Shown in pieces: positions 1 through 64,000 of a DNA stretch of 64,000 nt. Below the pieces are notes generated by a model that saw only the letters and a program-made list of their open reading frames with translations, was not told the DNA's origin and made no database searches. How positions within the stretch are numbered: position 1 is the first letter of the stretch; each line of letters opens with the position of its first letter. Both the position numbers and the translations under genes were made by a program. Source of the stretch: Desulfobacter vibrioformis DSM 8776 (GTDB taxonomy: Bacteria > Desulfobacterota > Desulfobacteria > Desulfobacterales > Desulfobacteraceae); assembly GCF_000745975.1 (NCBI RefSeq), contig NZ_JQKJ01000011.1:62001-126000 (forward strand), in the 5' to 3' direction.

Positions 1-611
1 ATACGGCATCTGCCATTTTTAAGCATGGCGCGGGCCACCTCTGCTTCTTCAAGGTTGGTGTCCATAAATGCATGTTTCATGTCAATGGCAGCCACCCCCA
101 CAATGGTCATATCCACAAAAGTTCGGGAAATGAGTTCAATGGTGATCTCTCCTAAGCATTCCCGCTGCAACGGCATGTAGCGGCCCCCAAGAATATATGT
201 TTTATGGGTGGGGTTGTCGGCCGAGGCAATATCCGCCAAAAGCGGGGAGTTGGTGTAGATGGTAATGTCATCCACGGTGGGAAGCTTGCCTGCCAGGGCC
301 AGGGTGGTGGAACCGCAATCAATGAATAAGCGCATTCCAGGGGTGATAAATTTAATTGCCTGCTGGGCAATATATTCTTTTTCCTGTACCTGGGATTCAA
401 ACCGCTCCGGGAAGCTTGGCTCTGTTTTATGCCGCAGGCTTACAGCACCGCCATGCACCCTGCGCAGTACATTGTCCTGTTCCAATTCCACAAGATCCCG
501 CCGGATGGTCTCTTGGGTAACTTCAAGGGCGGATGAAAGATCAGGCACCGAGACCCGCCCTTTTTTTTGAATTTCCTGTTTAATGTGGGTAAGACGATCA
601 GTTTTTTTCAT
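1..611 (-). CDS. DeoR/GlpR-family transcriptional regulator (partial, C-terminus outside window)
   Basis: A sugar- or polyol-responsive repressor of the DeoR family. The ATG is at 611 and the frame stays open to the window edge, so the C-terminal part is missing. The N-terminal winged helix carries the family signature: residues 5-40 hold a leucine-rich first helix, then an Ala-Leu-x-Val-Thr-x-Glu-Thr-Ile-Arg-Arg-Asp-Leu recognition helix and a Val-His-Gly-Gly-Ala wing. The effector (DeoRC) domain follows, with Asp-Cys-Gly-Ser-Thr-Thr and Tyr-Thr-Asn-Ser-Pro segments typical of phosphosugar binding. It is the third gene of a minus-strand operon after the GlpA-like dehydrogenase and the oxidoreductase, so it probably represses its own operon and the divergent permease/kinase genes. 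The inducer is likely a phosphorylated product of the nearby kinase (inference). Confidence 0.9.
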   Translation of the reverse strand, partial: MKKTDRLTHIKQEIQKKGRVSVPDLSSALEVTQETIRRDLVELEQDNVLRRVHGGAVSLRHKTEPSFPERFESQVQEKEYIAQQAIKFITPGMRLFIDCGSTTLALAGKLPTVDDITIYTNSPLLADIASADNPTHKTYILGGRYMPLQRECLGEITIELISRTFVDMTIVGVAAIDMKHAFMDTNLEEAEVARAMLKNGRCR

Positions 612-709
612 GCATGGGATCCATAGGATAAAATATTTGCTTTTCTGAACAAAAAAATGTAACGCATTTATCTGCAAAAATAAACTGAATATTGAAAGGT
701 AATCCGGAA

Positions 710-1948
710 TTATGGCGTGGTGACGTGCCTTGGTGCGTAAAATATTTCCATACAGGTGTCTGTTTTGCCCGGTGCCAGGTTTACCCCTTTAAAGGCAATT
801 CTGTACCGGGGCAGAAAAGAGCCTTTCTTCTCCTGTACTATCTTGTTGTTTACCGCCAATGAAATGGTTCCGCACAAGCGTTTTTGTGCATGCAGGTTAA
901 TATCTGCCTTTATTGAACCGGCATTGGCAGGTATTCTTACGCACTGAATATCACTGGTAAATTCTTTGGGGCAGATTACAGGTATCAACTGTGAAGCCGC
1001 AACCGGTGTGCGCAGTTCCACGGCAAGCTTTTTGCCAAGCTTGCACCCCTCCACAAAAGAGTAGTCACCGGGATCCCCCGGGTGCAGGACATTGCCGCAG
1101 GCCATGATAGCAGGCAAATCAGATTGTCCGTACTGGTCCACAACAAGCCGGTTGTTCTGCATGAAGGGTTCTAAATTGCTGGCATAGGCAAGGGTGTTTT
1201 CTGCTGTGAACCTGCCGGAGAAGACCACGCTGTCACAGGGGATAAACCGTTTTGCTTCTCCATGTCGTGTGGTTTGCCGGACGGTGATGCCTTCAACATG
1301 ATCTATCCCTTGAATGGCGGTGATGCGGGTGCTGCAGTGTACTGGAATTCGGCGTGCCAGGGTATACAGGGAAAGGGGACGGTAGGTGGCAATCTCCTGT
1401 TCTTGTTCAAGCATGGCAACCACTTTGCCGCCCTTTCCCAGCAGGGTGGCAAGGGCGGAGAAACTTACTATTTCCGTGCCCACAATAATAGTGCGGCCAA
1501 AAGGAAGGGTTTTGTTTTGGTTGCAAATACGTTGCAGGGCACCGGTGGTCATCACTTCCAGCGGACGAAGGCCTGAGGTGAGCAGACCATGGCGGGTTGA
1601 CTCCCTGCACCCTGTGGCCAGCACCACTTTTCGTGCATTCATGGTGGACAGGCCTTCCGGAGTGCGTACGCTGACCTCTCCTTTGGGAGTTACCTTTAAT
1701 GCGGTGGTATTGGTCTGAATATTGGAGGCAGAGACCTTTTTTGAAATTTTTTTGATAAAGGCTTTTGCCGTCATCGGGTATTTATATACATTGATTCCAA
1801 AGCTGCGATGGCCGCAGGTGAGCGGAATACCACCCCAGTAATTTTCACGTTCCAGTATACGGTATGACACGCCTGCAGCTTCCAGGGAGTGGGCAATACC
1901 AAGCCCGGCAGGGCCGGAACCGATGATGATGACATCGTATTGTTTCAT
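710..1948 (-). CDS. NAD(P)/FAD-dependent oxidoreductase, partner of GlpA-like dehydrogenase
   Basis: A 412-residue flavoprotein of the pyridine nucleotide-disulfide oxidoreductase superfamily. The FAD-binding Gly-x-Gly-x-x-Gly motif is at residues 10-16 (IIIGSGPAGLG). A second Rossmann region with an ATG-type motif (VVLATGCRE) is near residue 110, and a GNVLHPGD segment typical of FAD contact is near 285. There is no CxxxxC redox disulfide near the FAD motif, so it is not a thioredoxin reductase. It starts 2 bases after the stop of the GlpA-like gene, with an AAGGAAA ribosome site. In Firmicutes and Thermotogae similar proteins sit beside GlpA and a small Cys-rich DUF1667 protein. No DUF1667 gene is visible here. 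The likely role is passing electrons from the dehydrogenase to NAD(P) or a carrier (inference). Confidence 0.85.
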   Translation of the reverse strand: MKQYDVIIIGSGPAGLGIAHSLEAAGVSYRILERENYWGGIPLTCGHRSFGINVYKYPMTAKAFIKKISKKVSASNIQTNTTALKVTPKGEVSVRTPEGLSTMNARKVVLATGCRESTRHGLLTSGLRPLEVMTTGALQRICNQNKTLPFGRTIIVGTEIVSFSALATLLGKGGKVVAMLEQEQEIATYRPLSLYTLARRIPVHCSTRITAIQGIDHVEGITVRQTTRHGEAKRFIPCDSVVFSGRFTAENTLAYASNLEPFMQNNRLVVDQYGQSDLPAIMACGNVLHPGDPGDYSFVEGCKLGKKLAVELRTPVAASQLIPVICPKEFTSDIQCVRIPANAGSIKADINLHAQKRLCGTISLAVNNKIVQEKKGSFLPRYRIAFKGVNLAPGKTDTCMEIFYAPRHVTTP

Positions 1949-1950
1949 GG

Positions 1951-3369
1951 CTATTTTTTTTCCTTGTCGTTATGAAAACCGTTTGCAATGCGGCCTCTGG
2001 TAATTTGCTGCATGCGCTGCATGCAGTTAAAACCGTTACAGCGCCCCATCATGGCACGTGTTCTCCGGCGGATGCCGCCAATGTCCTGGGGAACAACCAG
2101 TGACGAAAAAACCGCTTCTACTTCACGTTTGGTAACCATTTCACAATGGCAAAATATTTCACCGCTTCCCGGCTGTTGGTAATCCCGGGGTGCATCCTCG
2201 TATAAATTGGGCATGACAGGCCAAATAATATCCTCTTTGGCCACCGGAGTAACATGTGCAAACAGATTGGTTTTAAAATGATCCTCAATGAGGGTATGCA
2301 CGTAATTGGCGATCCCCAGGGAAGCGGTAAGCCCGGTGGACCGAATACCGTTTACGCCGATCCAGTTTTTCCCAGGGGTTGGAAATATCTGGTAGCCTTT
2401 GTGTTCCGTTGCCGTGCGCAGGCCTGCATAGGTGGCTGTTATTTCATACCGGTCCAGGGCAGGGACCAGTTTTTTGCCCTTTGCAAGCAGGTCATTGAGT
2501 ACTTCATTGTCCACCATGGCCCTGTCTCGGTCGTCTTGCTCCTCAGCCGTAGGCCCGACAATAAGGTTTCCAAAGATGGTCCTGCACACCAGCACCCCTT
2601 TGGTAATGCTGCTGGGAACAGGCAATATGATTGAATTTACAAGTTGATTGGCTTTTTTATCAAGCACCACAAATTGTCCTTTGCGGGGGTGTATGGTAAA
2701 CGGCGGTTTGGCGCAAATACGTTCGACAATGTCGCCATAAAGCCCTGCACTGTTAATGACCAGTTTTGCTTTATAAATGCCCGATGGGGTCTGCAGGGTC
2801 CACAGGCCGTTGGAAAAGAAACCGCCTGTCACCTGGCTGTGAAAGCGGTATTCCGCTCCATGGGCAACCGCCTGGCTAAGGTATGCCAGGGGGCTGCTCC
2901 ATGGATCAATGACAAATTCACCAGGTACATGCACGGCACCCAGTGCCTTATCACTTAAATTGGGCTCATGCAAAAGCAGTTCTTCCCGGGATATCTGCCT
3001 TACATCCAATACCTTATTCTTGTGGGCTTTGGCCACAATACCGGGCAGTTTGTCCAGCTCCTCCCGGGTCCAGGCCACCACATGGGCAGCGGTTTTTATT
3101 AAAGGGAGACCCAGTTTTTCCCTGATGGATAAGAACTCCTTATAGCCGTCCTGCATGCAAGCGTGTTCCAGACTGGCTTCAGGTGCATCAAAACCGGTAT
3201 GAAGAATGGCGCTGTTTGCCTTGCTTGCGCCGGATAAAATATCGCCCCCGCGTTCCAGCAATAATGCCTTGTAGCCTTGCAGCGTAAGCTTGCGCATAAT
3301 GCCGCAGCCGACAACCCCGCCGCCGATAATTATAACGTCAAAAATATTTTTGGGCCCTGAAGGTGTCAT
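1951..3369 (-). CDS. FAD-dependent glycerol-3-phosphate dehydrogenase-like protein with C-terminal BFD [2Fe-2S] domain
   Basis: A 472-residue GlpA-type dehydrogenase that would oxidise a glycerol-3-phosphate-like substrate to a dihydroxyacetone-phosphate-like product. The DAO-family FAD site (IIIGGGVVGCG) is at the N-terminus, followed by a Ser-Lys-Ala-Asn-Ser region and a Gly-Leu-Arg-Thr-Ala-Thr motif near residue 320. The last 70 residues are a BFD-like [2Fe-2S] domain with Cys-x-Cys (407, 409) and Cys-x4-Cys (444, 449). I chose the ATG at 3369 because GAGG lies 6 bases upstream; an in-frame ATG at 3381 has no ribosome site. It is the first gene of the minus-strand operon. E. coli GlpA is longer and works with GlpB and GlpC; here the single oxidoreductase seems to replace GlpBC. 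The exact substrate is not proven (see the kinase). Confidence 0.88.
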   Translation of the reverse strand: MTPSGPKNIFDVIIIGGGVVGCGIMRKLTLQGYKALLLERGGDILSGASKANSAILHTGFDAPEASLEHACMQDGYKEFLSIREKLGLPLIKTAAHVVAWTREELDKLPGIVAKAHKNKVLDVRQISREELLLHEPNLSDKALGAVHVPGEFVIDPWSSPLAYLSQAVAHGAEYRFHSQVTGGFFSNGLWTLQTPSGIYKAKLVINSAGLYGDIVERICAKPPFTIHPRKGQFVVLDKKANQLVNSIILPVPSSITKGVLVCRTIFGNLIVGPTAEEQDDRDRAMVDNEVLNDLLAKGKKLVPALDRYEITATYAGLRTATEHKGYQIFPTPGKNWIGVNGIRSTGLTASLGIANYVHTLIEDHFKTNLFAHVTPVAKEDIIWPVMPNLYEDAPRDYQQPGSGEIFCHCEMVTKREVEAVFSSLVVPQDIGGIRRRTRAMMGRCNGFNCMQRMQQITRGRIANGFHNDKEKK

Positions 3370-3381
3370 AAAAAACCTCAT

Positions 3382-3627
3382 ATATTTTGTTGCTTGATCG
3401 GATATATATGTATCATTGTTGGTAATAAAGCAAGAAATAAAGAAATATAGTTTGTTTTATTGTTGTTTTTATTTGTTTTATGTTGCTTTTTTATATTGGA
3501 TGATGTAGGGCAATTAAATTAAATACAGGCATTAAAAACAAGTGAACCTGCGAGTATTTATTTATTCGTATTTATTTAAAATATGCAGATGTCATTAAAT
3601 TGTCTTTTAACACAGGAGGTTGAGGCT
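3382..3627. promoter_or_regulatory. Divergent promoter region with direct repeats, candidate DeoR-type operator
   Basis: An AT-rich intergenic region between the divergent GlpA-like operon and the permease gene. Two copies of TTTGTTTTAT lie at 3451-3460 and 3472-3481, exactly 21 bases apart, which is two helical turns. DeoR-family proteins often bind direct repeats of this kind, and a DeoR-type regulator is encoded in the operon, so these are candidate operators (inference). Further T-rich near-repeats are at 3557-3577. Confidence 0.4.
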
Positions 3628-5121
3628 ATGGCTGATTCGAAAAGGAATGAAAAGGTGCTTACCCGGGCATTGGGGTTGCCTGAATGTATTACAATTACCA
3701 CCGGTGCGGTGGTCGGAGTGGGTTTATTCACCGTGGGTTCCGCCCAGGTCGGTGTAATGGGCAGTTCGGTGATCATTGCCACCATTATTGCCTTTCTTCT
3801 TGTGCTATGGCCTGCTGCCATTTATGGCGAGCTTGGAGCGGCATTGCCACTTGCCGGTGGAACCTATGCCTATGCAAAACGAGCCATAAACTATCCTACT
3901 GCCATATTCTGCAGCTGGAATTATACCATTGCCCAGATTGGTATCGGCGGCTCCGAGGCCCTGGCATTTGCCAACTATTTCATGTGGTTGCTCAAGGCGC
4001 TTCACATCGACTGCTCCATTGATCCCAGGATTATCGCGACCATACTCATGGCCTTTTTTGTCTATATTAATTACCGGGGCATTGAAATTGCCGGCAAGTG
4101 GCAAAATGCTTTTATGTTTTTCTTCTGGGGTGCATCTCTTGTCTGGTTTGCCATGGTGATCAGAAATATGGATTTTACCAGTTTCTCTCCCGTGCTCTCC
4201 GGGATCCCGGCAAATATTACGGCACTGGCAAAAAGTATTTTGATGATATGGTGGTGTTTTGCCGGATTTGAAACGGTTGTGGGCATGGGTGCGGAAGTTA
4301 AATATCCCCAGATAACCATTCCCCGGGCCCTGTGTCTCTCTCCCTTTATTGTATTCGGGGTAAACGCACTGTTCCAGTGGTTTCTTATCGGGTTAACTCC
4401 GGCGGCAAGCCTGGGAATTTTGGCAACCACAGATGCGCCTTTTGCCGTTGCCATGGAAGCGGCCGGTATCGTTGGGATTCCCCTTGTCATCCTTTGTCTG
4501 GGCATTACTTTCGGGGGCGACTTTTCCACCATGAACCCCTGTGTAACCGGCCCTGCCCGTTACATGTATGTTATGGCCAACGACGGGTCCATGCCCCGCA
4601 TATTCGGCCAGCTTCATCCTAAATATAAAAGTCCGTATGTCTCTGTTATTGTTGTCGGCCTGATTGCCATCGCCCTCATCGCAACAGGGTCCATTGCCGT
4701 TATTGCGGCAATGTGCGCATTTTGCCAGATGACCTGTTATATAATCGGTTATATTTCATATCTGATGCTGCAGAAAAAAGAACCCAATCTGGAGCGCCCA
4801 TACAAAGTCCCTGCCGGCAAAATAGGTGCGATTATCAGTATTGTCGTTTACCTGGGACTGATGATTCTTGCCCTTGATCGCTATGCGCTACCGTTTAACA
4901 TCGGTTTTGATATAATTTGCGTATTATACTATTTTATGTATGTACGAAAAAGACCCATTCCCCAGGAATCTGTTGATATTGAATTGCTTACCATGCAGAC
5001 AGCCAAACCGTCAACCACGGAACAAGACGCATTGGACAAACAGTATAAGCGCTGGAAAATAGGTGCTATCTCGGTATTTGTTATTTCAAATATGCTGTTT
5101 GTTGCCGGGTTTTTCCTTTAA
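3628..5121 (+). CDS. APC-superfamily amino acid/amine permease
   Basis: A 497-residue cytoplasmic-membrane secondary transporter of the amino acid-polyamine-organocation superfamily. About twelve hydrophobic segments are present. The first carries the family Gly-rich unwound helix near residues 25-35 (GAVVGVGLF), and LPLAGGTYAYAKRAI near residue 75 matches the consensus of the second to third helix. The start at 3628 is supported by AGGAGG at 3614-3619; the frame is open 45 bases further upstream but has no ribosome site there. It faces the GlpA-like operon and precedes the FGGY kinase by 146 bases. Glycerol normally enters by GlpF or GlpT, so an APC permease suggests the module may take up an amino-alcohol or other amine (inference). 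Substrate unknown. Confidence 0.85.
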   Translation: MADSKRNEKVLTRALGLPECITITTGAVVGVGLFTVGSAQVGVMGSSVIIATIIAFLLVLWPAAIYGELGAALPLAGGTYAYAKRAINYPTAIFCSWNYTIAQIGIGGSEALAFANYFMWLLKALHIDCSIDPRIIATILMAFFVYINYRGIEIAGKWQNAFMFFFWGASLVWFAMVIRNMDFTSFSPVLSGIPANITALAKSILMIWWCFAGFETVVGMGAEVKYPQITIPRALCLSPFIVFGVNALFQWFLIGLTPAASLGILATTDAPFAVAMEAAGIVGIPLVILCLGITFGGDFSTMNPCVTGPARYMYVMANDGSMPRIFGQLHPKYKSPYVSVIVVGLIAIALIATGSIAVIAAMCAFCQMTCYIIGYISYLMLQKKEPNLERPYKVPAGKIGAIISIVVYLGLMILALDRYALPFNIGFDIICVLYYFMYVRKRPIPQESVDIELLTMQTAKPSTTEQDALDKQYKRWKIGAISVFVISNMLFVAGFFL

Positions 5122-5267
5122 CTTCCTATAACCCCCATGGGCCGCAAGCCCACAACGAACAATGAAACTAAAGACACCAACAATGCGGGCTAAAATGGGC
5201 GCCTCCAGGCGCTTCACCCTCTTGTTTCCTGTATCTTGTCTCTAGTTTCTTATAAAGGTTATATCAA
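5122..5267 (+). other. Permease-kinase spacer with two small hairpins
   Basis: The spacer holds a 5-bp hairpin at 5138-5152 (TGGGC/GCCCA) and a palindrome GCGCCTCCAGGCGC at 5199-5212. Neither is followed by a T-run, so these are not classic terminators. They could tune expression between permease and kinase or be chance. AAGG at 5255-5258 serves the kinase start. Confidence 0.3.
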
Positions 5268-6710
5268 ATGGAACAGTTTATCGGTGTTGACCAAGGAACA
5301 ACAGCTACAAAGGTTTCGTGCGTATACGAAGATGGCCGGGCCCAACTTGTGTATCAGAAAAATCACAGGCAAATCACCCCGGAACCGGGCTGGGTTGAGC
5401 ATGATGGTGACGAAATCTATAATAATATAGCCCAAGCTCTGGACAAGACCGGTCCCGGTTCTGCCCTGGGGATAGATCACCAGGGGGAAAGTATTGTTGC
5501 CTGGGACAAGAAAAGCAAAACGTGTTTTTATAATGTTATTGTCTGGCAGGATTCACGCACAAGTGCATGGATTGAAAATTTGAAAAAGGACGGGCTTGAA
5601 CCTGTGGTGCAGGAAAAAACCGGCCTGCCCCTTGACCCCTATTTTCCTGCAAGCAAAATGCGCTGGATTCTGGACAATATTCCTGAAGCAAAGACGGCTC
5701 TAAAAAAGGGTCGCTTGTGTATGGGGACCATGGACAGCTTTTTTATCCATCGGCTGACAAATGTTTTCAGTACGGATTATAACTCAGCCTCCCGCACCTG
5801 TCTGTTTAATGTCCGCACCCTGGCGTGGGACCGGGAACTTTGCGACATTTTCGGCGTTCCCATGGAAGTACTGCCCCCGGTGGTCTCCAACCTGGGAGAT
5901 TTTGGATGCTTTGGTTCAACCCCGGTCACAGCAAGTATTATTGATCAGTTTGCCGGTATTTACGGCCATGGGTGCCGCAAAGCAGGGGACTTTAAGTTCA
6001 CCTTTGGAACCGGCGGTTTCATGCAGGCCCTGTCAGGTGAGTCCATCGTGGAAGACAAAAAGTATGGTCTACTGCCCTGCCTGTGCTGGAAATTCGGCAA
6101 TGAAGCCCCCATGTTCGGTGTTGACGGGGGAATTTACAATGCCGCTTCCGCCATAAACTGGGCCAGGTCCTTAACGCTTTTTGATGAATATGAAGAGTTG
6201 AACGATTTTTCCTATCCGTCAGCAATTGAGCGTAATTTGGCATTTGTGCCCGCACTTTCCGGTTTGGCCTGTCCCTATTGGGACAGGAGTGCTGCAGGCT
6301 TGTGGGCAGGCATGCATTTGGGCACAACCCGCAAAGACATGATGCAGGCGGTGGTGGAAGGAATTGCCTTGCGCGCTGCCACAATTTTAAATGTGACAGA
6401 TCAAATTGTTCCTTTAAAAGAAGAGATGAAAGTTGACGGAGGGATTACGGAAAATCCCTATTTCCTGCAATTTCTTGCTGACATAACCCGGAAAAACGTC
6501 ATTGTCCCCGATTATGGGCAAATAAGCAGTTATGGTACGGCACTGCTGGCCCGAAAAGGGCTCGGCAAAGAGGACAGTCCCGTGAATACGGCATGTTCCC
6601 AAGTAACATGGAAGGATAAAACACAACGCGATTATTTGAAGTATTTTGAAAAAATGGTACGCTGTTCCCGGGGAACAAGAAAAATAGGCTCCTCGCAGAT
6701 TCGTGTGTAA
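5268..6710 (+). CDS. FGGY-family carbohydrate kinase, glycerol-kinase-like
   Basis: A 480-residue ATP-dependent kinase that resembles glycerol kinase along its whole length. The N-terminal phosphate motif DQGTT is at residues 8-12, and GWVEHD, VIVWQ (Trp93), LDPYF and an FGTGGF adenosine/phosphate motif all match GlpK. By alignment, glycerol-contacting Glu, Trp, Tyr, Asp and Phe of E. coli GlpK are kept. The key Arg83 is not: the GlpK Asn-Gln-Arg-Glu motif reads His-Gln-Gly-Glu here (71-74). The enzyme may therefore phosphorylate glycerol poorly or act on a related polyol or amino-polyol (inference). It is the last gene of the permease-kinase pair and converges on copA. The product would feed the divergent GlpA-like dehydrogenase. 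Confidence 0.87.
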   Translation: MEQFIGVDQGTTATKVSCVYEDGRAQLVYQKNHRQITPEPGWVEHDGDEIYNNIAQALDKTGPGSALGIDHQGESIVAWDKKSKTCFYNVIVWQDSRTSAWIENLKKDGLEPVVQEKTGLPLDPYFPASKMRWILDNIPEAKTALKKGRLCMGTMDSFFIHRLTNVFSTDYNSASRTCLFNVRTLAWDRELCDIFGVPMEVLPPVVSNLGDFGCFGSTPVTASIIDQFAGIYGHGCRKAGDFKFTFGTGGFMQALSGESIVEDKKYGLLPCLCWKFGNEAPMFGVDGGIYNAASAINWARSLTLFDEYEELNDFSYPSAIERNLAFVPALSGLACPYWDRSAAGLWAGMHLGTTRKDMMQAVVEGIALRAATILNVTDQIVPLKEEMKVDGGITENPYFLQFLADITRKNVIVPDYGQISSYGTALLARKGLGKEDSPVNTACSQVTWKDKTQRDYLKYFEKMVRCSRGTRKIGSSQIRV

Positions 6711-6729
6711 TCATTATCAAAAGAACGTT

Positions 6730-9210
6730 TTAAGCATCCAGGTGCCTGCCAAACCGCTTGAGTAAAAGGGAGTTGCCCACAACGGACAGGGAGGAAAACC
6801 ACATGGCGATACTGGCTGCTTCCGGGGTTAATGATATCCTGAATGCCGGGTACAGGATACCTGCGGCCACGGGAATCATCAGAATGTTGTAGAAAAAGGC
6901 CCAGAAAAAATTGCGTTTTATGGTGGACAGGGTTTTTCTCCCTAACCGCACGGCCCGGTCCACATCTTTTAAATCATTTTTTACCAGCACCACCTCACAG
7001 GTCTCCTTGGCCACATCCGTGCCCGAACCAATGGCAATGCCGATATCTGCCTGGGCAAGGGCAGGAGCGTCATTGATGCCGTCGCCCACCATGGCCACTT
7101 TTAATCCCTTGGCCTGCCATTTTTTTACCTGGTTGATTTTGTCCTGGGGCATGACCTCGGCAGCCACTTCCTCAATACCGGCCTGTTGGGCTGCCCAAAG
7201 GGCTGCGGCCTTATTGTCTCCTGACACCAGGGCGGTCCGGATGCCTGCGGCGTGCAGACGTTCAATGGCGTCCGTTGCTTCGGGTTTGATCTGATCTTCC
7301 AGGGCAATCACCCCCTTAACCTGGTGATCCAGGCTGATAAAGACAAGGCTCTTGCCCTGGTTTGACAACGCCTGTCCCTTGGCGCGGATATCATCTGACA
7401 TGTTGTCATCTGCCACCAACGCCAGGTTCCCGGCCTTGAGCAATTGATCACCAAGGCGGCATTCGATGCCCTGGCCCGGGATCTCTTTTGACGCCGATGT
7501 GGGGTCAGGCCCGATGCCCTTTTCCCGGGCAAAACCTGTAACCGCCGGGGCCAGGGGGTGGGTGGAATGGGTTTCCGCACTGGTCGCCCAGGACAGCAAC
7601 TGTTTTTCTGTAACACCGTTGCGTGGAAAGACACCTGTGACAGATGGTTTTCCCGTGGTCAGGGTGCCGGTTTTATCAAACAGAACCATATCCAGGTGTG
7701 AGATATTTTCCAGGGCAGATCCTTTTTTAAACAGGATGCCCCGGTTAAGCCCCAGGCCCGAACCCACCATGACGGCCGTGGGTGTGGCAAGTCCCAGGGC
7801 GCAGGGGCAGGCAATGACAAGAACGGCAATCATACGTTCAAAGGCAAATAAAAACGGGGTGGAACCGGACGGGATAAATCCAGGGACTGCAAGGTACCAG
7901 ATGGCAAAAGTGATCAGGGACACAACCGTCACCACAGGTACAAATATGTTGGAGGCGGTGTCGGCCACCCGCTGGATCGGTGCCTTGTCTGCCTGGGCAT
8001 CCTCCACCATTTTAATAATGCCGGACAGCACCGTGTCGCTGCCCGTGCGGGTGGTGGTCATTGTGATGGGTGCGGACAGGTTGATGGTGGCACCTGTGAC
8101 GGCATCTCCCGCCGATTTTTCAACCGGAAAGGACTCCCCGGTGAGCATGGATTCATCCACCGCGGTTTCGCCCCCAAGAATTTTTCCGTCCACGGGAATT
8201 TTTTCACCGGCCAGTACCCGGACCGTATCGCCGGGGACTACCATGGAAACATCCACAATACTTTCCTTGCCGTTCTTTATCACCCTGGCCGTGTCTGCAT
8301 TCAAAGCCAGAAGGGTTTTAAGTGCCTGGCTGGTTTTGCCCGTGGCCCTTGCCTCAAGCATCTTGCCGATCATGATAAAGGTGATGAGCATGGCAGAACT
8401 GTCAAAAAACAGCATCTGGGAAGCATCTATAAAGATCAGTGAAAAAAGACTGTAGAAATAAGCGGCTGACACCCCCAGGCTGATCAGCACATCCATGTTG
8501 GCCAGCCGGTTTTTCAGGGAATAATAGGCCCCTTCAAAGAAGGTCCGGCCGGAAACCGCCATGACAGCCGTGGCCATGATGCAAAGGATGACATTGGTGA
8601 CCACAGGCCGAAACGGCATCACATGCATGATGACCATCATGGGCACGGTGACGACCAAGGCAAACAGGAATCTGAATTTTTCCCGGGTGCCGGCCTGCGG
8701 GCCCTGACTGGTTTCAAGGGAAGCGCTGTAGCCTGCATTTTTGACCACATCCAGGACCTTTTGATCATCCATCAGATCCGGATCATAGGAGACAAAGCCC
8801 TTTTCAAGGGGCAGGTTGATGGCCGTGTCTGCGATGCCGTCTGTCCTTGCAAAGGCCTTTTCAATGGCCAGGGCACAGTTGGCACAATGCATGCCCTGGA
8901 TGGAAAAGCTGATGTTGCAAAGGGGTTTTGCCTCATCCGGTCCTTGGGGCTTTGTCTCGGGCTGCGTTGCCGGTTCCTCGTTGTCTCCGGCAGCATTTTC
9001 CGGGGTCAGGGCGTAACCCTCCGCCACAATGGCAGCCTTGAGTTCATCTAAGGAGGCTGTACCGTGTTCCAGTGCCAGGGTGACTTTTTCCTGTTCAAAT
9101 GACGCCGACACATCACTGACCCCGTCAAATTTTTCCAGGGCTTTTTTTACGGCATTTTCACAGTGCATGCACATCATGCCGTATACTTTTATTTCATGGG
9201 CGGTGGTCAT
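6730..9210 (-). CDS. copA: Cu(+)-exporting P1B-type ATPase with two N-terminal metal-binding domains
   Basis: An 826-residue copper-transporting ATPase of the inner membrane. Two HMA domains carry Cys-x-x-Cys at 14-17 (CMHC) and 109-112 (CANC). Eight hydrophobic segments follow, with the actuator TGES at 357-360, the membrane CPC at 468-470 (typical of Cu+/Ag+ transporters), the phosphorylated Asp512 in DKTGTLT, the His-Pro motif at 551-552 and GDGINDAP in the hinge. All catalytic motifs are intact. The first HMA motif is Met-rich (YGMMCMHC). It starts 6 bases after the stop of the copZ-like gene and shares its promoter. Its role is cytoplasmic copper detoxification or supply of copper to cuproenzymes. 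Confidence 0.95.
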
Positions 9211-9216
9211 GGCACC

Positions 9217-9417
9217 TCAGATCTCTTTAACCGTGAACCCAAATTCGCAGATCGTCTTGATCACTGTGTCCATATCCACATCGCTGCCGGCATTAAAGTC
9301 GGCCTTTTTTCCTTCAAGGTCCACGGACACATCCGTTCCGACAGTTTCCAGATATTTTTTAACCCGGTTGACGCAGTGCGTGCAGGACATTCCTTCGACA
9401 CTTAAATGCTTTTCCAT
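9217..9417 (-). CDS. CopZ-like heavy-metal-associated (HMA) chaperone
   Basis: A 66-residue single HMA-domain protein of beta-alpha-beta-beta-alpha-beta type. The metal-binding loop is GMSCTHC near residues 9-15, and the C-terminal strand is hydrophobic. The length matches CopZ copper chaperones (about 66-70 residues), which deliver Cu+ to the N-terminal domains of CopA. The ribosome site GGAAAGGA lies just upstream of the ATG at 9417. It is the promoter-proximal gene of the copZ-copA pair. Confidence 0.9.
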   Translation of the reverse strand: MEKHLSVEGMSCTHCVNRVKKYLETVGTDVSVDLEGKKADFNAGSDVDMDTVIKTICEFGFTVKEI

Positions 9418-9459
9418 ATCATTATCCTTTCCAATGGGTTGAAGTGAGTTTATTAACTT

Positions 9460-9487
9460 AGAATAAAAACGATCAGAACCATGTCAA
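9460..9487 (-). promoter_or_regulatory. Candidate sigma70-type promoter of the copZ-copA operon
   Basis: On the minus strand, TTGACA (9487-9482) is followed after 16 bases by TATTCT (9465-9460), about 43 bases upstream of the chaperone start codon. A second TTGACA lies upstream (9514-9509). No CueR or CsoR gene is in the window, so the copper sensor is unknown. Confidence 0.4.
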
Positions 9488-9544
9488 TATGTGATGGCAA
9501 AAAAAGTTTGTCAAGGCTTTTATTTCCCCTGTGGTGGCGGAAAT

Positions 9545-10243
9545 TTAAAAGATTGCCAGCAGCCGGAATTTGTCAAAGATCAAAAGCAGACCAATAACAA
9601 TGAGCAGCCCGCCTGCACATTTATTGATAATGCCCATGACCCGGGTGGCCTTTTTCATGAAACTGAGCATGGAGTTGATGAATATGGATATCACAATAAA
9701 AGGCAGGGCCATGCCCGCGGAATAGGTGGCCAGCAGAAGCACGCCTTTAAGGATGGTGTCCTGGCTGCCTGCCACAATGAGAATGCTGCCGAGCATGGGG
9801 CCGATGCACGGGCTCCATCCCGCCCCAAAGGCCATACCGATCAAAAATGTGCCAAACAGATGAAAGGGTGTCTCCTTGACATGAAACTTACGTTCAAACT
9901 GAAAACTTTTGATGTTGATGATACCGAGCAGATGCAGGCCGAAGACCAGGATAATGCCGCCGCCCATATAACGAACTGCCCAGGAATACCGGGAGGCAAG
10001 CCCGCCGAGAAAAGAGGCGGATGCCCCGAACAGGATAAAAATAAATGAAAATCCAGCCACATAGGCCAGGGTGGACAGGATTACTTTTTTGCGCACTTCT
10101 TTGTTGTCAGCTGTGAGTTCATCTAAGGAGAGCCCTGTGATAAAGCTGAAATAGGCCGGGATCAACGGCAGCACACAAGGGGACAGAAACGACAGAAGGC
10201 CTGCCGCAAAAGCTGCAGGGAATGTGATGGTCTGGGTCAGCAT
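9545..10243 (-). CDS. CcdA-type cytochrome c biogenesis / thiol-disulfide transmembrane protein
   Basis: A 232-residue integral membrane protein of the CcdA/DsbD-beta family, which carries reducing equivalents from cytoplasmic thioredoxin to the periplasm. Six hydrophobic segments are visible. The two redox cysteines lie in the family Ser-Pro-Cys contexts: Cys23 in LSPCVLPLIP and Cys146 in GWSPCIGP. No TlpA-type thioredoxin partner is adjacent. It lies upstream of copZ-copA on the same strand with a 127-base gap that contains a candidate copZ promoter. The grouping suggests a link to copper-dependent or haem protein assembly, or to keeping periplasmic thiols reduced under copper stress (inference). 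Confidence 0.88.
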   Translation of the reverse strand: MLTQTITFPAAFAAGLLSFLSPCVLPLIPAYFSFITGLSLDELTADNKEVRKKVILSTLAYVAGFSFIFILFGASASFLGGLASRYSWAVRYMGGGIILVFGLHLLGIINIKSFQFERKFHVKETPFHLFGTFLIGMAFGAGWSPCIGPMLGSILIVAGSQDTILKGVLLLATYSAGMALPFIVISIFINSMLSFMKKATRVMGIINKCAGGLLIVIGLLLIFDKFRLLAIF

Positions 10244-10431
10244 GGCATTGTTTCCTTTAATTCTTGTTTGCGTTCAGGCACTCATCATGAGGGGTAAACT
10301 AAGCTTTTTGGGCGTGGTTTTCAAGCCTGAGCTTACGGTGGAAATGATAAGATAAACTGTAAGTTAATTCAATTTATATGTTATGACGTCAAATATGACG
10401 GAATAATTTTTTAAAGGGGCAAGGAGGAAGC
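10244..10431. promoter_or_regulatory. Divergent intergenic region between ccdA-like and nucleotidase genes
   Basis: A 188-base region holding divergent promoters. It contains the palindrome CTCATCATGAG at 10281-10291 and the repeated element ATGACGTCAA / ATATGACGG around 10383-10401. No known operator was recognised. A strong AAGGAGG serves the nucleotidase. Confidence 0.3.
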
Positions 10432-12249
10432 ATGCAGTTCAATCCCGCTGAACGGAAATTATTTAAAACCCTTATTGTGTTTTTTTCGTTAATGCTTTTA
10501 TTCGTGGCAGGATGTAATGGGGCTGCCAGTGGCGATCAATTGACAATGAAAATACTTCATATCAACGATGTCCACTCAAATTTAGAAGCGTCTGATGTTG
10601 ATTTAAGTTTTGAGGGCGTTGAAACCGCCTGCCAGCTAGGCGGCATGGCAAAGATCGCATCAAAAATCAGCGAACTTAAAAAAGAAACGGATAATTGTCT
10701 GATTCTTCATGCCGGGGATGCGGTTCAGGGAACACTTTTTTATACGCTGTTCCGAGGCAAAGCGGATGCTGACGTGATGAACGCCATTGGGGTTGATGCC
10801 ATGGCCATTGGCAACCATGAATTTGACGATGGAGATGCGTGGCTGGCCGGATTTATCCGGAGCCTGACTTGTCCGGTGTTAAGCGCAAATATTGAAGTCC
10901 CTTCCGCCAATGTCCTGTATGGCCTGTACGAACCATATATTGTCAAAAAAGTCGATGGAAATCAGGTTGGCATTATTGGGCTGACCATTGCCGGGAAAAC
11001 CCGGAATTCTTCCCACCCAAGTGATGAAATCGTTTTTGAAGACGAGGTTGAAGCCACCCGGGACGCGGTTGATGAACTCACAGCCCAGGGTGTAAAAAAA
11101 ATCATCCTGTTGAGCCATTACGGCTATAAAAATGTTTTGGCCCTGGCCGGCCAGGTATCTGATATTGACGTGATTGTTGACGGCGATTCCCATACCCTGC
11201 TGGGCGATTTTTCTGCCTACGATCTGGATGCTTCCGGAGGTTACCCCACAATGACCACGAATGCGGACGGGGAAAAGGTAGCCGTGGTTCAGGCCTGGGC
11301 ATACAGCAAGGTTCTTGGAGAGCTGGATGTCACCTTTGACGGTGATGTCCTGGAAAGCTGTACAGGGACACCGCATCTGATCCTGGGGGATACATTCACC
11401 CGGAAAGGTGATCATGGCGAAAAATATACCCTTAAAGAGGATGAACTGACTGCGGTGCAGACCCTGGTTAATGCCGATGCCCGGTTGGATATCGTGTCCG
11501 ACGATAACGAGGTGGCCGCCATTATTGCCGGCTATGCCGAAGAGGTGGATGGCCTTGGGGAAACAGTTATCGGTACAGCGGGAGAGGATCTTTTGCACAA
11601 CCGGGTACCGGGGCATGCGTATAACGGCGTCGCCCTTGATCTTGGCAGTGCGATTGCGCCGGTTGTGGCCAAAGCGTTTTATGAAATGGATTCAAATGCA
11701 GATGTTTGTATCCAGAACGGCGGCGGTGTAAGGACCAGTGTTTACCAAGGGAATATTATCTACGAGACTGCTTATACCCTGCTGCCTTTTTCAAATACCT
11801 TGTTTGAAATCAGCATGTACGGTTCAGAGATCAAATCCGTTTTGGAAGACGCTGTTGAAAACATTGCCCGGGGCGGCGGAACAGGGTCTTTTCCATACTG
11901 CTATGCACTCAAATATGACGTGGATGCCACCCGGGCGTACGGCAGCAGGATTATCGATATAGAGTTCAAAAACCGACAGACCGGTGAATGGAGCGATCTG
12001 GACGAAACCCGGATGTATGTGGTGGCCACTAACAATTATACAGCCGGCGGTAAAGATGGGTATGCGACCTTTGCAACAGTCCAGGAGAAACGCGGGGAAG
12101 GAACCAATACCTATCTTGATTATGCGCTCTCCTTTGTCAACTATGTAAAACAACTCACTGGGAAAGGCGAAACGCTCACCGCATTGCCCGATGAGGATCA
12201 CTGCATCAAAAGCTACACGGCAACTGCCGATGAAGGTGATGATTTATAA
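10432..12249 (+). CDS. UshA-family 5'-nucleotidase / 2',3'-cyclic phosphodiesterase lipoprotein
   Basis: A 605-residue periplasmic nucleotidase that would release phosphate and nucleosides from external nucleotides. A lipoprotein signal peptide ends in VAGC with the lipid Cys at 28. The metallophosphatase domain keeps its metal ligands: Asp46 and His48 (NDVH), Asp96 (HAGD), Asn-His-Glu at 128-130 (GNHEFD), a later LLSHYG His and VDGDSH. The C-terminal substrate domain contains NGGGVR and the FSNTLF aromatic segment of the 5'-nucleotidase C domain. The strong ribosome site AAGGAGG precedes the ATG. It is a single-gene unit, convergent with the FIST-GGDEF gene. Confidence 0.93.
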   Translation: MQFNPAERKLFKTLIVFFSLMLLFVAGCNGAASGDQLTMKILHINDVHSNLEASDVDLSFEGVETACQLGGMAKIASKISELKKETDNCLILHAGDAVQGTLFYTLFRGKADADVMNAIGVDAMAIGNHEFDDGDAWLAGFIRSLTCPVLSANIEVPSANVLYGLYEPYIVKKVDGNQVGIIGLTIAGKTRNSSHPSDEIVFEDEVEATRDAVDELTAQGVKKIILLSHYGYKNVLALAGQVSDIDVIVDGDSHTLLGDFSAYDLDASGGYPTMTTNADGEKVAVVQAWAYSKVLGELDVTFDGDVLESCTGTPHLILGDTFTRKGDHGEKYTLKEDELTAVQTLVNADARLDIVSDDNEVAAIIAGYAEEVDGLGETVIGTAGEDLLHNRVPGHAYNGVALDLGSAIAPVVAKAFYEMDSNADVCIQNGGGVRTSVYQGNIIYETAYTLLPFSNTLFEISMYGSEIKSVLEDAVENIARGGGTGSFPYCYALKYDVDATRAYGSRIIDIEFKNRQTGEWSDLDETRMYVVATNNYTAGGKDGYATFATVQEKRGEGTNTYLDYALSFVNYVKQLTGKGETLTALPDEDHCIKSYTATADEGDDL

Positions 12250-12291
12250 CCATAACAACCTGAGGCTTTGATTATTCCCGGGAAAGGTTTT

Positions 12292-14094
12292 TCAGCACGC
12301 TTCATGACTGCTCAGGTTTTTTCCTATCAAACGGTTTCTCCCCCCGTGTTTGGCCTCATAAAGCAGCTGGTCACAGGCATCTGCCAACTCTTGGAGGGAG
12401 ATGTTCCGATTGTCGGTCAGGGTGATGACGCCCAGACTGACAGTGACAAACCCGGCGACCTGTGATGTTTTGTGGGGAATGGCCAAGTCTTCAACACCGG
12501 CTCTGATGGTTTCGGCCTTTTGCAGCGCACCAGAATGTGCCGTGGCAGGCAGAATACAACTAAATTCCTCTCCACCGTAACGAAAGGCCATATCGGAAGA
12601 CCGTTTCATCTGTTCTTGAAGCAGATTGGAGATCCTGCGCAGACAGTCGTCTCCGGCCACATGGCCGTAATGGTCATTGAACTGTTTGAAAAAATCAACG
12701 TCTATGAGGATTAAGGACAAAGGCGCGCCTGAACGGCTGTGCTCTTTCATCCGGTGCGCCAGGGTATCATCAAAAAAACGGCGGTTGAAAAGCCCTGTGA
12801 GTCCATCTTTATTGGCAAGTTTTTCAAGCTGCAGGTTTTTCAGTTCCAGTTCCCGGGTGGTGCTGCTTACAAGATGACTCATGGCTTTTAAAAGCCTGAA
12901 CCGTCTTAAATTTGTTTCTGGGAGTTCAATCTTTTCAGTAAAATCTTCTTCCTCGTCAAAGATCTTGCAGGTTTCAGATTCAGACAGGGCCAGTACAGTC
13001 ATGGTCTGCTGTAGAAAACGAGGGGCCTTATTTTTGTCGGTATAGTATTCACCAAAGGTAAAAAAACCGGCTGAACTCGGGCCGTTCTCTAACGCTGTCA
13101 TATCAACCACAATATCGTCTTCAAAAAGCGTCTTTCTTGATTCGCAGGAATACACGAAAAAGGCCTCAGGTTCGTACCCGGCCAGTTTTCTTCCCATTCG
13201 CTTGGCTCCTTCCTCCTGGAGACCTGCATCACAATAACTGAAGCGTACCTGTTCCCCGGCATAAAATCTTTCCAAAACATTAAAGGAGCCGTCAGGATTT
13301 ACAGACAAAACCGGATTGGTTACATGCATGCGGCGTCTTTCTATCATGAGAGGGAAATGATTCATGAGATATAAAGATGAGGGTTGGGCTTCAATGCCCA
13401 GATACTGCAGGTATATATCCTTGACGGATTTGTGATCAATACTGTAGAGCCTGCGGCCCTTGACATGGGTGACGGCCATTTTTTTTCCAATGGGCATCCA
13501 GCTTAAATTATGGGCGGTGTTAACGCATAAATTGGGCCCTGAAAGTGCCGCAGCAGCAAACCCGTGTTCAGTCAGGTCCTGTTCCGTAAACACAACGACC
13601 CGGCTTGTTTGCTCATGATATCCACCGGCCTGGCCGCCGGCAATGACGACATTGTCAAGTTTGCCGTTCAAGGCCTTGAGAAAAGGAAGGGCGTTGACAT
13701 AATTACCATCTTTAAGGCCGCAGCCAAAGACAATTACCGCTTTAGGTTTATTGTCATTGAGCGCAGTCCCCATATCTTTCCCCCCGGCCTTTAAATTATC
13801 ATTATGGGTTACTAAAGCAGATACAACCCTGGTTTTTTCAAAAGCGGTAAAGCTGATCACAATGGATTTTTCTATAACATTTGCATTCAAAATTTCCCCT
13901 GCCGAGCTTGCGCCGATCACAGCACTCCCGGGAAACAGTGTACAAAGCAGCGATCGAAGGTGATTCATCGTATCCATGTCTGAAATACCGCAAAAAACCT
14001 GGATAAGGATATTTCCAGGAAAATAACCTTTCAAATCGTCCCGAATTTTCATTAAATCGTCAGCATTTTTATAAACAAGATTCATACATTTCAT
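12292..14094 (-). CDS. FIST-domain diguanylate cyclase (FIST N, FIST C, GGDEF)
   Basis: A 600-residue cytoplasmic signalling protein that should make cyclic di-GMP. Residues 1-220 are a FIST N domain (VIGASSAGE motif near 60) and 225-365 a FIST C domain; FIST domains are thought to sense small ligands such as amino acids. A short coiled coil (395-425) leads into a GGDEF domain with an active GGEEF signature at 507-511 and an RxxD inhibitory site at 498-501 (Arg-Ser-Ser-Asp). No transmembrane segment is visible. It stands alone between the nucleotidase and the sucrose operon. The cyclase could influence the polysaccharide locus through c-di-GMP, but no PilZ receptor is seen in the window. Confidence 0.92.
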   Translation of the reverse strand: MKCMNLVYKNADDLMKIRDDLKGYFPGNILIQVFCGISDMDTMNHLRSLLCTLFPGSAVIGASSAGEILNANVIEKSIVISFTAFEKTRVVSALVTHNDNLKAGGKDMGTALNDNKPKAVIVFGCGLKDGNYVNALPFLKALNGKLDNVVIAGGQAGGYHEQTSRVVVFTEQDLTEHGFAAAALSGPNLCVNTAHNLSWMPIGKKMAVTHVKGRRLYSIDHKSVKDIYLQYLGIEAQPSSLYLMNHFPLMIERRRMHVTNPVLSVNPDGSFNVLERFYAGEQVRFSYCDAGLQEEGAKRMGRKLAGYEPEAFFVYSCESRKTLFEDDIVVDMTALENGPSSAGFFTFGEYYTDKNKAPRFLQQTMTVLALSESETCKIFDEEEDFTEKIELPETNLRRFRLLKAMSHLVSSTTRELELKNLQLEKLANKDGLTGLFNRRFFDDTLAHRMKEHSRSGAPLSLILIDVDFFKQFNDHYGHVAGDDCLRRISNLLQEQMKRSSDMAFRYGGEEFSCILPATAHSGALQKAETIRAGVEDLAIPHKTSQVAGFVTVSLGVITLTDNRNISLQELADACDQLLYEAKHGGRNRLIGKNLSSHEAC

Positions 14095-14520
14095 ACAAAC
14101 CGTCCTACATCATTGAGGGTGGGTATGATTTTACGACCGGCAACTGGCATTTTGATCCCTTTGCCGGGTTTTTATTTGATGCGGTGCTTAAGTACCCCTA
14201 TCATGCCGTTCACATCTTTTTTTGTCAGCGCGATCTTCCTGGAAAAGTTGCAGGGCCGGGTTCCGTGATGCCATGGACTGATCGTCTATTGTATCTGGAT
14301 TTCCCATTGATAACAATGCTTGTTTTCCGTCTATCAGCAAAACAACCTGCCTTCGCATGATCGCCAGAATTTCTATCCTGTTTACGGTTTCGCCCAAGGA
14401 GAGGCACAGGCCAGGCGCTAAGATGCCAAGACCAAGTTCCGGAGCCATTGCTGATTGGTTTAATGCTTCTATTTTATACCGGATCGGTTTAATTGAATAA
14501 CGACACAACACGAAATTACA
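14095..14520. other. Gap downstream of the sucrose operon with a doubtful small frame
   Basis: A 426-base stretch between the amylosucrase stop and the FIST-GGDEF start. The only notable content is a minus-strand frame of 107 codons (14188-14511) that starts with GTG 10 bases after the amylosucrase stop. It has no ribosome site and no family I recognise. It may be decayed coding sequence or chance. No terminator hairpin with a T-run was found. Confidence 0.35.
14188..14511 (-). CDS. Doubtful hypothetical ORF behind amylosucrase
   Basis: A 107-residue frame with a GTG start and no Shine-Dalgarno sequence. Its sequence has a plausible globular composition in the middle (around residues 30-65) and a charged C-terminus, but it matches no family I know. 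It lies in the same orientation as the sucrose operon. I give it low weight: it could be a gene remnant or a chance frame. Confidence 0.18.
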   Translation of the reverse strand: MLCRYSIKPIRYKIEALNQSAMAPELGLGILAPGLCLSLGETVNRIEILAIMRRQVVLLIDGKQALLSMGNPDTIDDQSMASRNPALQLFQEDRADKKRCERHDRGT

Positions 14521-16473
14521 TCAATTGCCGCTCAGCCAGTAAAACCGGTATGGGGGCAGTACCAGCTGCTCCTTGAACAGGGCCGGGGAATTTCCGGAGT
14601 ATAGGTCTCTTATGTGTTCACCCATCTGAAACCCCTGGTTTTCAAGCTCAAACAGGTTCAGATACTGAGGATGTGCATCAAAATTTCCCACAACCAGAAC
14701 ACGCTTGCGGGTCGTGAGGTTGAAACGAATATAGGCCAGAAGTTGGGGATTACTGATTTCCAGAAGTTTCCGGTTGTTAAAATCTGAAAATTCAGGGATC
14801 TGCTTACGAACGGCGATCATCTGTTTTAATGCGTTAAATATCTTATATTCAACCGTTCCAGGCTGTTTGCGAAGCAGGGCCTGTTTCCAGTCGATTCTAG
14901 GCCGGTGGGCCCACCGGCTGTCATTGGCTTTACTGATGTCTTCAATATAGGAATAGTCGTTAATTGTTCCAAGCTCGTCTCCGTAATAAACAAGGGGGAT
15001 TCCGCCAAAAGAGAAAATAATACTATGCAACAGGAGAATGTGCTGAATAATAATATCGATCTTCTCCTGATCATTCTCCTCCAACGCTTTCTCCAGCCCG
15101 ATTAATGAGGTTAACGTTCCGGAAATACGGGCGTCATTGTTTTTTTTATTGTGGGCAAACAACAGTCCGCGGGCAGAGGAGTTTTCAAATTCGCCGGCAA
15201 AGTAATTGACAATAAAGTCCCGGTGGGATCTGGGCTCATATCCAGCCTGGGCAATATCTTTATCTGTAAACCCGAGTCCGATATCATCGTGGCACCGTAT
15301 GTAATTGAGCCAGGTGGCCCGTTCCAATTTATCCGGCAGGTTCTTGAGCCCCTGGGTCAGCAATCTGGCGTTTTTAGTGGCAACGGCATCCCACAATAAC
15401 GCCATCAGGGTGGCGTTATATGCGATTTCACACTCTTTAGCATTAATGGCATCTTCACCAAAGTACTTGACGATCTCCACCGGGGCCACGATGGCCTCGG
15501 CAATAAAAACAACCCCGGGGGCAGTGATTTGGCAGCAGTCTTTAAACAATTGCAGCAATTTATGGGCTTCATATTCATTTTGACTGGTACTGCCGATTTT
15601 TTTCCACAGGAAAGCAACCGCATCCAATCGCAGAATATCCACGCCCTGGTTTGCCCAGAACAGCAACACATCCAGCATTTCGATAAAAACCGCCGGATTG
15701 CTGTAATTCAGATCCCATTGATAGGTGTTAAAGACCGTCATGACCCACTTGTGCATGGTTTCGTCCCAGGTAAAATTGCCCGGGGACTGGTCCGGGAATA
15801 TTTCCGGCAGGGTCTGTTCAAACATATCGGGAATTTCCCGGTTCTCAAAACAATAAAAGTAGTCTTGGTATCGTGTATCTTCTGACCGGGCTTTTTGGGC
15901 CCACTCATGCTCATCTGACACATGGTTTACCACCACATCCAAAGTCAGCAGCATCCCCTTTTTTTTCATGGCTTTAGCCAGATTGTTCACATCCTCCAGC
16001 GTCCCGACCTTGTGGTTGATTTTTCGAAAATCACTCACGGCATATCCGCCGTCGCTGGCCCCTTTGGGGCATTCCAGAATCGGCATGATATGAACCAGGT
16101 TGATACCCAGTTCCTGCAAGTAGGGAAGTTTTGCCTGAACCCCTTTCAGGTTGTCGGCAAAACCGTCTGCATAGAGCGTCATTCCCACCCATTTTTGATG
16201 GAGAAACCAGTTAAAATCTTTTTCCCGTTCCAGATCACTTTTCCGCAGATTCCTGGGCCGTTTTATATATTGCCGGGCCATGGTTTCCACCAGATGAAGC
16301 AGTTGCGCATTAAAATCATCCCGTTCGCCATACAATCGTTTAAAAATAAGGAAAAGACTGTAAAAATTGGCACCCAGGCGGGTGTAGAAGTGGTGGAGAT
16401 CCTGTTTTCTGATTTCCGGTTTGAGCTTATCCAGAATTTCGTTTAATAAAGAGTGTGAAAATTGTTCGTACAT
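14521..16473 (-). CDS. ams: Amylosucrase (GH13 subfamily 4)
   Basis: A 650-residue glucosyltransferase that splits sucrose and adds the glucose to an alpha-1,4-glucan, releasing fructose. An amylosucrase-type helical N-domain covers residues 1-90, followed by a GH13 barrel. Catalytic residues are intact: nucleophile Asp284 (ILRLDAVAFLW), acid/base Glu326 (IAEAIV) and the transition-state Asp396 (RCHDDIG). The long match around these motifs is to Neisseria-type amylosucrase rather than to generic alpha-amylase or trehalose synthase. It is the last gene of the sucrose operon, 3 bases behind the fructokinase. It probably recycles or diverts the sucrose made upstream into glycogen-like glucan. 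No signal peptide, so it acts in the cytoplasm. Confidence 0.92.
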   Translation of the reverse strand: MYEQFSHSLLNEILDKLKPEIRKQDLHHFYTRLGANFYSLFLIFKRLYGERDDFNAQLLHLVETMARQYIKRPRNLRKSDLEREKDFNWFLHQKWVGMTLYADGFADNLKGVQAKLPYLQELGINLVHIMPILECPKGASDGGYAVSDFRKINHKVGTLEDVNNLAKAMKKKGMLLTLDVVVNHVSDEHEWAQKARSEDTRYQDYFYCFENREIPDMFEQTLPEIFPDQSPGNFTWDETMHKWVMTVFNTYQWDLNYSNPAVFIEMLDVLLFWANQGVDILRLDAVAFLWKKIGSTSQNEYEAHKLLQLFKDCCQITAPGVVFIAEAIVAPVEIVKYFGEDAINAKECEIAYNATLMALLWDAVATKNARLLTQGLKNLPDKLERATWLNYIRCHDDIGLGFTDKDIAQAGYEPRSHRDFIVNYFAGEFENSSARGLLFAHNKKNNDARISGTLTSLIGLEKALEENDQEKIDIIIQHILLLHSIIFSFGGIPLVYYGDELGTINDYSYIEDISKANDSRWAHRPRIDWKQALLRKQPGTVEYKIFNALKQMIAVRKQIPEFSDFNNRKLLEISNPQLLAYIRFNLTTRKRVLVVGNFDAHPQYLNLFELENQGFQMGEHIRDLYSGNSPALFKEQLVLPPYRFYWLSGN

Positions 16474-16476
16474 AAT

Positions 16477-17361
16477 CTAATTCCAGGTTTTTAAAAATGG
16501 CCTGTAAAACGTTTGATCGGTGGTGGTCGCGCCGCGTATTTCGACAACAGCCCCGGCAAATTCCTGGGCACGTTTCAGTGTTGTTTCCAAATTCCAATTT
16601 TTTATTTTTCCGAGCAGCAGAACACTGCTGAACGCATCTCCCGCGCCCACGGTATCGATGACCGATATTGTCTTTCCGGGTGAAATGGAAAGGGGAGGGG
16701 AGCCCTTTGCGCTGTAGATGACAGCGCCTTTTTCACCTCGTGTCAGGGTGATGTGTTTCAACGGTGTGGATGAAAACAATGTGTTGATCCGAAGAACTTC
16801 TTGCCCGGAGTCAGGGATCAGTTCTGCCAGCTCATGATGATTCAGCTTCAACCAGGATGTGCCGGCCAAAAGAGGAATAATATCATTGATGCGCCACCAC
16901 GGCGCACGCAGATTGACATCCATGAACACATATGGCCTTGCCTGATGTTTGATTGCCTGAAGCGTGCCCGCAGAAACCGGGTTCCGTATGGCCAGGGTCC
17001 CATGGTATAAAAGCGGGTGATCGGGCAAATCAGGGAGCAGCCCGGATTGAATATAATCATAGGCGCAGGGGCTGACGATGTCGTAAGCGGGTTCATTGTC
17101 AGTAATATTCACAGTAACCTGGCCGGTTGGCTGATCCGCATGGGTCTGCAGTCCGTTAAGGTCCATTCCCCAACCCGCCATGGCATTTTTGATCTGTTCC
17201 CCCAGCAGGTCTTTTCCCACTGAAGAAATAAACAATGGCGCCGCACCAAAGGCCTGTAAATGCCAGGCCACATTAAAGGGCGCACCGCCTAAAGCCCTGT
17301 GTCCGTCCGGGAAACAGTCAAATAAAACTTCACCAAATACGATAATCTGTCTGTCGGTCAT
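16477..17361 (-). CDS. fruK: PfkB-family fructokinase
   Basis: A 294-residue sugar kinase of the ribokinase/PfkB family. The N-terminal Gly-Gly-Ala-Pro-Phe-Asn-Val-Ala motif (25-32) binds sugar and the C-terminal DTVGAGDAF (236-244) holds the catalytic Asp and anion hole. It lies between the sucrose-phosphate synthase and amylosucrase genes, so it most likely phosphorylates the fructose that amylosucrase releases to fructose 6-phosphate, the acceptor used by sucrose-phosphate synthase. The gene order sps-fruK-ams matches the sucrose clusters of halotolerant methanotrophs, where this kinase has been shown to act on fructose (established for that family). Specificity here is inferred. Confidence 0.88.
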   Translation of the reverse strand: MTDRQIIVFGEVLFDCFPDGHRALGGAPFNVAWHLQAFGAAPLFISSVGKDLLGEQIKNAMAGWGMDLNGLQTHADQPTGQVTVNITDNEPAYDIVSPCAYDYIQSGLLPDLPDHPLLYHGTLAIRNPVSAGTLQAIKHQARPYVFMDVNLRAPWWRINDIIPLLAGTSWLKLNHHELAELIPDSGQEVLRINTLFSSTPLKHITLTRGEKGAVIYSAKGSPPLSISPGKTISVIDTVGAGDAFSSVLLLGKIKNWNLETTLKRAQEFAGAVVEIRGATTTDQTFYRPFLKTWN

Positions 17362-17402
17362 ATGTTTTAATCCATCAATTTAACAGCTTATTCGGCATGG
17401 GA

Positions 17403-19538
17403 TTATTTTTCACAGCGGCTGAAAAAATCATAATAGTCAATGCCGTCCAGGATTCCAGCCGCAAATTTTTCTTCGGAAAAATAAATCGGTTCAATATCCG
17501 TTAAATCGGAAAGTTCTTCATTATGCCGATTTTTAACGACAACAGAAAGGGTATTACCCCGCATCATATCTTCATCGGCTCCGGATCCGCCGGCCGTTAA
17601 CATGTGATCCAGGGGAATGTCCCATTGTTCGGAAAACCATCGGATCGCATACCCTTTGGAAGCCCTGATCGGTGTGATGTCCAGAAATTGCCCAAATGAA
17701 TATATGAGATTGAAGGTCTGCTCATTTTGATATAACAACGTTTTGATGTCATCCAGTGACGGTGCCAGTTTCGGATCGTAATAATAACTGATTTTATGTT
17801 GACTCTGTTCTGCCTTGGGCTGCAATTTTAATCCGGTTAAATCAGACAGAATACGATGAACCGCCTTTGGGTTCCATAAATGATCAATATGGTTGGTCCA
17901 GACCAGGTCCCGTTCCAGGTTTCCGCCATAGTAAATTTCCGTTCCCATACTGGTAATAAGTACATCGGGCTGGACAATCTGATATTTTTTTAAAATCGTC
18001 AGCGCAGAATCCAGCCGGCGTCCTGTGGCAATACAGAAACTGATGTCTTTACGGTGATCAGATAAAACCTGATTTAACCGGGTCAGGGAATTCATATCCC
18101 CCAACAGGTTCTGATCAATATCCGATACAATTGCGCCATTGTGATAAATCATTTGCCGGCGGGTGGCAGGTAAGCGTTTTAACGGTTTTCGTTTTTCTAT
18201 AATTGGCTGGACAGCATTTAAGTATTTGTCAATGTGAGATTCCCAGGTGTAGTTTTTGTTCACACCTTTGAGACCATTTTCCGATAAATTATGTCTATGT
18301 TTCTTGTCAGTTAAAATGTGTAAAATTTTATCAACAATGTCATTTTTATCCAGCGGGTTGATCAGGTAACCGTTCAGACAGTTTCGAACAATATCAATGG
18401 GGCCTCCGTCTTCGGTGGCTACAATGGGAACAAAGCTGGCCGCGGCTTCGATTAAGGTTAATCCAAACGGTTCCGTCAGTGCGGGATTGATGAAAATTCC
18501 CCCTGAAACAGACGCCAGACGATACAAAACAGGAACTTCATCCGGTTTATGGGTTTTCGGATAAGCCACTTTCCCATAGAGGTCATATTGATCGATGGTC
18601 AGCAATATATCGGTCAGGACTTCCTGGGCACCGGTGTCCAAATCCCGGATATCTTTCCGGGTTCCGGCAACAATCACCAGATTGGCCAATTTTTGTAATT
18701 CCAATGACGTCCCGTATGCTTGGATCAAGGTATGAAGATTTTTTCTTTGATCAGGACGTGAAATGGCCAGGATCATGGGTTTGTCCGGATTTATCAGGAA
18801 TTTGCTGATCTCTTTAAAAATCGGACTGTCAAACTCATCTCCGGCAGGCGGATGGAATTTTTCCAAGTCGGTTCCCGGTGGAATCATCTGCATACTGTCG
18901 GGTTGATAAAAATCGTAGGAAGCATACTGTTCGTTGATTTCATGGCTGGTACTGGTGATCACCAGTTCCGCAGAACCCAGGGTGTCTTCTTCGGCGTTTA
19001 TTCTGCGGGTCATATTATAGCGTTCTTCTATAACTGAACTTTTCAGTCCGCTGGCGATCAGCCTTTTGCGTTTGCTTCGTCCCAGAGAGTGGGCCGTGAA
19101 AACCAAAGGCAATTCCAATTGATGGGATAAACGTGTTCCCACGTATCCCGCATCGGCATAATGGGCATGGATGATACCTGGCAGATTCTTTTGTTTCTTT
19201 AAGAAAATCAATGCATTGTCTACAAAATTATCCAGGTAGTCCCAAAGATGCTCTTTGGGGATATATCCTTCAGGTCCGCAGTCAATCCTGACAATCCGGG
19301 CTGTTGAATTCAATGGTTCAATCACTTTATTGTAATCATCACTGACTTGCGGATCAGCAATACGGCGGGTCATCAGGTCAACTTGTTCCACATCAGGACG
19401 TTTGGAAATTGCCTTGGCAAATTCCAGAACATATTTGGTCTGGCCGCCGGTGTCCGCATCCCGCCCCAGTTCAAGCCCTTTGCCTCGAATTAATCCGTGG
19501 ATATTGATTAACAAGATGTATTTTGGATTGGATTTCAT
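17403..19538 (-). CDS. sps: Sucrose-phosphate synthase fused to sucrose-phosphatase domain
   Basis: A 711-residue bifunctional enzyme for sucrose synthesis. Residues 1-450 are a GT4 sucrose-phosphate synthase: the HGLIRG and GRDADTGGQTKYV loop binds fructose 6-phosphate/UDP-glucose, with HAHYADAG, SRPDQRKN and EPFGLTLIEA further on. From about 470 a HAD sucrose-phosphatase domain begins, with the Asp473-x-Asp475 nucleophile pair (DIDQN, Thr replaced by Asn), Lys628 and a GGSGADEDMM motif IV. I chose the ATG at 19538 because the family begins just before YILLINIHG; the frame is open 141 bases further upstream without support. It leads the sps-fruK-ams operon. Sucrose is probably an osmolyte or storage sugar here. 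Confidence 0.92.
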   Translation of the reverse strand: MKSNPKYILLINIHGLIRGKGLELGRDADTGGQTKYVLEFAKAISKRPDVEQVDLMTRRIADPQVSDDYNKVIEPLNSTARIVRIDCGPEGYIPKEHLWDYLDNFVDNALIFLKKQKNLPGIIHAHYADAGYVGTRLSHQLELPLVFTAHSLGRSKRKRLIASGLKSSVIEERYNMTRRINAEEDTLGSAELVITSTSHEINEQYASYDFYQPDSMQMIPPGTDLEKFHPPAGDEFDSPIFKEISKFLINPDKPMILAISRPDQRKNLHTLIQAYGTSLELQKLANLVIVAGTRKDIRDLDTGAQEVLTDILLTIDQYDLYGKVAYPKTHKPDEVPVLYRLASVSGGIFINPALTEPFGLTLIEAAASFVPIVATEDGGPIDIVRNCLNGYLINPLDKNDIVDKILHILTDKKHRHNLSENGLKGVNKNYTWESHIDKYLNAVQPIIEKRKPLKRLPATRRQMIYHNGAIVSDIDQNLLGDMNSLTRLNQVLSDHRKDISFCIATGRRLDSALTILKKYQIVQPDVLITSMGTEIYYGGNLERDLVWTNHIDHLWNPKAVHRILSDLTGLKLQPKAEQSQHKISYYYDPKLAPSLDDIKTLLYQNEQTFNLIYSFGQFLDITPIRASKGYAIRWFSEQWDIPLDHMLTAGGSGADEDMMRGNTLSVVVKNRHNEELSDLTDIEPIYFSEEKFAAGILDGIDYYDFFSRCEK

Positions 19539-19737
19539 AATGTTAATCACTATAACAAAGTGACATAAATATTTAAAGTGATTCTCAATACATTTGCAGT
19601 ATGCACTTGCCTTGGGGGTGCGGGGCTGGTAAACATCAAACAAAAAGAGGCCGACACACAAATCAAAATGATATTTCATCCATGGATATTGTCTTGAGTA
19701 CGGCCAAAAAAGTTTGGAGGGTATTATAGAATAATTT

Positions 19738-20538
19738 ATGTCCGATTATCATTATCAATACAGCTTGTGCAGTGTGCCGGCGTGGGTCATCGGTTCCCGC
19801 GAATTCAACGCCAATCCTACGCCGTTAAGTGTCCATGGTGTACGAGCGACCCATGCCCATTTTTTCAAAAAGCTGGACAATCTCTCCAGCTGGGAAGAAA
19901 GGGCAAGAACATTTCAAGATTATATGGACGTTGCGTTTCATCTTCATCAATGGCGGAAAAATGGTGATGCCGGCGGGCAGCTCTGTCTGAAGCACAGCTA
20001 CCTGGGCTTTCTTCGGGGCTGGCTTTTTAATGCCGATTCCATTGAAGGGGCTGTCTTGAAGGGATGGGTGCAAAACAGGATGGGGTTGCCCCCAACCTAT
20101 CACGGCGGCCATATCAAAGGAAAAGAGAGCGATGCCTATTTATCCTACCTGAAGGATCGCATGAAAGGTTCAGCCCGGACCAACGGTATTTTTTCCCAGC
20201 TGGATCTTCTCTATGAATTTGTTCAGTACGAGATGACACGCCGCGATCCCGACACCACTCACATCACCCTTTTCAGAGGTGTTCATGGGTTTTACGATCA
20301 TGACATACTTGAATGGGATGGCAATAAAGGCAAAGGGGTCGTCCGGCTCAATAATCTGAATTCCTTTACCCATGATTTTGAGCGGGCCTGGGAATTTGGC
20401 ACATTTATTATTGAAGCCAGGGTGCCTGTTTCTAAAATTTTTTTTGATGGCGATTTTCTCCATGCCGGAATACTCAAGGGAGAGGAGGAAGTGCTGGTCA
20501 TTGGCGGTGTGTACGATATTTCCAGACGAATCATATAA
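19738..20538 (+). CDS. draT: NAD(+)-dinitrogen-reductase ADP-ribosyltransferase
   Basis: A 266-residue enzyme that switches nitrogenase off by ADP-ribosylating an arginine of the Fe protein (NifH) when ammonium or darkness/energy loss is sensed. Length and sequence match DraT across the whole protein. Residues consistent with an Arg-Ser-Glu type transferase are visible: Arg180 in LFRG, Ser209 in NSFTHD and Glu249-x-Glu251 in GEEEVL. The draG gene follows 17 bases later, as in other diazotrophs. No nif genes are in the window, so the target lies elsewhere in the genome. The nearest purine-rich site (GGAGGG, 19716-19721) is rather far from the ATG. Confidence 0.92.
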   Translation: MSDYHYQYSLCSVPAWVIGSREFNANPTPLSVHGVRATHAHFFKKLDNLSSWEERARTFQDYMDVAFHLHQWRKNGDAGGQLCLKHSYLGFLRGWLFNADSIEGAVLKGWVQNRMGLPPTYHGGHIKGKESDAYLSYLKDRMKGSARTNGIFSQLDLLYEFVQYEMTRRDPDTTHITLFRGVHGFYDHDILEWDGNKGKGVVRLNNLNSFTHDFERAWEFGTFIIEARVPVSKIFFDGDFLHAGILKGEEEVLVIGGVYDISRRII

Positions 20539-20555
20539 TAAGGAAATCATCATTG

Positions 20556-21464
20556 ATGCAATCGGTTCGGGTTCCTGACAGAAATCAAATTGTGGAAAAG
20601 GCAAAGGGAGCCTTTGTCGGTCTTGCTGTTGGAGATGCCCTGGGGGCGACTACCGAGTTCATGACGCCCGGGGAGATCAAATTACAATATGGTGTACATA
20701 AACAGATCATTGGGAAAGGATGGCTGTATCTTAAAGCCGGTCAGGTGACCGATGACACTGAAATGTCGGTTTGTATCGGACGGGCCATTCAAAAGTCCCA
20801 AGGATGGAACCTTTGCGCCGTTGCAGAGGAATTTGCCGATTGGATGAGGGGCAGACCGGTTGATGTCGGCTCCACATGTGCCAGGGGCATCAGAAACTAC
20901 ATCCTCCACCAGACCCTTGAGGCGGCACCCAGTCGTTGGAGTGCCGGAAACGGGGCCTTGATGCGCATGCTTCCCGTTGCACTTTACACTTTGGGAAATG
21001 ACGCCTCCCTTGCCCGATATGTGGTGGAACAGGCCCACCTGACGCACAATAATCCGCTGTCTGATACGGCATGTATCTTTTTTGGCCGTCTGCTTCATGA
21101 AGCCATGATGGGCGCCTCATTGGGGCAACTTCGGATCCATACCGACGAGTTTGTGGCTAAACATCCGGATTTTGCGTATCAACCGTATCCGGGTAAAAGT
21201 TCCGCCTACGTTGTGGACACGGTGCAGACCGTTTTCCATTTTCTGTTTTCAACAGCCACTTTTGAAGCGTGCCTCATTGGTACGGTAAACCAGGGGGGGG
21301 ATGCGGATACCACCGGCGCATTGGCCGGGATGCTTGCCGGTGCTGTCTATGGGGTCGAGGGAATACCGAAACGCTGGTTGAAACGATTGGATTCCCGTGT
21401 GTATTCAGAGGTGAGTGAGCTGTCGGAATATTTGGTGGACCACTCTCCGGTACTTTTAATGTAA
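20556..21464 (+). CDS. draG: ADP-ribosyl-[dinitrogen reductase] glycohydrolase
   Basis: A 302-residue hydrolase that removes ADP-ribose from the nitrogenase Fe protein and so reverses DraT. It has the dinuclear-metal motifs of the ADP-ribosylglycohydrolase family: GDALGATTEF near residue 26, TDDTEM at 65-70, GNGALMRM near 130 and GGDADTTGA near 245. The ATG at 20556 is preceded immediately by an in-frame TTG (20553); AAGGA at 20540-20544 could serve either. The pair draT-draG is likely one transcript. DraG activity is usually controlled by membrane sequestration through GlnB/AmtB, which are not seen here. Confidence 0.93.
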   Translation: MQSVRVPDRNQIVEKAKGAFVGLAVGDALGATTEFMTPGEIKLQYGVHKQIIGKGWLYLKAGQVTDDTEMSVCIGRAIQKSQGWNLCAVAEEFADWMRGRPVDVGSTCARGIRNYILHQTLEAAPSRWSAGNGALMRMLPVALYTLGNDASLARYVVEQAHLTHNNPLSDTACIFFGRLLHEAMMGASLGQLRIHTDEFVAKHPDFAYQPYPGKSSAYVVDTVQTVFHFLFSTATFEACLIGTVNQGGDADTTGALAGMLAGAVYGVEGIPKRWLKRLDSRVYSEVSELSEYLVDHSPVLLM

Positions 21465-21475
21465 GGAAGGAAATT

Positions 21476-22138
21476 ATGAAATATCAGCATGTATTTAACG
21501 ACGGGTCAGTGTGCGGCCTGCCAGTGGGAAAGGTGGTTTGTGTCGGTCGCAACTATGTGGATCATATCAAGGAACTGGACAATCCCATGCCCACGGAACC
21601 TATTTTGTTTATCAAACCGGCAACATCGCTGCAGCCGATCAGCCAGCCCATTGTGATCCCTGATTTCACCAAGGACTGCCACAATGAAACGGAACTGGCC
21701 GTGTTGATCGGCAAGGAGATCAGCAGGGCAGGGCGGGAAGAGATTGAAGCTGCCGTTGCCGGTTATGGGATTGCATTGGATCTGACCCTGCGGGATATCC
21801 AGAAACAGCTCAAGGAGAAAGGGCTGCCCTGGGAAAAGGCAAAAGCGTTCGACGGTTCCTGCCCGATATCTCCCTTTATTGGACCTGACGACCTTCCCAA
21901 CCCCCAGGATACGCGGTTGACATTGAAAGTGAACGGCCAGGTGCGGCAGGATGAGAGTACAAAACTGATGATTAACGGGATCTTTGACTTGATCGCCTAC
22001 ATGTCCGGTTTTTTTACCCTGTTACCGGGAGATGTCGTGCTTACCGGAACCCCGGCCGGTGTGGCCGGGTTGAAATCAGGTGACAGGCTGGCGCTGGAGC
22101 TTGACGGCCGGTTTGGCTTCTCCGCATCCGTTGCCTGA
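21476..22138 (+). CDS. Fumarylacetoacetate hydrolase (FAH)-family protein, YcgM/FAHD1-like
   Basis: A 220-residue FAH-fold enzyme. The family metal ligands are in place: the Glu-x-Glu in NETELAVLIG and the Asp in ALDLTLRDIQ, with VGRNYVDH and GDVVLTGTPAGV as conserved flanks. Proteins of this short type (E. coli YcgM, eukaryotic FAHD1) act on acylpyruvates or oxaloacetate, as decarboxylase or tautomerase. It follows draG by 11 bases with an AAGGAAGG ribosome site, so it is probably co-transcribed with draTG. A functional link to nitrogenase control is not established; it may be chance co-location or relate to carbon supply. Confidence 0.85.
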   Translation: MKYQHVFNDGSVCGLPVGKVVCVGRNYVDHIKELDNPMPTEPILFIKPATSLQPISQPIVIPDFTKDCHNETELAVLIGKEISRAGREEIEAAVAGYGIALDLTLRDIQKQLKEKGLPWEKAKAFDGSCPISPFIGPDDLPNPQDTRLTLKVNGQVRQDESTKLMINGIFDLIAYMSGFFTLLPGDVVLTGTPAGVAGLKSGDRLALELDGRFGFSASVA

Positions 22139-22497
22139 GATGGATGACCGGAACGGCTGCCTGGGGCCGTGATGGGTGGCTGGCCATTACCTTGTCCCGG
22201 GCGAACCGGACCGCCTCTGCGATGAGTTGCCTGCCGATGCCCCTGCCCCGTGCTTTGGGCTCGACGATGAGCCATCTGAGCTGGGCTGTGGTATCATCTT
22301 GTCTGACCACAGCCACGGATCCGGCAAACTCCCCCTGGGTTTCGGCAATCCAGAGACGGTCCTTTTCTGACAAATGTTCAATAAATCCGGCCATTCCCCT
22401 GGCCACATAGGCGTCGAATTCGTGATTGAATCCGTATTCCCTGGCATAGAGTACGCCTGTTCCGGTTTTTTTGGGGTTCCTTGATTTCGGGTTTCAT
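22139..22497 (-). pseudogene. Decayed GNAT acetyltransferase (frameshift and 3' truncation)
   Basis: Minus-strand remnant of a GNAT acetyltransferase of the type often fused to MarR regulators. An ATG at 22497 opens a frame that leaves the GNAT frame at a run of seven A (minus strand; 22466-22472). With six A it would read on into the conserved LYAREYGFNHEFDAYVARG, then LWIAETQGEFAGSVAVV and the acetyl-CoA loop GRGIGRQLI. Homology stops soon after RFARDK, near 22190, and the frame then runs antisense into the FAH gene. The C-terminal strand of the fold is therefore missing, so function is unlikely even if the homopolymer is a sequencing error. Confidence 0.7.
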
Positions 22498-22709
22498 GCT
22501 TTTCTTGACAAAACGTGCCTGTCTATCTTAATATTCTTACCTATAAACTCCATGTGGCGTATTTCGTAACAGTTCATATACCTGGGCCGCATATTCCATT
22601 CTTCCAATCCATTGGAAAATGCGGACAACATTCTTGGGGAGGCGCAATCCCTTCCAGTCATACCTTTGGAAAGGGGGGCCCTGTCTAAATCCTTAAACGA
22701 GGTGAGAGG
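22498..22709. other. Spacer upstream of the binding protein/kinase pair
   Basis: No gene or clear operator is seen. GAGG near 22700 serves the binding-protein start. With the pseudogene, this makes about 570 bases without an intact gene. Confidence 0.3.
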
Positions 22710-23552
22710 ATGAGTCTTAAACATGTGTTTTTCCTTATTCTGGCAGTAGGCTGTATGATACCGGCATGTGGGGAAACCCCGGCTGACCCGGAACCAAACG
22801 CCCTTGTAATTCCGGGTTCCGGTGCCTGTGAAACCGTGCTGACCCGGCTGGCCCAGGCATTTAATCAGGCCTATCCCGGCTACACGGTTACAATTCCCAA
22901 AAGCACGGGAAGCAGCGGGGGAATCCGGTCCGTGGCCGAAGGATTCCATCCCATGGGCAGGGTGGCCCGGCCCCTGAAAGCATCTGAACAGGAAAAGGAT
23001 TTGACGATCCTGCCCTTTGCCTATGATGCCGTGGTCTTTGCCGTGGGAGAGGCTGTTGGGATAGATTCCCTCAGCCCTGACCGCCTGGCAGATATCTTCA
23101 GGGGTAAAATCAAAAACTGGCAGGAGGTGGGCGGTCCTGATCTTCCCATCCGGGTTTTGGGCCGCCAGGCCGATGAAACCTCCATGGAAATGATCAGGAA
23201 AACCCTGCCCGCCTTCCGGGAGCTGGCGCTGACTGCGGATGCAAAAATTGCCTATCACGATTATGAAATGGTTGACTTGCTCAACAAATATTCCAGCAGC
23301 ATCGGATTCCTGACCACTGGAAGCCTGACAAGCCCGGAAACCAGAATCCGGGTCCTGGATCTCGGCGGCATCATGCCCACGGCAGACAGCCTGGAGTCCG
23401 GCAGGTATCCCATGAAGATCTCCCTGGGATTTGTCTGTAAAAAAGGGGAATTAAAGGGCTTGCCCCGCAAGTTTCTGGATTTTGTGTTCTCGGATGAAGG
23501 CCGGAGCATCATTAAAACCCTGGGCCTGTTTCCGGTTGAAAGAAAAGAATAG
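22710..23552 (+). CDS. PstS-like phosphate/anion-binding lipoprotein
   Basis: A 280-residue periplasmic binding protein of the PstS type. A lipoprotein signal peptide ends near residue 20 (MIPACG). The mature part has the PBP-like-2 pattern seen in phosphate-binding proteins: GSGACETV, then STGSSGGI (anion-binding loop), FAYDAVVFAV and LADIFRGKIKNWQEVGG, with a C-terminal FVFSDEGRSII. There is no PstCAB transporter nearby. The stop is followed at once by the ATG of a membrane histidine kinase, which suggests that this protein presents its ligand to the kinase instead of a permease (inference). The ligand could be phosphate or another oxyanion. Confidence 0.87.
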   Translation: MSLKHVFFLILAVGCMIPACGETPADPEPNALVIPGSGACETVLTRLAQAFNQAYPGYTVTIPKSTGSSGGIRSVAEGFHPMGRVARPLKASEQEKDLTILPFAYDAVVFAVGEAVGIDSLSPDRLADIFRGKIKNWQEVGGPDLPIRVLGRQADETSMEMIRKTLPAFRELALTADAKIAYHDYEMVDLLNKYSSSIGFLTTGSLTSPETRIRVLDLGGIMPTADSLESGRYPMKISLGFVCKKGELKGLPRKFLDFVFSDEGRSIIKTLGLFPVERKE

Positions 23553-25664
23553 ATGCGCCGGCCTGCCTCAAGTCTTGCGTACCCCATCATCGGATTTGTG
23601 GTGCTTTCCGTATTGTGTACTGCCATGACCTTGTATTTCTGGGGAAACCGGGTCATGATGGAAAATTTCAGATCCACGAACCGGCATCGTGCCCAGGACC
23701 ACCATGACGTTATCTCCGATTATATCCGGAACGAAACCCGCACCATGGTGCGGCTGGCCCGGGTTTACAGGGAGTATGGCCAGGTCATCAGGGAAACCGG
23801 GCGCTTTCTTGACAGCGGCGGATTTGAAAGCCACGCCGACCCCCTGCCGCTGCAACGGATCCTTGCCCGCCTGGGGATCTGGGACCATATGGACGATATC
23901 CTGGTCACGGACCTGGAAGGCCGGGTGATGACCCGTACCAGATACGGGCAGGTGGGCAAGGTGCTGACCGGATGGGGAGTTGACGAAGCCACCCGCAACC
24001 AGGAACTTCTTTTAACGACCCGTTCAGAAACAGGATGGGAAATCCGGGCCATCTCTCCGATCTTCAGGGATGAGACTCCCATCGGGCTCATGGTTATTAT
24101 CAAAAAGATCAACAACGCCTTTGCCAAAAAATTATCCCATCGCTTTGACTGCGAGGTTTCGTTGGGCAAACCGGACGGTATCGTTGCAACTTCCCTGCCC
24201 GAGAATAGCCGGATTGCACCGGATCGGGAAATGATTTTAAGGGTGCTGCGGCAGACGCGGGTGGAACAAAAGACCCATGACGCGCTTTCCAAAACAGAGT
24301 TCTATGCCCGGCTGCTCATCGTGGATGAGGCGTTTTGTCTGATCGTGGTCCAGGATACCAGCCAATCAGACATCCTGGTTCGTCAGACCCGCAAAGCCGC
24401 CTTATGGCTGTCAATCCTCATTATTGCCATTTTTTCCAGTCTGGGCCTGGCCTTTGCCCTGGGGCTGATCCGTCCCCTCCAGAAATTAAAGCAACGGGCC
24501 CGGGATATGGCCAGGGAGTATGCCGGACAGGAATTATCCGAGGTGCCGGGAAATGAGGTCGTCAATCTGGTTCACGTGTTCAACAGCATGGCCGATGCAA
24601 TCCAATGGCATATTAAATACCGCAGGGCCATGGAGGCCGAACTTGAGAGCCACCGCCACAGGCTTGAGGAGCTGGTGGCCCAAAGAACTGCAGGGTTGAA
24701 CCGGGCCAATGAATCCCTGCAGGGTGAAATCCGGGAAAGAATCCGGACAGAAAGGGATCTTCTGCAAAACAAGACAAAGCTTGAAATCGCCCTGTCAGAA
24801 CTCCAACTGGCCCAGGCAAAGATGATTCAAGCCGAAAAAATGGCTTCCGTGGGACAGCTTGCCGCAGGGGTTGCCCATGAGATCAACAATCCCACCGGGT
24901 TCGTCAAAAGCAATTTATCCACCCTTTTGGATTATCACAAGGATCTGGTAGACCTGCTTGGGGCCTACGGCGATATCCTGGCATCACTCCGGGAGGCTAT
25001 GGGCAAATCCCCGGCCCTGGCCGGATTGTCCGGGGCGGCTGACCGCATTACCCGGATGGCGGCGGATGCGGATCTTGACTACCTCATGGCGGATATCCCG
25101 GATCTGATCCAGGAGAGCTTAGATGGCGTCGAACAAATCCAGGGCATCGTGTCGGCCCTGAAGGATTTTTCCCACCCTGGAAGCCGGAAAGCCATGCCTG
25201 CGGATATCAACCAATGCCTCAAGTCCTGCCTGAAGATGATCTGGAATGAATTAAAGTACAAGGCTGAGATCATTGAGGACTACGGCAAACTCCCCATGGT
25301 GACCTGCAATGCCCAGCAGATGTGCCAGGTTTTTGTCAATATTTTGATGAATGCAGCCCAGGCCATTGAAGATAAAGGGGTGATCCGCATCACCACCAGG
25401 GCCGACGAAAAAGATGTGGAAATCCGCATCTCAGATACGGGGCAGGGAATATCCGAGGAGAACATCAGCCGGATTTTCGACCCTTTTTTCACCACCAAAG
25501 AAGTCGGCAAGGGAACGGGCCTGGGCCTTCATGTTGTCTGGGACATTATCCAGGCCCACGGCGGGCAAATCAAGGTCAAGAGTATAGAAGGGCAGGGGAC
25601 GACCATTTCCGTCCACCTCAAGCAGGATCCGGGTTTGGAGATTCAAGCGGTTAACGGTCAGTAA
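23553..25664 (+). CDS. Membrane sensor histidine kinase paired with the binding protein
   Basis: A 703-residue kinase. TM1 lies at 10-30, a periplasmic sensor region (double-Cache-like) at 31-280 and TM2 at 284-306. A HAMP domain (306-355), a coiled coil (355-425), a dimerisation domain with His442 in GVAHEINNP, and an ATPase domain with [14 protein letters not shown] and GTGLGL motifs follow. It is an NtrB/DctB-like kinase with no receiver; no response regulator is adjacent, so its partner is elsewhere. The ATG directly follows the stop of the PstS-like gene, which implies translational coupling. It converges on ptsP, 22 bases away. Confidence 0.92.
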
Positions 25665-25686
25665 GGGACTTGAAAGAAATAAAACC

Positions 25687-27966
25687 TCATTTGCCGGGCC
25701 TGGTTTTCAACACCTCAGCGGCGTCCTTGACCCGGGTCTGGTCCAGTAGACGGCGGGCATACGCGCTTGCCCGGGAAAAACTTGTCTCCATGACAGTGGC
25801 CTGGACCCTGGGCAGGAATTTGGGGTCCACACTGAGGGTGGTGATACCCACGCCGATCAGAAAGGGGATGTGGTCCGGATCATGGGCCATCTCTCCGCAC
25901 ACGGACACGTCAATGCCGTGGCTGACAGCCGCCTTTACAATTTTTGCAATGCCACGGTTCACGGCGGGATGGTAAGGGATATAGTAGTCGGCCACCAGTT
26001 TGTTGCCCCGGTCCGCACCCAGCATATACTGGATAAAATCATTGGTGCCGATGGCGAAGAAATCGACCAGTTCTGCAAATTCATCTATGGTGGCAAGCAC
26101 CGAAGGCAGTTCAATCATCATGCCCACGTCCGGGTCGTTTTTGTGGGGCACACCCTCCTGCACCATCTGGCGGATACATTGCGCCATGACCTGTTTTGCC
26201 GCCATAAATTCGTCAATGGAGGATATTAATGGAAACATCAGGCGGACCTTTTCCCTGCCATGGGCAGCCCTTAAAATGGCTTTGATCTGGGCCCGGAAAA
26301 TCTGGCGGTGCTTCAGGGAAAAGCGAATGGAGCGCAAACCTAAGGCCGGGTTGGCCTCCTGGATAAAATCAGTGTGTTTGATGACTTTGTCTCCGCCGGC
26401 ATCCAGGGTGCGCACCGTTGTGACGGTTCCGGGTTCAGTCTTGTCAAACAGCCCTTTATAAATGAGGTATTGTTCATCTTCCGAAGGAAAACCGGACCGG
26501 ATCAGAAACGGGAATTCCGTACGGTAAAGGCCAATGCCTTCGGCTTTCAGTTCCCGGGCCAGGAGAATTTCACTGAGCAGGTTGATATTGGCAAGCAACC
26601 GGATGCGTCTGTTGTCAAGGGTGTAGGTGGCAGGCTGCATCTCCCGGGTTTTTGCCCGGTTTTCAGCCTCCTGTTTGGCCTTGAATATGGAAAGGGTGTT
26701 GTCGTCCGGATTGATATAAATATTGCCCTGGCCTGCATCCAGCAACAGCCGGGTGGTGTCGGGCAGATCTATAAAGACAGGATCATCGGCAATGATCAGC
26801 GGTATGGACAGGGACCGGGCAAGGATGGTGACATGGGAGGTGACGCCGCCGCCCACCAACACAATGCCCCGGATGCCGTCGGCGGTCAGTTTCATTATGT
26901 CCGAGGGATAAATGTCCTGGGTAACGAAAATAGTCCCCCTGTCAGCGGCTTTGGGCGTATGCACGGCCTTGAGATGGGACAGAAGACGTATGCCCAGGTC
27001 CTCAACATCCACGGCTTTTTCCTGCATATAGGCATGGGGATTATCTGAGAAAACTTTTATGTATTTCAGGGTGACCTGCTGGATGGCTGCCACAGGAGAG
27101 AGACCCTGTTCTACCAGTGCTTTCATTTTTCCTGTGAAATTTTTGTCCTTGAGCATCATGAAATGGGCAGTGAAGATCAAAGATTCGCTTTCCGGAAGGC
27201 TTGCGGTAAATTTATCCTGCAGATCCTTTAATTCATCAATGGTTTTTTCCACGGCAATTTGAAAATCAGCCAGGGAATAGGTGATATTGGATGTGTCCGC
27301 CTCAAAGAGGATGGCTTTGCGTTTTCTTCTCGAAGGCCGGATCATGCCAAATGCTAAGCCGTATCCGTCGGATTTGCCTTTAATAAAAGCAGGTAATGTT
27401 TTTGAAATGGTGTCTGCATCATCGCTTATATCCGCCGGTTCAGACGCCAGGGCCATAAGCAATCTTGCATTTTCAATGGCACCGGCCAGCTGGGTGGCAG
27501 CCGTTTTCAGTGCACGCTCATCAAGCAGGGTAAAATGGTCCATTTGTCGTTGCTGGACCACCAGAACGCCGATTTTTACCACTCCCCGCCGGATGGGAAC
27601 ACAAAGAAAAGAATTAAATGGTTCTTCTCCGGCATTGTCAAAATATTTGAAGCCCGGGCTTGTTCTTGCGTTTCCCACCCGCAGGATTTTGTCCCGGGAG
27701 AAGCACTGGCCCACCAGGCCTTCTCCGGGCAGCATCCGGATTCTGTCAACGGCTTCGGGCTTCAGACCCCGGGTGGCTTTCAGGACCAGTTCTTTGGAAC
27801 GGGAGTCAAAAAGGTAGATGGAGCAGACATGGGCTTGGAGGTGCTTTGCCACAAGTTCACTGGCACCGGTCAGGAATGCTTCAATGTCTGATCCGCTGGT
27901 GATGATGGAGGCAAGTTCCCCCATGTCGAACAGCAGGTTGAGATGGTCGGGTTCTTTTCTATTCAT
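25687..27966 (-). CDS. ptsP: PtsP, GAF-domain PEP-protein phosphotransferase (nitrogen PTS enzyme I)
   Basis: A 759-residue enzyme I paralogue that starts the nitrogen-related phosphotransferase chain. A GAF sensor domain covers about residues 20-170; in known PtsP it binds glutamine or oxoglutarate-related signals. The enzyme I N-domain includes the phosphorylated His378 in GGGVTSHVTILAR. The PEP-binding barrel shows GIGLYRTEF, RTLDAGGDK, ELPSVL, FAIGTNDF and the catalytic Cys in SVCGEMAHDP. All active residues are present. No HPr-like NPr or EIIA-Ntr gene is beside it. It may act in nitrogen or potassium signalling, which would suit a diazotroph carrying draTG (inference). Confidence 0.93.
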   Translation of the reverse strand: MNRKEPDHLNLLFDMGELASIITSGSDIEAFLTGASELVAKHLQAHVCSIYLFDSRSKELVLKATRGLKPEAVDRIRMLPGEGLVGQCFSRDKILRVGNARTSPGFKYFDNAGEEPFNSFLCVPIRRGVVKIGVLVVQQRQMDHFTLLDERALKTAATQLAGAIENARLLMALASEPADISDDADTISKTLPAFIKGKSDGYGLAFGMIRPSRRKRKAILFEADTSNITYSLADFQIAVEKTIDELKDLQDKFTASLPESESLIFTAHFMMLKDKNFTGKMKALVEQGLSPVAAIQQVTLKYIKVFSDNPHAYMQEKAVDVEDLGIRLLSHLKAVHTPKAADRGTIFVTQDIYPSDIMKLTADGIRGIVLVGGGVTSHVTILARSLSIPLIIADDPVFIDLPDTTRLLLDAGQGNIYINPDDNTLSIFKAKQEAENRAKTREMQPATYTLDNRRIRLLANINLLSEILLARELKAEGIGLYRTEFPFLIRSGFPSEDEQYLIYKGLFDKTEPGTVTTVRTLDAGGDKVIKHTDFIQEANPALGLRSIRFSLKHRQIFRAQIKAILRAAHGREKVRLMFPLISSIDEFMAAKQVMAQCIRQMVQEGVPHKNDPDVGMMIELPSVLATIDEFAELVDFFAIGTNDFIQYMLGADRGNKLVADYYIPYHPAVNRGIAKIVKAAVSHGIDVSVCGEMAHDPDHIPFLIGVGITTLSVDPKFLPRVQATVMETSFSRASAYARRLLDQTRVKDAAEVLKTRPGK

Positions 27967-28318
27967 ATTTTTTGTTGCTCCACAGGGGGGGAAGGATGCC
28001 TGCCCCTAATACAAAGTTATTTCATCTGCGGTCCTAATCTAATTTGAAACAGTTCAAGATTCAACGAAAAAAGACAGGCCCAAAGCAGTTTGGGTGAACT
28101 GCAAACCGGTTTACAAAGGCCGGATTCTGCCGCCTTGTTTTATTTTGTCCCGCTTTTTAATTCTATACTAACAAATGGATGATAAAAATTGTTGGCTTAT
28201 GAGAATTTATAACAACCTGATGCCATGCCAATTATTATTTCGGATATTGAAACCATGTGGGTGTTTATACATTAGAATGCTTCAATATCGTTAAAATAAA
28301 TGGTGGGAGGGCTTACTT
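27967..28318. promoter_or_regulatory. Divergent region between ptsP and the GGDEF-EAL gene, with palindromes
   Basis: A 352-base region with no gene. It contains an inverted repeat GCAGTT...AACTGC (28085-28090 and 28097-28102) directly followed by the perfect palindrome AAACCGGTTT (28103-28112). These could be operators for the divergent promoters; no matching regulator is known. GGGAGG at 28305-28310 is the ribosome site of the right-hand gene. Confidence 0.35.
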
Positions 28319-31078
28319 TTGAGTATTGTTGGAAATCTTCGGCTGCGTTATGTGTTTGGTTTAAGTGCCATTGCCCTTCTTGTGACAACCTCGTTTTTTA
28401 CCATGCAGCATCTCATTTCAAAACAGCGTGATTTTTCCCAGCTGATCAATCTTGCCGGGCACCAGGCCGGCCTGACCAACCGCATTGCGTATTTTGCAAG
28501 CCTGATGGTTGCCACTGATGATGAAACCGAGTTCAACCAGGCCCGGAGCCAGGTGGGTCTGACCATTCATAAAATGCAGACTGCCCACAAGGCCTTAAAG
28601 GAAGGCGATAGTGAAACCCGGATTCCCAAAGTGACCAATGAAGCCCTGGAAACCATTTACAAAGACCCTAGGATGGGGCTGGACTCTGCCCTGCAACGGT
28701 TCCTGGAACGGGCTCAAAAGGTGTATGAAACAGATATGGACAGTTTGTCCATTGGATCCATTGACTATATATACCTGGTCAATTACGGCCCCCATGTGCT
28801 TGACCCTCTTTTGGATGCAGCGGTTGACGAATATGAACGCATAGGCAGAGCCGCCATTGTCAAGATAGAACGGTTTGAAGGGATTGTCTGGCTGACCGCC
28901 CTGGCGGCTTTGCTTCTGGAGGCTTTTTTTATTTTCAGGCCTTTGGAAAAACAGGTGCGCCAGGCCCTTAACTCCCTGCAGGCCTCTGTGATCCAGCTGA
29001 CAGACACCCAACAGCGTCTGGTGGAAGCCCAGAAACTTGCCTTGGTCGGGGACTGGGAGATGGATGCGGCCACCGGGGCGCTGAGTTGCTCGGACCAGGT
29101 CTATGAAATTGTGGGAAGGCCCATGGGCACCGTTGAAATGAATCCCAAAAATGTACTTAAATTTATCCACCCCGATGATAAAAACATCGTCAAAAATCAG
29201 GTTAATGCCCTTGCCCAGAATCCGGATGCATTGAATATGGAGTTTCGGATAATCCGGCCGGACGGATCTGAACGCCTGGTATACCAGCAGGCTGCCTCTG
29301 CAAAGGGCAAGGATGGGGTTGTGGTAAAAATTTCAGGGACCATCCATGACATCACCGAGCGCAAGGAGTTGTCAAACAGACTGGACAAGCTGTCCCGGCA
29401 TATCCCCGGATTTATTTTCCAGTATAAGCGTGACAAGAACAAAGCCGGGTGCATGCCCTATGTCAGCCGCGGGGTGCAGCAGACCTGTGGGGTCAGTGCC
29501 GACGTGCTCCAGGACGATGCCCGGGCACTTTCAGATCTTGTATATGAAGAAGATCTGCAAAAGGTCAGGGACAGCATTGATGCCTCGGCCATATCTTTAA
29601 GAACCTGGAAGTCCCAGTTCAGGATCAGGCATCCGGAAAAAGGAGAAGTCTGGCTGGAGGGCCATGCCACGCCGGAGCAAATGATGGACGGTGGTACCTT
29701 ATGGTATGGCTATATCTGGGATATCACCGAACGAAGGCTGGCTGAAAACCGGATTAGACGACTGGCCCTTTATGACGCACTGACCGGTCTTGCCAACCGT
29801 CGCATGCTCATGGACAGGCTGGCCCATTCCGTTGCCTTGTCCGTCAGGAAAAAAGATTATGGTGCCGTGCTCATGCTGGATCTGGATAATTTTAAAAGCC
29901 TGAATGATACCAAGGGACACGATACCGGGGATGCCCTGCTTGTGGAGGTGGGCAGACGCCTTGGTGCCTGTGTCCGGGAAACAGATACCGTGGCCCGCCT
30001 TGGCGGGGATGAATTTGTTGTGCTTCTGGAGTGTCTGGGCCGTGATGAAATAATAGGCCATGAAAGAGCCATGGCTGTGGCAGAAAAAATCAGGGCGGAA
30101 CTGAACCGGCCCTATATTCTGGGAGATGACCAGCATGTCCACCACACCAGTGCCTCTGTGGGGGTGGCCCTTTTCCACGGCAGGAACCGGGATGAAAGCG
30201 AGGTGCTCAAACACGCTGATGTGGCCATGTACGAGGCCAAGGACCTGGGCCGTAACCGCATCTGTTTTTATTCCAAGGCCCGTCAGGCCATTGTGGACAC
30301 CAGAAGCGCCATGGCCCTGGATATGAAAACCGGCCTGGATAACGGTGAATTCAGCCTGTATCTTCAGCCCCAGGTCTCGAAAAACGGGATGCTGTGCGGG
30401 GCAGAGGCCCTGCTCAGATGGCTGCCCTGGAATAAATCGCCTGTCAGCCCGGAAGCGTTCATCCCTCTGGCCGAAAGTACCGGCCTGATTCTGCCTTTGG
30501 GGGAATGGGTTCTTAAACAGGCCTGCACCATGGTCATGGATATGGAAAAATACCAGCTTCCCGAAAATTTTGCCCTGGCCGTGAATATCAGTGCCTTGCA
30601 GTTTGCCGAAGATAACTTCATTAAAATCGTTAAACGGGTGTTTGATGAAACCGGTGCCACACCGTTACGATTGAAATTCGAACTTACCGAGACCAGTCTT
30701 GTCCAGGATATGGAACGTGCCAGAAACATTATGAAAGAACTTCGCACCATGGGACTGCAGGTTGAGCTGGATGATTTCGGTACCGGGTATTCCTCGCTGA
30801 ACTCCATTAAAAATCTGCCCCTGACCGCACTGAAGATAGATGCCTCCCTTATCCGCGGCATTGAGACGGATGAGTCCAGCAAAGCCATTGTCCGCGCCGC
30901 CCTTGCCATGGCCCGGGCCATGTCTTTGAAAACCATAGCTGAAGGGGTGGAAACCCGAAGCCAGATGGATTATCTTGTTGCAGAAGAGTGCGATATGATC
31001 CAGGGCTACCTTGTCGCAAGACCCATGCCCTATGAGGCGTTTATCTCCTACCTGGGCCGGAAATTAAAAACCGCATGA
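28319..31078 (+). CDS. PilJ-type sensor with PAS, GGDEF and EAL domains
   Basis: A 919-residue bifunctional c-di-GMP enzyme candidate. TM1 is at 9-29, a periplasmic type IV pili methyl-accepting-like (PilJ N-terminal) helical region at 35-180, TM2 near 189-207, and PAS/PAC domains at about 235-350 and 355-475. The GGDEF motif is at 562-566 with an RxxD inhibitory site at 553-556. The EAL domain keeps all catalytic signatures (AEALLRW 696-702, NIS, ETS, DDFGTGYS, KID, AEGVET, QGY), so both synthesis and breakdown of c-di-GMP are possible. The start is a TTG at 28319, supported by GGGAGG 8 bases upstream; no ATG fits the first membrane helix. It stands alone and converges on the Rpn-type gene. 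Confidence 0.92.
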   Translation: MSIVGNLRLRYVFGLSAIALLVTTSFFTMQHLISKQRDFSQLINLAGHQAGLTNRIAYFASLMVATDDETEFNQARSQVGLTIHKMQTAHKALKEGDSETRIPKVTNEALETIYKDPRMGLDSALQRFLERAQKVYETDMDSLSIGSIDYIYLVNYGPHVLDPLLDAAVDEYERIGRAAIVKIERFEGIVWLTALAALLLEAFFIFRPLEKQVRQALNSLQASVIQLTDTQQRLVEAQKLALVGDWEMDAATGALSCSDQVYEIVGRPMGTVEMNPKNVLKFIHPDDKNIVKNQVNALAQNPDALNMEFRIIRPDGSERLVYQQAASAKGKDGVVVKISGTIHDITERKELSNRLDKLSRHIPGFIFQYKRDKNKAGCMPYVSRGVQQTCGVSADVLQDDARALSDLVYEEDLQKVRDSIDASAISLRTWKSQFRIRHPEKGEVWLEGHATPEQMMDGGTLWYGYIWDITERRLAENRIRRLALYDALTGLANRRMLMDRLAHSVALSVRKKDYGAVLMLDLDNFKSLNDTKGHDTGDALLVEVGRRLGACVRETDTVARLGGDEFVVLLECLGRDEIIGHERAMAVAEKIRAELNRPYILGDDQHVHHTSASVGVALFHGRNRDESEVLKHADVAMYEAKDLGRNRICFYSKARQAIVDTRSAMALDMKTGLDNGEFSLYLQPQVSKNGMLCGAEALLRWLPWNKSPVSPEAFIPLAESTGLILPLGEWVLKQACTMVMDMEKYQLPENFALAVNISALQFAEDNFIKIVKRVFDETGATPLRLKFELTETSLVQDMERARNIMKELRTMGLQVELDDFGTGYSSLNSIKNLPLTALKIDASLIRGIETDESSKAIVRAALAMARAMSLKTIAEGVETRSQMDYLVAEECDMIQGYLVARPMPYEAFISYLGRKLKTA

Positions 31079-31100
31079 GCCTGCCGGGTATCCTTGAACT

Positions 31101-31724
31101 TTATTTCAGCAGGGCCAGAATCTCCGAATTGTCTTTTGCTGTTTTTATGGTTTCTTTGATTTTGACAAGTATTTCCAAATCATCAATTTTGTTCACTGAG
31201 ATCATCACAGTATCAATGTCCTCCGGAAACTTGAGGGTTATTCCCAGCTCAATGGTTTCTTTGAGGCCTTCCAACTTGCCTTCCAATTTACCCCTCTCTT
31301 CGCCTTCTTTCCGAAGTTTTTCTGCCAGAGTCATGATATATTCCCCCGTTGCTTTGGAGATAGCCTGCTCAGCCATCTCTTTTATTTCCTCCAAAGACAG
31401 TTCATCCTCATATTCCAACAGCTGAAGGTGGACATACTTGTCATTGTAGCTTTTATGTTCAAACAGCAGGTATATGAATCCGGCACTTCCATCCCTGAGC
31501 TTGACCCGGTAAAGTATGTCGGAATAACAGTCAGCCAGATCTTGATCAATAAAACTGTCCTTACTGATCTCCAGGGAGGACATCTCCACCAGATCCAGAA
31601 CCTTACCCGGCAGATGGTTGGCTAAAAAGCTGTGGGCATTGTCCCGGTCACTGTAAATTTCCCGGATCAGTTTATCATGGGGATTGACTACCCCTATGGT
31701 ATCTTTTATATCTTTGCCGGTCAT
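31101..31724 (-). CDS. Rpn-family PD-(D/E)XK nuclease/transposase-like protein, internally shortened
   Basis: A 207-residue member of the Rpn (recombination-promoting nuclease, Transposase_31) family. The N-terminal NPHDKLIREIYSD segment, SFIDQDLADCYSDILYRV and LLFEHKS give the family nuclease core with Asp and Glu-x-Lys. Usual family members have about 300 residues. Here the text jumps from HLQLLEYEDEL directly to the C-terminal helical tail (KLRKEGEERGK...), so about 80-100 central residues appear to be missing without a frameshift. It may be a natural short variant or an in-frame deletion remnant. Rpn genes often spread by recombination. Convergent with the GGDEF-EAL gene. Confidence 0.75.
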   Translation of the reverse strand: MTGKDIKDTIGVVNPHDKLIREIYSDRDNAHSFLANHLPGKVLDLVEMSSLEISKDSFIDQDLADCYSDILYRVKLRDGSAGFIYLLFEHKSYNDKYVHLQLLEYEDELSLEEIKEMAEQAISKATGEYIMTLAEKLRKEGEERGKLEGKLEGLKETIELGITLKFPEDIDTVMISVNKIDDLEILVKIKETIKTAKDNSEILALLK

Positions 31725-31855
31725 TGTGAAATTTTATCCTGCTCTGCTGCTTCAGTCAAGATAGGGATCAGCGAGTTAGGGCATAAATTCCTATGGGAAG
31801 ACAGGTCTCCGTAAGTTTCGCCTTAAATCTCCGTTGCGCAGGATCGCCTTATATA

Positions 31856-33208
31856 TTAGGGATATGAGCCAGCGGCTTTTGTAAACAACCCCAGCGCCAT
31901 AATAAAACTGACAAGCTCGGCAAGCGGCACGGCCATCCAGATGCCATTTACCCCCAGATAGTGCGGCAGCGCGATAATACACAGTGCAATCAGCAGGCTT
32001 CTGAAAAAAGAAAGTGCTGCCGAAATTCTGCCATTTGAAAGTGCGGTAAACATGGCTGAACCAAAGATGTTAAAGCCGATAAACAGAAAGGCGAGCGGAA
32101 AAATCAGAAATCCGGCTCTGGCGATGGTATATACCGTGGATCCTGGCGGTGAAAAAATGCCTGCCAGCATGCCGCCGGACACCAGAGTGACGGTGGTTGT
32201 GGCGAGCGACGCAGCGCCTGTCACACCCAGGCAGATCGCAATGATTTGTTTGAGTTTATCTTTGTCTCTGCGGCCATAATTATAGCTGATTACCGGTGCG
32301 ACACCCATGGAAAAGCCAATGAAAAATGTGGAAAGCAGAAATTGCGTATATATCATAATGGTGATGGCTGCCACACCATCCTCTCCCAGTAACCGCATCA
32401 TGGCAATATTGAATAAAAAAGTGGTCACTGCAGTTGCAAGCTGACCGACCATCTCGGAAGAGCCGTTGCAGATACTTTCTGCCAATACGCTGAAATTAAG
32501 CCCGGGTTTGCTGAAAAATAAGGTGCCCCGGCGGTTGCAGCAGAAAAAGACAAGCCCGGCAATGGCTGGAATCGCGTATCCAATACCGGTAGCCAGTGCT
32601 GCACCGGTGATGCCCATGGGAAAAACGATAATGAGCAGGTAATCAAAAAGCGCGTTTGCCAATCCCCCTGCCACACCAATCATCATGCCAAATCCAGGTC
32701 TTCCTGCTGTAACAAAAAGGCAGGCAAAAATCACCTGCAGCATGTTCATCGGAGTGAAAAACAGGAGTGTGCCGAGATAATCCCGGCAAAAAGGCAGAAT
32801 TTGGGTGCTTGCGCCTAGTTTTTCCAGTAATGGATCGAGGAAAAGCAGTCCGCTGATCGCTATAACGATCCCTGTCATTGCAGCGGTGGCAACAATCAGA
32901 GAGAAATTGCCGCGGGCTTCAGCGAGCTTGTTGTTTCCCATCTTGCGTGCGATAAGCGCACTTGCGCCTGTGGCAAGCATGGTGGAAAGTCCAACGATGA
33001 GGTTTATTACAGGTGTTACAATATTGATGGCGGACAGGGCATCCGTGTTCACCCCCCTTGCAACAAAAATGATGTCCACAATTGTGTACAGGCCGAAAAA
33101 GAGCATCATAAAGATCGTTGGAGCGGCAAAACCCAGCAGCGTGTATGCATTGAAATCTTCTGCCAGAACATTCCCCGCTGTTTGTGTGTCTATGGCTTCA
33201 GAAGACAT
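31856..33208 (-). CDS. MATE-family multidrug/cation antiporter
   Basis: A 450-residue exporter with about twelve hydrophobic helices in two homologous halves, typical of MATE proteins that expel drugs or organic cations in exchange for Na+ or H+. PTIFMMLFFGLYTIVDIIFV at the first helix and GLSTMLATGASALIARKMG match the NorM/DinF-like class. I chose the ATG at 33208; a longer frame to 33280 runs deep into the regulator gene and lacks the hydrophobic-start pattern. The start overlaps the end of the AraC-GNAT gene by 11 bases, so translation is probably coupled and the regulator likely controls it. Confidence 0.88.
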   Translation of the reverse strand: MSSEAIDTQTAGNVLAEDFNAYTLLGFAAPTIFMMLFFGLYTIVDIIFVARGVNTDALSAINIVTPVINLIVGLSTMLATGASALIARKMGNNKLAEARGNFSLIVATAAMTGIVIAISGLLFLDPLLEKLGASTQILPFCRDYLGTLLFFTPMNMLQVIFACLFVTAGRPGFGMMIGVAGGLANALFDYLLIIVFPMGITGAALATGIGYAIPAIAGLVFFCCNRRGTLFFSKPGLNFSVLAESICNGSSEMVGQLATAVTTFLFNIAMMRLLGEDGVAAITIMIYTQFLLSTFFIGFSMGVAPVISYNYGRRDKDKLKQIIAICLGVTGAASLATTTVTLVSGGMLAGIFSPPGSTVYTIARAGFLIFPLAFLFIGFNIFGSAMFTALSNGRISAALSFFRSLLIALCIIALPHYLGVNGIWMAVPLAELVSFIMALGLFTKAAGSYP

Positions 33209-34046
33209 GACTGGTGGGCAAAAACATTTTTTGAGTCGGGTAGCCGAACTCCACAAGGTACTCCCCTCCGGTGAAACCAAAAGCCGTCAATGTCCTGCGG
33301 TGGCCCGTATCTGCCCGGTCTCCACAGCGGTAGGTTGTGGTGCTGATTGCCGGATGTGTGGTCATTACACTCATGGCTTTGGCAAGGTGTGCCTGCATGA
33401 TTGCTCCCTGGCGATAAAACGGATGTATACCCAGAAAATCAATGTTTCCCGACGCGGGAGAGAGCATCATGATCCCTATGGCGCGATCTTTTTCTTTCAT
33501 GATAAAGGCGTGCTGCCTGGCTATATAATTTTGCAGTGTGGCCGCGTGTTCGGCTTCGTTTAAACAGGGAAAGCCATCCACCACCAGCCGCACCAGGTGC
33601 ATCCAGGCGGTTGTATCCTCCTTTCTGGCTGGTCGAATAAGGCTATGCCCAGAGCGTTTGGGGGGCGAATGCATGTCATGGACCGGCACCTTGATTTCAA
33701 ATCGCATCTGCAGCGGATAGAATGTCCTGTTTTTCCGGAACCTGCCAGGAGGAAATTTGTACATGGCTTTAAAGATCATGGCAAATGCCTGCTGGCTCCC
33801 ATAACCGGATTGCAAGGCGATTTCCAGGATGGGCAGTTCCGAATACACAAGCTGTCTTGCCGCTTCTGTCAGCCGCCGCCGCTGGATGTAGACATGCATC
33901 GGCAATCCCACTGTTTGGGTAAACAGATGATGAAGGTAATAACGGGAATAGCCCAGGCGTCTGGCCACCTTTTCAAGCGCCAAAGGCGTTCCGAGATGGG
34001 CTTCGATATGGTTGATCGCGGCAATGATTATTTCTATGGGCGTCAT
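33198..34046 (-). CDS. AraC-type regulator fused to a GNAT acetyltransferase domain
   Basis: A 282-residue two-domain protein. Residues 1-105 are an AraC DNA-binding domain with two helix-turn-helix units (ALEKVARRLGYSRYYLHHLF and ILEIALQSGYGSQQAFAMIF). Residues 135-275 resemble a GNAT acetyltransferase (IRPARKEDTTAWMHLV start, DFLGIHPFYRQGAIMQAHL acetyl-CoA loop). The AraC unit is N-terminal, the reverse of most AraC proteins with an N-terminal sensor. The C-terminal GNAT could act as ligand sensor or as an enzyme modifying a toxic compound. It is the first gene of an operon with the overlapping MATE exporter, so a drug-resistance role is likely (inference). Confidence 0.85.
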   Translation of the reverse strand: MTPIEIIIAAINHIEAHLGTPLALEKVARRLGYSRYYLHHLFTQTVGLPMHVYIQRRRLTEAARQLVYSELPILEIALQSGYGSQQAFAMIFKAMYKFPPGRFRKNRTFYPLQMRFEIKVPVHDMHSPPKRSGHSLIRPARKEDTTAWMHLVRLVVDGFPCLNEAEHAATLQNYIARQHAFIMKEKDRAIGIMMLSPASGNIDFLGIHPFYRQGAIMQAHLAKAMSVMTTHPAISTTTYRCGDRADTGHRRTLTAFGFTGGEYLVEFGYPTQKMFLPTSHVF

Positions 34047-34254
34047 GGTATTGACCTGTAAGGGATAAACAATAAAAAACGTCTGGTTTATACTTTATAT
34101 TGAATGGGCTGTCTTCATCATTCTTGCGGTTTTTTATGGTACCAATGAACCCTTTCATGTCCTGGCGCCCCTGCAAAATCAGCTTTTGATAACCGGTGTA
34201 AACTGGTATAAATGCTGGCTGTTAAGTTGATAAACCTAAAAAAGGTCATGAAAC
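34047..34254. promoter_or_regulatory. Divergent intergenic region between AraC-GNAT and panE-like genes
   Basis: A 208-base AT-rich region that must hold both promoters. A near-repeat of ACCGGTGTAAAC / ACTGGTATAAAT is at about 34192-34214. No recognised operator. AAAGGTC precedes the panE-like start. Confidence 0.25.
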
Positions 34255-35205
34255 ATGTTGAAATTCATAGAAAGAATCGCCATTTTCGGGGCTGGAGCCA
34301 TGGGCGCAGCATATGCCGGTTTATTTACAGACAACTCAGATATCCGTGTTTGCTTTGCAGCCCGGGGGGATCGTTTTGCCCGCCTTGAAGGTGCCACCAT
34401 CAACGTTAACGGCAGGGACTACACGATTCCCGTGGTACATCCCGGCCGGGTGAATTGCCCCTTTGATCTGGTGTTGGTCGCCTTGAAACACCACCATCTG
34501 ACAGAACCGGTGCTCAACGATATCAATGCACTCACAGGGCCGGACACCCTGATCCTTTCCGTGATGAACGGGCTTGAAAGTGAAAAACTGCTCGGTCATG
34601 CCTGCGGCCAGGAAAAAATCGTTCCTGCCATTGCCGTCGGCATTGATGCGGTGCATCATGGAAATAACCGTTTTACCTTTGCCAATCCAGGGAAAATTAT
34701 ATTCGGAAATGATCCGGTTCTTCCCCATGCAGATCACACAGATCGGTTGAAACTGGTAAAAACCGCCTTGGATCTGGGTGGCATTCCTAACGAAATTTCA
34801 CCGGATATTCTCAGAAACATGTGGTGGAAATTTATGGTCAACGTTGGCGTAAACCAGGCTTCTGCCGTGCTTGGTGCGCCCTACGGCATTTTCCAGAAAG
34901 TGCCTGAAGCCCGGGCACTGATGGTTGCACTGATGCAGGAGGTGGTGACCCTGGCCCGGCACAGGGGCGTCAATCTTCAGTCGTCCGACATTGACCAGTG
35001 GGTGGACATACTCAATACCTTATCCCCGGACGGAAAAACATCCATGCTCCAGGATATGGAGGCCAAAAGAAAAACAGAAGTGGAAATTTTTGCGGGTGCT
35101 GTTGAGGTTATGGGCAAAGAGGACGCAATTGCCACACCTGTGAACAGCATTTTTTTAAATCTGATCCGGGTGAAAGAAAAAACCACGGCCGGCAAGGTAG
35201 GCTAA
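34255..35205 (+). CDS. Ketopantoate reductase family protein (2-dehydropantoate 2-reductase-like)
   Basis: A 316-residue NADP-dependent reductase of the ApbA/PanE family. The Rossmann motif FGAGAMGAAYAG is at residues 12-23. The C-domain has MWWKFMVNVGVNQASAV, which holds the catalytic Lys and the Asn pair of the family. True PanE makes pantoate for coenzyme A, but many paralogues act on other 2-keto acids, and no other pan gene is nearby, so the symbol is withheld. It ends before a strong bidirectional terminator shared with the convergent cytidylate-kinase-like gene. Confidence 0.87.
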   Translation: MLKFIERIAIFGAGAMGAAYAGLFTDNSDIRVCFAARGDRFARLEGATINVNGRDYTIPVVHPGRVNCPFDLVLVALKHHHLTEPVLNDINALTGPDTLILSVMNGLESEKLLGHACGQEKIVPAIAVGIDAVHHGNNRFTFANPGKIIFGNDPVLPHADHTDRLKLVKTALDLGGIPNEISPDILRNMWWKFMVNVGVNQASAVLGAPYGIFQKVPEARALMVALMQEVVTLARHRGVNLQSSDIDQWVDILNTLSPDGKTSMLQDMEAKRKTEVEIFAGAVEVMGKEDAIATPVNSIFLNLIRVKEKTTAGKVG

Positions 35206-35223
35206 ATGCGGCGGTGGTATAGG

Positions 35224-35257
35224 AAAAAAGGCGGCGTTTCACATGCCGCCTTTTTTT
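35224..35257. terminator. Bidirectional intrinsic terminator
   Basis: The stem GGCGGC (35230-35235) pairs with GCCGCC (35245-35250) around a 9-base loop. An A-run lies on the left and a T-run (35251-35257) on the right, so it works on both strands. It sits between the convergent panE-like and cytidylate-kinase-like genes. Confidence 0.9.
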
Positions 35258-35267
35258 ATCAGGTTTA

Positions 35268-36209
35268 TCAGGCATGGCTGGCGGAAACAAGGCGGGCATC
35301 TGCCGCTGCACGATTCATAAAGGCCGGGCGGCGTTCCGTCACCCTTGCGTAAAGCTGTTCATACTGCTTTATAATAGGTGCCAGGGTCGGGGTTTTGAAA
35401 TAATTGCTCCCCGGAAGAATATCTGTTTTGTAAAACAGCCTGCCGGTCCGGGTATTGACCTTGTTTACCCCGTTAACGGACTGGACAAGGCTTGCCAGTT
35501 TTTTCCCGTACCTGGAAAACATCAGTACGGGTTTGTGGACAACAAGATTCACCTGGTCATGCCGTGCGGCCACGGAAACGGGGTGGCCCTTTTCCGCCAT
35601 AAGGCGTGAGACATCAGCGGCCAGGGCAAACTCCTGGGGCGTCATCTCCTCTTTTTTATTTAATGCTGCATTGGAGATCAGTTCAATCAGATCGCTTTGT
35701 CCGGTGGTGGTCACATTAACAACGCCGTCGCAATCCATTGGTCTGCGGCTTTCAGCCGAACGCAGGTAAAGGGACCAGCGTAAAAACGCTTCGTCGCTGC
35801 TATCCAGCTTCGTTTTTGTGTTAATACCTGCGTCATTGTCAGTTTCGCGCTGTATCTTCCGGTTTCTGAAACTTTTTGGCGCTGTGACCAGAATGTGAAG
35901 CCCCAGTTCAGAAGGTATCAATTTGCCCAGAAATCCACTGACAACAACAGGACCCTGTTTGATTTTATCAGCCAGAACAGATTTTACCGCTGCAATACAC
36001 CTGGCTTTAGCCGGGGTATACCGGTCTGCAAAAGGCGGATCTTTAAAAATACTGTTTTCAATGCTGCTTTTTTTCAAATTGTACATTTGGGCTGCCGTAT
36101 CAATGATGTCCTGGTCGTATAATACTTTACATCCCAGTATGTCTGCCGCCTTTTGCGCCAGTTGCGCTTTGCCTGTGTACGCTCTTCCAAAAAATGTGAT
36201 GACACTCAT
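35268..36209 (-). CDS. Cytidylate-kinase-like family protein with C-terminal BON-like region
   Basis: A 313-residue protein of the cytidylate-kinase-like (AAA, P-loop) family. The P-loop FFGRAYTGKAQLA is degenerate against the usual Gly-x-x-Gly-x-Gly-Lys-Ser, with Ala after the Lys. Residues 40-190 keep the DQDII and VVVSGFLGK pattern of the family. Residues about 205-265 (SRLMAEKGHPVSVAARHD, then VQSVNGVNKVNTRTG) look like a BON-type phospholipid-binding or sensor repeat. The role is unknown; such proteins may be nucleotide kinases or stress-related regulators in deltaproteobacteria. The strong ribosome site AAGGAGG precedes the ATG at 36209. Confidence 0.72.
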   Translation of the reverse strand: MSVITFFGRAYTGKAQLAQKAADILGCKVLYDQDIIDTAAQMYNLKKSSIENSIFKDPPFADRYTPAKARCIAAVKSVLADKIKQGPVVVSGFLGKLIPSELGLHILVTAPKSFRNRKIQRETDNDAGINTKTKLDSSDEAFLRWSLYLRSAESRRPMDCDGVVNVTTTGQSDLIELISNAALNKKEEMTPQEFALAADVSRLMAEKGHPVSVAARHDQVNLVVHKPVLMFSRYGKKLASLVQSVNGVNKVNTRTGRLFYKTDILPGSNYFKTPTLAPIIKQYEQLYARVTERRPAFMNRAAADARLVSASHA

Positions 36210-36223
36210 GCCTGCCTCCTTGT

Positions 36224-36254
36224 TAAATAAAGACTAATAAAGATTAATAAAAAC
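36224..36254 (-). repeat. 10-bp phased AT-rich tandem repeat in a 5' leader
   Basis: Three near-identical units of the form TAATAAAGAY (36224-36234, 36235-36244, 36245-36254, plus strand) lie directly upstream of the cytidylate-kinase-like ribosome site. The 10-bp phase suggests a curved UP-like element or a translational enhancer rather than coding DNA. Confidence 0.5.
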
Positions 36255-36633
36255 TAAAGCAACTATTGTACCGAAAATATAGATCAACATAAGTGCTTTA
36301 ATTTAAATGAAATAATTTCGTTTCCAGTCGTTTGGTATTGTTTTTATGAAAAGTTGCATTCTGCAACAAACCCCATGGTTAAATTATAATTTGCTATAAA
36401 TTCAGATAGATTGCCCTGTGTTTCATATTTGAATGCCGGATTGAATTTTGCAACATTTCGGCGTGAATTTTGGCTGGTCAGACCGCGTCCATTTTAAAGG
36501 CATTTGTGTTTTGGAAGAAACATGTTAATATCCGATCCCAAATTGAATTCAAAGGGTACCGGGAATCCGGACCGTAAATCTCAACGGGTCCAGTTAACCG
36601 GCAACATAAAAAGTAAAATTCAGGATACACCAA
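36255..36633. promoter_or_regulatory. Divergent AT-rich region with a TGCAAC palindrome
   Basis: No gene is seen in the about 420 bases between the divergent cytidylate-kinase-like and PPIase genes. A perfect inverted repeat GTTGCA-TTC-TGCAAC lies at 36353-36367, and a further half site TGCAAC at 36449-36454. These are candidate operator sites for an unknown dimeric regulator. Confidence 0.4.
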
Positions 36634-37719
36634 ATGAAATATAATACTGACACGGCCCGGCTAAACCATGGCTCCTTTTTCTGCCTGTGCACTCAAATCT
36701 GTGCTAAAATATTCAGATTTGTCCTGGTCTGGGGGATTCTTTTTTCTTTGACCATGATCCCTCCCGGTGCCATGGCCCAAGGCGAGGCTGATCTTGCAGA
36801 CGGTCTGTATGCAAAAATGAATACGGATAAAGGGACTATTCTTCTCCGGCTTTATTACAAACAGGCCCCGTTGACTGTTACCAATTTTGCCGGGCTTGCT
36901 TTAGGCAAAATGGATACGGATGTTAAAAAGGGCGAAAAATTTTACAATGGACTGACATTTCACCGGGTGATCCCGGATTTCATGATCCAGGGCGGGGATC
37001 CCGAAGGCACGGGCCGGGGCGGGCCGGGATACCAGTTCCAGGACGAATTCAGCCCTGAATTAAAACATGATAGCCCCGGTATTTTGTCCATGGCCAATGC
37101 CGGCCCAGGCACCAATGGCAGCCAGTTTTTCATTACCCACAAAGCCACCCCCTGGCTGGACGGCAAACACACCGTGTTCGGTAAGGTCGTCAGGGGCATG
37201 GCGGTGGTCAATGCCATTCAAAAAGGGGATAAAATTAAGACTGTTGAGATCCTGGCAATAGGGGATGAGGCCAAGGCTTTCAGAACAGACCAGGCTGGAT
37301 TTGATGCCATGATTACAAACAGGCATGCAAAAGATATGGAAGCGTTTAAAGAACAGATGCATGAAAAATATCCCGATGCCGTGGAAACCGAATCCGGTCT
37401 GATGTATGTAACGGTAAAAGAAGGAACCGGCCCTGCCGTTACCTCCGGTGCCACGGTGCAGGTGCATTATACAGGGCGGTTCACCAACGGCAAAAAATTT
37501 GATTCCTCCAGGGACCGGGGCAAACCCATTGAATTCGTCCTTGGCAAGGGGCAAGTGATCAAAGGCTGGGATATCGGGATTGAAGGCATGAAAAAAGGCG
37601 AAGCCCGGCAACTTCTGATTCCTTATTCCCTGGCATATGGGGAGAAGGGGTATCCTGGTGTGATCCCCCCTAAGTCCACCCTGATATTTGACGTAGAACT
37701 GGTAGGCGTCCAACAGTAA
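36634..37719 (+). CDS. Secreted dual peptidyl-prolyl isomerase: cyclophilin fused to FKBP
   Basis: A 361-residue periplasmic foldase. A signal sequence covers residues 1-48, with a long basic n-region and cleavage near GAMAQ. Residues 57-215 are a cyclophilin domain with the catalytic [15 protein letters not shown] and NGSQFFIT motifs. A charged linker (215-250) leads to an FKBP domain (255-361) with [34 protein letters not shown] and [12 protein letters not shown]. Both isomerase domains look intact. Fusions of the two unrelated immunophilin types are known but uncommon in bacteria (CYN-FKBP order). It is monocistronic and converges on mtgA with an 17-base gap. Confidence 0.92.
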
Positions 37720-37736
37720 ATAATCGGGGCACCCAG

Positions 37737-38444
37737 TTATTCTTTCAGCACCGGCATGTTTTTCATTTGTTTTAAGATGCGGCGTTGGCGCTGCCGGACA
37801 TGGGGGCCGGGGGTGACCGCAGACCATTTATGGGGGCTTGGCAAAATGGCGGCCAGGAGAGCGGCCTGTTCAGCCGTTAACTCTTTGGTATCGCAGGAAA
37901 AATAGGCCCTGGCCGCAGCCTGGGCCCCCACATTGGCCCTTCCCCAGTCCACGGTGTTAAGATACATCTCCAGAATTCTTTTTTTATTCCAGAGCAGTTC
38001 AATCATGACCGTGTACCAGGCTTCGGCAAGTTTTCTGACCAATGTTCGGCTCGAGGGAAGAAACAGGGAGCGGGCCGTCTGCATGGTGATGGTGGAAGCC
38101 CCCCGAAATCCTTTGCAGGTTATGATGTCCCCAAGGGCATTTTTTATTTCCCTGAAATCAAATCCATGGTGGCACATGAAACGCTGGTCTTCGGAGGCCA
38201 GCACTGCCTGCCGGAGATACGGCGAGATCTGCCCAAGGTCTTTCCATTCATAGGACCTGGGTTTGAACGGCATCTTTTTGCGGGCAGCAATGGCCTTTTC
38301 ATATACCATATTGACCGTGAAAGGCGGATTGAAAAACCTGAAAGCGAGGACCTGGAGAAAGGTGGCTGCCACCACGGCAACCACCAGTCCGGCAATGGCT
38401 TTTCTTATCCGGACCATTAAATTTTTTTTCAGATTTTTATTCAT
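37737..38444 (-). CDS. mtgA: Monofunctional biosynthetic peptidoglycan transglycosylase
   Basis: A 235-residue inner-membrane GT51 glycosyltransferase that polymerises lipid II into glycan strands. One N-terminal membrane helix (residues 12-35) is followed by the GT51 motifs: ASEDQRFMCHHGFD with catalytic Glu, GASTITMQTARSLFL, RKLAEAWYTVMIE and KKRILEMYLN. The start at 38444 puts the helix right after a short basic segment; an in-frame ATG at 38561 would add 39 residues with no support. No penicillin-binding transpeptidase domain follows. Monocistronic. Confidence 0.92.
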   Translation of the reverse strand: MNKNLKKNLMVRIRKAIAGLVVAVVAATFLQVLAFRFFNPPFTVNMVYEKAIAARKKMPFKPRSYEWKDLGQISPYLRQAVLASEDQRFMCHHGFDFREIKNALGDIITCKGFRGASTITMQTARSLFLPSSRTLVRKLAEAWYTVMIELLWNKKRILEMYLNTVDWGRANVGAQAAARAYFSCDTKELTAEQAALLAAILPSPHKWSAVTPGPHVRQRQRRILKQMKNMPVLKE

Positions 38445-38765
38445 TATATAAACTATGGTTCGCATAAAATATAACATCAAGTTGTTACAAAAAAAAACTT
38501 GATAGTCGAGTAAAAAAGGCGTAAGTCTGACAAACAGGCCATGAAAATCATAGAGAATCAAATTTTCCGAATCAAGAGCATTCCACGTACGATGAGATAA
38601 ATCGGCTGTGCGAGCTTATATCTGGCATCAAAAAAAACGAACAAAGGCCGTTAGAATAATTTGATTAGCCCCGACGAGGCGTGCCTGACGTAAACGCCTC
38701 TTTCAGATGGGACCTGGGGCCCCCCGCTCTTCGGGTGGAATTCTCACTTGCCCGATTGGATCGAG
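38445..38765 (+). promoter_or_regulatory. Upstream region of the exopolysaccharide run, with a possible structured leader
   Basis: A region of about 320 bases between mtgA and the hybrid kinase. Nested inverted repeats lie at its right end: an outer GCCCC (38668-38672) / GGGGC (38716-38720) enclosing GAGGCGT (38676-38682) / ACGCCTC (38694-38700). The inner hairpin is followed only by TTTC. This could form a folded 5' leader of the long operon, or an attenuator. I could not match it to a known riboswitch class. The left part is AT-rich and likely holds the promoters. Confidence 0.35.
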
Positions 38766-41024
38766 ATGGCAAAACGAGCAGATAAATTAAAAAATAGATG
38801 TCAAGAGGTGGCAATTGTTTTTATCCTCATTTCCCTGGTCTTTATAGGGGGATTGGGTACTTCCCTGTACGGATTTTATCGTTATGAATCTCATATACAG
38901 TTCGGGATAATGTCACAGGATCTTAAGACGACTGTTAATCTTCATCGGAAGATTGCCGACAGCACCTTGAAAGATGTAGCTACAGATCTGATTTTGCTTT
39001 ATAGAGATAGCCGGATACCTGATTTTCTTCTTAATCCTTTAGGCCCCCAGCGTTCGGCTTTGATCCGGTATTTTTTAGATATGGCAGATGTCAAAGGCCG
39101 CTATGATCAGATTCGCATCCTATCGACTGAGGGGCAGGAGTTGATCAGGGTGGACTACAATAACGGTCGGCCCCAGGAAGTCACACGATCCCAGTTACAG
39201 CAAAAATCCAACCGGTATTATATAACCGATTCATTGTGTCTGGCACCCGGCCAGATTTATGTATCTCCCTTGGATTTGAATATTGAACACGAAGAGATTG
39301 AGTTCCCTTTTAAACCCGTGTTGCGCATAGGAACGCCGTTGCTTGACGCCCATAAAACAAAAAAAGGGGTTTTAATACTTAACTATCTGGCCAATGAGCT
39401 CTTTACTCATTTAAAACAAGCATCCCAAGGCAATTTAGGAAGTTTATATATGCTTAACAAGCAAGGTGATAGCCTAATGGGGCCCGATCCAGGTGGATTG
39501 TGGGGATTTATGCTTCCTCAAAATAAAACCAATAGCTTTAATCAACGTTATGCCGAAGCGTGGCAGCAAATTCGGAATAATGAAAAGGGCTTCTTTCAAA
39601 CCGCCCAAGGCTTATTTGCTTTTGATACGTTTTATTTCCAGTTACCTACTCAGGTAAGCCATAAAAACGTCCCCTCGTGGAAGTTGGTGGACGTTATTTC
39701 CATACCGGTGTTTCAAAAATCAATGGATCGGCTAAAAAAAAACATCCTGTTCCTGTTTTTGATACTGTCTTTTATTCTGCTTTGTGTTAGTTGGATGGTG
39801 GCAGACATTGTAGTCGCGCGGCGAATGGCCCAGCGGTCGTTACTTATATCCAAGGCCAACGCCGAGTCTGCCAATAAGGCTAAAAGCCAATTTGTAGCCA
39901 GCATAAGCCACGAGATCCGAACACCCATGAATGCGATTATCGGGATGGCTGACCTTTTAGGTGAAACGGTTCTGGATGCTAAACAAACCAAGTATGTGAA
40001 GGTCTTTAAATCGGCCGGAGAAACGCTTTTAAGGCTTATCAACGATATTCTGGATATGTCCAAGGTTGAAGCCGGTTATCTGGAGATTGAACATATCGAC
40101 TTTGATCTTGACGTGATCCTTACGCATATTCAGGATGTTTTTGCCCACAGGATTAAAGAAAAATCCCTGGGATTTGAGATTCATAAAAATTTTGAAATTC
40201 CAAAAAGACTTATGGGCGATCCTTCCCGCATTGAGCAGATTTTGTTCAACTTGGTCGGTAATGCGGTCAAATTCACGAACACGGGTAGCATCCGCTTAGA
40301 TGTAACTGTACTAACGCCGGGCAGCGAAGATACAGAGAAATCAAGCCTTCTTTTTTCAGTGGCTGACACGGGGATCGGAATCCCTCCTGATAAACTGGAG
40401 ATGATTTTTGACCGATTTGTTCAGACAGATGCAACGGTCACACGTAAATACGGGGGGACCGGCCTTGGATTGACCATCTCAAAAATGCTTGTCACCTTAA
40501 TGGGTGGCCGCATATGGGTTGAAAGCACACTTGGTGAAAAGACGACCTTTTACTTTACAATACCTTTGGTCACAGCAGACCAGCCCCCCAAAAAAGCCGA
40601 TGAAGCGGCAAATGATGTGCTGGATATTAAGGATATGCCGGCCGTCAGGATTTTGCTGGTCGAAGATTCACCGGAGAACCGCATGCTGATCCAGGCGTTT
40701 CTTAAACAGATGCCTTACGATATAGACATTGCCGAAAACGGCTGGATTGCCGTAGAAAAATATATATCCCAAAATTATGACCTCTTGTTGATGGATATGG
40801 AAATGCCTGTGATGGATGGGTATACTGCCACTGCAAACATAAGGGCCTGGGAAAAGGAACATGGGAAAAAAAGGACCCCGATTATAGCTTTGACAGCCCA
40901 TGCCATGGCAGAGCATAAAAAGAAAAGCCTTGACGCGGGGTGCAGCGCCTATTTGAGCAAACCCGTCAAAAAACAAATACTCTTGGAAACTATTCAAAAT
41001 CAAATACAAGACCGGCTGAAGTAG
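38766..41024 (+). CDS. Hybrid sensor histidine kinase with receiver domain, head of the polysaccharide control cascade
   Basis: A 752-residue membrane kinase. TM1 is at about 15-37, a periplasmic Cache-like sensor at 40-320 and TM2 near 325-348. HisKA has the phosphorylated His382 in ASISHEIRTP; the ATPase domain has NAVKFT, ADTGIGIPP and GGTGLGLTI; a C-terminal receiver has Asp677 in LLMDMEMP and Lys in SKPVKK. I prefer the ATG at 38766 (GGA 6 bases upstream) to an in-frame TTG at 38748. The gene heads a co-directional series: HPt, receiver-PP2C, RsbW-like and STAS genes follow. The domain set fits a His-Asp-His-Asp phosphorelay ending on the receiver of the PP2C phosphatase (inference). Confidence 0.9.
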   Translation: MAKRADKLKNRCQEVAIVFILISLVFIGGLGTSLYGFYRYESHIQFGIMSQDLKTTVNLHRKIADSTLKDVATDLILLYRDSRIPDFLLNPLGPQRSALIRYFLDMADVKGRYDQIRILSTEGQELIRVDYNNGRPQEVTRSQLQQKSNRYYITDSLCLAPGQIYVSPLDLNIEHEEIEFPFKPVLRIGTPLLDAHKTKKGVLILNYLANELFTHLKQASQGNLGSLYMLNKQGDSLMGPDPGGLWGFMLPQNKTNSFNQRYAEAWQQIRNNEKGFFQTAQGLFAFDTFYFQLPTQVSHKNVPSWKLVDVISIPVFQKSMDRLKKNILFLFLILSFILLCVSWMVADIVVARRMAQRSLLISKANAESANKAKSQFVASISHEIRTPMNAIIGMADLLGETVLDAKQTKYVKVFKSAGETLLRLINDILDMSKVEAGYLEIEHIDFDLDVILTHIQDVFAHRIKEKSLGFEIHKNFEIPKRLMGDPSRIEQILFNLVGNAVKFTNTGSIRLDVTVLTPGSEDTEKSSLLFSVADTGIGIPPDKLEMIFDRFVQTDATVTRKYGGTGLGLTISKMLVTLMGGRIWVESTLGEKTTFYFTIPLVTADQPPKKADEAANDVLDIKDMPAVRILLVEDSPENRMLIQAFLKQMPYDIDIAENGWIAVEKYISQNYDLLLMDMEMPVMDGYTATANIRAWEKEHGKKRTPIIALTAHAMAEHKKKSLDAGCSAYLSKPVKKQILLETIQNQIQDRLK

Positions 41025-41090
41025 TTTCTAAAAAAACTGAAAAAACCGGCGCGTTGCCGGATTCTTCATTTGAAAAACAAGGAAGGTAAA

Positions 41091-41396
41091 TTGGAATCAA
41101 AAAAAAATATTGTATACGCAGATCCCGATATCAGCGACCTGATCCCCGGCTTTCTCGAGAACAGGCAAAAAGAGATCCAGACCATCAGTGAGGCACTTAT
41201 TAGAAAAGAGTATGAGACCATTCGTATCATTGGCCACAGCATGAAAGGATATGGGGCCGGATATGGGTTTGATGAGATTTCAGACATCGGAGCAGCCATG
41301 GAAAAAGCGGCTGAGAAAGCGGATACACAGGGCATTCAACAAGAATTCATCAGACTTGAAACGTATTTAAAAAATGTTCAAGTTGTCTACAAATAG
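41091..41396 (+). CDS. Stand-alone HPt phosphotransfer protein
   Basis: A 101-residue four-helix-bundle HPt protein. The phosphorylated His lies in IIGHSMKGYGAGYGFDEIS, which matches the HPt consensus (His-x-x-Lys-Gly-x-x). It probably passes phosphate from the hybrid kinase receiver to the receiver of the PP2C protein two genes on. I chose the TTG at 41091 because GGAAGG ends 4 bases upstream; an in-frame TTG at 41070 would add seven residues. A small hairpin CCGGC/GCCGG lies at 41046-41060, between kinase and HPt genes. Confidence 0.82.
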   Translation: MESKKNIVYADPDISDLIPGFLENRQKEIQTISEALIRKEYETIRIIGHSMKGYGAGYGFDEISDIGAAMEKAAEKADTQGIQQEFIRLETYLKNVQVVYK

Positions 41397-41584
41397 CCGG
41401 ACACTGCCGGGCGTCTTTGGTCCGAAATTGGTAAAAACATGCATTGGATTTGGCGTTGTCTTGAAGGAAAAGCTGCTTTGTGATACATAAAAAAGTCAAA
41501 TAAATCGGTTCTGTTCTCACTCATTATCGCAGTAGCAAATAACCCAAAAGGCGCAGCAACAGGGTCAAAAAAGATTGGATCAGC

Positions 41585-42793
41585 ATGAATGGAAACAAGA
41601 TGTCGGAAACGATACTCGTTGTGGATGATATGGTGGATAACCGCAATCTGTTGCGGGTTATCCTGAAAAAGCAAGGGTACGAGATTGTGGAATCGGCAGA
41701 CGGGGAAGCAGCCATCGCCACCTGCATGCAAACACTGCCGGACCTGGTTCTTCTGGATATCGTGATGCCCAAGAAAAACGGATATGAGGTCTGTGACGAA
41801 CTTAAAGATAATGAGACAACCCGGGATATTCCGGTTATCTTTTTGTCTGCCAGGAACGAAGCGGCAGACAAGATCCGGGGACTGGAACTGGGGGCTGTGG
41901 ACTATATCACCAAGCCGTTTGACAAAGGCGAAGTGATCGCCCGGGTCAAGACCCAGCTCCAGATTTACAAACTGACCCGGTCTCTTGTGGCGGCGAACCG
42001 GCAACTGACTGAGAACCAGAAAAAAATCGAAGAAGACCTTAAAGCGGCGGGCCATATCCAGAAAAGCCTGATTCCATCGGATGCCCCCAAAACCCGGAAT
42101 TTTAATTTTGCCTGGTGTTTTGTTCCCTGCGAGCATATCGGCGGCGATATTTTCAACTTCCACCATCTGGATGAAAACCATTTGTCGGTTTATATCCTTG
42201 ATGTCAGCGGCCACGGGGTACCGTCGGCCATGGTTACCGTATCAGTCCACCAGCGGCTGCAGCCGGGAATCGGCGGGCTCACCAAACAGATCACCGACAC
42301 CCCGCCCTATTACACCATCGTACCGCCATCAAAAGTGCTTGATCAACTGGACCATGAATATCCCATGGAGCGTTTTGATAAGCATTTCACCATGGCCTAC
42401 CTGATTCTAAATACGCAGACCGGGGCCATCCGGTATACCAGTGCCGCCCATCCGATGCCCGTGCTGGTGCGTGCCTCGGGGGAAATCGAACTGCTCGACA
42501 TGGGAGGATCCATTGTCGGCCTTGGGGGGATTATTCCCTTTGAAGAAGGCGAAATCACGATGCACAAAGGCGACCGGCTTTACCTGTATACCGACGGGAT
42601 TGTAGAATTTTTTAACGAGGCCGGCGAAGCATATGGAGAAGATCGTTTTTACAGCAATCTGATGAAATACAATGGGGAGGCGCTTGAGCAAACTTGCCGG
42701 CAGATGGTGGAATCGTTGAATCATTTCGGAGGCGAACGTAAGGCACAAGACGACATTACCCTGGTGGCCATTGAATGTTGTCAAACAGTATAG
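41585..42793 (+). CDS. Receiver-PP2C (RsbU/SpoIIE-type) serine phosphatase
   Basis: A 402-residue response regulator with phosphatase output. The receiver (8-125) has acidic residues near 14-15, the phosphoacceptor Asp58 (LLDIVMP) and Lys in TKPFD. A coiled coil (130-160) connects it to a PPM/SpoIIE phosphatase domain with metal-binding Asp residues at 188 (GGD), 206 (LDVSGHG), 337 (YTDGI) and 390-391 (QDD). It should dephosphorylate serine-phosphorylated STAS proteins when its receiver is in the right state. It directly precedes the RsbW-like kinase and STAS genes. Similar sets are HmpUWV of filamentous cyanobacteria and SypE/SypA of Vibrio fischeri, both controlling polysaccharide (established). 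Confidence 0.92.
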   Translation: MNGNKMSETILVVDDMVDNRNLLRVILKKQGYEIVESADGEAAIATCMQTLPDLVLLDIVMPKKNGYEVCDELKDNETTRDIPVIFLSARNEAADKIRGLELGAVDYITKPFDKGEVIARVKTQLQIYKLTRSLVAANRQLTENQKKIEEDLKAAGHIQKSLIPSDAPKTRNFNFAWCFVPCEHIGGDIFNFHHLDENHLSVYILDVSGHGVPSAMVTVSVHQRLQPGIGGLTKQITDTPPYYTIVPPSKVLDQLDHEYPMERFDKHFTMAYLILNTQTGAIRYTSAAHPMPVLVRASGEIELLDMGGSIVGLGGIIPFEEGEITMHKGDRLYLYTDGIVEFFNEAGEAYGEDRFYSNLMKYNGEALEQTCRQMVESLNHFGGERKAQDDITLVAIECCQTV

Positions 42794-42835
42794 GGGAGGG
42801 GGGCGGCTGATTTTTCGCCTGAACGGATTTAACCC

Positions 42836-43279
42836 ATGGAATATCAAACCATTGCAATTACCATTGAAAGCCGGATCGAAAATATTTCCCTGGCGGGTAT
42901 GGTGATCAAAACGTTGTGCTCGGCTGCCAAGCTTTCCGAAATGGACGCCTATATGGTGGAAGTCTCGGCGGTAGAGGCCGTCACTAACAGTATCCAGCAT
43001 GCATACGCAAATGAGCCGGGGCATGATGTACAGATTGTTTTTTCTTTGGATGCTGGCGGAATTACCATCAAAATCTGCGACAGGGGGATCCCCCTTGATC
43101 CTCAGATACTGGAACAAAAAAAGATGTCGTCCCTGGAAGTGAATCCCGACGACATCGAGGGCATCCCCGAAGGAGGCCGGGGGCTTGCCATCATCAACGA
43201 AGTCATGGATCGTGTGGCATACACATCTGATCAGGGAAAAAACTGCATGATCATGGAAAAAAGGATTGAAAGCCCATAG
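42836..43279 (+). CDS. RsbW-like serine kinase / anti-STAS switch protein
   Basis: A 147-residue GHKL ATPase of the anti-sigma kinase type. The N box has Glu47 and Asn51 (VEAVTNSIQHAY), G1 has Asp82 and Gly84 (CDRGIP), and G2 is GGRGLAII at 113-120. Such proteins bind and phosphorylate STAS antagonists on serine. No sigma factor gene is in the window, so its second partner may be another STAS protein or an enzyme. The neighbouring glycosyltransferase with two STAS domains is a good candidate (inference). It lies 42 bases after the phosphatase gene and 36 before the STAS gene. Confidence 0.92.
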   Translation: MEYQTIAITIESRIENISLAGMVIKTLCSAAKLSEMDAYMVEVSAVEAVTNSIQHAYANEPGHDVQIVFSLDAGGITIKICDRGIPLDPQILEQKKMSSLEVNPDDIEGIPEGGRGLAIINEVMDRVAYTSDQGKNCMIMEKRIESP

Positions 43280-43315
43280 ACCAACAGCTTGTTCAGTGGA
43301 AAAGGAGAATTTACC

Positions 43316-43648
43316 ATGGAAATACGCAAAGAAACGATTCAGGACGTGGATGTGCTGGCATTGGAAGGCCGGCTGGATGCCTCGTTGGCAAAGCAATTAA
43401 AATCCCAAGTTCAGGATTTGATCGGTGCCGGCCGGATTAACATGGTCGTGGACCTGGAAGCGGTCGACTTTCTGGACAGTTCCGGGTTGGGCAGCCTGGT
43501 GGCCGCACTGCGATCCGTGAACAAACTTAACGGGGATATTAAACTTGCATCCCTCCAGGAACCGGTGCGCGTTATTATCGAACTGACCCGGCTGCACCGG
43601 GTTTTTGAAATCTTCGGCAATGCAGCGGAAGCCGTGGAAAGTTTCTGA
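43316..43648 (+). CDS. RsbV-like STAS anti-sigma factor antagonist
   Basis: A 110-residue single STAS-domain protein. The phosphorylation site Asp54-Ser55-Ser56-Gly57 lies in VDFLDSSGLGSLV, at the same place as Ser56 of Bacillus RsbV. The ATG at 43316 is preceded by AAGGAG; the frame is open 27 bases further upstream without support. It completes the set phosphatase-kinase-STAS. Dephosphorylated, it should bind the RsbW-like kinase and release that kinase's other partners. Confidence 0.92.
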   Translation: MEIRKETIQDVDVLALEGRLDASLAKQLKSQVQDLIGAGRINMVVDLEAVDFLDSSGLGSLVAALRSVNKLNGDIKLASLQEPVRVIIELTRLHRVFEIFGNAAEAVESF

Positions 43649-43695
43649 CGGGTGTTTGATGACGTCTCACCGGGTTGAATCAAGGAGACAAAAAG

Positions 43696-44445
43696 ATGGA
43701 ACCCAATCAAGAGAATAGGGCGCCCCACACCGATTTCTCACAAGAACTCTATCGTAAATATGCCCGGGGCGGTATCCGAATGGCCGGTCTGCGCGCCCGG
43801 TCCTATTTTTTCTTCAAGAAGTACAGCTGGATCGTGGTGGTTGAATCGACCTATTTTATCAAGCGGCTTTTCGATATCCTGGTATCGGCCATCCTGATGA
43901 TTGCCCTGGCGCCCCTGTTTTTGGTTACAGCACTGGCCATCTTCGTCGAGAATCCCGGGCCGATTTTTTACAACCAGGTTCGGGTCGGCAAATGGGGCAG
44001 AACCTTCACCATGGCCAAATTCAGGTCCATGGTCGTCGGAGCGGATAAGATGAAAGACGAGCTGCTGGATCAGGACGAATCCGGCGGCGTTATTTTTAAA
44101 ATGAAACACGATCCCAGGGTCACCCGGGTGGGCCGCATTATCCGCAAGCTATCCATTGATGAACTGCCGCAGCTATGGAACGTCTTCAAAGGGGATATGT
44201 CCCTGGTGGGTCCCCGGCCGCCGGTTCCCCGGGAAGTGGCCGAGTACGAATACTCGGACCGCAGAAGGCTTGATGCCATTCCCGGTATTACCTGCATTTG
44301 GCAGGTGAGCGGGCGAAGCGATATCAATTTCGAAGGACAGGTGAAGCTGGATGTCCGGTACATTGAGAACCAATCCTTCTGGGGCGATATAAAATTGCTG
44401 TTTAAAACGATTCCGGCGGTGCTGTTCGGAAAAGGAGCTTATTGA
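43696..44445 (+). CDS. Phosphoglycosyl transferase (bacterial sugar transferase, polyprenyl-P acceptor)
   Basis: A 249-residue monotopic transferase that starts repeat-unit synthesis by moving a sugar phosphate to undecaprenyl phosphate at the inner membrane. A hydrophobic re-entrant helix covers about residues 58-85 ([15 protein letters not shown]). The catalytic Asp155-Glu156 dyad is in [13 protein letters not shown], followed by [12 protein letters not shown] and [12 protein letters not shown]. It lacks the extra N-terminal helices of WbaP/WcaJ, so it is a small-type (PglC/PssY-like) enzyme. The ATG at 43696 has AAGGAG upstream; a TTG at 43675 is in frame but unsupported. Its stop overlaps the start of the next gene (TGATG). 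Confidence 0.92.
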
Positions 44446-46022
44446 TGAACCGCGAAACCATCATTATCCTTGGCATTCCGATAGACAACCTGGACATGGA
44501 CGCCACAGTGGATCGTATTTTCTCCATGATCGAATCTTTTAAATCAGACAGCGTGGCCCGCCAGGTGGCAACGGTTAACGTCGATTTTGTGGTCAACACC
44601 CTGACCTGGCGCCTGGACCGGATCCGGCACCCGGAATTGATCGACATTTTGCGGCGTGCCGATCTGGTAACGGCCGACGGCATGCCCATTGTCTGGATCA
44701 GCAGGCTATTGGGAAATCCCCTGGGCGAACGAGTCACCGGGGCGGATTTGGTGCCACGCCTGGCCGAACACGCCGCCAGCCAGGGCAAATCAATCTACTT
44801 TCTCGGAGGCAGAGAAGGGGTAGGCCAATCAGCGGCGGAGGCACTTACAAAGCGATATCCCCAATTGCAAATCGCCGGCATTGATTCGCCATTTGTCCAT
44901 GTGGAAAACGAATCCCTGGAATGGGCTGCCGAAGACGACCTGCCTGTCATTGCCCGCATTAATCAGGCAAAGCCGGACATCCTGTTGATTGCCTTCGGCA
45001 ATCCCAAGCAGGAAGTCTGGTTCCACCGCAATCGCAATCGGTTGCAAGTACCGGTATCCATCGGTGTCGGCGGTACGTTCGAATTTATCGTGGGGACGGT
45101 GCGGCGGGCTCCGCCATGGATCCAAAAAACCGGTTTTGAATGGCTGTTCCGTATCACCCAGGATCCAAAACGGCTTTGGAAAAGGTATTTTGTCGGATTT
45201 TTTAAATTTGGGCTCATGGTGCTGCCTGCCATTATGTATCACCGCTACCGGCGTATGGTGGCGGGGTCCGGTGAAGCCGGCGATCCGGATTCCCTTTCCG
45301 GTCATACCGAACCTGTTCAGGCCGAACCTGTTCAGGAAACCAGTTGTTGTTGCTTCAGGATCATCCGGATGCCCAGGCGTTTTGATGTCTCTTTTTTGCA
45401 CGGCAATGGTGGAGGAACGCTGGAGGCACAATCCGCCAATGCACAACTGGTGCTTGATTTCAATGATACGACGTTCATTGATTCTTCTGGGCTGGGACTT
45501 CTTGTGCGACTGTGGCGCCAGACATCCCAAAACACCCGGACAATTTTTTTTCTCAACATCGGCCCTGTCCTTGAAAGATTTTTCAAATTGAACCGAATGT
45601 GGGACCTTTTTAAAGATCATATTTTTTCTGATTTTGAAGAGATCACCGCATCCATGAAAGATGCCGGCACACGTTTACCCTTTTCCTATGCCGTTCAGAT
45701 CGAACCCGGCTTTAACATATTAAAATTATACGGCCGATTGGATGCGGCCCAGATGTCCGCCCTGGATCTGGAGGCAATGCTGAACGACATAAGCCAAAGC
45801 CATGCTATCCTTGATCTGGAAGAACTGGACTTTGTGGACAGTTCCGGGCTGGCTTTGTTCATCAAGCTTCAAAAGCCCCTGGCCCAGGCGGAAAAGCAAT
45901 TGATCCTTTGCAACCCCAAGGACCCTGTCAAACAGATGCTTCGCATCACCCGGCTGACAAAGCTGTTTGCGCTCACACCCGATCTGCCGTCTGCTGAAAA
46001 ACGATTGGAGCAGTCCCTATGA
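44445..46022 (+). CDS. WecG/TagA/CpsF glycosyltransferase fused to two STAS domains
   Basis: A 525-residue fusion. Residues 1-240 are a GT26 glycosyltransferase (TADGMPIVW, FLGGREGVG, GNPKQEVW, GVGGTFEFIVG), which adds the second sugar to a polyprenyl-linked acceptor. A basic, partly hydrophobic segment (245-271) may touch the membrane. A linker with a tandem 15-bp repeat (EPVQAEPVQE) leads to STAS 1 (about 305-395, Asp346-Ser-Ser-Gly349) and STAS 2 (about 412-525, Asp465-Ser-Ser-Gly468). Both keep the serine phosphorylated in RsbV proteins. Located two genes behind the RsbV-like gene. I infer that the RsbW-like kinase may phosphorylate or bind it and so gate polysaccharide synthesis. I know no described example of this architecture. 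Confidence 0.9.
   Translation: MNRETIIILGIPIDNLDMDATVDRIFSMIESFKSDSVARQVATVNVDFVVNTLTWRLDRIRHPELIDILRRADLVTADGMPIVWISRLLGNPLGERVTGADLVPRLAEHAASQGKSIYFLGGREGVGQSAAEALTKRYPQLQIAGIDSPFVHVENESLEWAAEDDLPVIARINQAKPDILLIAFGNPKQEVWFHRNRNRLQVPVSIGVGGTFEFIVGTVRRAPPWIQKTGFEWLFRITQDPKRLWKRYFVGFFKFGLMVLPAIMYHRYRRMVAGSGEAGDPDSLSGHTEPVQAEPVQETSCCCFRIIRMPRRFDVSFLHGNGGGTLEAQSANAQLVLDFNDTTFIDSSGLGLLVRLWRQTSQNTRTIFFLNIGPVLERFFKLNRMWDLFKDHIFSDFEEITASMKDAGTRLPFSYAVQIEPGFNILKLYGRLDAAQMSALDLEAMLNDISQSHAILDLEELDFVDSSGLALFIKLQKPLAQAEKQLILCNPKDPVKQMLRITRLTKLFALTPDLPSAEKRLEQSL
45309..45336 (+). repeat. Short tandem repeat in the interdomain linker
   Basis: GAACCTGTTCAGGCC at 45309-45323 is repeated as GAACCTGTTCAGG at 45324-45336. 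It encodes EPVQ-A-EPVQ-E in the linker between the glycosyltransferase and the first STAS domain and may vary in copy number. Confidence 0.6.
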
Positions 46023-47533
46023 AAGCATTGATTTTTCCGGCCGGATCGCCTGATCGCCTGGCCCCCATGACCCAGTGGATGCCCGAAGCCCTGCTGCCCA
46101 TTGCCAACAAACCAATGGTGGCGCACCTACTGGAACTGTTGGCGCGCAGTGATGTGCGTCAGGCTGTCATGGCGGTGCATCATATGCCCTATGAAACCGA
46201 ATCCTATTTTGGCCGGGGAGAACGGTGGGGCCTGGATATTTCGTATTGCCTGCTAAAGCAGGCGGGGAATCTGTCCAAGGTATTAAAGCGCGCATGGTCG
46301 CAGATTCAAGATGATGTAATGATTCTGCCCGCCAATACCATAACCGATCTTTCGCTTTCAGCGCTGGCTCAGATCCATGCGCAAAGCCAGACCGATTTAA
46401 CCTTGTCCATGGTTCGATCCAAAGCACAAAAAGATAAGGTGGTTGCCCTTACCGATGAAATGCCCGGCAGCGGTGCACTCTTGGGAACGGCGGTGCTTTC
46501 TGTTGATGGGGCAATGCTGGCCATGGCCGAACCATCTATCATGGATATGACCGGTCTTGCCCGTCAATTCCGTGAACATGGACGAAGCAGCGTAGTCTAT
46601 CATACCGACTTCACCATGAAAACAATTGAATCCCCAGGCGATTACCTGGCGGCAAACCAATTAGCCCTCAGGGGAGCGTTTAACGGATTGATTTTACCCG
46701 GCGAAGAGGTGAGAACCGGGATACGGGCCGGGATAGGGGCACGGATTCATCCGCAGTGCAAACTCGTTGGCCCGGCAAGCCTTGGGAACAGTTGCGGCCT
46801 CAGCCGGGATGCGGTCATCGGCCCGGACGCGGTCATCGGTGAAAAGGTGGTGGTCGACCGGGGCGCTGTGGTAGAGAACAGTGTAATTTTTCCCAATACC
46901 TATGTCGGCTCTCATACCGAGGTCCAAAACTCGGTCATCTGGAAAAAATCAATGTTCAACGTAAAACGGGGTGTCGAAGTGTATGTGGAAGATGACATCA
47001 TCCTGGGCGACATGGACAAACCGTTTCTGGCCAATCAATTGGATCGGGCCTTTAACCTGGCCACGGGGTTATTTTTCACGCTTTGTGCATTCCCGTTATG
47101 GGGCGTATGCTTTCTCTACCATCTGGTCTTTCCGGGCAAAGCGTTTTTTCAGACTGAAATTCGCTACGGCAAATATGAAGTCAGCAATCTTCAAGGCGCG
47201 GTGCAACCCAGGCCGTTTGTTCATTATACGTTTCAAAGCCGTCACTGGTGGATCCGTAAACTGCCCGGCTTGTTCAATGTGATCAAAGGGGAGATGAGCA
47301 TGGTGGGAAATGCGCCGTTGAGCAGTGAGCAATTAGACCTTTTGGACGAGGAGTGGCAAACCCTGCGGGCAAAAGCGCCGGTAGGGTTGTTTCATTTATG
47401 GGAAGCTGAAGGCCAGCCAAACCCGTCCTGGGACGAACAACTGGTTTCCGAAGCCTATTATGCCGGAAGTCGCACGATGTGGGGCGATGTCGGAATTCTG
47501 TTGAAATGCCTGATGCCTAAAAAACGAGCCTGA
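46019..47533 (+). CDS. Degenerate nucleotidyltransferase - beta-helix - sugar-transferase-like fusion
   Basis: A 504-residue fusion that starts inside the previous gene (ATGA overlap). Residues 1-225 resemble sugar-1-phosphate nucleotidyltransferases, but the Gly-rich loop reads FPAGSPDRLAPMT in place of GG-x-GTR, and the PK motif is Pro-Glu (MPEALLPIANKPM). Residues 230-330 are left-handed beta-helix hexapeptides (AVIGPDAVIGEKVVV). Residues 340-504 resemble a phosphoglycosyl transferase with one hydrophobic stretch, but the catalytic Asp-Glu is replaced by Arg413-Lys414 (IRKLPGLFNVIKGEMSMVG). Both active sites thus look lost, so a scaffold or regulatory role on the membrane beside the intact transferase is plausible (inference). 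A true enzyme with altered chemistry cannot be excluded. Confidence 0.82.
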   Translation: MKALIFPAGSPDRLAPMTQWMPEALLPIANKPMVAHLLELLARSDVRQAVMAVHHMPYETESYFGRGERWGLDISYCLLKQAGNLSKVLKRAWSQIQDDVMILPANTITDLSLSALAQIHAQSQTDLTLSMVRSKAQKDKVVALTDEMPGSGALLGTAVLSVDGAMLAMAEPSIMDMTGLARQFREHGRSSVVYHTDFTMKTIESPGDYLAANQLALRGAFNGLILPGEEVRTGIRAGIGARIHPQCKLVGPASLGNSCGLSRDAVIGPDAVIGEKVVVDRGAVVENSVIFPNTYVGSHTEVQNSVIWKKSMFNVKRGVEVYVEDDIILGDMDKPFLANQLDRAFNLATGLFFTLCAFPLWGVCFLYHLVFPGKAFFQTEIRYGKYEVSNLQGAVQPRPFVHYTFQSRHWWIRKLPGLFNVIKGEMSMVGNAPLSSEQLDLLDEEWQTLRAKAPVGLFHLWEAEGQPNPSWDEQLVSEAYYAGSRTMWGDVGILLKCLMPKKRA

Positions 47534-47536
47534 ACC

Positions 47537-49369
47537 ATGGAAAATCAAAGGATAAAGGTGTCTGATCAACGTCCCGTATCCCCGTCAGGCGACAGCATCA
47601 CAACGGGGATGGCGGTGGGGATGCTGACTACATTCGTACACCTGGTCAGCAGGCTGCTGCTTGTGCCTTTGATCCTTCATTTTGTCCCCATGGCCCATTA
47701 CGGCCTTTGGACCATCTGTTTTGTCATTCTTTCCTATGCCGGTATGAGTGCTTTTGGGATTCAAAATGCGTATATCAAATATGTGGCAAAATATTGGTCC
47801 CTTGGGGACCGAAACGCCATTAACATCCTCATTTCCACCGGCCTTACCGTCATGGGGATTGCCTCTTTGTTGATTTATTTTACCATCAGCTTAGGCGTTC
47901 CGCTTATCTTGGGACTCTTTCATGTGGAAAAACAGATGCATGCCCTGGCAGGTTTCATGATCCGGGGCACTGCCGCCGCCTTTCTATTGGAAATTTGGCT
48001 GGGCGCCTTTAAGGCCTCTTTGGAAGGCCTGCAGAAGATCACCTTAACCCGCCTGAACTGGCTTTTTGCCACGTTATCAGAGATCGTTCTTATTTTTATT
48101 TTTTTCATGATGGGATACGGGATACATGGCGTGGTCTTCGCCTATATCATCAAAACCATCTTTGAGATGGGCCTTCATCTCATCTTTGCGTTTCGCCATA
48201 TTCCTTCTTTGTCTCTTAGACCGATGCTGAACAGACAAGCCTTTAATGCCCTCTTTGTGTACGGTGGGAAGGTCCAGGGCCTTGGCATTTTAGGACTGTT
48301 CCTCGGCACCTTTGACCGCCTGGTGATTACCGCTATGATCGGGCTGGAAGCGACAGCATTGATTGAGATCGGCCGAAAACTGCCCTTCACGGCCCGGCGC
48401 ATCAGCGGTGCGGCCTTTGCCCCATATCTGCCGGCAGCCTCTTCCCAGGACCATTATTTTGAAAAGGGAAAGTGGCCCACCACGATGGAAAAGATGCGAA
48501 AATACAGTGCCCTGTTTACCATCGGCCTGATCATCGCGGCATGGGGGATGGTGCCCTGGGGGGGCAGCGTTTTACAGGACGCGTTTCAACAAGGAAAGTT
48601 TTTTTCAACCCCCTGGGGATGGTTGCTGGCCGGTGCTGTGCTGTTTTCCGTCTATCCGGGGATTTCCCTTGTCAAGTGGGCTTACCGCTTTGTCCGGCAT
48701 GGGGAGACGCTGTGTTCAGATACCATTCGTGATCTCTATCTTTCCGGGTCTGGTCAGATCAACCTCATCAACGGGATTATTTACGGCTACTTGATTGCAG
48801 CAGCCCCCCAACTGCTTTTTGCCTGGGTGGGTCCGGAGGGGACAAAAGCTTACACCATTACCATTATTATTGCAGCGGCAACCGTGATTCATTTAACGAC
48901 CGGCATTGGCACAGCCATCTTAAAAGGGGTTGACCGTACCGGCAGGGAGCTGGAATACACCTTGATCCAACTGGCTCTGGCCCTGGTGTGGATTCCGGGA
49001 TTTGCCGCTTACGGCGGGCTCATGGGAGCCGTATGGGGTACTGCTTTAAGCCTGATCATCCCTTCTGTTTTTTTCGTTTGGCGGGGAAACGTTTTTTTTC
49101 AAGTCTCCTTTTCCTTGTATGTCAAAAAAAACATACGTCCCTGCCTGGCGCCTGTTTCAGCGGCCGTATTGATTGCCGCACTGCTTGGGTTGATGCCGCC
49201 CCTTTCCAGGTGGTTCACCCTCCTTGAAGTGATGATTGCAGGGCTTTTTTACCTTTTGATGACGGCTGTCTTTTTAAAATTATGGATCTTCACCGATGAT
49301 GAGTGGCAAAAAATCATCTCGCCATTGGGGAAGATCAAAGCAAAATTTTTACCGAGGGTTATGCCATGA
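47537..49369 (+). CDS. Polysaccharide flippase, MOP superfamily (Wzx-like)
   Basis: A 610-residue membrane protein with about fourteen hydrophobic segments that should move the lipid-linked repeat unit across the inner membrane. The N-terminal half (HLVSRLLLVPLILHFVPMAHYGLWT) has the polysaccharide-synthesis pattern of Wzx/RfbX. It is longer than most Wzx proteins (about 420-500), with an inserted amphipathic stretch around residues 300-425 and a C-terminal cytoplasmic extension. It starts 3 bases after the previous stop and ends in an ATGA overlap with a tiny frame. Confidence 0.85.
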   Translation: MENQRIKVSDQRPVSPSGDSITTGMAVGMLTTFVHLVSRLLLVPLILHFVPMAHYGLWTICFVILSYAGMSAFGIQNAYIKYVAKYWSLGDRNAINILISTGLTVMGIASLLIYFTISLGVPLILGLFHVEKQMHALAGFMIRGTAAAFLLEIWLGAFKASLEGLQKITLTRLNWLFATLSEIVLIFIFFMMGYGIHGVVFAYIIKTIFEMGLHLIFAFRHIPSLSLRPMLNRQAFNALFVYGGKVQGLGILGLFLGTFDRLVITAMIGLEATALIEIGRKLPFTARRISGAAFAPYLPAASSQDHYFEKGKWPTTMEKMRKYSALFTIGLIIAAWGMVPWGGSVLQDAFQQGKFFSTPWGWLLAGAVLFSVYPGISLVKWAYRFVRHGETLCSDTIRDLYLSGSGQINLINGIIYGYLIAAAPQLLFAWVGPEGTKAYTITIIIAAATVIHLTTGIGTAILKGVDRTGRELEYTLIQLALALVWIPGFAAYGGLMGAVWGTALSLIIPSVFFVWRGNVFFQVSFSLYVKKNIRPCLAPVSAAVLIAALLGLMPPLSRWFTLLEVMIAGLFYLLMTAVFLKLWIFTDDEWQKIISPLGKIKAKFLPRVMP

Positions 49370-49443
49370 ACCAACTCAGCGACAATCATCAGGAGCCTTT
49401 CGCCATCCATACATGTCCAGGCTGCCAGTCTAAAATTTCTTAA
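49366..49443 (+). CDS. Tiny ORF with a CPGC motif (possible truncated gene)
   Basis: A 25-residue frame whose ATG overlaps the flippase stop (ATGA), the same coupling used between other genes of the operon. It ends in HTCPGCQSKIS and stops just before the next glycosyltransferase ribosome site. The Cys-x-x-Cys is half of a zinc ribbon. It may be a real micropeptide or the 5' stump of a deleted gene such as a methyltransferase beginning with a zinc ribbon. No homologue can be named. Confidence 0.35.
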   Translation: MNQLSDNHQEPFAIHTCPGCQSKIS

Positions 49444-49459
49444 TAGTAAGGGGAACACA

Positions 49460-50626
49460 ATGGACATTGATTGCGTCATCATTGGTGTAAATTCCGAAAA
49501 AACCCTCGGCGATTGTATTCAAAGCATCATTAACAGTGAATATACCCAGGGCCGGCTGCATATTTACTATGTGGACGGCGGCTCCACGGACAACAGCGTT
49601 GCCGTTGCATCCGCCTTTGGTCAAGTGATTGTGATTCAGTTAAATCCTGAATATCCAACCCCGGGGTTAGGAAGAAATGCAGGCTGGAAAAAAGGCGTAT
49701 CCCCCCTTGTCCATTTTTTTGACTCCGACATTGTCGTTGATCCCGGCTGGATAGAAAAAGCTGCCAACGCAATGAAAGGCAACATCGGTGCGGTAAGAGG
49801 CAATCTTAACGAGCGATACCCCCAAGCCTCCATTTTCAACTGGATCGGCGAATTGGAATGGAATGCACCGCCGGGCAAATGTGACAGCTTTGGCGGCATC
49901 GTCATGCTCCGCCGCGCTATTTTAGAAAAGACCGGTGGGTATGACGAAGTGCTTGTTGCAGGAGAAGATCCCGAGTTGAGCCAGAGAGTTAAATTCCTGG
50001 GCTGGGATATCCTCCACCTTGATGAGCCCATGTGCAGCCACGACCTTGCCATGATGAAGGTAAGACAATATTGGAAACGCGCATATCGAACAGGTTATGG
50101 GTATGCAGCAGTCGTATTAAGACTGCTTGTGATGAGGCTGAAACGGTTTGCGGCAAAAGGCATTGGAAAAAAGTTAATACAGCGGGCACAAAAAATTTCA
50201 GGCAGGCCGCTGATGCAGACCGGATTAAACGACACGGATGGCACGGCTGAAATATCCTTTAACAATTTCTGGCTCTATGAGTGCATACGCATTAAAATTC
50301 GCGGGGGAGGATTTGTTTTTTTTACCCTGCTCTCTATCCTGCTTCTGCCATGGGCTGTTCAGTCAAAAGGTATGGCCGGGTTAATGATCCTCATGGAGAC
50401 CTTGGCGCTCTTACTTTTGTTTTATCCGCTTTTTTTCAGAATCTCATGGTTCATGGCAGATAAAAAATTAGATCGCGCCAAGGCTGAAATTTATGCAACC
50501 CATTGCTCTCTTGTTGTCATTCCTGAATATTTCGGAATGCTGCGTTTTTTTGCAGGCCTTATATTTAACAAACCGTTAAAAAATAAACGGGCCAGGTTGG
50601 GAACGGGCGTATCTAAAAAAATATGA
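49460..50626 (+). CDS. GT2-family glycosyltransferase with C-terminal membrane segments
   Basis: A 388-residue GT-A transferase. The nucleotide-sugar pocket begins with VIIGVNSEKTLGDCIQSI, followed by VDGGSTDNS and the DSD metal motif in HFFDSDIVVDPGW; GEDPELSQRVKFLG matches the acceptor-side ED motif. Two hydrophobic helices (about 285-350) anchor it to the inner membrane. The predicted role is adding a sugar to the lipid-linked repeat unit. An AGTAAGGGG ribosome site lies upstream. Confidence 0.88.
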   Translation: MDIDCVIIGVNSEKTLGDCIQSIINSEYTQGRLHIYYVDGGSTDNSVAVASAFGQVIVIQLNPEYPTPGLGRNAGWKKGVSPLVHFFDSDIVVDPGWIEKAANAMKGNIGAVRGNLNERYPQASIFNWIGELEWNAPPGKCDSFGGIVMLRRAILEKTGGYDEVLVAGEDPELSQRVKFLGWDILHLDEPMCSHDLAMMKVRQYWKRAYRTGYGYAAVVLRLLVMRLKRFAAKGIGKKLIQRAQKISGRPLMQTGLNDTDGTAEISFNNFWLYECIRIKIRGGGFVFFTLLSILLLPWAVQSKGMAGLMILMETLALLLLFYPLFFRISWFMADKKLDRAKAEIYATHCSLVVIPEYFGMLRFFAGLIFNKPLKNKRARLGTGVSKKI

Positions 50627-50660
50627 TTACGGCGATATTACATCCACAGGGAAAACCATC

Positions 50661-51908
50661 ATGGCAGATTCAAAAACGTTAGCGCATACATCACAGGCAA
50701 ACGGATTAAAACTTGGCTATCTTTCCAGCGAATACCCCGGTATTTCCCACACATTCATATTCAGGGAGATAAAGACGCTGAGAGAACAGGGAATTTCTGT
50801 GTTTACCGCGTCTATCCGGAAACCTGCCCACATAGATAAAATGACATCCGAAGAGAAAAAAGATTCCCAAAACACGATTTACATAAAAAGTTCGTCCATT
50901 CCACACATAATAGCCAGCCACAGGTCTTTGATAAAAAAGAGTTTCAAAAGCTATCTGGCCATGCTGGCCAAGTCGGCTTCATTTACCGTTAAAGCGCCCC
51001 ACTCCGTTCTCAAAGGGATCGGATATTTTATTGAAGCGGGAATTTTGTTGTCCTGGATGCATAAAACCGGTTTAAATCATGTACATGTCCATTTTGCCAA
51101 TCCGGCGGCAACGGTGGCAATGGTTGCCTCCTGTTTCGGCACGATATCCTTTAGTGTGAGTGTGCATGGACCGGATATATTCTACAATGTCGATACGGCA
51201 CTGCTTGTCCAAAAGGTAAAACGCGCTAAACGGATCAGATGCATAAGTCTTTACTGCAGAAGCCAGTTGATGCGAATCATACCCTACAGCATGTGGGAAA
51301 AGCTTGATATTGTAAGGTGCGGCATTGATCCGGACACATTTTCACCCAGGCCCGAACCTGACAACGAAATTCCTGAAATTTTATGTGTCGGGCGCCTTGT
51401 GCCGGCCAAAGGCCAGCACATTCTTTTATCGGCCTGCGGTCTGTTAAAAAAACGCGGCATTCAATTTTCCCTTGTTTTTGTGGGCGATGGAGAAGATCGC
51501 CCATCGCTGGAACATCTGGCTCAACAGCTGGGTATTAACAATCAGGTTACGTTCACAGGCGCCATAGGGCAAGACCAGGTGGTTCAATATTATAACAGGG
51601 CTGATATCTTCGCCCTGGTCAGTTTTGCAGAAGGGGTGCCTGTGGTGCTTATGGAGTCCATGGCCAAGCAGGTTCCCTGTGTCTCAACAAATATTACAGG
51701 CATACCTGAACTCATTGAAAATTCAAAAACCGGGATGTTGTTACAACCCTCGGATGTTAAAGGGCTTGCCCATGCACTTGAAATCCTTATCGCGGACAAA
51801 GAATTGAGGATAGAGCTTGGCAAACAAGGCCGTACCAAGGTTATTGAGTATTACAACCTCTCCGCCAACTGCCGGATGATGGCCGGTTTTTTCAAAAACT
51901 TTTTATAG
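50661..51908 (+). CDS. GT4-family glycosyltransferase
   Basis: A 415-residue GT-B transferase with a retaining mechanism by family. The N-domain has EYPGISHTFIFREIKTL, a form common in polysaccharide colanic-type GT4 enzymes. The C-domain has LCVGRLVPAKGQ and FAEGVPVVLMESMAKQVPCV, the Glu-x7-Glu donor motif. It lies between the GT2 gene and the acyltransferase with short gaps. Confidence 0.9.
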   Translation: MADSKTLAHTSQANGLKLGYLSSEYPGISHTFIFREIKTLREQGISVFTASIRKPAHIDKMTSEEKKDSQNTIYIKSSSIPHIIASHRSLIKKSFKSYLAMLAKSASFTVKAPHSVLKGIGYFIEAGILLSWMHKTGLNHVHVHFANPAATVAMVASCFGTISFSVSVHGPDIFYNVDTALLVQKVKRAKRIRCISLYCRSQLMRIIPYSMWEKLDIVRCGIDPDTFSPRPEPDNEIPEILCVGRLVPAKGQHILLSACGLLKKRGIQFSLVFVGDGEDRPSLEHLAQQLGINNQVTFTGAIGQDQVVQYYNRADIFALVSFAEGVPVVLMESMAKQVPCVSTNITGIPELIENSKTGMLLQPSDVKGLAHALEILIADKELRIELGKQGRTKVIEYYNLSANCRMMAGFFKNFL

Positions 51909-51915
51909 GGTTTAC

Positions 51916-53037
51916 ATGCGTATTCAATGGCTTGACAATTTAAGGGCAATCGGCATATTTTTCGTGGTTCTTGGCCATACACCGGGTCTGCCCGAACCGT
52001 TTGAAAAAATAATATTTTCCTTTCATATGCCCCTGTTTTTCTGGTTATCAGGACTTATGTGCAAGGATAAAATCAAGCAGATATCTTTCCGGGCGTTCAT
52101 AAAAAATAAAGCGTATAAGCTTTTGGTACCGTACCTTTTTTTTTCAATCATCAGCTATGTGTCATGGTTTGTCCTGTTTCGCCATTTCGGGTCCCAGGCC
52201 AAACTGAATCTGTCCCCGATAACGCCCTTGATCGGCATTATTTACGGCAACGGCATTCATCATCTTTTGGCCCACAACACGGTGTTGTGGTTCTTTTTAT
52301 GCCTGTTTGCCACGGAAATATTTTTCTTTTTTATCATCAGACTTGAATCAAAAACACGTATTTTAGCAGCCCTGATCCTGCTGTCTGCAATCGGATACAT
52401 AGATGTCTGGTTAAATCCGCCCTTGCCGGACCGATTCAGATTGCCGTGGAACATTGATATTGCCCTGACAGCAGTCGTGTTTTACGGTGCGGGGTATCTT
52501 TTATCGCCGTACCTGCTCAAAAACAGGTTGAATTTTATTGTTAATTTGGGTTTTGGTATCTGTTATCTCTTTTTTTCGCTCATCAACAGCAAAGTTGCAT
52601 TGGTGGCAGGCGTTTACGGCAATTTCTTTTATTTTTACAGTGCCGCATTTTCAGGAATTTTATTCTGGAAAGCGGTTGCTGAATACCTCAGCACCCTGTT
52701 TAATATGAAATTGGACATCAACACCGGCCAAACGTTCCGAGTGCGCTTGGGGAAAGCCTTTGCAAAAAAACTGGCCCGCCCATGCCGCTTCATTGAAACG
52801 CTGATGTTAAAAACAGGAGAGAATACCCTTACGATTTTTGTTTTTCATTTGCTTGTGTTTCCGCTGCTGACAGCTGTCCAGGTCTATATTTTCAAAATCC
52901 CGGCATCGGTAAAGCACGATTCAATTGTATTCTCTTTTATTTATACGGTGGTCAGCATCATCATGCTGCTGCCGGTTTCATCTTTACTTCAACGATATCT
53001 GCCCTGGTCAGTCGGCAGATTCAAGACGGCACGCTGA
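51916..53037 (+). CDS. Acyltransferase 3 family membrane O-acyltransferase
   Basis: A 373-residue protein with about ten hydrophobic helices. The family signature WLDNLRAIGIFFVVLGHTPG at the N-terminus contains the essential Arg and His. It resembles fucose/sugar O-acetyltransferases of capsule and exopolysaccharide loci. It probably acetylates a sugar of the repeat unit. It starts 7 bases after the GT4 stop. Confidence 0.88.
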   Translation: MRIQWLDNLRAIGIFFVVLGHTPGLPEPFEKIIFSFHMPLFFWLSGLMCKDKIKQISFRAFIKNKAYKLLVPYLFFSIISYVSWFVLFRHFGSQAKLNLSPITPLIGIIYGNGIHHLLAHNTVLWFFLCLFATEIFFFFIIRLESKTRILAALILLSAIGYIDVWLNPPLPDRFRLPWNIDIALTAVVFYGAGYLLSPYLLKNRLNFIVNLGFGICYLFFSLINSKVALVAGVYGNFFYFYSAAFSGILFWKAVAEYLSTLFNMKLDINTGQTFRVRLGKAFAKKLARPCRFIETLMLKTGENTLTIFVFHLLVFPLLTAVQVYIFKIPASVKHDSIVFSFIYTVVSIIMLLPVSSLLQRYLPWSVGRFKTAR

Positions 53038-53101
53038 TTAAGGCTGTCTGTTAAATTATATGGTTTTATGGCCCTGAATCAGCCTTGGGAGAAATCAAAA
53101 T

Positions 53102-54373
53102 ATGATTGCCGCACTATTCAATGTGAGTTGCGTTTTTATATCTCTATATATCGGCATAACAACATGCTATCTTTTTATTTTAACCATTGCGGCATTTATA
53201 TTTAAAAAAAAATCAGGTCCTCCCCGGCAGTTTGACGCCAATATGGCGCCTGATCAATTAACCTGTTTAAACATCGGTATATTAATTCCCGCGCACAACG
53301 AATCCTTTGAGATCGTACAAACCGTCCGCAACATTAAACAAACGCTTAATTATCCAAAATCAAATTATAATATCATTGTCATTGCCGACAACTGCCAGGA
53401 TGATACGGCACAACTTGCAAGGGAAGCCGGTGCCCAGGTTGTTGAGCGTTCTGACCTGTCTGCCAAAGGCAAGGGCCAGGCACTGGATTGGTTTTTTAAA
53501 TCCCATAAATCCATCTATCTTGAATGTGATGCCGTCGTGATTATTGATGCCGACACGATACCGCATCCCAACTTTTTAAATGAGATTTGCCAAAGCTTTT
53601 CTTCCAGCGGCGTTGATGTGGTCCAAGGATTTTACGGCGTATCAAACCCCCAGGCAAACTGGCGCACGGCCCTTGCCTCTGCGGCGTTATCCGTCTTTCA
53701 CCACATCAGGCCTGCCGGCAGAAATCAGATGGGCGGTACGGCAGGGCTTAAGGGAAACGGCATGGCATTTAAAACCAAAATCGTTGACGCCTATGGCTGG
53801 CCGGCATACTCCGTGGTTGAAGATATTGAATATTCACTACAGCTGCTCATGGACGGCGTGCTTGTCCATTACAACCCCGATGCGATCGTGTATGCAGAGA
53901 TGGCTTCCGGTGCCCGCCAGGCCGGCACCCAGAGAAAACGGTGGGAAGGCGGACGGGTGATGTTATTTAAAAAATATCTACCCCCCTTAATCAAGGCTTT
54001 TATAAAAGAGAGAAAGAGCTGTTACTTTGATGGTATCATGGAGCTATTAATCCCTCCGTTATCATTGCTTGTTATGGCCCAGACGGCCATGTTTATATGT
54101 GCCGTGATCACATCCTTATCCACACTGGCCATCTGGGTTTTGTACCCCCAGCTATGGATTATTTTTTTATGCATGACAGTTTTTTATATCTTCTCAGGGT
54201 TGATATTGCGAAAGGCCCCTTTTTATGTATGGAGATCTCTTTGTTTCGCCCCTTTTTTTATTATATGGAAAATACCGCTCTATTTCAGCCTCATAAAAAA
54301 CAGACGGTCAAAAACAACGTGGGAACGTACCCAAAGAGAATCCGAGAAAATGGCTCCAAGGCAAAAAAAATAA
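53102..54373 (+). CDS. Membrane GT2-family processive-type glycosyltransferase
   Basis: A 423-residue transferase with one N-terminal and several C-terminal membrane helices and a cytoplasmic GT-A domain. Visible motifs are IPAHNES, VIADNCQDDT, DADT (metal), NGMAF, VEDIEYS and Gln-Arg-Lys-Arg-Trp (QxxRW). This layout resembles cellulose- or hyaluronan-synthase-like enzymes, so it may be processive, but side-chain addition is equally possible. RBS GGGAGAA upstream of 53102. Confidence 0.87.
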   Translation: MIAALFNVSCVFISLYIGITTCYLFILTIAAFIFKKKSGPPRQFDANMAPDQLTCLNIGILIPAHNESFEIVQTVRNIKQTLNYPKSNYNIIVIADNCQDDTAQLAREAGAQVVERSDLSAKGKGQALDWFFKSHKSIYLECDAVVIIDADTIPHPNFLNEICQSFSSSGVDVVQGFYGVSNPQANWRTALASAALSVFHHIRPAGRNQMGGTAGLKGNGMAFKTKIVDAYGWPAYSVVEDIEYSLQLLMDGVLVHYNPDAIVYAEMASGARQAGTQRKRWEGGRVMLFKKYLPPLIKAFIKERKSCYFDGIMELLIPPLSLLVMAQTAMFICAVITSLSTLAIWVLYPQLWIIFLCMTVFYIFSGLILRKAPFYVWRSLCFAPFFIIWKIPLYFSLIKNRRSKTTWERTQRESEKMAPRQKK

Positions 54374-54410
54374 AATGCAAACCCAAATACCCCACTGCAC
54401 AGTGAATCCT

Positions 54411-55472
54411 ATGATGATCAGCCGGATCTTGATGTTTCTCTTTTTGTGTTTTCCGGCATGCAGCGACATCAGACCCGGACCGGTAACCACTAACGAAACG
54501 GAACTTGAGACCCAAGAGCGTTTTGAAACAGACAAGGTCAAGACAAGCACCCGGTATGCCTCACCGGAACAGGTTCGCCAATTTACACAGGCAACCGAGT
54601 CCGGCCGGGAGTATTTGATCGGGCCGGGGGATTCGCTAAGCCTTAAGGTGTGGGGCCGGCCTGAGGTCTCAGCCCCGGAAATGATCGTGGGCCCGGACGG
54701 CATTATTACGGTACCCCGCATCGGGTTCATTCAAACGGCTGGCCGCACCCGCAAAAGCGTGGCTGATGAAATTTTGGAGAAATTGAAACAATTCTATAGT
54801 AATCCGGAGATCTCCTTTTCCATCCTCTCTTACAAAAATAACAAAGCCTTTGTCCTAGGAAGGGTGGAAAATCCCGGTGTCGTTAATTTTCCGGGAGAAG
54901 GCACGCTTTTAGAGGCGCTCTCCATTGCCGGCGGCTACTCTACTGAAGCCGAAGACACCTATCTGACAAGGTGCGCCATCATCCGGGGAAAGGACACCAT
55001 CATCTGGATCGACCTGAACGATTTATTGCAAAACGGCAATATGGCACTCAACGCAAAAATTTTAAACAACGACGTTATTTTCATCCCCGAAAGCCAGTCC
55101 GAACTGGTTTACGTCATGGGAGAAGTGCGAGCCCCCGGCGCCTATAACATGACCGGTAGACTGACCATCATGGACAGCCTCATGCTGGCTGGCGGGCCCA
55201 CAGATGATGCTGAAACCACCACCATCTATCTGATCCGGAAGGGTGAAGGCAAAAAGGGCTCGGTGCGTGAAATCAACTTAAAGCATCTGCTCACCAACGC
55301 TGATTTCAGCCGCAACTATATCATGGAGGATGACGATGTTCTCTATGTTACTGAAAAATCCATCAGCCGTTTCAACTATGTGCTGGAAAAAATTGTTCCT
55401 TCTCTTGAGTTCATCAAAATTGGCAATGAGGTGTTGGATATCTTTGGGGTGGACGTAAAAAATGGAAACTGA
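54411..55472 (+). CDS. Outer-membrane polysaccharide export lipoprotein (OPX/Wza-like)
   Basis: A 353-residue OPX protein. A lipoprotein signal peptide (ISRILMFLFLCFPAC) gives a lipid Cys near residue 17. The poly-export domain starts at YLIGPGDSLSLKVWG, followed by SLBB repeats (AFVLGRVENPGVVNFPG and VYVMGEVRAPGAYNM). The start at 54411 fits the signal peptide best; an in-frame ATG at 54375, directly behind the previous stop, would give a long n-region. It lacks the C-terminal membrane-spanning amphipathic helix that Wza has, as far as I can see. It overlaps the following PCP gene by 11 bases. Confidence 0.9.
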   Translation: MMISRILMFLFLCFPACSDIRPGPVTTNETELETQERFETDKVKTSTRYASPEQVRQFTQATESGREYLIGPGDSLSLKVWGRPEVSAPEMIVGPDGIITVPRIGFIQTAGRTRKSVADEILEKLKQFYSNPEISFSILSYKNNKAFVLGRVENPGVVNFPGEGTLLEALSIAGGYSTEAEDTYLTRCAIIRGKDTIIWIDLNDLLQNGNMALNAKILNNDVIFIPESQSELVYVMGEVRAPGAYNMTGRLTIMDSLMLAGGPTDDAETTTIYLIRKGEGKKGSVREINLKHLLTNADFSRNYIMEDDDVLYVTEKSISRFNYVLEKIVPSLEFIKIGNEVLDIFGVDVKNGN

Positions 55473-57669
55473 ACACACCGCAAATACCACCCTGCTGCCG
55501 GGGACCAAAAAGAACAAACCCGTGGATATCATCCGCTTTATCAAGCGGTACACGGTTTTTATCATTGTTATGGGGAACTTTCTTTTTACCCTGATGGTGC
55601 CCTTTGTATTACTGGCCATCAAGCCTTTTTATAAAGTATCTGCCTTCATTCAAATTGATCCGGTGATCCAGACCATTATCGGAAAGGACCAGGAGAACTC
55701 CATTTTGCAGCAATACACGGACTATTCCCGTACCCAGGCTGCCCGGCTCAGGAATCGAGAAACCCTGAAAGCCGCCATCGAACGACTTACACCCGAAGAG
55801 CGAGATATCCTATTCTTTCCCAATGCGTCAACCGATACGGCGGCAATACTTCTCGATACCCGCCTCTACATCAAACCCATCAGCAGCACCCATCTCATTG
55901 AGCTGGGTCTCCAGGGAAACAACATGTTAGGACTGGCCTCAATTGTCAATCACATCATGACCATCTACAAAGAAGAGGCAGACAACACCCAAAAAAAACA
56001 GAACGATAATCGACTGGCCTTTCTGCGGTCGGAACGGGATACATTGCTCAGCGAAATTGACAATAAAATTAATTTGCTGCGCGAGGTTTCCCGGCAGACC
56101 TTTACCAGTGAATTCAGTGAAGCGTACAATGTATTTTACAAAAAGGTGGAACAGCTCCAGAGTGCCAATGTCAGAATGGCGCTCCAGCTTATTGATGTGG
56201 AGAGCAGTTACCGCCAGCGTATTCAGGAAAAAAAAGAGATCGAGACGCTTCCTATGGATTCCCAGGTGGAAGAGGTGGTGGCCGGAGACTGGGGGCTTGA
56301 CTCCACCCAGTCCTGGACCTATCAGCAGCTTCAGGAGATGCGTACAAAACTCGACGGTCTCAGTGAAGGAAATTCCGACCGCCTTTATATTGAAAAGCGT
56401 ATGGAGGCCATGCGGGAATATGAAAAAAAAATGACCGACGAGGTACGAAAAATAGCTGAACAGACCGTCTACGGCAAACGCAACTATACGCTGAATCTTC
56501 GCATGATTGAAGAACAGAGCCGGTATGATTCCTTGAAGTCGGCAGGAAAAAAGCTTTCCCAAAGCCTGGCTGCCGCTAAACAGGAAGCCGCCCTCAATTC
56601 AGAGCGGATGATTACCGGTGAGCAGCTCCAGGCCGAACTTACCCATATGCGGGGGCTTTTATTCAAATATGAGTCGCGTATCAACGAACTGGTGGTTCAA
56701 TCCAATGCACCAAGCCGCATCTCCATCGCTACGCCTGCCTACCCGCCATCATCCCCGGCAGGGAATAACGCAAAAAAGCTTTTCATGGTTTGCATTGTCC
56801 TGCCTTACGGCATGGTATTCACCTTTTGTTTTCTTCTGGAGTATCTGGATAATCGTATCACCAGTCCCCAAAATATTACCCACGCTCTTGGATCACCCTC
56901 CACCTGGCCTATTTCCAAGGTTGAATGTAAAGAGGAGTCGCCTTTTCATGAGCTGACCTTGACAGATACCGAATCCGTCTCGTCCAAGGCACTCAGGAGC
57001 CTTGCGATCCGCATTTTTAAAGACCACCGGGCCAACGGGTCCCGAATATTTCTTTTCAGCGGAGTCAATGAAGGAAACGGCACAACAGATGTTCTCCTGA
57101 ATGTGGCCCAGCTTTTAGGGGAGTTGCTGCCCCGGGTGTTGATTATTGAAGGGGTCAGCCCCAAAAAAACGGCCTTGAAGTCCCGGCTGAATGCCCCAAA
57201 AGATTCTCCGACCATTGCTAGGGCAACACAATTGATTGAAAGCAGTATCAACCCAGAAAAGTGGTTGGCGGAACTGGACAAGATAATCTTTCATGATGGA
57301 CTTCGGGGCATTCATGCGCTGTTTGCCTCCCAAACCATGGAAGTACATGACAATCCCCAAACTTTTGAAAAAATTCTGAAGACAGTGAACAATGCTTACG
57401 ATCTGATTATCGTGGACTCCAGTCCGGTTATGCAAAATGAGCTTACAGAATATCTCTCCATCTTTGCCGATGTCCTGGTGCTGGTCATCCAGGGCAATCG
57501 AACCTTGTACCGTGAATTGCGCCGGGTAGCGGAACTTTTTATCCGGCAGGAGATCCCGGCGATTATCCCGGTGCTCAACTGGGGCGGCACAGGAACCCTG
57601 GGCATGTTTGAACGGCGGTTTAATCATTCTTTTTTGGAGTATGTATTAAAACGCATTTATCATTGGTAA
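55462..57669 (+). CDS. Polysaccharide co-polymerase (Wzc/GumC-like) with degenerate BY-kinase domain
   Basis: A 735-residue inner-membrane protein. TM1 is at 30-53, a long periplasmic coiled-coil region with Wzz motif at 55-430, TM2 near 440-460, and a cytoplasmic P-loop domain from about 505. The Walker A site reads FSGVNEGNGTTDV (532-544), with no Lys; Walker A' reads LIIEGVSP, lacking the two Asp; Walker B is LIIVDSSPV. The C-terminus has no Tyr cluster. It should therefore set chain length and couple to OPX, but cannot work as a normal tyrosine kinase. Control by the STAS system might take its place (inference). Confidence 0.88.
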   Translation: METEHTANTTLLPGTKKNKPVDIIRFIKRYTVFIIVMGNFLFTLMVPFVLLAIKPFYKVSAFIQIDPVIQTIIGKDQENSILQQYTDYSRTQAARLRNRETLKAAIERLTPEERDILFFPNASTDTAAILLDTRLYIKPISSTHLIELGLQGNNMLGLASIVNHIMTIYKEEADNTQKKQNDNRLAFLRSERDTLLSEIDNKINLLREVSRQTFTSEFSEAYNVFYKKVEQLQSANVRMALQLIDVESSYRQRIQEKKEIETLPMDSQVEEVVAGDWGLDSTQSWTYQQLQEMRTKLDGLSEGNSDRLYIEKRMEAMREYEKKMTDEVRKIAEQTVYGKRNYTLNLRMIEEQSRYDSLKSAGKKLSQSLAAAKQEAALNSERMITGEQLQAELTHMRGLLFKYESRINELVVQSNAPSRISIATPAYPPSSPAGNNAKKLFMVCIVLPYGMVFTFCFLLEYLDNRITSPQNITHALGSPSTWPISKVECKEESPFHELTLTDTESVSSKALRSLAIRIFKDHRANGSRIFLFSGVNEGNGTTDVLLNVAQLLGELLPRVLIIEGVSPKKTALKSRLNAPKDSPTIARATQLIESSINPEKWLAELDKIIFHDGLRGIHALFASQTMEVHDNPQTFEKILKTVNNAYDLIIVDSSPVMQNELTEYLSIFADVLVLVIQGNRTLYRELRRVAELFIRQEIPAIIPVLNWGGTGTLGMFERRFNHSFLEYVLKRIYHW

Positions 57670-57679
57670 AGGTTTTATC

Positions 57680-59188
57680 ATGAAAGGCAATATCCTCTGT
57701 CTTCTGGCACTGACATTCACTATCCCCATGGTGCTTTATCTGTTTTCAAAACTACCCCCCTACAAAGCCGCAGCAATCGCACTGCTGGGCTCTCTTTTGT
57801 TTCTGCCCATGGATAAGCTGGCCGTCCCCATCATTCTATACGATAAAGTGACGGCCACCGGTATCGGTCTCATCATGGGCATGGTTGCCATGGATGGGGA
57901 ACGCCTTGCTCAATACCCCTGGAGCATCATGGATCTCCCGCTTTTTCTATGGCTTTTATCAGGATTTCTGGCCTCTGTTACCAATGGCCTGGGGGCCAAA
58001 GACGGGATTCAGGAGGCATTCAACGCCTTTAGCATCTGGGGAGCCCCTTTTATGGCCGGACGCCTCTATTTTTCCAGTTCCAAGGCCCAGTCTTGGCTGT
58101 GCGGGCTTTTTTTTCTGTCAGGACTTGTCTATATCCCCTTTGTAGCCTTTGAACTGGTCATGAGCCCCCAGGCCCACCGCATTGTTTACGGTTACATGCA
58201 GCACGATTTTTCCCAGGTGATCCGGGGGGGCGGATACCGCCCCATGGTCTTTATGCAGCACGGCATTCTGCTGGGCACGTTCATGTGCATGTCGGCCCTG
58301 GTGGGAATCTGGTGTACCTGGACCAAGGTGTTTCCCCAAAAAATGTGGCGGGCAGGTGGACCGATGTGGGGCTGGGCGCTGATGCTTGCCGGATCTGCTG
58401 TGGCCTGTAAATCTTCCGCCGCCATCGGGCTGATGGTGATGGGTGGGTTCCTGCTCTTCAGTGCGGTGATTTTAAGAACCCGGATTTTGATCGTCTGTCT
58501 TTTTTTGGTCCCGCTTCTTTATGTAACCACCCGGACCTCGGGAACCTGGGACGGCCAGAACCTGGTCGATTTTGTGGCTGAAAAATTCAGTGAGGACCGG
58601 TCTTTGTCCTTGAAATTCCGGCTTGACAACGAACTGATTCTCATAGATAAGGCCATGGAGCGGCCCATTTTCGGCTGGGGCGGATGGGGACGTTCCCGGG
58701 TTTTTGACGAAGAGACCGGGGAGGATCTGAGCACCACCGACGGATTTTGGATCATCACTTTGGGCCGGTGGGGCATTCTTGGGCTTTCATCGGTCTTTGC
58801 CCTTATTTTACTGCCCACGGTAAGATTTTTAATCCTTTTCCCTCCCCGGCGGTGGAAAGACCCTGAGGTGGCTCCGGGCGCGGTGCTCGCCTTGATTCCG
58901 CTGTTGTTTATAGTGGATTGTACCCTCAATGCCATGGTCAATCCCGCTTACATTCTTTTTGCCGGTGGCGTGGCCGGATTGCCACGAACATCCAGGGGGG
59001 CAATAAAGCAACCCAGTGCTGACCACGGGAACACACAGCAAGCGGGAAAACGCTCGGTTAATTTCGCCGATTGGGGAATAAATACGCTCCCAAAGTCCCG
59101 AAGACCCCGGCTGACGATTTCCGCCAATTACAGCGGGCCCAGATTTGACATTTCTTCAAAAGATCAAGACAGCATTAAGTTTCACTGA
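57680..59188 (+). CDS. O-antigen ligase/polymerase-like membrane protein (Wzy-type)
   Basis: A 502-residue protein with about eleven hydrophobic helices. A large loop before the last helices contains FRLDNELILIDKAMERPIFGWGGWGRSRVF and TDGFWIITLGRWG, which fits the Wzy_C/WaaL-type region with an exposed Arg and Asp. In this operon it most likely polymerises the repeat units. The C-terminal 60 residues are hydrophilic and unusual in composition (RSVNFADWGINTLPKSRRP). It follows the PCP gene by 10 bases. Confidence 0.82.
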   Translation: MKGNILCLLALTFTIPMVLYLFSKLPPYKAAAIALLGSLLFLPMDKLAVPIILYDKVTATGIGLIMGMVAMDGERLAQYPWSIMDLPLFLWLLSGFLASVTNGLGAKDGIQEAFNAFSIWGAPFMAGRLYFSSSKAQSWLCGLFFLSGLVYIPFVAFELVMSPQAHRIVYGYMQHDFSQVIRGGGYRPMVFMQHGILLGTFMCMSALVGIWCTWTKVFPQKMWRAGGPMWGWALMLAGSAVACKSSAAIGLMVMGGFLLFSAVILRTRILIVCLFLVPLLYVTTRTSGTWDGQNLVDFVAEKFSEDRSLSLKFRLDNELILIDKAMERPIFGWGGWGRSRVFDEETGEDLSTTDGFWIITLGRWGILGLSSVFALILLPTVRFLILFPPRRWKDPEVAPGAVLALIPLLFIVDCTLNAMVNPAYILFAGGVAGLPRTSRGAIKQPSADHGNTQQAGKRSVNFADWGINTLPKSRRPRLTISANYSGPRFDISSKDQDSIKFH

Positions 59189-59253
59189 CAAAAACATGAA
59201 TTTAAAAAAACGCGACGCCGTAAGCAATTTTTAAATGAAAGGTTAAGTCCTCA

Positions 59254-59712
59254 ATGAAAACCAATCTCAAATCCTGGTTATATGCAAACCTGATTTCAAG
59301 GCCCTTACTCTTTTCATGGTGGGCAGGCATTGTATTTGTCGTGCTGATATCCATACTTCCCCATGGAAGCCTGACAGCCGAGGACAGTGTCATGGGCGTT
59401 GACAAGCTGGCCAGAGCAGGTCTCTTCTTTTTTCTGGCATTTATTCCAGCGGCTTTTTTTACGTCCGGAAAACTTGGACTTTGCGTGGCCACCAGCATGG
59501 CACCCCTAGGATTCCTTCTGGAGTTGGCTCAAAAATATTTTCCGGAACGCCACTTCTCTGCAGAAGATATCATTGCCAACAATATCGGCACGGTTGTGGG
59601 CCTTGGCTTGGCTCTCCTGATTCGATTTTTTTTCTATACCGGAGGCCATCACCGATTTTCGTTTAAAAAATTAGTCCGGAAAAAGCGATCTGGGTCAGGA
59701 GAAAAAAAATGA
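59254..59712 (+). CDS. VanZ-family membrane protein
   Basis: A 152-residue protein with four hydrophobic segments. DKLARAGLFFFLAF, the central Gly-Phe-Leu-Leu-Glu and FSAEDIIANNIGTVVG match the VanZ-like domain. VanZ is known for teicoplanin resistance, and homologues occur in many polysaccharide loci without a defined role. It overlaps the next gene by 4 bases (ATGA). Confidence 0.85.
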   Translation: MKTNLKSWLYANLISRPLLFSWWAGIVFVVLISILPHGSLTAEDSVMGVDKLARAGLFFFLAFIPAAFFTSGKLGLCVATSMAPLGFLLELAQKYFPERHFSAEDIIANNIGTVVGLGLALLIRFFFYTGGHHRFSFKKLVRKKRSGSGEKK

Positions 59713-61034
59713 ATATCTTACTGGTTATGGAACAGTGTAATCCTCAATGGGCATCCGTCCCCCTCTTGGCATCCCATTTTTACAGAACCATTAGAGAGCG
59801 TGTATCTGTCACCCTGGTGACCCACGAAAGGAACCGGTCCCCCCTTGAAAAAAACCGGGGTACGCATCGGATCATTTACATCAAAGAGTCTTCACGGCTG
59901 AAACGATACTACGCCCATGTAAGCCGCATCACATCAAGCGGCGGGGTGAACTGGCCCCTTCAGCACGCCCTTTCCTACCCGGTTTATGCTGAATTCAATC
60001 GAAAAGTCTACGATGGGTTTGCAAAAGCCGTTCGAGCGGGTCAATATGATCTGGTCCATGTCATGACGCCCATTTTGCCTCGCTATCCCGTTAAATTGGT
60101 CAACGCCTGTCAAAACACCCCTTTTTTATTGGGGCCGGTCAACGGCGGGGTGCCGTTTCCCCGTGGAGAAGGCTTTGCCGCAGTGGCCCAAAAAGAGTTT
60201 GCCCAGTACAATTTTTTGCGTCTTTTCACCCGATTGATTCCCGGTTACAGGGCTACCTATAAAAAGGCGGATATGATTCTATCCGGCTCCACCTACACCA
60301 AGCAGTGGATAGAAAAACAGTTCCAAATCCCACCCGGCGATGATATTGTCCGGCTTTTCCATGAAAATGGGGTAGTTCCCGGCAACACCGATGGTGTTCA
60401 GTTCCGTCGCTTCCGGAATGGCCAGGACAGGCCCTTTCATCTGCTCTTTGTGGGGCGTCTGGTGGCATACAAAGGGGCTGATATTCTATTGGAAGCGCTC
60501 CATCGACTGACCCAAAAGGCAAGATTTGAAAGCCCGGATACCTCTTCGAGTAAAGTCATTCAACGGCCCCTCAGCCTCACCATTGTGGGAGATGGCCCGG
60601 AACGGCAAAATCTTGAAAATTTGACCCAAAAACTTGGGCTCACTCACATAGTCCATTTCACCGGCTGGATCAAACAGGAAGAAACCCGCCAATATTATGC
60701 CGATGCCGATCTGTTTTGTTTTCCTTCCATCCGGGAGTTTGGCGGTGCCGTGGCACTGGAAGCCATGGCTTTTGGGCTTCCATGCATCACTCCCGACTAC
60801 GCCGGATTGGCAGAATACGTCACACCGGATACGGGATTCAAGATATTTCCCCGGTCCAGAAACTACCTTATTGAGCAGTTTGCCGAAAAGATTGCTTTTT
60901 TAATGGCCCATCCTGAACGGTTGCACCAAATGGCCGGGCACGCTGTCGAACGGGTGGCTTCTTATGGCTGGGACCAGAAAGCGGACGCCATGATAGCTAT
61001 CTACAAACAACTTATCAACCGGAAGAGGCCATGA
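59709..61034 (+). CDS. GT4-family glycosyltransferase
   Basis: A 441-residue GT-B transferase. The N-domain has VHVMTPILPRYPVKL and FLLGPVNGGVPFPRGE, and the C-domain has LFVGRLVAYKGAD, IVGDGPERQ and REFGGAVALEAMAFGLPCI (donor-binding Glu-x7-Glu). The GPxxGG motif points to the subgroup with similarity to polysaccharide mannosyl/glucosyl transferases. It shares ATGA overlaps with both neighbours, so the VanZ, GT4 and glycosidase-like genes are one translational unit. Confidence 0.9.
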   Translation: MNILLVMEQCNPQWASVPLLASHFYRTIRERVSVTLVTHERNRSPLEKNRGTHRIIYIKESSRLKRYYAHVSRITSSGGVNWPLQHALSYPVYAEFNRKVYDGFAKAVRAGQYDLVHVMTPILPRYPVKLVNACQNTPFLLGPVNGGVPFPRGEGFAAVAQKEFAQYNFLRLFTRLIPGYRATYKKADMILSGSTYTKQWIEKQFQIPPGDDIVRLFHENGVVPGNTDGVQFRRFRNGQDRPFHLLFVGRLVAYKGADILLEALHRLTQKARFESPDTSSSKVIQRPLSLTIVGDGPERQNLENLTQKLGLTHIVHFTGWIKQEETRQYYADADLFCFPSIREFGGAVALEAMAFGLPCITPDYAGLAEYVTPDTGFKIFPRSRNYLIEQFAEKIAFLMAHPERLHQMAGHAVERVASYGWDQKADAMIAIYKQLINRKRP

Positions 61035-62782
61035 GTATTCGTTGCATGTTTTCGAATCGGGCATTGCCTGAAACTTGGAAAAACTACGGAATGGCTCTAC
61101 TTCTGCTCTTCCGGATTACGTTGATGCCGGTATTGTTATTGCTCCTCCAACCGGTCATGACCCATGGAGCATCTTATCCCAATAACGGCTCTCCCATGGG
61201 GATCAATCTTGCCGGTATCCGATACTGGTCAACGGAACTTGTCTTCAAGGATCTTTTCAAACACGCCCAGCCCTGGGCTTCCCAAGAAAAAGGAAAGCCC
61301 TACGGCAAGGGACCGCCCCTTGCACTCACGCCCCAGGGCTGGATTCGATGGCTGCAGCCGGGGCAATCCGCAGATACCCTGGTATGCCGGGGCAGTGGAC
61401 GCTACCCGGCCGGGAGGTATCTGCTTCGGTACCAGGGCAACGGAGAGATCACCATTAAATACGATGCTCAGCTCTCAACTTCCCGCCATGGCGCAGTTTC
61501 CCATCCACCTGCAATGGATTTAATTGATTTATTGTCCGGTACCGGACAGACAAACCTTAGGGATCAAAAAAAGGCTTCGGCATCGGAAAAAATAACAGAA
61601 ATCCCATTTTCTGTCGTTCACCCTTCGTCCAGAGGACTTGGCCTTGTGGTGACCCGGGTGGATGATATTGACCCCCTCCATCACATTGAAATCCTGCCCG
61701 AAGCCTTTCGAGAGGACCATTATACCCAACCGTTTCAACCTGAGTTCATATCACGGTGGGCCCGATTTAAGGTGATTCGTTTCATGGATTGGATGGAGAC
61801 CAACAACTCTAAAATATCCCGATGGGCAGAGCGCCCCACCGTTGGAATGCAGACCCAGGGCAGCTCCCGGGGTGTTGCGCTTTCCTACATGATTACCTTG
61901 GCCAATACCCTGCATGCCGATCCTTGGTTCTGTATGCCCCATTTAGCTGATGACGACTATGTGCAGCAATTTGCACAAACCGTCGCCGATACCCTGAATC
62001 CCGATCTGAAGATCTACATCGAATACAGCAATGAAACGTGGAATTATCAGTTTGAACAAGCCGCCTATTGCCGCCAAAAAGGCGTTGCCATGGGCCTGGG
62101 CAATGATCCGGTTCAGGCAGGGCTTTTATACTACACCCAGCGGGCCCTGGAAATGTTCTCCATATGGGATAAGGTATTTCACCCCCATAATAAAAAAAGG
62201 CTGGTCCGGGTACTTGCCAGTCAATTTGGAAATCCCTGGACAGCGCGACAACTTTTTGCAGATCCCGGAACAACGCGGAATGTGGATGCCCTGGCCATTG
62301 CCCCTTATTTCGGAATGGCGCTTTCCTCGGCATCCCCCACGATTGAACTGTCGCCCGGCAGGGTTGTCGCAAAAAACGCTTTGACCCTTGACCAGATTCT
62401 GGATTTTCTCGACAAAGAGATTGATGCCAACAGTGCTCTACTCAGGGAATATGCCAAATTGACGGCCCAATGGGGTGTCGATCTCATAGCCTATGAAGGA
62501 GGGCAGCACCTTGTCGGTACCCGGGGACTGGAAAACGACGAGGTATTAACGTGGTTGTTTCATCAGGCAAACAGAAATCCGCGCATGGAAGATCTGTATC
62601 GTAAAGACCTTAATTCATGGAAGCGTGCAGGAGGTCAATTATTTGTTTCGTTTGCTTCAATGGGCCAATACAATAAATGGGGAAGCTGGGGGCTTTTGGA
62701 ACATCCTATGCAGGATCCCGAAACGGCACCCAAGTATCGTGCCGTTATGAAATACATTGATAAAAACAGCAATGCCGATTAG
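61031..62782 (+). CDS. Secreted glycoside-hydrolase-like protein of the polysaccharide operon
   Basis: A 583-residue exported protein; a hydrophobic signal segment covers about residues 20-45. A beta-rich region (50-220) precedes a barrel-like domain that resembles proteins annotated as cellulose-binding or clan-A glycosidases. Candidate catalytic acids are Glu335 in IEYSNETWN, with the Asn-Glu pair typical of clan A, and Glu489 in LIAYEGGQH, about 154 residues apart, which fits acid/base and nucleophile. It may trim or release the polymer, as hydrolases do in alginate and Pel loci. The catalytic assignment is inferred. Confidence 0.75.
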   Translation: MSIRCMFSNRALPETWKNYGMALLLLFRITLMPVLLLLLQPVMTHGASYPNNGSPMGINLAGIRYWSTELVFKDLFKHAQPWASQEKGKPYGKGPPLALTPQGWIRWLQPGQSADTLVCRGSGRYPAGRYLLRYQGNGEITIKYDAQLSTSRHGAVSHPPAMDLIDLLSGTGQTNLRDQKKASASEKITEIPFSVVHPSSRGLGLVVTRVDDIDPLHHIEILPEAFREDHYTQPFQPEFISRWARFKVIRFMDWMETNNSKISRWAERPTVGMQTQGSSRGVALSYMITLANTLHADPWFCMPHLADDDYVQQFAQTVADTLNPDLKIYIEYSNETWNYQFEQAAYCRQKGVAMGLGNDPVQAGLLYYTQRALEMFSIWDKVFHPHNKKRLVRVLASQFGNPWTARQLFADPGTTRNVDALAIAPYFGMALSSASPTIELSPGRVVAKNALTLDQILDFLDKEIDANSALLREYAKLTAQWGVDLIAYEGGQHLVGTRGLENDEVLTWLFHQANRNPRMEDLYRKDLNSWKRAGGQLFVSFASMGQYNKWGSWGLLEHPMQDPETAPKYRAVMKYIDKNSNAD

Positions 62783-62826
62783 GGGCCAAACCATTGGCAT
62801 CGAATGTATGAAAATAGGAAAAAATT

Positions 62827-63789
62827 ATGTCACATCATTTTTCATCTGATTTTAACCAGAAATTAAAAAAACACTTATCAAAGATCGAGGTGATTGAGAA
62901 ACTTAAGTTGGATATCAATACGATTCATCTGTCACCCGGCTTATTAAAAGCGGATCTGCTCCCGCCGGATGTAACCTATAAATCCTTTGTTGCCGATAGC
63001 CGGGGCTGTCATTCGGCTTTTTTACTTTTTTCAAACCCAAACGGAAAAATGCAAGTAGCACACAATGTTCAAAAAGCGTCAGAAGCAAGATCGGTTTTAG
63101 GCAACAGGCTGAACTGGGTTATTGAGCCGCCCATTATTACAGGCTTTTTTGACGGCATATCATGGGCATTGTTTCATATGAATTATCCGCTGTCCCATGG
63201 GCGAATAAAATGGGTTGTACAACGCACTCTGCTTGCACCGGCCATATTAAAGTGGATTGCAGGATCCCTTGAAAAAAGTTGTCAAAAACTTCCTGCCCCT
63301 AAAATCGCCGCGTTTTATAACGAACCTGTCAAACAGATGGTCAATGACGATGATTTTTCACCGGATATACGCAAATGCGCCTCTGATACCTTGGATTCCC
63401 TGGAATCAGGCCGATGGCATCCACTGTTTTGCCTCAGCCATAACGATCTGTGGAAAGGCAATATTATGGTGCCTTCAGGATCGAAAAACACGGATAAAGG
63501 AAAATTTTACTTCAGCAAATTCAGGGTCATTGACTGGGCAGGTTCAGCGGTTGAAGGGATTCCCTTTTTTGATTTGATGAAGTTTTGCCAAAGTTTTCAA
63601 GTACAGCGGTATTATACGCGAAAGGCGATCTTAACCCATTGCAGGATATTGGATTGCAGCATAAAAGAGGCGCGTTTTTATCTCATTGCAGCACTGGCGC
63701 TGCTGGGCAAAAACCTGGATCAGTTTCCCCGCAGTGCATATATTCATCTGTCTCACAGTTTATTTCACTATATGAGCACCTTTGTGTAA
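62827..63789 (+). CDS. APH/choline-kinase-like phosphotransferase
   Basis: A 320-residue protein with the kinase C-lobe motifs of the aminoglycoside phosphotransferase/choline kinase family: LSHNDLWKGNIM (catalytic Asp and Asn) and VIDWAG (metal-binding Asp). The N-lobe is less clear. As the last gene of the run it may phosphorylate a sugar or a lipid-linked intermediate, or supply a decoration such as phosphocholine. No nucleotidyltransferase for such a group was found nearby. The substrate is unknown. Confidence 0.8.
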   Translation: MSHHFSSDFNQKLKKHLSKIEVIEKLKLDINTIHLSPGLLKADLLPPDVTYKSFVADSRGCHSAFLLFSNPNGKMQVAHNVQKASEARSVLGNRLNWVIEPPIITGFFDGISWALFHMNYPLSHGRIKWVVQRTLLAPAILKWIAGSLEKSCQKLPAPKIAAFYNEPVKQMVNDDDFSPDIRKCASDTLDSLESGRWHPLFCLSHNDLWKGNIMVPSGSKNTDKGKFYFSKFRVIDWAGSAVEGIPFFDLMKFCQSFQVQRYYTRKAILTHCRILDCSIKEARFYLIAALALLGKNLDQFPRSAYIHLSHSLFHYMSTFV

Positions 63790-63802
63790 GTCTCTACATC
63801 CT

Positions 63803-64000
63803 TTACCAAGGAATTTTCGGTACTTTTTTGCCGAATCGCGTATCAAAAAGCGCGTTAAATGCGTGTTTGAGTATATTAATGGATTCAGATGCTTTTGCAT
63901 GTTTGCGTCTATCAGGACTGTTTCCACGACCATTTAAGACATATCTGAGAATATGCCATCCTATCTCAACGCCTGCATTTGCCAATACTGAAAAGAGTCC
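63803..64000 (-). CDS. Hypothetical protein, C-terminal fragment (partial)
   Basis: A minus-strand frame open through the window edge that ends with TAA at 63803. The visible 65 residues include EIGWHILRYVLNGRGNS, a basic stretch with Asp-Arg-Arg-Lys-His-Ala-Lys and NILKHAFNALFDTRFGKK. It converges on the APH-like gene with a 13-base gap. I do not recognise the family; the open frame and helix-like composition support a real gene end. Confidence 0.4.
   Translation of the reverse strand, partial: GLFSVLANAGVEIGWHILRYVLNGRGNSPDRRKHAKASESINILKHAFNALFDTRFGKKVPKIPW

Follow-up and report, generated by a model that had tools for sequence, protein, structure and literature searches.

A partner-switching cassette without a linked sigma factor beside a WecG-type glycosyltransferase bearing two STAS domains: candidate post-translational control of exopolysaccharide assembly

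What does a partner switch act on when it is encoded inside a polysaccharide locus and no sigma factor accompanies it? This question is raised by the window, a stretch of 64,000 nucleotides from Desulfobacter vibrioformis DSM 8776. The RsbU/RsbV/RsbW and SpoIIE/SpoIIAA/SpoIIAB systems of Bacillus have three domain families in common with the window cassette, but they control a sigma factor, whereas the cassette lacks a linked one. Three parts of an Rsb/Spo-type module are present: a PP2C phosphatase with metal-binding motifs, an RsbW-like GHKL kinase, and STAS domains with a Ser after the Asp. Their location within a polysaccharide locus devoid of a linked sigma factor is a feature of the Syp/Hmp type. 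The cassette has one free STAS gene plus two STAS domains fused to an enzyme.

According to the earlier note, genes for a REC-PP2C protein, an RsbW-like kinase, a STAS protein, a phosphoglycosyl transferase (PGT) and a WecG-STAS-STAS fusion follow one another at 41585-46022, an order borne out by the open reading frames and by Pfam (Table 1). The DSSG motifs lie exactly where the note had placed them, at residues 54-57 of the STAS protein and 346-349 and 465-468 of the fusion, and its claim that STAS domains are part of the biosynthetic enzyme itself holds for the fusion architecture and the acceptor sites. Two additions can be made to that first reading: a hybrid histidine kinase gene (38748-41024) and an Hpt gene (41070-41396) are located immediately upstream of the REC-PP2C gene, and the polysaccharide cluster extends to about 61034. 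The REC-PP2C protein contains GGD, DVSGHG, YTDG and DDIT, which we take to be diagnostic of PP2C, and the RsbW-like protein contains EAVTNSIQHAY and EGGRG, presumably diagnostic of RsbW. The PGT, the fusion and the next gene are probably one operon, because the first two overlap by 1 base and the last two by 4 bases. A promoter/terminator scan gave no clear excess over shuffles.

Table 1. Features of the cassette, of the fusion protein and of the adjoining polysaccharide cluster (positions in the window).
Feature	Position	Strand	Evidence
Hybrid sensor histidine kinase (HK_sensor_dom_bact, HisKA, HATPase_c, REC), probable input	38748..41024	+	Pfam
Hpt phosphotransfer protein that may relay to the receiver domain of REC-PP2C	41070..41396	+	Pfam Hpt E 7e-6
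REC-PP2C (SpoIIE/RsbU-type) phosphatase	41585..42793	+	Response_reg E 1e-29, SpoIIE E 5e-38; motifs
RsbW-like serine kinase	42836..43279	+	HATPase_c_2 (PF13581) E 8e-25; motifs; tree
Free STAS (RsbV-like) protein, ATG start	43316..43648	+	STAS E 2e-18; DSSG 54-57, Ser55 codon 43478-43480
PGT, initiating enzyme, ATG start	43696..44445	+	Bac_transf E 4e-68
WecG-STAS-STAS fusion, 525 aa, ATG start	44445..46022	+	Glyco_tran_WecG E 1e-63; STAS E 8e-23, two stretches
WecG/TagA domain of the fusion, residues 2-262	44448..45230	+	Pfam; TagA/TarA Z 28.1-28.9; both motifs, TADGMP and FGNPKQE, preserved
First fused STAS domain, residues 303-408, Ser347 codon 45483-45485	45351..45668	+	AF2; alignments
Second fused STAS domain, residues 412-524, Ser466 codon 45840-45842	45678..46016	+	AF2; SpoIIAA-like fold, Z 17.7
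NTP-transferase / left-handed-beta-helix / Bac_transf-like C-terminus	46019..47533	+	Pfam; similar neighbour in relatives
Remaining polysaccharide cluster: Wzx-like flippase, GT2, GT4, acyltransferase, GT2, SLBB/Poly_export protein, AAA_31-like protein, 57680 ORF without Pfam match, VanZ-like, GT4	47537..61034	+	

The fusion scores 214.7 bits with PF03808 (cut-off 27.4 bits), and the predicted fold of its N-terminal domain is that of the TagA/TarA glycosyltransferases of the WecG family, whose solved chains match this domain only and leave the STAS tail unmatched. The conserved Asp (D78), which presumably has an active-site role, is present; of 89 aligned rows, 85 keep it, three rows of a family called f59 have lost it and one is masked. 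The AF2 model (pLDDT 89, pTM 0.87) places Ser347 and Ser466 at helix starts. For the second fused STAS domain as predicted, the best fold matches include SpoIIAA of the SpoIIAA-SpoIIAB complex, tied with other antagonists.

A database search for such fusions and their gene context, proposed in the earlier note as a check, shows that the architecture recurs in several phyla, often with a linked cassette. Full-length relatives, 31-55% identical, are encoded in 13 other genomes of the order (242 searched, the window genome included). Among the best 80 relatives retained from a single database scan, a STAS profile built here recognized WecG-STAS-STAS in 72 and WecG-STAS in three (at least one STAS domain in 75/80). 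A chance or annotation artefact can be ruled out, the fusion being found in complete or isolate genomes of Desulfoluna limicola, Desulfocicer vacuolatum, Marichromatium bheemlicum and Chloroflexus islandicus, among others. None of 213 matching plasmid records covers 80% of the fusion, and viral contigs yielded only six distant PGT relatives, with matches that begin at residue 72 or later.

The linkage of the fusion to the cassette likewise extends across phyla. The RsbW, PP2C, STAS, WecG and PGT profiles used were made from sequences of this analysis rather than taken from Pfam, and Pfam spot checks agreed with them. Genes for both PP2C and RsbW are no more than 10 kb away in 26/80 fusion loci versus 0/37 WecG loci without STAS (p 2e-5, a guide only, the loci being related). 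When loci with at least 7 kb of sequence on each side are taken, the figures are 18/49 and 0/30. Two controls with a single match, L201 (RsbW profile, in a 789-aa protein) and L203 (PP2C), were counted; three control regions whose WecG carries a STAS domain were left out, among them L218, with an RsbW-profile match in a 496-aa protein. In nine more loci (L109, L111, L113, L114, L115, L118, L120, L123 and L124) PP2C, RsbW and STAS are found about 15-25 kb off on the same contig, and in only 35/80 loci does the contig of the fusion also carry PP2C and RsbW. The gene order varies: PGT-fusion-NTP/PGT-STAS-PP2C-RsbW in Chloroflexota, fusion-PP2C-(STAS)-RsbW in Gammaproteobacteria, and a cassette that precedes the fusion in many Desulfobacterales; Pfam agrees with the order in Chloroflexus islandicus and in one gammaproteobacterium. 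In assembly G651, PF13581 has a single match (E up to 1e-7), which adjoins the fusion, and the same holds for G195 (E up to 1e-8). The notion of a full cassette in every linked genome was dropped: no PP2C was detected by profile in 6/43 cassette stretches, and two Desulfoluna loci and one of Desulfocicer (L099, L100 and L105) have RsbW and STAS linked with no PP2C found nearby. In both Desulfoluna loci, an FGE-sulfatase-domain gene lies between RsbW and STAS.

In the RsbW tree, which has 41 rows from EPS cassettes and 15 others, the kinases of EPS cassettes cluster, with 4 label changes where shuffled labels give 13.4. There are exceptions: the unlinked RsbW of L084 and L090 fall beside that of the window, and L164 and the group L080/L081/L240/L242 are separate from the other EPS rows. 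Among STAS sequences, the free protein of the window groups with its counterparts from other EPS cassettes. The co-divergence of RsbW with STAS beyond WecG (Mantel) was initially 0.71 and 0.58, values driven largely by the fast f59 WecG; without f59 they are 0.31 and 0.13 (slightly different regression), which we regard as weak.

We think it reasonably probable that the cassette is a sigma-free partner switch acting post-translationally on exopolysaccharide assembly, at the two enzymes that open lipid-linked repeat-unit synthesis. The hybrid kinase and the Hpt protein would signal to REC-PP2C. RsbW would phosphorylate Ser55 of the free STAS protein as well as Ser347 and Ser466 of the fusion, and PP2C would strip the phosphates from these residues. 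The free STAS protein would work on, or with, the PGT encoded beside it, and the fused STAS domains would act in cis on WecG, so that the switch would control the first two steps of the synthesis, PGT presumably preceding WecG here. By analogy with SypA, the unphosphorylated STAS form would be the active one. What is gated may be either catalysis or the formation of a PGT-WecG complex.

The role of the free STAS protein on the adjoining PGT, a point missed in the first reading, is suggested because STAS-PGT fusions exist elsewhere. In the five gammaproteobacterial genomes examined, the PGT itself bears an N-terminal STAS domain with the acceptor Ser kept. Four of them show fusion-PP2C-RsbW and no free STAS gene within the stretch covered (up to 10 kb per side; two contigs below 4 kb). 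The proposal that the fused STAS domains are the sole ones of gammaproteobacterial systems was dropped, given these STAS-PGT proteins and the further, free-standing STAS proteins that the genomes encode at other places. STAS-PGT seems rare, the single full-length match in 299 genomes (E 1e-50) being the query itself, and its predicted structure, from an alignment of five rows, has a pLDDT of 48.

Alternatively, the enzyme could regulate the switch: the fused STAS domains would bind RsbW at the enzyme complex in the membrane and so convey the state of assembly, the output lying elsewhere, in the free STAS protein or another regulator. This agrees with the free STAS gene present in 36/43 cassette stretches and with family f59, whose WecG domain has a degraded active site although both STAS domains and a nearby PP2C-RsbW pair persist, as for a docking or sensing module. 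Gating of WecG catalysis therefore cannot be the STAS role in f59. However, all the STAS domains seen in the system of the four gammaproteobacteria mentioned above are on enzymes, and no transcription factor or sigma factor recurs among the annotated cassette neighbours, which are part of all neighbours. We regard this alternative as unlikely.

A passive role, in which the STAS domains merely hold proteins together without phosphorylation, as MlaB does in its ABC complex, appears improbable. It would suit the Halieaceae-type group (8 loci), which has no linked RsbW and has lost Ser347 in 7/8, and two Lentisphaerota that keep the STAS tail without a linked RsbW and have lost one or both Ser. 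Nevertheless, the link to a kinase and a phosphatase is repeated, and both Ser are kept in 33/38 fusions with linked RsbW (at least one in 37/38). The corresponding figure without the link is 4/17 (Fisher p 9e-6), the 17 loci being hand-picked and an assembly break possibly hiding the link in L098, L107, L110 and L127; 25/80 loci were left out (short contigs, single-STAS forms, no genome-wide check, or, in five, a cassette on another contig). The idea that kept Ser predict a linked RsbW was dropped as proof: only four independent pairs on starred branches are available, too few for a test, and the association carries no such weight because it could reflect kinship, from which it is inseparable. 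In L164, RsbW-PP2C adjoins the fusion, yet both Ser are absent.

With respect to sigma factors, none was found among the scanned genes of 38748-61034, so their absence, claimed in the earlier note, is confirmed for the cluster. The window genome (95.4% complete) has five sigma-70 region-2 genes. Three were classed, as FliA-like and RpoH-like (both under cut-off) and ECF, with no SigB/F/G-type over cut-off among them; C4 (650 aa) and C33 are unclassed. The cassette is therefore filed as a partner-switch variant and not as a sigma regulator. Classical control, with the RsbW-like protein acting as anti-sigma factor on a sigma factor encoded elsewhere and its neighbourhood being incidental, is very improbable: the protein matches anti-sigma B/F models, but below the curated NCBIfam cut-offs (best 62.8 versus 145 bits), and neither the classed sigma genes nor the conservation of the link across phyla favour this explanation.

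Comparable systems are known. SypE/SypA of Vibrio fischeri are likewise partner-switch proteins in a polysaccharide locus; SypA is a separate single-domain protein that SypE both phosphorylates and dephosphorylates, and no STAS-enzyme fusion is described in the sections consulted. HmpU/HmpV/HmpW of Nostoc punctiforme likewise form a set of phosphatase, STAS and RsbW-type proteins tied to polysaccharide, and the sections consulted present the STAS protein HmpV as an output with an undefined effector (PMC6495340, PMC8256260). Unlike the window fusion, this STAS is described there as a separate protein. Papers on SypA and on HmpV describe the target of the STAS output as unknown. The earlier note, which knew of no described example of the architecture, needs a correction: a glycosyltransferase with a STAS domain, all4160 of Anabaena PCC 7120, tied to heterocyst envelope polysaccharide, already appears in print, including a review (PMC8256260, PMC4390870). 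As far as those excerpts go, all4160 has one N-terminal STAS domain, versus two C-terminal ones in the window fusion, and may be more like the STAS-PGT fusions than like WecG-STAS-STAS.

STAS domains covalently joined to glycan-assembly enzymes in several phyla, with kinase and phosphatase often adjoining, provide testable candidate targets for SypA and HmpV. If the proposed control is true, partner switching would extend from gene expression to the direct control of glycan assembly. Tentatively, and with some doubt, a widespread class of non-transcriptional switches can be envisaged in which STAS domains on, or dedicated to, PGT and WecG let one kinase-phosphatase pair toggle repeat-unit synthesis, the targets of SypA and HmpV being alike. 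Family f59 would then be a pure regulator, a dead WecG with STAS-STAS beside an undecaprenyl-diphosphatase, with control shifted to the lipid carrier. Cross-talk is possible, since other STAS and RsbW proteins are present in the window genome.

The five genes reported from the window in the earlier note lie at the positions it gave, and all of them show strong Pfam matches; the three DSSG motifs were also found at the residues indicated there. The genes of the partner-switch cassette (PP2C phosphatase, RsbW-like kinase and free STAS), the phosphoglycosyl transferase (PGT) and the fusion, a WecG glycosyltransferase carrying two C-terminal STAS domains, are located on a single strand. The PGT gene shares one base with the fusion gene, which in turn shares four with the gene that follows. 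A hybrid histidine kinase gene and an Hpt gene are present 5' of the cassette, while a polysaccharide cluster containing Wzx-like, GT2, GT4, acyltransferase, export and AAA-like genes is found 3' of the fusion. Proteins of the type encoded immediately after the fusion (see table) are repeated neighbours of it in Desulfobacterales and Chloroflexota.

The database search for WecG-STAS-STAS proteins and their gene context, proposed in that note, revealed a family present in multiple phyla. WecG and both STAS domains were covered by the match in 14 of the 242 genomes of the order (window genome included), with a partly masked match in one additional genome, G186. A search of the phylum (395 genomes, E cut-off 1e-40) gave a near full-length match in nine and a single-STAS WecG in three (G577, G327 and G430). 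The genome_contigs scan was run with two peptide patterns taken from the WecG portion. In the best 80 of its 290 relatives, our profile recognised two STAS domains in 72, one in three and none in five. These 80 belong to Thermodesulfobacteriota (with Desulfoluna placed in Desulfobacterales), Pseudomonadota, Chloroflexota, Verrucomicrobiota and Lentisphaerota, together with Nitrospinaceae (single STAS) and one Calditrichota MAG. Marinimicrobia WecG proteins (L147, L150, L154, L158) possess a tail, about 120 residues long, in which the STAS profile recognises nothing; it is perhaps a degenerate STAS.

The set of 80 fusion loci was made up of 75 from the scan, the window and four from the order search. 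In 26 of them PP2C and RsbW genes are both present within 10 kb, versus none of 37 STAS-free WecG loci, the controls being 40 WecG regions minus three that proved to be WecG-STAS. Nine more fusions have PP2C, RsbW and STAS genes about 15-25 kb away on the same contig, and in three others RsbW and STAS are linked but PP2C was not found. Thus, kinase and phosphatase share the contig in 35/80 loci and the kinase in 38/80. The cassette of these twelve cases is mostly upstream on the same strand; two Geobacteraceae MAGs have it on the opposite strand. In five further genomes, RsbW and STAS genes adjoin PGT or NTP-transferase genes on a contig other than that of the fusion, which fits the linkage without proving it. 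The RsbW proteins of fusion-linked cassettes group together in the tree, with exceptions. STASa and STASb (first and second fused STAS) and linked free STAS form largely separate groups, with many weak forks and the Chloroflexota copies standing apart. In Desulfoluna-type loci L076, L077 and L091, a gene lies between RsbW and STAS (see table), with no PP2C found in the vicinity. In L244 (G644, Candidatus Chloroploca mongolica), a 249-aa ORF matches both RsbW and STAS profiles and is possibly a kinase-substrate fusion; its neighbours are a second STAS gene and a PP2C protein of 1011 aa.

The earlier note had seen no sigma factor, and no linked one was found: the genome harbours five sigma-70 region-2 genes, all of them on contigs other than the window's. 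The classing covered three of the five, one being FliA-like, one RpoH-like and one ECF; the FliA-like and RpoH-like genes fall under the SigB/F/G cut-off. The other two are C4, whose 650 aa suggest RpoD, and C33.

The acceptor serine is present in 62 (first STAS) and 77 (second STAS) of 89 aligned rows. Both sites are Ser in 33 of the 38 fusions with linked RsbW, and at least one in 37; for the 17 fusions without linked RsbW, the figures are four and 13. Kinship could account for this difference. The predicted structure of the window fusion is good (pLDDT 89, pTM 0.87), its WecG domain resembling TagA/TarA and its second STAS SpoIIAA and other antagonists. Eight Halieaceae-type fusions (L138, L141, L143, L145, L148, L151, L155, L161) have no linked RsbW; seven have lost the first-STAS Ser and seven keep the second.

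Family f59 (L057, L058 and L060; genomes G059, G178 and G195) has lost the WecG motifs TADGMP and FGNPKQE, its WecG domain still scoring above the Pfam cut-off, and keeps the acceptor Ser in both STAS. A one-piece REC-PP2C-RsbW protein is encoded 98-1031 bases from the fusion, with an undecaprenyl-diphosphatase gene in between at two of three loci (L057, BacA by Pfam; L058, from sequence). In f59 the STAS part seems to count for more than catalysis, and the protein is probably a pseudoenzyme regulator derived from an enzyme.

PGT is also tied to STAS domains. Free STAS lies directly 5' of a PGT gene in 12 of 36 cassette stretches having free STAS (window included), a short PGT gene overlaps the fusion or lies less than 400 bases 5' of it in 26/80 loci, and STAS is fused to the PGT N-terminus in five gammaproteobacterial genomes (L121, L122, L128, L129, L130). 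Four of these show the order fusion-PP2C-RsbW without free STAS in the stretch covered (at most 10 kb a side, two contigs being shorter than 4 kb); in the fifth the contig stops 543 bases past the fusion and RsbW was not found in the assembly (E 1e-7). From the known roles of both families, PGT and WecG would act as the first two enzymes of the pathway.

Coordinates of features in the window and in related loci
Stretch	Coordinates	Feature
Window	46019-47533	Single protein: NTP-transferase, beta-helix, Bac_transf-like C-terminus
L051 / L104 (Desulfoluna MAG)	4347-6950 (L051)	GT2 glycosyltransferase in-frame with WecG-STAS-STAS, 867 aa
L076	11463-12986	FGE-sulfatase-domain gene
L077	15691-17253	FGE-sulfatase-domain gene
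L091	3941-5440	FGE-sulfatase-domain gene
L129	10340-11320	STAS-PGT fusion, gammaproteobacterial MAG
L248	1555-2538	STAS-PGT fusion, gammaproteobacterial MAG
L249	2458-3477	STAS-PGT fusion, gammaproteobacterial MAG
L250	2310-3284	STAS-PGT fusion, gammaproteobacterial MAG
L251	1733-2707	STAS-PGT fusion, gammaproteobacterial MAG

A literature search whose scope left out preprints and most subscription papers found no WecG-STAS or STAS-sugar transferase fusion. A review (PMC8256260) names all4160 of Anabaena, describing it as a glycosyltransferase whose N-terminus carries a STAS domain. Papers on SypA (Vibrio fischeri) and HmpV (Nostoc punctiforme; PMC6495340, PMC8256260) describe the targets of these proteins as unknown. 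The genomic case for partner switching on glycan enzymes is strong, and we take the system to be a partner-switching variant whose clients are glycan-assembly enzymes, by a mechanism that is proposed here.
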